Virus record (IMG/VR): IMGVR_UViG_3300025892_000207
Location: 1-20,329 of that record
Source: a virus
Strand: one strand, 5' to 3'
DNA length: 20,329 nt
How positions within the stretch are numbered: position 1 is the stretch's first letter; every line of letters starts with the position of its first letter. The notes under the pieces are model-generated. The model was given only the letters and a program-made list of their open reading frames with translations. It was not told the DNA's origin and ran no database searches. Positions 1 to 20,329 of the stretch are shown here, piece after piece. The position numbers were made by a program, and so were the translations under genes.

Positions 1-317
1 TTGAACAAGTAAGTCAAACTCTGTTGTCTCTTTGTCCAATCTGCGTAAGTCCTTTCTCCAGAACTGATAATTTCTCCAATCCATAAGTTTTGTGGGTTGT
101 CGGCGTATGCGAAATTAGATACAAGAAATTTTACGACTTCTTCATCATTATATTTACGACTGGTTTTCTCGAACCAATACTTATCTCTTCTTTTATTGAA
201 TGAAGAGACACTCGCACGGGTTTTAGCACCGTACTTAAAAAAATCATATTTTGGATTTGTAAAATGATTTTTTAGTGAGAGATAATGCTGATATGTTTCA
301 AACGGAGTCACTTTCAT
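1..317 (-). CDS. 59: gp59-like loader of replicative helicase (3'-truncated by window edge)
   Basis: The visible 105 residues match the N-terminal half of T4 gp59, which loads the gp41 helicase onto gp32-coated single-stranded DNA at replication forks. The alignment rests on a YxxxKxHF/M...KYDxxKY block near residues 13-30, then a KRRDKYWFEK motif near residues 42-51 (T4 has KRRDKYFFQK), then a VSNF...NLWIGEI block near residues 66-83 that parallels ISNL...DAWIGDI of T4. The ATG at 317-315 overlaps the upstream gp33 stop as ATGA, so translation is probably coupled. The C-terminal half lies beyond position 1. Neighbourhood with gp33 fits marine T4-like phages. The call is by remembered family sequence. 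Confidence 0.88.
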   Translation of the reverse strand, partial: MKVTPFETYQHYLSLKNHFTNPKYDFFKYGAKTRASVSSFNKRRDKYWFEKTSRKYNDEEVVKFLVSNFAYADNPQNLWIGEIISSGERTYADWTKRQQSLTYLF

Positions 318-574
318 AAAGGCAATTTTGCTTTCGAAGTTGCTTTCATAAAATTAAGTCTCGTGGCATCCCACTTCAGTTTTTCTTTCAGTGGTTTTGA
401 TACAAGTTTTGTGACTGATTCTACATCAAGTTCATTGACTTCACAATAGTGAACAATAGCATCAATGTAGTTGATTTTTTCTTCAGCAACAATCTTTTCG
501 ATTTCTAACGCAAACTTGGAAGGTGTTAGAAATTTACTTGCTAATACCTTTTCTAGTTCCTTATTCGGTTCCAT
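314..574 (-). CDS. 33: gp33-like late promoter co-activator
   Basis: T4 gp33 bridges RNA polymerase and the sliding clamp and is needed with sigma gp55 for late transcription. This 86-residue protein keeps the gp33 core: a FALEIEKIVAEEKINYIDA segment like T4 FIIEKMVEEFGMSYLEA, then a short acidic helix and a hydrophobic C-terminal tail ending LPL (T4 ends FLL), which in T4 contacts the clamp. I chose the ATG at 574-572, which follows a weak GGAA and overlaps the exonuclease by only 14 bases. A GTG at 679 would add 35 residues but overlap the exonuclease by 119 bases with no ribosome site. It overlaps gp59 by 4 bases. Confidence 0.85.
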   Translation of the reverse strand: MEPNKELEKVLASKFLTPSKFALEIEKIVAEEKINYIDAIVHYCEVNELDVESVTKLVSKPLKEKLKWDATRLNFMKATSKAKLPL

Positions 575-1241
575 AGAGTTCCAATTTATCTGTAACAAAC
601 TTTCTAATATATTCGGTAAGAAGTTTGATGTACTTTGATTTGTCTCTTTCTTCGTAGACGACGCATTCTCCATTTTCACAAGCCATGATGATTACAAATT
701 TTTTGACCGGAATACCAGTCATTTCATACAACATACATCCATATGCCGCACATTGGACAAAATAGTTTTCGATCCAATCTCTTGGTTTCGGTTTTTTAGA
801 AGTCTTAAAGTCAATTATTGCTAATTCACCCTCGTATTCTGCAATACAATCGACGGTTCCAGCAATACCTAACTGCTTACTATATAGGGAAGTTTCCAGA
901 GCATGAATATTATCAATATTATTTAAAGTTCCCTTAGAAATCTTAAATAAGAACTCAGAAATAGGAGGAACTTTTGGCAACTCTATATTCTTCAGGTGAC
1001 ATTCAGTGAGAGTATGCATATCAGTTCCACGACGTGTTGCCGCCTTTGTAACTCGATTTGCCTCTTCATCACCAACTCTTTTTCTCCATTTTACAAATGT
1101 TTCTTTATTATAATGACTCGTCACCGAAGTAATAGAAACTAGTTTTAAGAGTTCTTCTTCATCAGGAACAGAATAGTATCTGACTCCATCAATAGTCTCC
1201 CTCTCAAGTTGAGGGAGATTCAAATCAACATGATTAAACAT
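561..1241 (-). CDS. PD-(D/E)XK (RecB-like) exonuclease
   Basis: Nuclease of 226 residues with a RecB-type core. A conserved RRGTDMH block lies at residues 70-76, a candidate acidic residue is E116 in ALETSLYS, the motif GTVD places D131, and IDFKTSKK places D144 and K146 (the D-x-K signature). The gap of 13 between the two acids is typical of the fold, which coordinates Mg2+ for phosphodiester hydrolysis. Marine T4-like phages carry such a gene between phoH and gp33, and it is annotated simply as exonuclease; a role in host DNA degradation or recombination is inferred. The start ATG at 1241 overlaps the PhoH stop by one base (TAATG), so it is translationally coupled. Confidence 0.85.
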   Translation of the reverse strand: MFNHVDLNLPQLERETIDGVRYYSVPDEEELLKLVSITSVTSHYNKETFVKWRKRVGDEEANRVTKAATRRGTDMHTLTECHLKNIELPKVPPISEFLFKISKGTLNNIDNIHALETSLYSKQLGIAGTVDCIAEYEGELAIIDFKTSKKPKPRDWIENYFVQCAAYGCMLYEMTGIPVKKFVIIMACENGECVVYEERDKSKYIKLLTEYIRKFVTDKLELYGTE

Positions 1242-2002
1242 TAAAAACCTGCTTCTGTTTTTGCTACGATATACTCTTTGACTAGACCAGATCGAACAAT
1301 ATCGTCAGTTCCAAACTCAATTATATCAAAAGAAGGCATTTTACGCAAGATGTTCATAAAGTCAACAATACCATTCCTTTCATTTGCCTTATTCAAATCT
1401 GACTGACTAGAATCTCCACAGAAACAAATTTTTGTATTCTCCCCAACACGAGTGATGATACTATCAAGTTCATGAAAATTCAAGTTTTGAAATTCATCAA
1501 CAATTACAATCGCATTATCAAGTGTGGTTCCACGAAGAAATGATGTACTCCAGAATTTAATTGATTCCTGCGATTTAAGATTACCATACAACATCTCAAA
1601 ATCAGCATCAGAAGGCATCTGGAACATATACTTTACCATATTCTTATATGGAATTTGGTAGATGTCTGCCTTGTCTTCATGTGATCCGGGAAGAAACCCA
1701 ATCTCTCTGGTTGCTACAAGAGACCTCACGAGGTATATTCTCTCGTAAGGTGTATTCTCGTCCAATACATCTTTGAGTGCGTTAAAGAGGGTTATAAAGG
1801 TCTTTCCTGTTCCCGCACAACCATATGCAATAAGATGCTTTCCTTCCTTATAAGAATCAAACAGTCTTTTTTGATTATCATTAAGTGGATCTATATCTAC
1901 CAAGTATCCAGAACTCAATGGTTTTTTTCTTTTCATCTGCTTTGTTGTAAGACCAACTCCAATGGGTTGATCATTCGCAGATGCTCTTTTTCTTCTTGCC
2001 AT
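1241..2002 (-). CDS. phoH: PhoH-like P-loop ATPase
   Basis: 253 residues of the PhoH family, ATPases related to the N-terminal domain of superfamily 1 helicases and a widely used marker gene in marine phages. The Walker A motif GCAGTGKT is at residues 61-68, the family block GFLPGSHEDK at about 102-111, and Walker B AIVIVDEFQNL with D169 and E170. A sensor-like CFCGDSSQ block follows. A basic N-terminus (MARRKR) precedes the ATPase. The biological role is unsettled; a phosphate-stress link is by name and regulation in bacteria, not shown here. It sits between an unknown small gene and the exonuclease, with TAATG overlaps on both sides. Confidence 0.95.
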   Translation of the reverse strand: MARRKRASANDQPIGVGLTTKQMKRKKPLSSGYLVDIDPLNDNQKRLFDSYKEGKHLIAYGCAGTGKTFITLFNALKDVLDENTPYERIYLVRSLVATREIGFLPGSHEDKADIYQIPYKNMVKYMFQMPSDADFEMLYGNLKSQESIKFWSTSFLRGTTLDNAIVIVDEFQNLNFHELDSIITRVGENTKICFCGDSSQSDLNKANERNGIVDFMNILRKMPSFDIIEFGTDDIVRSGLVKEYIVAKTEAGF

Positions 2003-2250
2003 TAGATTTTAGTTACTTTAGAACCTGGTGCTTTTGATGCCTTGTTTAAAACTTCATTCCATCCAGGATTTCTTGCCACAAGTTTATCTCTCCATTCACC
2101 AACTTCTGCTGGTTTAGGGCAAGTAGATGGGTCAGACCAATCACGAATCCAATCACTATTCTCTTCGCACCATTTTGGCCATTCATGAACACTCAGAACT
2201 ACTTCCTTCTGTTCACCAGTTTCTTTATTAATAATCGGATATGTTGCCAT
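2002..2250 (-). CDS. Small conserved-type phage protein, function unknown
   Basis: 82 residues, tryptophan-rich (7 Trp), beginning MATYPIINKETGE. The opening resembles small FmdB-like proteins of cyanophages (M-x-T-Y-x-F/I-x-N-x-x-TGE), and the C-terminal PGWNEVLNKASKAPGSKV resembles the GFREVLxK tail of that group, but the zinc-ribbon CxxC pairs are absent, so it should not be called a zinc protein. It lies 24 bases after thyX and overlaps phoH by one base, in the same transcription unit. No strong ribosome site precedes the ATG. Confidence 0.75.
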   Translation of the reverse strand: MATYPIINKETGEQKEVVLSVHEWPKWCEENSDWIRDWSDPSTCPKPAEVGEWRDKLVARNPGWNEVLNKASKAPGSKVTKI

Positions 2251-2274
2251 GTTATCAATTCATTATAAAAATAT

Positions 2275-2910
2275 TTAGATCCATTCCAGAGCTTCTGCTA
2301 CTGTTGGAAACTGTTCTACAAAAACCTTTTTACATGCTTCTGCGATGTCCATGTGCTCTTTTTGAGTTCCATGAGCAGAACGCAAATCTATATAATGAAT
2401 CCATGAACGACATGAACCACTCATGTAAATTCTAGTTGGTACTGCCAAAGGAAGCACAAATCTTGAACACTCTTTTGCAATTCCAGCAGCAAGCATTTCT
2501 TGGTACAATTGCATAGCATCATCAAAGTGCTTTTGAATCTTAATTTCAAAATTTTGACGAGTATGAGGATTAATATCATCAATAGAATTTTGACGATTCT
2601 TTGTATCTTGCCTTCTCAGATCAAACAAAGGAATAGTATCGGCAAGCATTGATGAGTCTGCATACCTCTGAGAAAACTCCTGGAATGTAAAACTCCGATG
2701 CCGCAAGATTTGAGCCGCAAGTCCTCTTGTGGTCTCAATCTCAAGAGTCATGAATGATTGCTCAAAAACACTCCAATGTTGGTGCTTTACACAATACTTA
2801 AGAAGACCGGCAACCTTTGGATTCTCTTGATTAGATGGATTTGACACTCGTGCCACATATCCCATCATTTTCTCTGCATCAGGTGTAACACTGATCAATT
2901 TTACATTCAT
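2275..2910 (-). CDS. thyX: Flavin-dependent thymidylate synthase ThyX
   Basis: Makes dTMP from dUMP using methylene-tetrahydrofolate and FAD-mediated hydride transfer, supplying thymidine for phage DNA synthesis. The ThyX signature RHR-x7-S is present as RHRSFTFQEFSQRY at residues 70-83 (R70, H71, R72, S80, R82). The length of 211 residues is normal for the family. A second conserved area near the C-terminus (SGSCRSWIHYIDLRS) fits the substrate-binding arginine region. The ATG at 2910 overlaps the upstream small gene as ATGA. Marine T4-like phages commonly carry thyX near phoH; it appears intact. Confidence 0.95.
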   Translation of the reverse strand: MNVKLISVTPDAEKMMGYVARVSNPSNQENPKVAGLLKYCVKHQHWSVFEQSFMTLEIETTRGLAAQILRHRSFTFQEFSQRYADSSMLADTIPLFDLRRQDTKNRQNSIDDINPHTRQNFEIKIQKHFDDAMQLYQEMLAAGIAKECSRFVLPLAVPTRIYMSGSCRSWIHYIDLRSAHGTQKEHMDIAEACKKVFVEQFPTVAEALEWI

Positions 2911-3077
2911 GCTCCAAATCCTTTTGAGTTCTTTTTATCTATATCAGCAATTTGTTGTTTTACGGAACGTAATTGTGATTTCATTTCTTTGATACTTTCT
3001 TCACTATAGAGGTAATCTTTCTCTATCAGTCTTTCAAGCAATTTTACAAGTTCTTTTGCTTTTTTCGTTTCAGTCAT
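2907..3077 (-). CDS. Small charged helical protein, unknown
   Basis: 56 residues, almost entirely Lys/Glu/Leu-rich and likely alpha-helical with heptad-like leucines (ELVKLLERLIEKD, then EMKSQLRSVKQQI). The start ATG at 3077-3075 is fixed by a strong GAGGAGG ribosome site 4 bases upstream; a longer frame reaching 3119 lacks one. It overlaps the preceding small acidic gene by 8 bases and thyX by 4 (ATGA), so all three are probably made together. I do not recognise a family, and nothing shows a catalytic function. Confidence 0.75.
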   Translation of the reverse strand: MTETKKAKELVKLLERLIEKDYLYSEESIKEMKSQLRSVKQQIADIDKKNSKGFGA

Positions 3078-3231
3078 TTTCCTCCTCAAAGACTTCATCG
3101 TAATCTTCAATATATTCACTATATGGATTATAGTCTACCTTATCATCTCTATCAGAATTTACTTCTGCCTTTAGAGAATCTAAAAGAAGTTCTAAATTAC
3201 GAATAATCAAATTAACTCTTTCTTTTTCCAT
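3070..3231 (-). CDS. Small acidic protein, unknown
   Basis: 53 residues, too short for usual gene callers. It runs from the ATG at 3231-3229 to TGA at 3072-3070. The N-terminal third is a leucine/isoleucine-rich helix (LIIRNLELLLDSL), and the C-terminal half is very acidic and tyrosine-rich (YIEDYDEVFEEEND). Its last codons form the GAGGAGG ribosome site of the next gene, which argues for real coupled coding. It is the first gene after the promoter at 3253-3282. Marine T4-like phages often carry short acidic proteins of this kind; no function can be given. Confidence 0.65.
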   Translation of the reverse strand: MEKERVNLIIRNLELLLDSLKAEVNSDRDDKVDYNPYSEYIEDYDEVFEEEND

Positions 3232-3252
3232 ACATCATATTACTTCGATACT

Positions 3253-3282
3253 ATTATAGCATAAAAAAAGAGGGTCTTGCAA
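3253..3282 (-). promoter_or_regulatory. Sigma70-like promoter, extended -10, for the 3231-to-1 gene run
   Basis: On the minus strand the -35 element TTGCAA (3282-3277) is followed after 18 bases by a perfect TATAAT (3258-3253), preceded by TG at one base distance (extended -10, TGCTATAAT). Its output would start just ahead of the acidic small gene at 3231 and run through thyX, phoH, exonuclease, 33 and 59. The -35 lies inside the hairpin of the terminator at 3263-3287. Assignment is from consensus match only. Confidence 0.6.
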
Positions 3283-3287
3283 CCCTC
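3263..3287 (-). terminator. Rho-independent terminator
   Basis: Minus-strand sequence GAGGGTTGCAAGACCCTC folds into a 6-bp GC-rich stem (3287-3282 with 3275-3270), extended by a T-G pair closing a GCAA tetraloop of GNRA type. It is followed directly by seven T residues (3269-3263). It lies 24 bases beyond the stop of the DUF4278-like gene and would end that transcript. Confidence 0.85.
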
Positions 3288-3310
3288 AGGAAAGTTAAGT
3301 GCGATGATCG

Positions 3311-3454
3311 TCAACTTTTAGATGCAAACTTGCGTTCGATTTTGATACCACGATACATGAGATTGTGGTTACGAGTTGCGGTTTGCTCTGCCAACACAGC
3401 AGCTTTGTATGCTTCTGGGTTGTACTTAACACCACGATAAGTGATAGTAGACAT
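3311..3454 (-). CDS. Small DUF4278-like protein
   Basis: 47 residues, below the length cut-off of most gene callers. The ATG at 3454-3452 has a clear AGGAG ribosome site about 8 bases upstream, and the stop is at 3313-3311. The sequence carries two copies of the YRG motif that marks DUF4278, TYRGVKY at residues 5-11 and MYRGIKI at 33-39, with an alanine-rich helix between them. DUF4278 proteins are typical of cyanobacteria and recur in cyanophages, which supports a cyanobacterial host. Function is unknown. A strong terminator follows at 3263-3287, so this gene ends its transcript. Confidence 0.8.
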   Translation of the reverse strand: MSTITYRGVKYNPEAYKAAVLAEQTATRNHNLMYRGIKIERKFASKS

Positions 3455-3495
3455 AATTTTACTCCTAAAGTAATTGGATTTTTAGGTCCGTTCCT

Positions 3496-3657
3496 TTAGT
3501 CGTTTGCGTCCCAATAACAATTAGGATTTGATTCCTTCATTGTCTCAACTAACTCAACCCTAAACTCATTACTAATATTTTCATTTGTCTGCATTCGCAG
3601 TATGATAGCATCAGTTTGCTGACAGGTGAGGGTTGTGTAAAATAATAGTTCTAACAT
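3496..3657 (-). CDS. Small conserved-type phage protein, unknown
   Basis: 53 residues from the ATG at 3657-3655, starting MLELLFYTTLTC and ending CYWDAND. The hydrophobic N-terminus is too short and polar to call a membrane helix with confidence. The frame stays open upstream to an ATG at 3723 and a TTG at 3750, but those overlap a sigma70-like promoter (TTGACT/TATAAT, 3750-3722) whose transcript would begin near 3715; the 3657 ATG is therefore the better start, with a leader of about 58 bases. No Shine-Dalgarno precedes it, which is a weakness. Small proteins with a similar WDAND-type ending occur in cyanophages, from memory. Confidence 0.65.
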   Translation of the reverse strand: MLELLFYTTLTCQQTDAIILRMQTNENISNEFRVELVETMKESNPNCYWDAND

Positions 3658-3715
3658 GGGATCAACGGAACCGTTGCGCGACTTACTTGCGTCAGAGTCT
3701 CCTCTGATGAACGAT
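3658..3715 (-). promoter_or_regulatory. Hairpin-rich 5' leader of the small gene at 3496
   Basis: Between the predicted transcription start and the ATG, two hairpins can form. TCAGAG-GAGA-CTCTGA (3707-3692) has a 6-bp stem and a GNRA-type loop. CAACGG-TT-CCGTTG (3676-3663) is a near-perfect palindrome. The only purine-rich ribosome-site-like stretch (GAGGAGA) is folded into the first hairpin and is not placed to serve the ATG at 3657. Confidence 0.45.
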
Positions 3716-3721
3716 AGGTCC

Positions 3722-3750
3722 ATTATAGACCTTATACTATATTTAGTCAA
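3722..3750 (-). promoter_or_regulatory. Sigma70-like promoter
   Basis: On the minus strand TTGACT (3750-3745) is separated by exactly 17 bases from a perfect TATAAT (3727-3722). It is close to the bacterial housekeeping consensus and so is a likely early promoter read by host RNA polymerase. It would drive the 53-residue gene at 3496 and the DUF4278-like gene down to the terminator at 3263. Confidence 0.75.
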
Positions 3751-3814
3751 GAGGTTTTTGAAAATCCCTACAGACCAAAAAATTGCCAGGATTTTTTTTG
3801 CCGATATTTTGGAA

Positions 3815-4174
3815 TTATTTCCGCTTTTTGGTTGAGGGTGCCGGTTCTATTCCCCATAGTTTTGGATTGGTTCTTCCCATACCAAAACCAATACCCTTTA
3901 AATTCTCACGGAACTTATCCCAGTACATGTTAAAGATACGAACCTCTTTCTGACTACGAGTCAAATCATATCTCGTTTCTCCATCAACCACATAAGTGAT
4001 TATCATGGCATCATAAGGACAATCTTTGGTGGATACCTGTTCCCAAGTTCCATTTTCTATCAGTATATCGCATCCATATACGGATTTAGAATTTTCTTTT
4101 TCTGATGGTGTCCATGAAGTCATAGACTGTTCCTCTTCTGTTTTAGTGGGAGCATCTCCCAATTGATTTGCCAT
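3815..4174 (-). CDS. Conserved-type phage hypothetical protein
   Basis: 119 residues from the ATG at 4174-4172, two bases after the stop of the DUF6433 gene, so probably coupled; a TTG at 4195 would extend it by 7 residues with no better ribosome site. The N-terminus is low-complexity and polar, the middle holds a beta-like segment (CDILIENGTWEQV, DAMIITYVVDGETRYDLTR), and the C-terminal part is aromatic (FNMYWDKFRENLKGIGFGMGR) and ends in a basic KKRK tail. I do not recognise a domain. The 64 bases between its stop and the next promoter hold no gene. Confidence 0.75.
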   Translation of the reverse strand: MANQLGDAPTKTEEEQSMTSWTPSEKENSKSVYGCDILIENGTWEQVSTKDCPYDAMIITYVVDGETRYDLTRSQKEVRIFNMYWDKFRENLKGIGFGMGRTNPKLWGIEPAPSTKKRK

Positions 4175-4176
4175 AA

Positions 4177-4758
4177 TTATGAACGATTTCCCCAAGTAAT
4201 GTCTGGATATGCTTCACTTACAATTTCTTTTGTGATCTTATATCTATCTGAAAGTTTTTTATCTTTACACAAACAAACAATCTCTGCTTCTAATGGATGA
4301 AGTCCTTCAAGAATGTTAATGAACATCGTTTCACGACGAACACCACTCATACTATCATTACCACCCTTAATAAAGTGATAAAAATTCTTAAACTCTCTAC
4401 GAATTGTAGTGTGACCATTCTTATCACTTGAACCCATAGAAAATGAATCCATTTCATGCATTCTACGAACTTCTTCTGTGATTTTAGTGGTCAGAGTTCC
4501 ATTTGATGATGCCTGATCCTCAAATCCAGAATAAGGAACCTCTCCTTCAGGAAGCATGGAAATTATACTTTCATCAAAGTTCCAAATTAGTGTTGCCTTC
4601 AAAGAAACATGCTCATACTTCTTCAGAACTTCAATCTTCTTTGCTTTACTTCTCTGTTTAGAAACAAGATCCAAAACCTCAAAAACAAATGGATTTTTTG
4701 GAAGTTCTAATGATACTGCCTTAGTCGTTGTCGTTTTCTTCTTCGTTGTTGTCGTCAT
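4177..4758 (-). CDS. DUF6433-like cyanophage protein
   Basis: 193 residues from the ATG at 4758-4756. After a Thr/Lys-rich start (residues 1-14) it follows the pattern I recall for DUF6433, a family of T4-like cyanophages: K-x-EVLKKYE near the start, LPEGEVPYSG in the middle, FYHFIKGGNDSM, RETMFINILEGLHPLEAEIVCLCKDKKL and a C-terminal YKIT...AYPDITWGNRS. Function is unknown. A TTG at 4767 would add three residues. Its start overlaps the membrane-protein gene by 38 bases. The call rests on motif memory, not a search. Confidence 0.75.
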   Translation of the reverse strand: MTTTTKKKTTTTKAVSLELPKNPFVFEVLDLVSKQRSKAKKIEVLKKYEHVSLKATLIWNFDESIISMLPEGEVPYSGFEDQASSNGTLTTKITEEVRRMHEMDSFSMGSSDKNGHTTIRREFKNFYHFIKGGNDSMSGVRRETMFINILEGLHPLEAEIVCLCKDKKLSDRYKITKEIVSEAYPDITWGNRS

Positions 4759-4948
4759 AGTTTTCAAAATTAAATGCGATTACTTCATCTGGAATTAGAT
4801 TTCCTTGCTCATCAAACATCTCAGGATGATATCTCGGTGCCTCTCTATAGTTCATCATATATTCTCTGGCAGTCCAACCAATCATCAAACCCATCATAAG
4901 AAATAAAATGGTTAGAAATGAACCAAATACTAAACTAGTTGCTAACAT
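4721..4948 (-). CDS. Small single-pass membrane protein, acidic tail
   Basis: 75 residues. A strongly hydrophobic stretch at about residues 3-24 (SLVFGSFLTILFLMMGLMIG) is followed by WTAREYMM, predicting an N-terminal membrane anchor. The rest holds a YHPEMFDEQGNLIPDEVIAF segment and a very acidic end (DDNNEEENDND). Start ATG 4948-4946 has GGAG about 10 bases upstream. Small anchors with a similar HPEM-(Y/F)-D-x-x-GN tail recur in cyanophages (from memory); the acidic domain would face the cytoplasm or periplasm depending on topology, which cannot be read here. Confidence 0.78.
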   Translation of the reverse strand: MLATSLVFGSFLTILFLMMGLMIGWTAREYMMNYREAPRYHPEMFDEQGNLIPDEVIAFNFENYDDNNEEENDND

Positions 4949-5168
4949 TTTTCTTACTCCGGGATGTCTTAATAGAAAATTCGAAATAGATAGTTACTTC
5001 CCGTCTCAGAAAGCAGACCATCTTTTCAAAGATAATATGAAATGGTTGTGTCTGCTTTCTTTTTCCCCCATTAAGTAAGAATTCAACACCACGATTTCTG
5101 TGGTCTTCATTTTTATTTATGTTAAGACCTGATGACTTGTTGTTCTCTGAGGAATTTGATTGTGTCAA
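4935..5168 (-). CDS. Possible overlapping small gene, unknown
   Basis: An open frame of 77 residues fills the 173-base gap between glutaredoxin and the membrane-protein gene, with 47 bases inside the glutaredoxin frame. No in-frame ATG is available near the start; a TTG at 5168-5166 has AGGAGG 5 bases upstream, although that AGGAGG also encodes the glutaredoxin Gly-Gly motif. From residue 20 the sequence is protein-like, basic and aromatic (HRNRGVEFLL, QPFHIIFEKMVCFLRREV). It overlaps the next start by 14 bases. A rival reading is a 34-residue frame from the ATG at 5111-5109. Real coding is more likely than not, but the start is uncertain. Confidence 0.5.
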   Translation of the reverse strand: MTQSNSSENNKSSGLNINKNEDHRNRGVEFLLNGGKRKQTQPFHIIFEKMVCFLRREVTIYFEFSIKTSRSKKNVSN

Positions 5169-5364
5169 CACATCCTCCTAATTTTTTATTATCACATACT
5201 ACTTGTGGAAAAGTAGAACCTTTACCAAATTTAGCATAAAATTCTTCTCTTGTAAAGTCTTCTTCAAGTTTATAAGATTCAAAATCTGTACCGGTCAGTT
5301 CAAATACTTGTTTAATCTTATAACAGTGAGGACAATTTTCTTTTGTGTATACTTTGAAATTCAT
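5122..5364 (-). CDS. grx: Glutaredoxin
   Basis: 80-residue thioredoxin-fold protein with the redox motif CPHC at residues 9-12, the cis-proline segment TFPQV near residues 49-53 and the glutathione-binding LGGCVDT near 60-66. Length and order of motifs are those of class I glutaredoxins, which in T4-like phages (nrdC) donate electrons to ribonucleotide reductase. The ATG at 5364-5362 starts right before the first beta strand (NFKVYT); an alternative non-ATG start at 5403 adds 13 basic residues and is unlikely. It is preceded by a 118-base gap that holds no confident gene. Confidence 0.92.
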   Translation of the reverse strand: MNFKVYTKENCPHCYKIKQVFELTGTDFESYKLEEDFTREEFYAKFGKGSTFPQVVCDNKKLGGCVDTIKFLREQQVIRS

Positions 5365-5482
5365 TTTTTTCTTATAAACAATTAAATTTTTTATATATAA
5401 CACTCCACTTCCTGATAATATAAAATGGAGAGTATTGAAATTTTATCTAATAGTTCTCTTACAGAGATTGATATAGTAATTA
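5365..5482. other. Intergenic gap ahead of glutaredoxin
   Basis: This AT-rich gap has two imperfect dyads. One is TCTCT-TAC-AGAGA (5455-5467). The other is a roughly 7-of-8 bp pairing of ACTCCA with TGGAG across 5402-5433. A TATAAATG (5491-5484), one base off the late-promoter box, overlaps the end of the upstream oxygenase gene. No U-tract follows either hairpin, so I do not call a terminator. Confidence 0.3.
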
Positions 5483-6013
5483 TCATTTATATAAAATGCC
5501 GTTATTTTCAGTATTAAAATTAATTTGTAAATTAAAAGACATAATGATTCTTATTTCATTAGATAAATTAGATGGTGCATAATGTAATAGATTTGAAGGA
5601 AAAAATATTATATCACTCTCTTCTACATCAGGTTCATATCTTTCCAATTCTCCTGTAATATAATTTCCAAAGGGCGAAATAAAAGTTGTTGGTTTATGCA
5701 AATTCTTATCATACTCTATAAAACAAACTGAAGAAAATCCTGTTGGTCCGTGAGTATGAACTGCATGATTCATACTATTTTCATATTTTTGAAACCAAAC
5801 TTCACTAGAAGAAAACTTCATTTGAATATCTTCTTCAAATACTTTAATTTCTTCTAAAAGTATATTTGTCTTAATATCAATAGGACTTGTGATTACATTA
5901 CCAACTACTTTATTTTGCAAATTATTAAATAAATCTAATAATTTTTTCTTTTTAATTTTCCAATTTTGAACTTTATACTTATAAATTGGAATAGAAAATG
6001 CAAGGTTTTTCAT
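5483..6013 (-). CDS. 2OG-Fe(II) oxygenase-like protein (copy 3)
   Basis: 176 residues from the ATG at 6013-6011. The C-terminal half has the pattern of the phage 2OG-Fe(II) oxygenase family (Pfam 2OG-FeII_Oxy_5 type): HTHG with H86 and H88, then a strand block FSSVCFIEY, then FFPSNLLHYAPSN giving the distal ligand candidate H144, and R155 in EIRIIMSFN as the 2-oxoglutarate-binding arginine. Such enzymes hydroxylate protein, sugar or small substrates in marine phages; the substrate here is unknown. GFSSVCFIEY deviates from the usual SGVYYL. A sigma70-like promoter (6096-6068) lies directly upstream, separating it from the cysteine-synthase gene. Confidence 0.75.
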   Translation of the reverse strand: MKNLAFSIPIYKYKVQNWKIKKKKLLDLFNNLQNKVVGNVITSPIDIKTNILLEEIKVFEEDIQMKFSSSEVWFQKYENSMNHAVHTHGPTGFSSVCFIEYDKNLHKPTTFISPFGNYITGELERYEPDVEESDIIFFPSNLLHYAPSNLSNEIRIIMSFNLQINFNTENNGILYK

Positions 6014-6067
6014 ATAAAGTTTCACGATCAATTTTTACAAAAAATTTGATATAGTATATATTTTTAT

Positions 6068-6096
6068 ACTCTAGTACGCAGTGGTCAATTTGTCAA
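6068..6096 (-). promoter_or_regulatory. Sigma70-like promoter
   Basis: A perfect -35 TTGACA (6096-6091) and TAGAGT (6073-6068, 4 of 6 matches to TATAAT) are spaced by 17 bases. It overlaps the stop codon of the cysteine-synthase gene and precedes the oxygenase start by about 55 bases. The weak -10 leaves doubt. Confidence 0.5.
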
Positions 6097-7067
6097 GTAT
6101 CTTTCTGAAAAACTTCCAATTTTTTAGATTTTAACCATTTCTCATCATAAAATGTTGATGAATATCTGTCACCAGAATCATACAATACGGTAACTATAGT
6201 ATGACCTGGACCTAATTCTTTTGCCGTTTCTATTGATGCATATATATTTGCTCCAGAAATTGGTCCCAAATATAATCCCTCCTTTCTGAGAGTATAAAGC
6301 ATATTATTCAGACAATCTTGATCTTTCACACAAATTGCATCATCAATAAAAGAATGATTTAAATTGCGAGTAATCACAGTATTACCGACTTCTTCAAGAT
6401 TAGTACTTCCTAGACCTCGAATCAGTATTTCACCAAGAGTCGCCCAGTTATATACCACACTTCCAAGAGAATCAACTACAACACATTTTATCTTTTTATT
6501 TTGCTTCTTTAAAAATGATGATACTCCAGAATAAGTTCCTCCACTTCTTGTAGAACATACCCAAGCATCAATTTTTCCATTTGTCTGATTCCATATTTCC
6601 ACTGCCGTTGAATTTTGATGTGTTTCTTTATTTGCAGAATTTTCAAAGTAGTTACACCAGAAAACATTCGAGAATTGATTTGCCATTTTTTCAGGAATCT
6701 TAGAATAATGATTTTCATCAGTTTCTGGAACTACCGGAACCTCAATAACATTAGCACCAAATCTTCTCATTAATTCAATTTTTTGATTACTCCCATTCTC
6801 TGGAATTACAATAGAGCATTGATAATTTAAAGAATTGCATAAAAGTGCAAGACTGACTCCAAAGTTTTCCGTGGTTGCCTCAACAATTACATCATTTGGT
6901 TTAAGTAGTCCTTTATTTTCTGCATCTCTTATAATTCCAAGAGCGGTTCTATCTTTGATTGAACCACCTGGATTCATAAATTCTGCTTTCGCAAGAATCT
7001 CACAACCAGTCATATCACTGATTGCATTGAGACGAATTAAAGGTGTATTTCCAATAGCACTATACAT
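6093..7067 (-). CDS. cysK: Cysteine synthase-like PLP enzyme
   Basis: 324 residues of the fold-type II PLP family, the length of bacterial CysK, which makes cysteine from O-acetylserine and sulfide. Seen: GNTPLIRL at residues 6-13; PGGSIKDR at 33-40 with the PLP lysine K38; NYFENSANKETH near 139-150; SGGT at 175-178 for the PLP phosphate; and DSGDRYSST near the C-terminus. Changed: the substrate loop normally TSGNTG is TTENFG (65-70), keeping only the asparagine N68, and the usual GTGGT reads RSGGT. It may act on a different acceptor or nucleophile. It is preceded by a late-promoter-like box 27 bases upstream. Fold confidence is high, exact reaction moderate. Confidence 0.85.
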   Translation of the reverse strand: MYSAIGNTPLIRLNAISDMTGCEILAKAEFMNPGGSIKDRTALGIIRDAENKGLLKPNDVIVEATTENFGVSLALLCNSLNYQCSIVIPENGSNQKIELMRRFGANVIEVPVVPETDENHYSKIPEKMANQFSNVFWCNYFENSANKETHQNSTAVEIWNQTNGKIDAWVCSTRSGGTYSGVSSFLKKQNKKIKCVVVDSLGSVVYNWATLGEILIRGLGSTNLEEVGNTVITRNLNHSFIDDAICVKDQDCLNNMLYTLRKEGLYLGPISGANIYASIETAKELGPGHTIVTVLYDSGDRYSSTFYDEKWLKSKKLEVFQKDT

Positions 7068-7093
7068 TGTGATTAAAAAATAATTAAAGTTTA

Positions 7094-7101
7094 TATTTAT
7101 T
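7094..7101 (-). promoter_or_regulatory. Late-promoter-like box ahead of cysK
   Basis: AATAAATA on the minus strand, one base from the T4 late consensus TATAAATA, ending 27 bases before the ATG of the cysteine-synthase gene. The same spacing is seen for the perfect box at 8535-8542. In AT-rich DNA a single 7-of-8 match can be chance; the spacing and the intergenic position are the support. Confidence 0.45.
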
Positions 7102-7150
7102 CTACACTTATCATTAGTACAGATTGTACTATCTTCAAGAAAAGAAAATC

Positions 7151-7222
7151 TTAATTTAAAATTGAGTTTTTTACTTTTATAAACTTTTCTTCAGTCAGAA
7201 AATTATCAATAACTTCATGCAT
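7151..7222 (-). pseudogene. Likely truncated remnant of a 2OG-Fe(II) oxygenase gene
   Basis: A 23-codon frame, starting MHEVIDNFLTEEKF and ending KVKNSILN before TAA at 7153-7151. This opening (VIDNFLxxxxFxxIxxxI) is how many phage prolyl-hydroxylase-like 2OG oxygenases begin, normally followed by a FPWYY-type segment and about 180 more residues, which are absent. It overlaps the DUF6165 stop by 8 bases. I read it as the stump of a deleted gene. A genuine short peptide is possible but less likely. The other 80 or so bases of this gap hold the cysK late-type box and no gene. Confidence 0.4.
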
Positions 7223-7574
7223 AACATTTTACTTCTTGATAATATGAGTTTGTTTTTTCGTTAATTTGTTTTTTGATAAGTGCTCTTTGGTCGTTTGTTT
7301 GATATACCTGTCTTGCAAGTTCTATAAAAGTTGAAGAAAAGTCTTGTTTCTTTTCTAGTTCACGGAGATGGTCTTCTATAATCCAAAGTTTTAAATTGAC
7401 CTCTTTAAGTTCTTGAAGATCTTGTTTGTTATAAACTTGATGTTCTTTTGCTGTATTAATTAAATCAGTGAGTTCTTTTTGAATATATGAATTATTAGAA
7501 TATTGTGATTTAATTTGGAGAATTGTGATTTTATCAAGTAATTCACCGACTGATATTGGTGTTTTAATTATCAT
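7215..7574 (-). CDS. DUF6165-like protein
   Basis: 119 residues with the pattern I recall for DUF6165: ISVGELLDKITIL at residues 7-19, a leucine-rich helix, LKEVNLKLWIIEDHLRELE near 56-74, DFSSTFIELARQVYQTNDQRALIKKQIN near 78-105. Almost wholly helical. In bacteria such genes sit near surface-polysaccharide loci; the biochemical role is not known. Here it lies 10 bases downstream of DUF1566 gene A and close to the glycan-enzyme block, consistent with that context. No enzyme motif is visible. Confidence 0.75.
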   Translation of the reverse strand: MIIKTPISVGELLDKITILQIKSQYSNNSYIQKELTDLINTAKEHQVYNKQDLQELKEVNLKLWIIEDHLRELEKKQDFSSTFIELARQVYQTNDQRALIKKQINEKTNSYYQEVKCYA

Positions 7575-7575
7575 T

Positions 7576-7614
7576 GTACAAAGTTCAATAAGTCACACAC
7601 CTGAAGGCACGAAC
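7576..7614 (-). repeat. Shared 3'-end repeat, copy A
   Basis: A 39-base stretch covering the last ten codons, stop and 9 bases beyond the DUF1566 A gene. It is identical to copy C (14193-14231), and 36 of these bases are identical in copy B (8047-8082). Conservation continues past the stop codon, so it is not explained by protein constraint alone. Confidence 0.9.
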
Positions 7615-8004
7615 ACAATTTGTAGACCCACTTGGACTCCGAGCTACACCACCATTTATAAAGCTCACATAGTATCCGCATACACCACTGGTGTAGATAG
7701 TAGAGCTCCAGTATACGGATTCACTGTAACTGTCCCAATGTGTTCTACAAGTGTATCCTGGGTTAGATAGTTGTGCAGATGTTGGTATGAACCAGTTGGT
7801 GGGTCCAGTACATTCAGTGGCGGTTATAATTGCATCATTGTTGCCCCAGGTTCTTGAGACCTCAGAGGATGCTGGTGCTACAATCCAGGCGACGGATCCA
7901 CCAGATCGGCAAATTAAATATCCTCCATTTATTTTACCACCAAGTGATGCCGATTGTACACTTTCAGATTCTTGCCAACATGTTGGTCCTACTAAAATTC
8001 CCAT
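7585..8004 (-). CDS. DUF1566/Lcl-C-like lectin-fold protein A
   Basis: 139 residues. Shares with paralogues B and C the blocks ICRSGGSVAWIVAPASSEVSR (N-terminal third), NWFIPTSAQLSNPGYTCRT (middle), YWSS, and the terminal NCVRAFRCVTY. The WxxPTxxxL...YWSST pattern is that of DUF1566/Lcl C-terminal domains, a compact C-type-lectin/FGE-like fold often used in adhesins. Conserved Cys residues may form disulfides. Position near the fibre genes suggests a receptor-contacting tip or decoration protein; this is inference. The segment between YWSS and CVRAFRC differs strongly between copies. No ribosome site is evident; an AATAAATA box lies 19 bases upstream. Confidence 0.75.
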   Translation of the reverse strand: MGILVGPTCWQESESVQSASLGGKINGGYLICRSGGSVAWIVAPASSEVSRTWGNNDAIITATECTGPTNWFIPTSAQLSNPGYTCRTHWDSYSESVYWSSTIYTSGVCGYYVSFINGGVARSPSGSTNCVRAFRCVTY

Positions 8005-8022
8005 TTTTTTATATGCTTTTAA

Positions 8023-8030
8023 TATTTATT
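8023..8030 (-). promoter_or_regulatory. Late-promoter-like box ahead of DUF1566 A
   Basis: AATAAATA (one mismatch to TATAAATA) in the 48-base gap between genes B and A, 19 bases before the ATG. The short distance leaves room for only about 12 bases of leader, so it is weaker than the boxes at 7094, 8535 and 15455. Confidence 0.35.
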
Positions 8031-8046
8031 TAGATCGTACAAAGTC

Positions 8047-8082
8047 CAAAGTTCAATAAGTCACACACCTGAAGGCACGAAC
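8047..8082 (-). repeat. Shared 3'-end repeat, copy B
   Basis: 36 bases identical to the ends of DUF1566 genes A and C. Next to it a short partial duplication (GTACAAAGT and again CAAAGT on the plus strand, 8038-8052) marks the junction where the longer 39-base identity of A and C is interrupted. Confidence 0.9.
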
Positions 8083-8508
8083 ACAAAAGGTGCCCGTGTT
8101 GGTTGATCCAGCGGAATTATGAAGGAGACTGACCCAACATACGTAAGCGGGGTTTACAGAGATACACTGACAAGACCAGTAATTCGTAGAGTTGTTATCC
8201 CAATGTGTTCTACAAGTGTATCCCGGATTGAGTAGTTGTGCAACGGTGGGTAAAAACCATCCACATGGATTACCTGCTGAACCTGCACTTGCCGAAACGG
8301 CATTTGTCATAGCAGCGGCGGTTGTGACGGCATCAAAACGATCAGATTTTGTTCTCGAAACCTCAGTGGATTCTGGTGCTACAATCCAGGTTACTCCACC
8401 ATTCCTACAGATTACATATCCTCCCGTTGGTACTAGGTGACCTATCGGAGAACATTCAATAATATAAGAATCTCCAACAGTTTTAGAAGGACCAAAAGTA
8501 AGGGTCAT
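8053..8508 (-). CDS. DUF1566/Lcl-C-like lectin-fold protein B
   Basis: 151 residues. Family blocks: YVICRNGGVTWIVAPESTEVSR, GWFLPTVAQLLNPGYTCRTHWD, YWSC where the other copies have YWSS or YWST, and CVRAFRCVTY at the C-terminus. It carries an Ala/Ser-rich insert (AAAMTNAVSASAGSAG) that A lacks. The probable role is adhesion or receptor contact in the virion, as for the paralogues. A perfect late-promoter box, TATAAATA at 8542-8535, ends 27 bases before the ATG and overlaps the stop codon of the GT9-like gene, so B and probably A start a late transcript. No clear Shine-Dalgarno. Confidence 0.75.
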   Translation of the reverse strand: MTLTFGPSKTVGDSYIIECSPIGHLVPTGGYVICRNGGVTWIVAPESTEVSRTKSDRFDAVTTAAAMTNAVSASAGSAGNPCGWFLPTVAQLLNPGYTCRTHWDNNSTNYWSCQCISVNPAYVCWVSLLHNSAGSTNTGTFCVRAFRCVTY

Positions 8509-8533
8509 TTTATTATGTATTTTATCTTTGGAA

Positions 8534-9508
8534 CTATTTATAAATTATTCTTTTTATTTGTTTTGGTTCTAGAAGAATCTCAGGTTTCTCCGTATTCTCA
8601 CCTTCTATGTTTTGAATGATTTCTTGATAGGCAGTTTCTATTTCTTTCTGTGTAAAATCAAGTCTGGATTCATTCAATCTTGATGACATATGTGCTTGAA
8701 AACCAGAGATTCTCATTGAGTCTGGATAAAATTTCACATCACGTTCAATAACATGAAAATGATCATAAGTCACATTGACCCGATGAGTTCCTGCAATCAC
8801 GACGGATGCCTTTTTACTGAGTGCCTTGCAGATATGCTGTCCGCAACTATCACATCCAATAAAATAATCAGCAGCACCAATGATTGCTGCCCATTCTCTT
8901 AAGTTTGGGTCTGGGTCTGGTTTATAAGTCTTGATATTATAAAGCTCCTTTGCACCCATAAAGATTAAATTGTAATTCTTTGATAAATTATCAATAAAAT
9001 AATTTAACATCTTATCAGGAATAGATCTCAAACTATCATCAAAGATTCCAGAGTCGTGTGGAGTTGCCGTAGAACCATAAGGTTGTAAAAGAATTGTTTT
9101 TTTCTTTTTATGTTTTTTCTTTGCTTCCTCAACAATCTCATATGCCTTTCTTTTTTCGGGAGAAGATAATCTAAGTTGCATTGGAAGTAAGTCACTATGG
9201 TCTGTACTATCATTAATGCAAATATCAAATGCTTCTCTTAATGATATTTCATTACGATAATATGCAGGAACACGATAAGGTTCTGGCGAAATTACTTGGT
9301 CTGCTTTCCAAAATAAATCAAAAGAACCTCTTGCATCAGGATTAAAGGTTCTTTCCTGAAGTTCTGGAAATCCCCATGTGATAAAATCCCATCCAGGAAT
9401 CATAATATACCACTCTTCGTCTGGATGATTTTTTGAGTATTTAAGTAGTGCTGGTATTGCCGTGATTATCCTTCCAAGTCCACCATCTAATGATATTATT
9501 GTAGTCAT
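8534..9508 (-). CDS. GT9-like glycosyltransferase (ADP-heptose transferase fold)
   Basis: 324 residues with a GT-B-type layout. The N-terminus TTIISLDGGLGRIITAIPAL is the GT9 opening (D/R-x-GGLGD-like loop then an IPAL helix). The C-terminal domain carries ILLQPYGS near residue 140, and DYFIGCDSCGQHICKALSKKASVVIAGT, matching the nucleotide-sugar-binding ...D-SG-x-xHxAxALG-x-P.. motif of heptosyltransferases. A last charged tail (GENTEKPEILLEP) is not part of the fold. Donor and acceptor are unknown; GT9 members usually extend LPS core. It overlaps the GT-A gene by ATGA, last in the glycan-enzyme operon. Confidence 0.75.
   Translation of the reverse strand: MTTIISLDGGLGRIITAIPALLKYSKNHPDEEWYIMIPGWDFITWGFPELQERTFNPDARGSFDLFWKADQVISPEPYRVPAYYRNEISLREAFDICINDSTDHSDLLPMQLRLSSPEKRKAYEIVEEAKKKHKKKKTILLQPYGSTATPHDSGIFDDSLRSIPDKMLNYFIDNLSKNYNLIFMGAKELYNIKTYKPDPDPNLREWAAIIGAADYFIGCDSCGQHICKALSKKASVVIAGTHRVNVTYDHFHVIERDVKFYPDSMRISGFQAHMSSRLNESRLDFTQKEIETAYQEIIQNIEGENTEKPEILLEPKQIKRIIYK
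8535..8542 (-). promoter_or_regulatory. T4-type late promoter box
   Basis: Exact TATAAATA on the minus strand, 27 bases before the ATG of DUF1566 gene B. In T4 this octamer is the whole late-promoter recognition element for gp55 with gp33. It shares bases with the last codons and stop of the upstream gene (…TAT AAA TAG). Confidence 0.7.
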
Positions 9509-10269
9509 ACGTATTTTAATGCAAATGTTTCTTTTTGTTCTTGATTATAAGCATCACCCATAACTTGTCTCCAGTCTATTACTGGACTAATATGATTTGC
9601 ATCACAATGAGTACTCCAACCAGGCATAGGAGAGATCAAATACCTGTGTTGTTTTTGAAGTTCCCAGAACTTATCATAATCTTTTGAATAGTGAAAACCT
9701 TCTTGTTCTTTTATACCATCAATTGAGTATTTTTTATGAACTTTTAAATCTTCTAACAATGTCTCATATTTACAAGCAAAGGTATTTGTCGTTGCAGGAA
9801 CTGCCCTCCAATGAGAACTTGGTGTTGTAAAAATTTCACTCAAATATCCTTTTGCAATAAAGAAATCAAAATCATATAAGGTAACATAATGAGAACCCAC
9901 TGCAAATCCTTCCAATAGTATATCACACCATCCAGTACGATGTAAATAATCATCTTCTAAAAAGTAAATGATTGTATCGTCATCAAAGTTTCTTGATTGA
10001 ATAATATCTAATGTAGAAAGAAAACTATCACTCTCACTTCCACAATTTATGATTTCTACATTATCTTCTTTTGCAAGAAAGGTCTTATCAATACTCCCAT
10101 AAAACTCATCATAAACAATAGTATAATTTACCAAATCAGGATTTAAGGTATTCTTAAAGTTCTCAAAAACCTTAATCTTATTGAACCACTGTGGTCTTGT
10201 ACGGTCTGGAAGTTCTTGTAACTTTGAGTAATAACAGTGTCTTAGAAAGACTTCAATTGGTTTTTTCAT
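9505..10269 (-). CDS. GT-A-like glycosyltransferase, EDDYLH type (copy 2)
   Basis: 254 residues from the ATG at 10269-10267; an upstream TTG at 10284 is less likely. The motif IIYFLEDDYLH places E105, D106 and D107 as a DxD-like metal and nucleotide-sugar site after a Rossmann-type start (PIEVFLRHCYY, NYTIVYDE). A conserved TPSSHWRAVPATTNTF block follows, then PGWSTHCDANHISP near the C-terminus. The paralogue at 10518 shares EDDYLH and TP..HW, so both are one family by duplication or joint acquisition. It overlaps its neighbours by 17 and 4 bases. The sugar is unknown. Glycosyltransferase assignment is by motif, not search. Confidence 0.68.
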   Translation of the reverse strand: MKKPIEVFLRHCYYSKLQELPDRTRPQWFNKIKVFENFKNTLNPDLVNYTIVYDEFYGSIDKTFLAKEDNVEIINCGSESDSFLSTLDIIQSRNFDDDTIIYFLEDDYLHRTGWCDILLEGFAVGSHYVTLYDFDFFIAKGYLSEIFTTPSSHWRAVPATTNTFACKYETLLEDLKVHKKYSIDGIKEQEGFHYSKDYDKFWELQKQHRYLISPMPGWSTHCDANHISPVIDWRQVMGDAYNQEQKETFALKYV

Positions 10270-10525
10270 TTTGTAAGAGTTCAAATCCTTTACGTTCTAT
10301 TTCTTCATAGGTCATTTTATAAAATTCATCGGGTCCTACTTTTTCATATAATTTTAAATATCCTGGAGGTATTACTTCAGTTGAAAAATAATACTGAAGT
10401 TCTTCATACAAAGGATTGTCTGTATCAATTCTTATCTGCAATGCCTTAATAATTTTTATAACATCCTCAAGAGTTTCAAGTCTTTCTGTGCATAATTCAT
10501 ACCTTCTTATAGGTTTTTCAGTCAT
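10253..10525 (-). CDS. Small protein between two glycosyltransferases, unknown
   Basis: 90 residues. Predicted mainly helical: LETLEDVIKIIKALQIRI near 16-33, a PPGYLKLYEKVGPDEFYKM stretch, then a charged amphipathic helix (TYEEIERKGFELLQNE). No catalytic motif. Its start overlaps the upstream EDDYLH enzyme by 8 bases and its end overlaps the downstream one by 17, so it is translated within the pair and may be a partner of one of them. An AATAAATA (10562-10555) 30 bases ahead lies in coding sequence and is probably chance. Confidence 0.7.
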   Translation of the reverse strand: MTEKPIRRYELCTERLETLEDVIKIIKALQIRIDTDNPLYEELQYYFSTEVIPPGYLKLYEKVGPDEFYKMTYEEIERKGFELLQNEKTN

Positions 10526-11333
10526 ATTTCACTCCAAATGATTTGATTTTACAATATTTATTCCACCATTCTAAATGGTTAATATGAGAATCTCTTTGCT
10601 TTTCAAATTGTATATGAAGTGCAAGAGAAGGAATAGGATTAACTCTTATAACATAATGTTCCCAGATATCGCTGATTGTATTTCCTTCGTGAACCAATTC
10701 TTCAATTGGATCTATTCCATTCCAAGGAGTATATTGTGATGCAAGTTTCTCAAAAATTTCCCAATAATCCTGAAATACTTTTGGAGTTGTCATCATGGTA
10801 AAAGTGGTCCATATACCCTCCTTCCAATGTCTCATAGGAGTCCTAAATATTCTTCCAGGAAATACATATCCATATTCATAATCTTCTGGATTATCAAAAG
10901 GAAAGATACAAAGTTCTTTTTGTAGATGATAATAAGACTTTAAGTATTGATAAGAAAACAACATTTCTTGTATTGCTTCGGTGCAATGCAAATAATCGTC
11001 TTCTACAGAATACACTAAATCTGCTGTTGAGTTCTTACAATATTCAAACTGCTTTAATCCACTATAATGAAATCCTGGTACTTCTAAATCTATGAGTTGA
11101 TATGAATGATTGAAGTGTTGAAGAATCTTATGAATTTTTGAAATACAATCTTCAGTACAGTGATCGTTTAAAATAGTAAGTGATATTCTATGTTCTTTTA
11201 CAAGATTTGCAGAGTTAATTAAAGAAGATAAGCAACCAAGTATCAAGTTTTTTTTAGGTACATCAATATATCTTGGTTTATCTCCATGAATATTTTTACC
11301 ATCATGAATTCTTAAGATAATTTCTATTCTCAT
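10518..11333 (-). CDS. GT-A-like glycosyltransferase, EDDYLH type (copy 1)
   Basis: 271 residues. The opening RIEIILRIHDG, then ISLTILNDHCTED, follows the alternating strand pattern of a GT-A nucleotide-binding domain. LVYSVEDDYLH places E111, D112 and D113 as the DxD-type site. FRTPMRHWKEGIWTTFTMMTT near residues 163-183 aligns with TPSSHWRAVPATTNTF of the paralogue at 9505. The C-terminus is rich in Trp, His and Lys. The start overlaps the upstream gene as ATGA. A family of such proteins occurs in marine phage surface-modification clusters, by recollection. The substrate is unknown. Confidence 0.68.
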   Translation of the reverse strand: MRIEIILRIHDGKNIHGDKPRYIDVPKKNLILGCLSSLINSANLVKEHRISLTILNDHCTEDCISKIHKILQHFNHSYQLIDLEVPGFHYSGLKQFEYCKNSTADLVYSVEDDYLHCTEAIQEMLFSYQYLKSYYHLQKELCIFPFDNPEDYEYGYVFPGRIFRTPMRHWKEGIWTTFTMMTTPKVFQDYWEIFEKLASQYTPWNGIDPIEELVHEGNTISDIWEHYVIRVNPIPSLALHIQFEKQRDSHINHLEWWNKYCKIKSFGVKYD

Positions 11334-12034
11334 TCTTCAATCCATTGTTTTCTTGGAGCCCAGTATCCTTCAATACCCATTAGACCGATATTTTGTACTA
11401 GTTTTTTATTTAAGTACTTATAAAGTAAATGCTCTATATCTGCTTGTTTTTCAGTTTTTGATGCAGCAATAATATCCTTCTTCATTTTACCATAAGTCTC
11501 TATAATATTCAAGATCAAACTACTATCAAAACTCCAACACCTGGTCATATACTGAAACATACTTGACTTTACATCAAAATTATAAAGATTTTGACTGGGA
11601 TATGGTGGTAAAATAAGAACCTTATTTTTTGCATCTAGATGCTTTGAGTGATTAAAATTTAAATTTAATCTATATCTTCCACTCAATTTGAATACTCTTT
11701 CATAAGAATATACAGAATGAGTTTTCAAATAATTCTCAAACATTATAATTTCTAACATCGACTTAATAATAATATCAGGTTTAAGGTCTCTATTATTCCT
11801 TAAGTATTCTTGAAGATGAAATTGAATTTCTGGATGTATTGTGTAATCAATCAACTCTACTCCAAAATCAATATCTACTGATTTCTCTCCTGCATCTAAT
11901 AGAACAATTTTTGAATCGGGTGCATAAGTCTCAATAGACTTTATGGTTTCTTTTGTTTGTGCAATACGTTCTGCTTCGGAACATTTACCATAAGAAGTAT
12001 AAATTGCAGAAGATACTAGAAATAGTGAGGTCAT
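11330..12034 (-). CDS. Glycosyltransferase-like protein
   Basis: 234 residues. It begins with a hydrophobic strand (TSLFLVSSAIYT), then QTKETIKSIETYAPDSKIVLLDAG, a pattern of GT-A enzymes that start from an N-terminal nucleotide-binding fold, and later ERVFKLSGRYRLNLNF, a motif (F-K-x-SGRY) found in many uncharacterised viral and bacterial glycosyltransferase-like proteins. A classic DxD is not obvious. It ends GIEGYWAPRKQW. It overlaps both neighbours by 4 bases (ATGA). Function as a sugar transferase is inferred from context and partial motif. Confidence 0.55.
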   Translation of the reverse strand: MTSLFLVSSAIYTSYGKCSEAERIAQTKETIKSIETYAPDSKIVLLDAGEKSVDIDFGVELIDYTIHPEIQFHLQEYLRNNRDLKPDIIIKSMLEIIMFENYLKTHSVYSYERVFKLSGRYRLNLNFNHSKHLDAKNKVLILPPYPSQNLYNFDVKSSMFQYMTRCWSFDSSLILNIIETYGKMKKDIIAASKTEKQADIEHLLYKYLNKKLVQNIGLMGIEGYWAPRKQWIEE

Positions 12035-12681
12035 TGATAAGAAAAGGTATTCTTTGGTGCAGCAAATACTAAATTACCAGCTATAGAAATACGATACTCA
12101 TCACTTGTGTAAAAAGGATTTACATTGTGCGATAATAAAGAAGGAAACATTATAATTGTTCCTTCATAAGTCTTATCTACATGAATGTTTTTTGTGTTAA
12201 GTCTTCCTAAAAAATCAGTAAAAGTAAATTGAAATAGGGAATTATCTGGAGTATTTGAATGTTTACAATTTGGTAGTGATAGTTCCTCTTTTAAATCATA
12301 AGGTATTGTAATCCATATAACAAATGATAACTCTCCATTATGATTGTGCATTGGATTATACTCATACTTTTTTTGAAAGTTAATCCATAGATCTTTAATT
12401 TTCCAGTTTGGATTTGGATAATGTTTATTTCCTTTATTTTCATAAGAATACTTATAAAACTCATTTGCAAGAGTAAATAAATCTTTCTCTAAAATTTCTT
12501 TACTCTTATAAGTTAAATATGCTTTCTCTAAATTTCCTGATAAGTAATTGTTATTTATTTTGAACTGACTTTGATTTTCAAGTATAAATTTTGCATCATT
12601 CTTAAGTTCTTTTAAAACATCACTTGATACTTTGGATTGAACATATAAAACATCTTGAGAATAAAAAGGTTCTATATTCAT
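12031..12681 (-). CDS. 2OG-Fe(II) oxygenase-like protein (copy 2)
   Basis: 216 residues. The jelly-roll half shows LWINFQKKYEYNPMHNHNGELSF with H112 and H114 as first-ligand candidates, GTIIMFPSLLSHNV with distal H185, and YRISIAGN with R197 for 2-oxoglutarate. The layout equals the copies at 13522 and 5483, but the usual SGVYYL strand reads LSFVIWI. The N-terminal 100 residues are Asn/Lys-rich and diverged. Overlap is TAATG with the sulfotransferase and ATGA with the next gene, placing it inside the glycan-enzyme operon. A sugar- or protein-hydroxylating role is inferred. Confidence 0.75.
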   Translation of the reverse strand: MNIEPFYSQDVLYVQSKVSSDVLKELKNDAKFILENQSQFKINNNYLSGNLEKAYLTYKSKEILEKDLFTLANEFYKYSYENKGNKHYPNPNWKIKDLWINFQKKYEYNPMHNHNGELSFVIWITIPYDLKEELSLPNCKHSNTPDNSLFQFTFTDFLGRLNTKNIHVDKTYEGTIIMFPSLLSHNVNPFYTSDEYRISIAGNLVFAAPKNTFSYQ

Positions 12682-13511
12682 TAGTTATACTCCATAAACT
12701 TCTTATCTAACTTTTTAATAATATCAACATCAGATTTATAATTTTTTCTCCAGAATTCCATATTCATTTCCTTATATTTCTTGACGATTTCTGGTGGAAG
12801 AATAATTCTTGGTGGTTTATATTCCACTCTTCTTTTCACTGTATGCAAATCCTTAAGATTACATGCCTTATCAAAGTTCTCATTTGAGTATTCTACATTC
12901 TCAAAGTCATGAGAATAATAAGGTTTCTCTAGGAACTCATAGACACCTCTCATTGTCTTTTCTGGTTCTTTACATAGGTTCTCATATTCAATAAAGTATA
13001 TCATCTCTGGATTGAGTGCAAATCCTTCTTGAAGGAAAGAGTAATAGTTAATTATTTCTCTTTGAAAAAGTTCATCAATTCTTATAAAAATATTTTGAGA
13101 AAATATTTTTTCATTAATTTGTTTAGTATAAAAACAATTTTTATTTAAAATAACTTCAAAGGAATTCAAAATTGAAACAATATCTCTTACAGGACATAAA
13201 ATCTTCGTATAAGGAAAGAGAGCACTAAGAAAGTTTGTTTTCTTTGTCCAATCTCTTGAACTATCAAAAATCACTGGTTCTTGAAGATGATTATAATAAC
13301 CTTCAAAAATTCCATACATTAGATTTTTTCTTTGATCTTCTGTGACTGTAAGATTACTTTCTGCACTAGTCACTATATCAATCGCAGTTCCTGTGAGTGC
13401 TTCTACTGGTGATGCAATATCAGCATAAAACTCTGGATTTTGTTTGAGTATTGATGAGAATAATGTAGAACCAGACCTAGGAAGTCCAGAGATGAAATAA
13501 TAAGATTTCAT
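12681..13511 (-). CDS. PAPS-dependent sulfotransferase
   Basis: 276 residues. The 5'-phosphosulfate-binding loop is GLPRSGSTL at residues 9-17, and the 3'-phosphate-binding segment CPVRDIVSILNSF has R109 and S117; both are diagnostic for the sulfotransferase family that moves sulfate from PAPS to hydroxyl or amino groups. The C-terminal half is helical with YEFLEKPYYSHDFENVEY, as in carbohydrate-type members. It lies between two 2OG oxygenases, 10 bases after the first and overlapping the second by one base. The likely acceptor is a glycan of the same cluster, by context only. It appears full length. Confidence 0.88.
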   Translation of the reverse strand: MKSYYFISGLPRSGSTLFSSILKQNPEFYADIASPVEALTGTAIDIVTSAESNLTVTEDQRKNLMYGIFEGYYNHLQEPVIFDSSRDWTKKTNFLSALFPYTKILCPVRDIVSILNSFEVILNKNCFYTKQINEKIFSQNIFIRIDELFQREIINYYSFLQEGFALNPEMIYFIEYENLCKEPEKTMRGVYEFLEKPYYSHDFENVEYSNENFDKACNLKDLHTVKRRVEYKPPRIILPPEIVKKYKEMNMEFWRKNYKSDVDIIKKLDKKFMEYN

Positions 13512-13521
13512 ATCTCAGGAC

Positions 13522-14139
13522 TCAGGATTGTGGATAATTAATAGTACCTTTTGGTAGGGCAATTAAATTAAAAGAAATTGAAATTCTTTCTTCGTCGTGA
13601 TTATTGGTTTCTACTGAATGAGGAAGATATGAAGGAAAGAGAATAATATTACCCTCTACTGGTTCAATACGGATACTTTCTCCAGTAAATTGATTTTTCT
13701 GTGAAGTAAGAGCACATCCATTCCACATACGATTGATTGCTGGATTTTGGAGTACCAGTTTTCCACTTTCATCAGGTGCTGAAAGATAGAAGACACCAGA
13801 GAATACTTCACGATTTACGTGTTCGGTATTCATACACTGGCGAGTATCATTAATATTCATCCACGCCGATGTGAGAGCAATATCACAGTCTACAAAGTCT
13901 AAATCTGCAGATGCCTTAAATCCCAACTGACAAAGATACTCAAAGAGTGGTCGTAGTTCTACAACACTTTGAAGTGTATCTGGAGATTGATAACCAGCAA
14001 TATTTGATCCTGATGTTTCTTTAGTTGGATTTTCTTCTTTATAAGTTCTTATTGCATTCAGGAAGATTTCTTTATGTTCCTCAAACTCTGGGTATTCACT
14101 TTGCCAGAGGGGAACAGAATAAATTGGCATTAAGTTCAT
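13522..14139 (-). CDS. 2OG-Fe(II) oxygenase (copy 1, most typical)
   Basis: 205 residues with the clearest family signature of the three: AWMNIN then NTEHVNREVFSGVFYLSAP with ligand H107, LQNPAINRMW, GNIILFPSYLPHSV with H174, and ERISISFN with R185 binding 2-oxoglutarate. This is the Pfam 2OG-FeII_Oxy_5 pattern common in marine phages, where the target is usually unknown. The ATG at 14139 or a second at 14130 could serve; neither has a strong ribosome site. The 62 bases up to DUF1566 gene C are very AT-rich and may hold a promoter I cannot define. First gene of the enzyme operon. Confidence 0.85.
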   Translation of the reverse strand: MNLMPIYSVPLWQSEYPEFEEHKEIFLNAIRTYKEENPTKETSGSNIAGYQSPDTLQSVVELRPLFEYLCQLGFKASADLDFVDCDIALTSAWMNINDTRQCMNTEHVNREVFSGVFYLSAPDESGKLVLQNPAINRMWNGCALTSQKNQFTGESIRIEPVEGNIILFPSYLPHSVETNNHDEERISISFNLIALPKGTINYPQS

Positions 14140-14192
14140 AGTTTATTCAAATCAATATTATATATTATAAGTTATATATGGTTATTATGCAA

Positions 14193-14231
14193 GTACAAAG
14201 TTCAATAAGTCACACACCTGAAGGCACGAAC
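14193..14231 (-). repeat. Shared 3'-end repeat, copy C
   Basis: 39 bases identical to 7576-7614 and, over 36 bases, to 8047-8082. It covers the last codons, the stop and the 9 bases after the DUF1566 C gene. All three copies are in direct orientation. Confidence 0.9.
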
Positions 14232-14672
14232 GCATCGTCCGCTCACGCACGACGATCTAGTGATCTGCCCCGTTACCATGGAAACTATGGTTTTAGTTGA
14301 TGCAGGATATGCGGGATAACCTGATGTAGACCAATAGTAGTTGTTGGAGTAACTGTCCCAATATGTTCTACAAGTGTATCCTGGGTTAGATAGTTGTGAA
14401 CAATTTGGTATGAACCAGACACTGCAACAGACAGCACCTGTATGGTTCTGGATTGGAGAAGTATAGCTTGCGGAACTATTCTCAGCAGTATAGGCAGATG
14501 CACATGTGATGGCATCACCAATATCGTTCCAGTTTCTCGAAACCTCAGTGACTGCTGGTGCTACAATCCAGATAATACCACCGGTTTTACAGATGACATT
14601 TCCTCCAACTGATTCCCCTAAAGAATGACTTTGATTAAACTGCTCTAATGTTCTACCAACGACGATTGTCAT
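14202..14672 (-). CDS. DUF1566/Lcl-C-like lectin-fold protein C
   Basis: 156 residues. Blocks: GGNVICKTGGIIWIVAPAVTEVSR, VWFIPNCSQLSNPGYTCRTYWDSYS, YYWST, RCVRAFRCVTY. It has extra cysteines (VCCSVW) in a longer central insert than A. A good ribosome site (AGGAG, spacing about 6) precedes the ATG, which lies 2 bases after the stop of the 251-residue gene, so it is co-transcribed from the late box at 15455. Like A and B it is probably a small adhesin or fibre-tip protein; its placement directly after the fibre genes supports that. Structural role is inference. Confidence 0.75.
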   Translation of the reverse strand: MTIVVGRTLEQFNQSHSLGESVGGNVICKTGGIIWIVAPAVTEVSRNWNDIGDAITCASAYTAENSSASYTSPIQNHTGAVCCSVWFIPNCSQLSNPGYTCRTYWDSYSNNYYWSTSGYPAYPASTKTIVSMVTGQITRSSCVSGRCVRAFRCVTY

Positions 14673-14673
14673 A

Positions 14674-15429
14674 TTACTCTCCTAAAATAGCAAAGAAATC
14701 TTGAGGAAGACGACAATCTGTTGCAATTTGTTTCAGTTCTGTTACAAGTTCTTCTGGAACTGTTTCATTTGTTTTCAGTACATCCCAAATTGTTCTAAAG
14801 TCATTGTACATTCCCAAATCTAATTTTGCAATTGCCGATGGAAATGACATTGCAAGAATTGGCTTTGTTTCCATGATTGATGCCACAAATTGATTGAATT
14901 CCACAGATTCAATCAAATACTTCTTAAACTTCACCCACAATATAGGAGGTGGAGGTGGAAGTTGATTCTCTGGTCTATAAGTATAGGTTTTTTTCTTTGT
15001 GTCTATTTCCGCCTTTGGTAATGGTGCCCCTAATTCTGCGGAACTTCTATAAGGAATATCATAATCTGTAGTATCTTCATCTATAAGAAGAATAACATAT
15101 TTTCTTTCCTTTGAATACCATACTGATTTATGAGTTTCTGGATCATAATCATAAGTTGTAGAGACCCAAAAATTATTTTCTTCATCAAAAGTGAGGGTTT
15201 CATCAGCAGAGAATTGTTCAATTTCCTCCTCGGTCATTTCATCAGTTCTTTCAATTTTGATCTTTGCAACTGGAGGAACATATGGTCCTTCCCAACCCCA
15301 AAGATGAAGTTCTGCATCATCAATTTCCGTTAAGTCTTTACGAATTGCCTTATTTTCAAATCTCCAGTAATCTGGAAGTTCTTGTGGGGTATTGCCCGTA
15401 GGTGGGCTATAAAGTTTTACTTGTTCCAT
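14674..15429 (-). CDS. Tail-fibre-associated protein of unknown function
   Basis: 251 residues. The N-terminal part (LPDYWRFENKAIRKDLTEIDDAELHLWGWEGPYVPP) follows the pattern of short phage proteins in which an amino-acid-frame phrase, x-R-x-DLTE-(L/I)-(S/D)-DxEL-x-x-x-GW-x-GP, precedes tail-fibre or assembly functions. The middle is acidic with repeated strands, then a PPPPP run near residue 172. The C-terminal 85 residues are helical and carry no known motif. It follows the long fibre gene from a perfect late box 26 bases upstream. AAGGAG lies 14 bases before the ATG, further than ideal. A chaperone or structural role is possible. Confidence 0.6.
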   Translation of the reverse strand: MEQVKLYSPPTGNTPQELPDYWRFENKAIRKDLTEIDDAELHLWGWEGPYVPPVAKIKIERTDEMTEEEIEQFSADETLTFDEENNFWVSTTYDYDPETHKSVWYSKERKYVILLIDEDTTDYDIPYRSSAELGAPLPKAEIDTKKKTYTYRPENQLPPPPPILWVKFKKYLIESVEFNQFVASIMETKPILAMSFPSAIAKLDLGMYNDFRTIWDVLKTNETVPEELVTELKQIATDCRLPQDFFAILGE

Positions 15430-15454
15430 TTATAAAAAATTAACTCCTTTTTAT

Positions 15455-15462
15455 TATTTATA
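15455..15462 (-). promoter_or_regulatory. T4-type late promoter box
   Basis: Exact TATAAATA on the minus strand in the 36-base gap between the fibre stop (15466) and the next ATG (15429), 26 bases from the latter. It is intergenic and at the same distance as the boxes at 8535 and 7094, the best-supported late promoter of the window. Confidence 0.75.
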
Positions 15463-15465
15463 AAA

Positions 15466-17259
15466 TCAAACTGCAATTGTAGATAAATTACCAGAATCAT
15501 CAACAATCAAACGATATTGAGTACTATTTGGAGATGTTAAAATTACACCTTGAGATGTATCAAATCCAACTCGGGCATCTCCAATTACATGAAGTTTTGC
15601 TGTTGGATTTTCTGTTCCAACTCCTACAGAACCACCGGCACCAACAATAAATTGTGTCTCAAAACTAGAATTATTAATAGCAAATAATGAGGAACTATCG
15701 TCTTTGGATATTGAGAAGTATTGACTACTAGAGTCTGATTCTTCAAAACTTAAAGATCCCGATTCATTACTATACGCCTTTATCAACGTATCAAAAGTAA
15801 CTCCTGCACCAGTAGAAACTAGAATAGAACTAGTAACATCTAAATTTGCTCTTGGTGATGTGGTTCCAATACCAAGTCTCGTGGTTGATGGGTTATAAAT
15901 TAACTTATCAGTAACTCCAAATCCAGTTGTTGATGCTGCACCAGTAACATATGTTAGAGTTTGATTTTGATTTGAAATGTTTGATGTTATATCATTAGAT
16001 CTATTATTAATAGTTCCGGTAATAATAGCATCGCCAATTACATGAAGTTTTGCTGTTGGATTTTCTGTTCCAACTCCTACAGAACCACCAGCACCAACAA
16101 TAAATTGAGATTCAAAACTAGAATTATTGACGGCAAATAATGAGGAACTATCGTCTTTGGATATTGAGAAGTATTGACTACTAGAATCCGATTCTTCGAA
16201 ACTCAATGAACCAGATTCATTACTATAAGCCTTTATCAACGTATCAAAAGTAACTCCTGCACCAGTAGAAACTAAAATAGAACCAGTAACATCTAGATTT
16301 GCTCTTGGACTTGTCGTACCAATACCAAGTCTTGTGGTTGATGGATTATAGGCAAAGGTATCAGTAAATCCTAAACCAGCAGTAGAACCATTAATGGTTC
16401 GGAATAGTGCTGGTTGAATTTTATTTTCAGTATTGGATACAGAACCATCAGCAGATGTGCCATTGATGGTTCCAGTGATAATAGCATCACCTATAACATG
16501 AAGTTTTGCTGTAGGAATTGTGGTTCCAACTCCTACAGAACCACCGGCACCAACAATAAATTGTGTCTCAAAACTAGAATTATTGACGGCAAATAATGAG
16601 GAACTATCGTCTTTGGATATTGAGAAGTATTGACTACTAGAATCCGATTCTTCGAAACTTAAAGATCCCGATTCATTACTGTATGCCTTTATCAACGTAT
16701 CAAAAGTAACTCCTGCACCAGTAGAAACTAGAATAGAACTAGTAACATCTAAATTTGCTCTTGGTGATGTAGTTCCAATTCCCAAACGATTAGTAGAAGG
16801 GTTATAGGCAAAGGTATCAGTAAATCCTAAACCAGCAGTAGAACCGGAAATGGTTCGGAATAGTGCTGGTTGAATTTTATTTTCAGTATTGGATACAGAA
16901 CCATCAGCAGATGTGCCATTGATGGTTCCGGTAATAATAGCATCGCCAATTACATGAAGTTTTGCTGTAGGAATTGTGGTTCCAACTCCTACAGAACCAC
17001 CAGCACCGACAATAAATTGCGTTTCAAAACTAGAATTATTGACGGCAAATAATGAGGAACTATCGTCTTTGGATATTGAGAAGTATTGACTACTAGAGTC
17101 TGATTCTTCGAAACTTAAAGATCCCGATTCATTACTGTATGCCTTGATTAAAGTATCAAAAGTAACTCCTGCACCAGTAGAAACTAAAATAGAACCAGTA
17201 ACATCTAGATTTGCTCTTGGTGATATGGTTCCAATACCAAGTCTCGTGGTTGATGGGTT
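15466..17259 (-). repeat. Four tandem near-identical repeats of about 456 bp in the fibre gene
   Basis: Units begin at NPSTTRLGIGT: 17259-16804 (456), 16803-16348 (456), 16347-15895 (453) and a final 429-base copy ending at the stop. Each encodes ANLDVTGSILVSTGAGV...SSSQYFSISKDDSSSLFA...FIVGAGGSVGVGT. Copies differ mainly at third positions and in one linker: copy 3 has SNDITSNISNQNQTLTYV where copies 1 and 2 have SADGSVSNTENKIQPALF. Confidence 0.9.
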
Positions 17260-20115
17260 AAATACAAACTTATTGGAAGAAATACCAGCAAGAGAAGTCG
17301 TTGCAGTGCCAGTAAAGAATGAAATAAATTGTTCCTGATTAGTTGTGTTCTCTGTTGGTACGATACCACTTGTAGGAAGATTAAGTAAGTTAGATCCATC
17401 ACCTTCAAAAGAAGTTGCGGTTACAACTCCAGTAATGTTTGCACCCTTTAAACCATCAATTTGATAAGGAGTATTTAATTTATTGGAATTAGTTTGTGCT
17501 GCATTACCCATATAATCATGAGCACTACACTGATAATGAAGAACAATCGGAGTTATATCAGTTACAACAATCTCAGTATATGTTGATGTTGAAGTAACGT
17601 TTGTGGTGTATTGTGTAGTTTTGTCTGCCTCAAGATAGAATCTAAATGGGTGACTTGACATATCACCAGAACTCAAAGTAAATCTATAAGTTCTACCTGG
17701 AGTAAATGTCAGGAATGGAGATTCTACTCCATTAATCACATAACCATTACTACTACCTGAACCATTATATCTGTGTGCTGCGGTCTTAGAAGCAATGGTT
17801 ACTGAATAGTTGACTGTAGTACCGTGTGGTGCTTGTAGGTAATCAAAACCTGTAAATGCTGGAGCAGTAACAATACCAGCAGAAACATTAATACCACCAC
17901 TATTAACTATAATTCCACTTCTTGCCGTTATTAGACCAATAGAATCAATGTTGGTTACATCTTCATAAGTTAAAGTCCCACCAATAGTAACATTTCCACT
18001 AAAGGTTGCTACACCAGTAATATTAATATTACCAGTTCCGGTGATGTCATTACCATTAAGATCTAAATCACCACCTAATTGTGGTGTAGTATCTGCAGAT
18101 ATATCTGTAGTAACACCAGTAACTTTAGAGAAATCTATCGATCCATCAAAAGAAGTTGCGGTTACAACACCAGTAATATTAATATCACCAGTTCCAGTGA
18201 TGTCATTACCATTAAGATCTAAATCACCACCAAGTTGTGGTGTAGTATCTGCAGATATTTCTGGTATTCCATCAATATTAGTAGTAGCAATTCCAGTAAT
18301 TCTACCATCAGAATCAACTTGAATAACTGCTGTCGAACTAGAATCTCCATAAGTACCAGCAGAAGCACCAGTTAAATCAACTAAATTTGATCCGTCACCA
18401 TAATATGTTACAACACCAGAGGTGGCAGTAACAATTCCTGAAGAAATTTGAACCGTTCCTAATGTAGAAATACCAGAAATAGATAATCCTGTTCCAACTA
18501 AACTACCCGATACAACAGAAGATCCAGTAAACTCTCCGAAGACCTCACTGTATATTCTATTAGCAGTGATAACACCCGTTATTCTAGCATCACCATCAAC
18601 AATAAATTCTGTATTTCCGAATCCAATCGTAGTATTACTAGCAGTTGTAACACCAGAAATATTAACATTATCTAACTCAGTATGTCCATCTACATCTAAG
18701 TCACCATTAGCATCAATGGCACCAGTAAAGGTTGATGCACCTGATACATTTAAGTTGTCAAGTTCAGTATGCCCATCAACATCAATACCACCTGTACCAA
18801 TATCAAGTGTGGTAAATGTACCGACACCAGTAGAATTAATATGTCTTACCGATGTAATATCATCAAAGTCTGCTTCAATATTTCCTACAGCAAACTTAGT
18901 GCCTGCAGACATTGATGTTGTACCAACACCAAATGCATAGTTTGTCAACCAAGCATCAGTGTTCAGACCAGTAAATGAATTGGTCTTAAACCACATAATC
19001 TTCTTATATGTGGAAGGAAGTGTTTCTCCTGCACCAGGATTTACAAGAGTGATAAGTGGTGATCCTTCTGTTGATGCAAGAGCAACACCACCATGATTTG
19101 CAGTAGTATCATTTGAGATGTCATTTCCACCCGCATCTGTTCTAAATCCAAGAATAATATCGGGGTCAGATATCTTTAAAGTTTCAGCAAAAATTGTAGC
19201 AGAAGTACCACCAATGGTAACTGTTCCATCTACATTTAAATTGCGAGTAACTTTTAAATCTCTGGTAACAGTAAGATCCTGACCAATATTTACATTGCCA
19301 CCAATAGTCGGATTAGCAACAAAACCAATCGTTGGTGCGGAACCTTCACCAGTTCCACCAGTGACTTCTATTTCATTTGCTGTTCCACTAACCGATTCAA
19401 CATAATCACCAGTAGTGTCACCACCAAGAGCAACACTATTAGGTTGGATTGTTGCCGCTAAAGATACATTACCAGTACCATCAAAACTAATCTGAGAAGC
19501 AACAACATCTCCGGTCAATTCAAATGTTCTTGCGGTTGCTAATGATGTTGCCGTATCCGCATTACCAGTTAAATTTCCAGTGAATGTGGTAGCAGTGATT
19601 GCTCCAGAAACATTAACGTCATCAAGTTCAGTATGACCATCAACATCTAAGTCACCATTAACATCAATAGCACCAGCAAAAGTAGAAACACCACTTATAT
19701 TAACGTCATCAAGTTCAGTATGACCATCTACGTCTAAGTCACCATTAGCATCAATGGCACCAGTAAACGTTGATAGACCTGATACATTAAGATTATCTAA
19801 CTCAGTATGGCCATCAACATCTAAGTCACCATTAGCATCAATAGCACCAGTAAACGTTGATAGACCTGATACATCAAGATTATCTACTTGAAAAGTACCC
19901 CCTCCACCAGATCCTATCGTGATACTTCCTACAGTCAGAATACCACTTACAAGAACATCACCACGAACTTCTAATTCTGCACTAGGTTCAAAGATAGTAG
20001 TTCCAATACCAACTTGACCAACAACCTCCAATACCTTTTGGTTCTCGGTACTTCCTTCTATTCCAATTTTTTGTTGTTGATTTCTTCCACTAAGGAATCT
20101 AATTGGTGCTGCCAT
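15466..20115 (-). CDS. Long repetitive virion structural / fibre-like protein
   Basis: 1549 residues, rich in Gly, Ser, Thr, Asp, Asn and nearly free of Cys. Seen in order: MAAPIRFLSGRN start; three 29-residue repeats (79-165); a block containing ISDPDIILGFRTDAGG and a WLTNYAFGVGTT stretch; two more 29-like units near 450; paired TPQLGGDLDLNGNDITGTG units; a cupredoxin-like insert at about 757-875 with H822, C863, H866, M869; then four near-identical 152-residue repeats to the C-terminus (from residue 953). GIGTT and VGVGT turns recur. Such proteins are fibre or appendage components in T4-like cyanophages. No intramolecular chaperone or collagen-like tip is seen. The start lacks a strong ribosome site. 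Confidence 0.8.
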   Translation of the reverse strand: MAAPIRFLSGRNQQQKIGIEGSTENQKVLEVVGQVGIGTTIFEPSAELEVRGDVLVSGILTVGSITIGSGGGGTFQVDNLDVSGLSTFTGAIDANGDLDVDGHTELDNLNVSGLSTFTGAIDANGDLDVDGHTELDDVNISGVSTFAGAIDVNGDLDVDGHTELDDVNVSGAITATTFTGNLTGNADTATSLATARTFELTGDVVASQISFDGTGNVSLAATIQPNSVALGGDTTGDYVESVSGTANEIEVTGGTGEGSAPTIGFVANPTIGGNVNIGQDLTVTRDLKVTRNLNVDGTVTIGGTSATIFAETLKISDPDIILGFRTDAGGNDISNDTTANHGGVALASTEGSPLITLVNPGAGETLPSTYKKIMWFKTNSFTGLNTDAWLTNYAFGVGTTSMSAGTKFAVGNIEADFDDITSVRHINSTGVGTFTTLDIGTGGIDVDGHTELDNLNVSGASTFTGAIDANGDLDVDGHTELDNVNISGVTTASNTTIGFGNTEFIVDGDARITGVITANRIYSEVFGEFTGSSVVSGSLVGTGLSISGISTLGTVQISSGIVTATSGVVTYYGDGSNLVDLTGASAGTYGDSSSTAVIQVDSDGRITGIATTNIDGIPEISADTTPQLGGDLDLNGNDITGTGDINITGVVTATSFDGSIDFSKVTGVTTDISADTTPQLGGDLDLNGNDITGTGNINITGVATFSGNVTIGGTLTYEDVTNIDSIGLITARSGIIVNSGGINVSAGIVTAPAFTGFDYLQAPHGTTVNYSVTIASKTAAHRYNGSGSSNGYVINGVESPFLTFTPGRTYRFTLSSGDMSSHPFRFYLEADKTTQYTTNVTSTSTYTEIVVTDITPIVLHYQCSAHDYMGNAAQTNSNKLNTPYQIDGLKGANITGVVTATSFEGDGSNLLNLPTSGIVPTENTTNQEQFISFFTGTATTSLAGISSNKFVFNPSTTRLGIGTISPRANLDVTGSILVSTGAGVTFDTLIKAYSNESGSLSFEESDSSSQYFSISKDDSSSLFAVNNSSFETQFIVGAGGSVGVGTTIPTAKLHVIGDAIITGTINGTSADGSVSNTENKIQPALFRTISGSTAGLGFTDTFAYNPSTNRLGIGTTSPRANLDVTSSILVSTGAGVTFDTLIKAYSNESGSLSFEESDSSSQYFSISKDDSSSLFAVNNSSFETQFIVGAGGSVGVGTTIPTAKLHVIGDAIITGTINGTSADGSVSNTENKIQPALFRTINGSTAGLGFTDTFAYNPSTTRLGIGTTSPRANLDVTGSILVSTGAGVTFDTLIKAYSNESGSLSFEESDSSSQYFSISKDDSSSLFAVNNSSFESQFIVGAGGSVGVGTENPTAKLHVIGDAIITGTINNRSNDITSNISNQNQTLTYVTGAASTTGFGVTDKLIYNPSTTRLGIGTTSPRANLDVTSSILVSTGAGVTFDTLIKAYSNESGSLSFEESDSSSQYFSISKDDSSSLFAINNSSFETQFIVGAGGSVGVGTENPTAKLHVIGDARVGFDTSQGVILTSPNSTQYRLIVDDSGNLSTIAV
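17500..17850 (-). other. Cupredoxin-like domain inside the fibre protein
   Basis: Encoded segment from about LQAPHGTTVNYSV to HYQCSAHDYMGNAAQ. It has the beta-sandwich-like order FLTFTPGRTYRFTLSS, HPFRFYLE, TPIVLHYQC, and the type-1 copper ligand set H822, then C863-x2-H866-x2-M869, spaced as in amicyanin-like cupredoxins. The residues for mononuclear copper are all present. Function as an active copper site is not proven. Confidence 0.6.
18046..18260 (-). repeat. Tandem pair of about 156-bp units in the fibre gene
   Basis: Two copies of a SADTTPQLGGDLDLNGNDITGTG-encoding stretch lie exactly 156 bases (52 codons) apart, for example ACCATTAAGATC at 18052 and 18208 on the plus strand. The linker differs (VTATSFDGSIDFSKVTGVTTD). 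Confidence 0.8.
19621..19881 (-). repeat. Three tandem 87-bp repeats in the fibre gene
   Basis: Residues 79-165 are three units of 29 residues of the form (N/D)-(L/V)-(D/N)-(V/I)-SG-x-STF-x-GAID-x-NGDLDVDGHTELD. At least one and a half further units occur around 18670-18790. Units differ by few residues. Confidence 0.9.
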
Positions 20116-20132
20116 TTTTCTACTTTAAAATA

Positions 20133-20329
20133 TTAGAGATTAGATGTTTCCAAAATACTTGACAAATATTTCAGGTCAGTAGCAGTACTACCAACAATTG
20201 TTAAAGTATCACCAGTCTCAACAACTAGTTTTCCTGATAATAAATTTGCAGTATCACTTGATGGGATTGCTAAATTCTTAACAATCTCAGTATCTGTTCC
20301 ACTTCTGCGATGACCAAAACTAATTGTTT
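20133..20329 (-). CDS. C-terminal part of a small virion structural protein (5' end outside window)
   Basis: 64 residues to TAA at 20135-20133, open to the window edge. The sequence TISFGHRRSGTDTEIVKNLAIPSS, then GKLVVETGDTLTIVGSTATDLKYLSSILETSNL, follows the shape of short T4-like cyanophage structural proteins with an I-K/V-x-x-x-(V/I)-P-x-G/S-S..., x-V-L-E-x-GD-x-L-x-V, (S/T)-x-LE-(T/L) ending, which are beta-sandwich decoration-type proteins by inference. It lies 17 bases ahead of the fibre start, so the two are likely co-transcribed. Confidence 0.65.
   Translation of the reverse strand, partial: TISFGHRRSGTDTEIVKNLAIPSSDTANLLSGKLVVETGDTLTIVGSTATDLKYLSSILETSNL

Follow-up and report, generated by a model that had tools for sequence, protein, structure and literature searches.

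Cysteine synthase genes carried by phages are, in general, already known. The Lactococcus P087 group and other phages encode a homologue, and viral cysK or cysK/M genes have been described from metagenomes in the accessible parts of PMC8725595 and PMC6359870, while the accessible text of a review (PMC10452541) records that host cysteine synthase A is still made in Synechococcus during infection by phage S-SM1. The closest described relatives of the protein considered here are the long-type CysK of picocyanobacteria, to which it is ~52% identical at most, and the Brucella structures 5jis and 5i7w, all of which share with it the fold, the length, the C-terminal extension and the characteristic Lys and Asn residues. 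CapA (9k2p) and SbnA belong to the same fold-type II group and have other substrates, and CapA1 retains SSGNTG, unlike the TTENFG of the phage protein. In Caenorhabditis elegans, according to the available portion of PMC5562914, the CysK homologue CYSL-1 has lost biosynthesis and binds the EGL-9 hydroxylase.

Metabolic genes found in phages are generally taken to be copies of the host function, and enter ecological counts on that basis. If the pocket of such an enzyme were rebuilt and conserved, a cysteine synthase gene would be miscounted as sulfur assimilation, and it would make a clear test case of how much change a fold-type II PLP site can undergo, and to what end. In open-licence papers, as far as their accessible text extends, no altered phage cysteine synthase pocket was found.

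A CysK-like protein in a T4-like Synechococcus phage

The window, a stretch of 20,329 nucleotides of viral DNA (IMG/VR record IMGVR_UViG_3300025892_000207), matches Synechococcus phage S-SKS1 at 91% over its first 5.4 kb. Since the matching S-SKS1 stretch is annotated with gp59-like, gp33-like, exonuclease, thymidylate synthase and NrdC genes, the source of the window is a T4-like Synechococcus phage related to S-SKS1. The S-SKS1 record has no cysteine synthase-like gene annotated at the corresponding place and, of the 74 phage records that contain a homologue, none is named Synechococcus, Prochlorococcus or Cyanophage, in support of the earlier view that cysteine synthase is not usual in T4-like cyanophages.

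The CysK-like fold that the first-pass annotation had proposed is borne out by a PF00291 (PALP) score of 215.5 bits, against a threshold of 35, and by an AlphaFold2 model (pLDDT 93.3, pTM 0.92); score and fold together place it among the fold-type II PLP (PALP) proteins. The nearest solved structures are those of Brucella CysK, the model superposing on 5jis with a Z of 45.6 and an rmsd of 1.6 over 320 residues at 43% identity. The top NCBIfam model is NF007989 (PRK10717 cysteine synthase A), with 384.6 bits narrowly below the curated cut-off of 387, and the scores against SbnA (213 versus 349.95) and the cysteate synthase CapA (224.1 versus 600) fall far below the curated NCBIfam cut-offs.

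Substitutions in the active site

The protein was aligned with 80 cellular homologues, the best of 586 confirmed relatives with cyanobacteria leading, and with 79 viral rows, several of which are near-identical contigs. The viral set consists of the best 80 of 101 confirmed loci, minus L001 (the second copy, described below) and the L002 duplicate, plus L002; Lactococcus phage homologues are not part of it. The earlier numbering of K38, the TTENFG loop (65-70), E67 and F69 is confirmed in the open reading frame (Table 1).

Table 1. Features of the CysK-like gene, its protein and its surroundings, in window coordinates
Feature	Position	Strand	Evidence or remark
CysK-like gene, 324 aa, long (PRK10717) type	6093..7067	-	ORF with ATG start
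K38, Schiff-base lysine, kept	6954..6956	-	K in 80/80 cellular, 79/79 viral
Substrate loop T65-T-E-N-F-G70 (usual TSGNTG; subfamily TAGNTG)	6858..6875	-	identical in L001
Y140, replacing carboxylate-binding Gln	6648..6650	-	Q in 80/80 cellular, 79/79 viral
Phosphate loop R174-S-G-G-T178 (usual G-T/S-G-G-T)	6534..6548	-	174 is G in 80/80 cellular, 79/79 viral
I270, likely replacing PLP-contacting Ser/Thr	6258..6260	-	cellular S 76/80, T 4/80; viral S 79/79
ATAAATA late-type box, 26 nt before ATG	7094..7100	-	GTAAATG at same spot in L001
2OG-Fe(II)-oxygenase-like remnant, two ends kept, middle lost	7077..7222	-	tblastn pieces 7139-7222, 7077-7136
DUF6165, upstream neighbour	7215..7574	-	PF19662 1.4e-13
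2OG-Fe(II) oxygenase, downstream neighbour	5483..6031	-	PF13759 1.1e-7; phrog_81
Glutaredoxin (NrdC-like)	5122..5403	-	PF00462; directly downstream of CysK-like gene in L001
Three small paralogous proteins	7585-8004, 8053-8508, 14202-14672	-	no Pfam hits
Sulfotransferase	12681-13511	-	PF13469
Probable tail-fibre protein, 1549 aa	15466-20115	-	long internal repeats

Two hallmarks of O-acetylserine sulfhydrylases are present, the Schiff-base lysine (K38) and the PLP-contacting asparagine of the loop (N68). Absent are the carboxylate-binding TSGNT loop and Gln (T-T-E-N-F and Y140 in the phage protein) and the G-T-G-G-T loop and PLP-contacting Ser (R-S-G-G-T and I270). At position 67 all 159 homologues have G where the phage protein has E; at position 69, F in the phage protein, every cellular row has T and the viral ones have S, T, M or A. 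None of the 80 cellular or 79 viral homologues has E67, F69, Y140, R174 or I270, and L001 carries the phage state at all five positions. Unlike the query, the IMG/VR viral homologues, in all 79 aligned rows, still have G in the TSGN motif, Q in NQF and the phosphate-loop glycine. Where long-type CysK has EGTAGNTG, NQF, G(T/S)GGT and GGSVGIN, the phage protein has EATTENFG, NYF, RSGGT and GPISGAN, respectively. The altered loop reported by the first-pass annotation thus stands, and is the same in L001, but the phosphate loop that it described as intact is not, given R174 and I270; the changes of Q to Y140 and of S/T to I270 are alterations beyond those that it listed.

I270 likely aligns with the PLP-contacting Ser (in an ungapped alignment), a residue that we take to be Ser272 of Salmonella CysK. 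The accessible text of PMC12895370 numbers this residue Ser274 and lists 12 residues of Pseudomonas aeruginosa CysK that contact alpha-aminoacrylate or PLP. Mapped onto the phage protein by hand via alignment motifs, six of these 12 are kept (K38, T65, N68, G176, T178 and D297), two are mildly altered (T66 and S175) and four radically (F69, Y140, R174 and I270). The roles of CysK residues are also treated in the available parts of PMC3805590, PMC3388911 and PMC9547175.

The retention of Lys and Asn and a score close to the NF007989 cut-off could be taken to mean that the protein is still an ordinary cysteine synthase in which the substitutions are tolerated. With that score just under the cut-off, and four contacts radically changed to states found in 0 of 159 homologues, this seems unlikely; judged from its residues, the phage protein probably does not make cysteine by the usual route any more.

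The reading towards which we lean, tentatively, is that of a captured long-type CysK with a retooled pocket, which would keep PLP, take a different ligand and be made late. A T4-like Synechococcus phage lineage would have acquired the gene long ago from a Cyanobium/Synechococcus-like host, retaining the fold together with the Schiff-base lysine and the PLP-contacting asparagine, as well as the larger part of the phosphate loop. The alpha-carboxylate clamp for O-acetylserine (Thr72 and Gln142 in CysK numbering) would have given way to F69 and Y140, the loop glycine to E67, the first phosphate-loop glycine to R174 and the PLP-contacting Ser/Thr to I270. Such a protein would no longer be an ordinary O-acetylserine sulfhydrylase; it would still bind PLP and act on another ligand, one that is probably larger or carries a different charge, and would be made late in infection together with the surrounding genes. 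However, I270 and R174 argue against normal PLP binding.

It is possible, if doubtful, that catalysis has instead been lost and that the fold serves as a binding protein, either through dimer mixing with host CysK or through a partner protein. This would fit the joint loss of Thr72, Gln142, the first phosphate-loop glycine and the PLP-contacting Ser in a fold that is itself preserved, and CYSL-1 (PMC5562914, in its accessible portion) would be the precedent. Yet both copies retain K38, N68, SGGT and D297, which a pure binder could do without; furthermore, the tail-binding pocket known from the available text of PMC3805590 involves Thr68 and Thr72, and Thr72 is gone.

Conservation and divergence of the two copies

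The sole further copy found lies on L001, a metagenomic contig of IMG/VR, and encodes a protein of 322 aa that is 88% identical to that of the window. When the TTENFG loop was searched as a DNA pattern in IMG/VR, it matched L001 and one terminase (a chance match), and patterns for RSGGTYSG and YLGPISGANI matched L001 only. None of 400 genomes of the picocyanobacterial family contained the loop as an exact codon pattern, a search that misses variants. The altered pocket is known from two sequences only.

Over 322 codons the two genes differ with a dN of 0.072 and a dS of 0.417 (dN/dS 0.17, Nei-Gojobori), and 282 of 322 aligned residues are equal. The gene is under purifying selection and the altered pocket is present in both copies. 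The same changes in L001, combined with this ratio, mean that there has been no drift in one copy; the earlier alternative, in which the loop had merely drifted and close relatives retained TSGNTG, is ruled against, as L001 also has TTENFG. That the gene is decaying and on its way out is most improbable. The adjacent upstream gene has itself been reduced to a remnant, but here the frames of 324 and 322 aa are intact in two phages, the pocket residues are identical in both copies and dN/dS stands at the value given above.

Among the 122 columns that are at least 95% conserved in the 80 cellular rows, 16 of 40 in active-site stretches have changed against 16 of 82 elsewhere, an excess with a Fisher p of 0.027 that is uncorrected and based on hand-chosen stretches. 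The phage protein is thus widely diverged, changes being somewhat over-represented at the pocket. Of these 122 columns, only 5 and 3 are changed in two viral homologues that belong to the same subfamily.

Phylogenetic origin

Within the best 80 of 586 cellular relatives, the cyanobacterial rows are 47-52% identical to the phage protein. In a tree without an outgroup, the pair formed by the window and L001 joins eight picocyanobacterial rows with a support of 98/93, the stem measuring about 2.0 changes per site. When 11 distant viral rows are included as an outgroup, the pair no longer groups within the 64 other rows and stands apart from every cellular row of the subfamily, a placement that resembles what long branches tend to do; in both trees the rows nearest to the pair by path are picocyanobacterial. 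The first-pass annotation had allowed that the protein might group with common host CysK without a functional shift: a link to host CysK is recovered, but via a branch of that length. Capture from a picocyanobacterial host is likely, although the branch is too long for certainty.

Long-type CysK, at a match of at least 250 bits, is present in 90 of 201 genomes of one picocyanobacterial family (counted by hand), the best matches of the other genomes being at most 157 bits among the matches listed. The carriers are mostly larger genomes, and most of the small ones are without it. A viral CysK/CysM-like family (L002 and L090-L166 of IMG/VR), ~33% identical to the query, has an intact pocket and is present on many contigs; the two of these that were tested had no near phage record.

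Gene neighbourhood and the late-type box

The window and L001 share an order of Pfam-less genes, DUF6165 (assigned in L001 by alignment and translation, not Pfam), an oxygenase or its remnant, the CysK-like gene and glutaredoxin, and only the window has an extra 2OG oxygenase between the last two. The remnant contains a stop and lacks about 114 middle codons. Its intact counterpart, a protein of 162 aa, is encoded directly upstream of the CysK-like gene in L001 (2591-3079); it has no Pfam hit and is tied to the 2OG oxygenases by a weak match to 13522-14139 of the window (5e-4).

The partner of CYSL-1 is a 2OG hydroxylase (PMC5562914, accessible text), and the phage gene adjoins 2OG oxygenases. 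By analogy, a repurposed CysK might sense a thiol, sulfide or amino-acid signal and bind the neighbouring 2OG-Fe(II) oxygenase, as an independent counterpart of CYSL-1/EGL-9. Five bases separate the two genes in L001, and a 2OG oxygenase lies directly downstream in the window. However, 2OG oxygenases are common in the region, the window has only a broken copy of the upstream one, and the C-terminal Ile of a CYSL-1-like partner is absent, the downstream oxygenase ending in ILYK and that of L001 in FNYF; we regard such a pairing as very improbable.

The late-type box suggested by the first-pass annotation is present, with the spacing found before S-SKS1 tail genes, but is not conserved in L001, which has no late box next to its CysK-like gene. 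ATAAATA occurs seven times in the window, a total not above chance (shuffle mean 9.96). All seven sites are on the coding strand and five, against an expected 0.6, are 18-29 nt ahead of a start. In two stretches of S-SKS1, 8 of 9 and 7 of 11 coding-strand sites lie at most 60 nt before a start, and the genes that they precede include, in partial gene lists, baseplate wedge, tail fibre and tail protein genes. Because such boxes sit before starts in both the window and S-SKS1, the ATAAATA upstream of the CysK-like gene is probably a late promoter, in the window only. In both the window and L001 the site coincides with the 3' end of a 2OG-oxygenase-like gene, and a leftover of coding sequence, inside the remnant and reading GTAAATG in L001, was considered as an explanation of the box; the positional test went against it. 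Coding-strand ATAAATA before starts, in the window as in S-SKS1, is a usable late-promoter signature.

Elsewhere in the window, three small paralogous proteins end in (V)RAFRCVTY and are possibly exchangeable receptor-binding or variable proteins, a sulfotransferase lies amid Pfam-less genes and 2OG oxygenases, and the translation of the probable tail-fibre gene contains long internal repeats.

Follow-up and report, generated by a model that had tools for sequence, protein, structure and literature searches.

Three small lectin genes in the window, i.e. the whole 20,329-bp viral record analysed here, are most likely parts of a phage adhesin-diversifying system built on a diversity-generating retroelement (DGR); they are probably orphaned, or are served from elsewhere in the genome, and their variable cores would since have been replaced or have diverged. 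In the proposed mechanism, the lectin family would be diversified by a DGR in related T4-like cyanophages. A reverse transcriptase (RT) would copy an adenine-rich template repeat (TR), making errors at adenines; the cDNA would then take the place of the lectin gene's variable 3′ part (VR), beginning at a homing site (IMH) that lies at the 3′ end of the VR. Recombination among lectin copies would keep the shared internal blocks alike.

Lectin genes and the island between them

The three genes of C-type-lectin fold (A, B and C; Table 1) adjoin the tail-fibre genes. A and B precede, on the upstream side, the gene for a DUF6165 protein; C is set apart beyond eight further genes. The initial annotation labelled the products DUF1566. 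This label agrees with the fold, the best PDB match of the lectin model being the Lcl C-terminal domain 8q4e (Z 13.8; Foldseek 8e-6), but not with the Pfam threshold for Lcl_C (formerly DUF1566): only A has a match, at E 0.004 and 17.8 bits versus 34.9 required, and B and C have no Pfam match to Lcl_C. Across the lectin family, 11 of 21 members match Lcl_C at E<0.01, and one matches the Mtd_N domain.

Among annotated DGR target domains, DUF1566 is the most frequent (PMC4159848, PMC6642488). The window lectins combine, as a DGR target gene should, a C-type-lectin fold with a variable 3′ part. They share their fold with the DUF1566/Lcl_C variable proteins of DGRs in bacteria and phages; unlike those, they are small and stand-alone, surround an island of glycan enzymes and have no DGR nearby. 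The products are most likely receptor-binding or glycan-binding adhesins. A tblastn search for lectin homologues in phage isolates returned none.

Table 1. Coordinates of lectin genes, lectin segments and island genes in the window.
Feature	Position	Strand	Remarks
DUF6165 protein	7215..7574	-	right flank
Lectin A	7585..8004	-	139 aa; AlphaFold model matches Lcl C-terminal domain 8q4e
3′ block of A	7579..7614	-	conserved
Variable core of A	7615..7725	-	
GYTCRT block of A	7726..7795	-	conserved
Lectin B	8053..8508	-	151 aa
3′ block of B	8047..8082	-	conserved
Variable core of B	8083..8190	-	
GYTCRT block of B	8191..8260	-	conserved, 77% to A
GT9-like protein	8534..9508	-	weak heptosyltransferase III match; right end of enzyme island
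Island gene F7	9505..10284	-	no family match
Small protein	10253..10525	-	90 aa
Glycosyltransferase	10518..11333	-	GT-A, predicted (model)
Island gene F20	11330..12034	-	no family match
2OG-Fe(II) oxygenase 2	12031..12681	-	
Sulfotransferase	12681..13511	-	
2OG-Fe(II) oxygenase 1	13522..14139	-	TIGR02466; left end of enzyme island
Gap, C to oxygenase 1	14140..14201	.	62 bp; holds avd-TR-RT or decayed avd in relatives
Lectin C	14202..14672	-	156 aa; C-type-lectin/Lcl_C-like, DGR-target type; left-hand position
3′ block of C	14196..14231	-	conserved: 15-nt homing-site core, VR-only segment with stop, ACTTTG
Variable core of C	14232..14348	-	unrelated to A and B cores
GYTCRT block of C	14349..14418	-	conserved, 70 nt, 93% to A

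The island had been described as seven enzyme genes plus one small protein. The count of eight genes is correct; enzyme families can be assigned to three of them, a GT-A fold to one (from a model) and a heptosyltransferase resemblance, far below the cut-off, to the GT9-like gene, while two have no match. The sole match of the 90-aa protein is a weak one, to a PHROG of unknown function. Megablast of the enzyme island against phage isolates gave no match.

The direct repeats reported in the initial annotation are real: the three lectin genes lie on the same strand, and B and C are 6149 bp apart, close to the proposed 6.1 kb. Uninterrupted 3′-end identity amounts to 36 nt (B/C), 39 nt (A/C) and 40 nt (A/B), and reaches 6–9 nt past the stop codon. 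The GYTCRT block and a 73-nt WIVAP block (64–82% among the copies) are also conserved, and BLAST E-values for A are 2e-16 against B and 7e-16 against C. The 15-mer core of the 3′ block occurs three times in the window at ≤3 mismatches versus 0.2 expected. The lectins also look homogenised within a genome, as had been suggested, the same-codon share in their N-terminal part being 0.71 within genomes and 0.47 between them. Recent duplication of A, B and C from one another was considered and rejected; the tree is unresolved, with no supported clade.

DGR cassettes at the same locus in related phages

Six related phages have Avd, a TR and a DGR-type RT, in that order, after the left-hand lectin; these complete lectin-avd-TR-RT cassettes lie directly upstream of the same oxygenase as in the window. 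A seventh relative (044678) has its target on the right, in the order TR-RT-GT-lectin (GT, glycosyltransferase); its record begins inside the TR, so that avd lies outside what the record shows. RT, Avd, TR and VR thus all occur at this locus in the relatives. Pfam identifies bAvd (2.5e-18) and RVT_1 (2.8e-12) in the cassette, the PHROGs match of Avd is ‘Avd protein of DGR’ (9.5e-24), and the RT contains the DGR-type motif LPIGNLTSQ.

Differences between TR and VR are concentrated at TR adenines. Mismatch frequencies at adenines versus other bases are 18/44 vs 1/87, 26/55 vs 9/100, 19/38 vs 3/65, 35/61 vs 8/92, 28/47 vs 1/81 (p=1e-14) and 14/40 vs 4/88; the bias is weak in 045431 (9/33 vs 12/100, p=0.04). 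The VRs of two related phages differ at 27 of 128 positions, 24 of which are TR adenines, and their TRs differ at 3. From this divergence between related phages, we infer mutagenic retrohoming in the relatives. DGR-target lectins also occur at the right-hand position of the window, namely in 044678 and in 032301, where the lectin just before DUF6165 differs from the TR of 011335 at 19/44 adenines and 9/84 other bases (p=4e-5). DGRs with several target genes have been described (PMC6642488).

The closest described counterpart is the DGR of Bordetella phage BPP-1, with the order mtd-avd-TR-brt (PMC3240598, PMC6642488). The relatives share with it the order target-avd-TR-RT, the adenine-specific TR/VR differences, the C-type-lectin target, a VR 3′ end consisting of a TR-identical core and then a stretch in which TR and VR differ, and, in the one family member mentioned above, the Mtd_N domain. 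Unlike in BPP-1, the DGR is hosted by T4-like cyanophages, and its RT is 31% identical to Brt. BPP-1 needs a GC-rich hairpin after the VR (PMC3240598, PMC6642488), whereas no such hairpin or cruciform was found in the window or the relatives; the latter also lack a GC-only IMH core and have a T/G-rich tract instead.

Among the matches listed from phage records, the RT of Shewanella phage vB_Sb_QDWS comes closest, at 38% identity, and there is no close relative in sequenced phage isolates and no cyanophage homologue; 31 weaker matches lie beyond those listed. The literature covered, which is incomplete, yielded no description of a DGR in a T4-like cyanophage.

The conserved 3′ block and the variable cores

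The identical 3′ blocks of A, B and C are best read as a DGR homing site (IMH), whose layout is direct in the relatives and assigned to the window by homology. In the relatives, 15 nt common to TR and VR are followed by a VR-only segment that runs through the stop codon into a conserved post-stop tract, and the window lectins have 3′ ends identical to the VR ends of these DGR-bearing phages. Terminal-block codons of the window are the same in 10 of 10 cases in 011335 and 017963 and in 9 of 9 in 031787, compared with about 45% at other conserved residues. The post-stop bases of the window lectins recur after DGR-target lectins in relatives; 13 of 35 occurrences of the post-stop motif in 947 kb fall ≤45 nt from a lectin stop. 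Since the terminal codons match DGR relatives and the post-stop bases match the conserved tract, the window lectins appear to carry the homing site. A block that is equally identical across phages, and whose post-stop bases recur in this way, is a conserved cis element, which accounts for identity past the stop better than the recent gene conversion proposed in the initial annotation. In IMG/VR, an exact 33-mer search had no match; shorter patterns led to this locus alone, a 27-nt terminal one occurring in only 7 contigs.

Protein-level constraint on the C-terminal strand VRAFRCVTY is very improbable as the sole reason for the common ends. Within the family, several residues of this strand vary little or not at all, but the synonymous identity of 9–10 of 10 codons already disfavours this explanation, and both identity and common motif extend beyond the stop.

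The machinery itself is missing from the window: the 20,329-bp record contains no RVT_1 match, no Avd and no TR, its repeats being those common to the three lectin copies only. The relatives form a graded series, with avd truncated in 023179, 042560 and 031787 and degenerate in 020578 and 021093. The difference between 034198 and 042560 is about 1.5 kb of avd-TR-RT, and the 243-kb record of 042560 contains no RT. Taken together with the 62-bp gap beside C, this suggests that A, B and C are probably orphaned targets. None of seven TRs from relatives fits the window cores (non-A mismatches 42–53%). A single-template origin of the three cores was rejected, as they are only 30–33% alike (identity 0.30–0.33) and one TR cannot produce cores of different length. 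Against the DGR reading stand the missing machinery, the poor fit of the cores to these TRs, their unequal lengths, the absence of the BPP-1-type hairpin and the weak adenine bias in 045431.

Such changes in core length, which go beyond a single TR, would be accommodated if homologous recombination within the conserved blocks on either side allowed lectin genes to trade their variable cores. Core swapping of this kind has been proposed for T4-type gp38 adhesins; by analogy, it is a possibility of some weight here, if not the favoured one, and is compatible with a DGR origin. Three adjacent lectins in 020578 illustrate the pattern: codons of their N-terminal parts are identical at 55/55, 53/54 and 55/57 positions and their 3′ ends match, but the cores are dissimilar and of unequal length. 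The window lectins show this more weakly, but no donor lectin sharing a core with any window copy was found, and several TRs in one genome could yield the same pattern.

Turnover of the island and its meaning

The region is a variable island, as had been claimed, with gene content turning over among relatives. The further proposal of an exchangeable cassette, according to which the 6-kb enzyme block would be lost or replaced as a whole through homologous recombination between the directly repeated lectin genes, is unlikely. The repeats have the same orientation and the lectins are homogenised within genomes; the GT-DUF6165 junction holds 0, 1 or 2 lectins among relatives. Limited support comes from 019765, with two lectins around three other genes at this junction, and from 035703, whose right end is a truncated lectin remnant with an intact 3′ block. 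However, oxygenase 1 and the GT mark the two ends of the island in every relative that spans it except two, whether right-hand lectins are present or absent, and turnover occurs mainly between these two genes, inside the lectin pair and gene by gene. Most relatives lack the right-hand lectin and have the same island; there are genomes in which the same enzymes occur with a single lectin. No two genomes were found that share their flanks but have the whole block swapped at the lectin joints. The 3′ identity is, moreover, not recent, and 36–40 nt is short for homologous recombination.

Variable capsule/LPS-modification clusters with glycosyltransferases, carbamoyltransferases and 2OG-Fe(II) oxygenases are known from large cyanophages, and the window island resembles them in its glycosyltransferase and oxygenase genes; no FGS-type C-lectin domains are reported in jumbo phages by that survey (PMC7824862), which does not appear to link the clusters to DGRs. 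Synechococcus phage S-SKS1 is 91–92% identical to window positions 1-5373; unlike the window, it has other genes in the island from NrdC to the tail fibres, with neither a lectin of this family nor an RT.

A broader picture is tentative and, as a whole, rather doubtful: marine T4-like cyanophages may harbour a DGR lineage that is absent from sequenced isolates, uses a hairpin-less homing site and hypermutates small lectins that flank a glycan-modifying island; a single RT may act on copies on both sides and, after DGR loss, whole cores may swap via the leftover homing blocks.

Marine cyanomyoviruses are major phages of Synechococcus and Prochlorococcus. A DGR at their tail-fibre/glycan island would be a programmed answer to changing host surfaces. 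With intact cassettes, RT deletions, avd stumps and lone lectins all represented, the decay series makes DGR gain and loss testable in environmental data. The case also carries a caution: where identity extends beyond a stop codon, the cause can be the homing site of a retroelement instead of gene conversion.

Gene layout, phage identity and lectin fold

The source record, an IMG/VR contig of 20,329 bp, is a fragment. It belongs to a T4-like cyanophage, since its positions 1-5373 are 91-92% identical to those of the Synechococcus phage S-SKS1. Next to this 5.4 kb, the region from NrdC to the tail fibres (5400-15400) gave no megablast matches among 50,697 phage records, a search set that may leave out very near records.

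Lectin genes and intervening stretch, in gene order
Feature	Position	Strand	Context
Lectin C	14202-14672	minus	after 1549-aa tail-fibre-like gene and 251-aa gene
Eight genes		minus	between lectin C and lectins B/A
Lectin B	8053-8508	minus	after eight-gene stretch
Lectin A	7585-8004	minus	after lectin B; DUF6165 next

The tail-fibre-like gene carries a ~300-nt repeat four times (15538-17202; period ~455 nt, 85-91% identical), and further repeats spaced 87 nt lie at 19594-19924. Adjoining the enzyme island is a cysteine-synthase-like PLP enzyme (6093-7067), just below the NCBIfam cut-off for PRK10717 and shared, among relatives, only with 3300025889_005076. Following published inference for cyanophage gene clusters (PMC7824862), the island is predicted to modify surface glycans.

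The AlphaFold model of lectin A (mean pLDDT 87) resembles the C-terminal domain of Legionella Lcl (8q4e, Z 13.8) and other C-type-lectin folds. Lcl_C was matched by 11 of 21 lectin family members, and the Mtd N-terminal domain by one; the lectin tree gave no supported clade. DUF1566/Lcl_C is the most frequent annotated target domain of diversity-generating retroelements (DGRs) (PMC4159848, PMC6642488).

DGRs of relatives and the shared 3′ ends

Relatives, mostly fragments from a single collection, comprise 26 IMG/VR contigs (six-digit handles) found by lectin, glycosyltransferase (GT) and oxygenase searches, and five found through reverse transcriptase (RT). Six non-redundant relatives carry, after the lectin and in this order, an Avd of ~110 aa, a short repeat resembling the lectin, an RT of ~345 aa and oxygenase 1. 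Differences between this repeat and the lectin variable region (VR) sit at template adenines (p 1e-14 to 2e-5; weaker in 045431, p = 0.04), which identifies it, by sequence, as the template repeat (TR). VRs of two related phages differ at 24 template-adenine positions and only 3 others. Judged in this way, the Avd-TR-RT cassettes are DGRs; the records bearing them also carry a PhoH protein related to that of the window and cyanophage-like baseplate DNA.

Target lectins lie on the left in 011335, 017963/017971, 045431, 034198, 021958/021964 and 008107/008110, and on the right, after GT, in 044678 (order TR-RT-GT-lectin). The 032301 lectin, directly upstream of DUF6165, agrees with the 011335 template at 75/84 non-A positions. 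Both lectin positions can thus be DGR targets.

In DGR-bearing relatives, TR and VR have GTTCGTGCCTTCAGG in common and then diverge, the VR going on with TGTGTGACTTATTGA. All three window copies carry exactly GTTCGTGCCTTCAGG then TGTGTGACTTATTGA. The shared 3′ ends are present as the initial annotation described them, together with the internal GYTCRT and WIVAP blocks. Its view that identity past the stop codon reflects recent gene conversion is not borne out: the ten terminal codons are 10/10 identical to those of 011335 and of 017963, as they are among the window copies (other conserved lectin residues share ~45% of codons), and the post-stop bases ACTTTGTACTT recur behind DGR-target lectins of distant relatives (RT 63-74% identical). 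On these grounds, comparison with the relatives' DGRs probably explains the repeats as homing sites. In BPP-1, the homing site is built likewise: a core identical to TR is joined to 21 bp that differ from TR (PMC3240598). There, however, the core is GC-only and has a GC-rich hairpin behind it; neither was found in the window or relatives.

Internal blocks and turnover of the enzyme island

The WIVAP and GYTCRT blocks are codon-identical only among window copies, which does point to recombination or shared descent within the genome; a similar trend is seen in other genomes with several lectins. The window's lectin cores are of unequal length and fit none of seven known templates. In 020578 (3300020578_000502, 7606-9124), three adjoining lectins agree almost codon for codon in their N-parts and match in their 3′ tails, but their cores are unrelated, which suggests that whole-core replacement happens in this family; a dead avd start lies between copies 2 and 3.

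Lectins were also proposed as joints for swapping the enzyme block. Two cases favour such a role: 019765 (3300019765_000094, 2940-5912), where two lectins bracket three genes (a radical-SAM-like gene and two others) between GT and DUF6165, and 035703, which has a left lectin and a right-hand 38-aa stump with an intact homing block. However, in nearly every relative that spans the island, its ends are oxygenase 1 and GT (in 045431 and 020204, the oxygenase instead has a distant GT directly after it), and genes are gained and lost between these two. Most relatives lack a right-hand lectin, and the window alone among spanning contigs has intact lectins on both sides. Lectin-bounded exchange is therefore kept as a minority reading.

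Probable loss of avd, TR and RT

No RT, TR or Avd was found in the 20,329-bp window, where the avd-TR-RT site of relatives corresponds to a 62-bp gap. With avd truncated in 023179, 042560 and 031787 and degenerate in 020578 and 021093, the relatives show stages of the loss of avd-TR-RT. Contigs 034198 (3300034198_008044) and 042560 (3300042560_001323) share ~84-90% identity in the region of the locus, but ~1.5 kb comprising most of avd, TR and RT is missing from the latter, whose 243-kb record holds no RT anywhere else. These two form a natural-loss pair, usable as is for the study of DGR loss.
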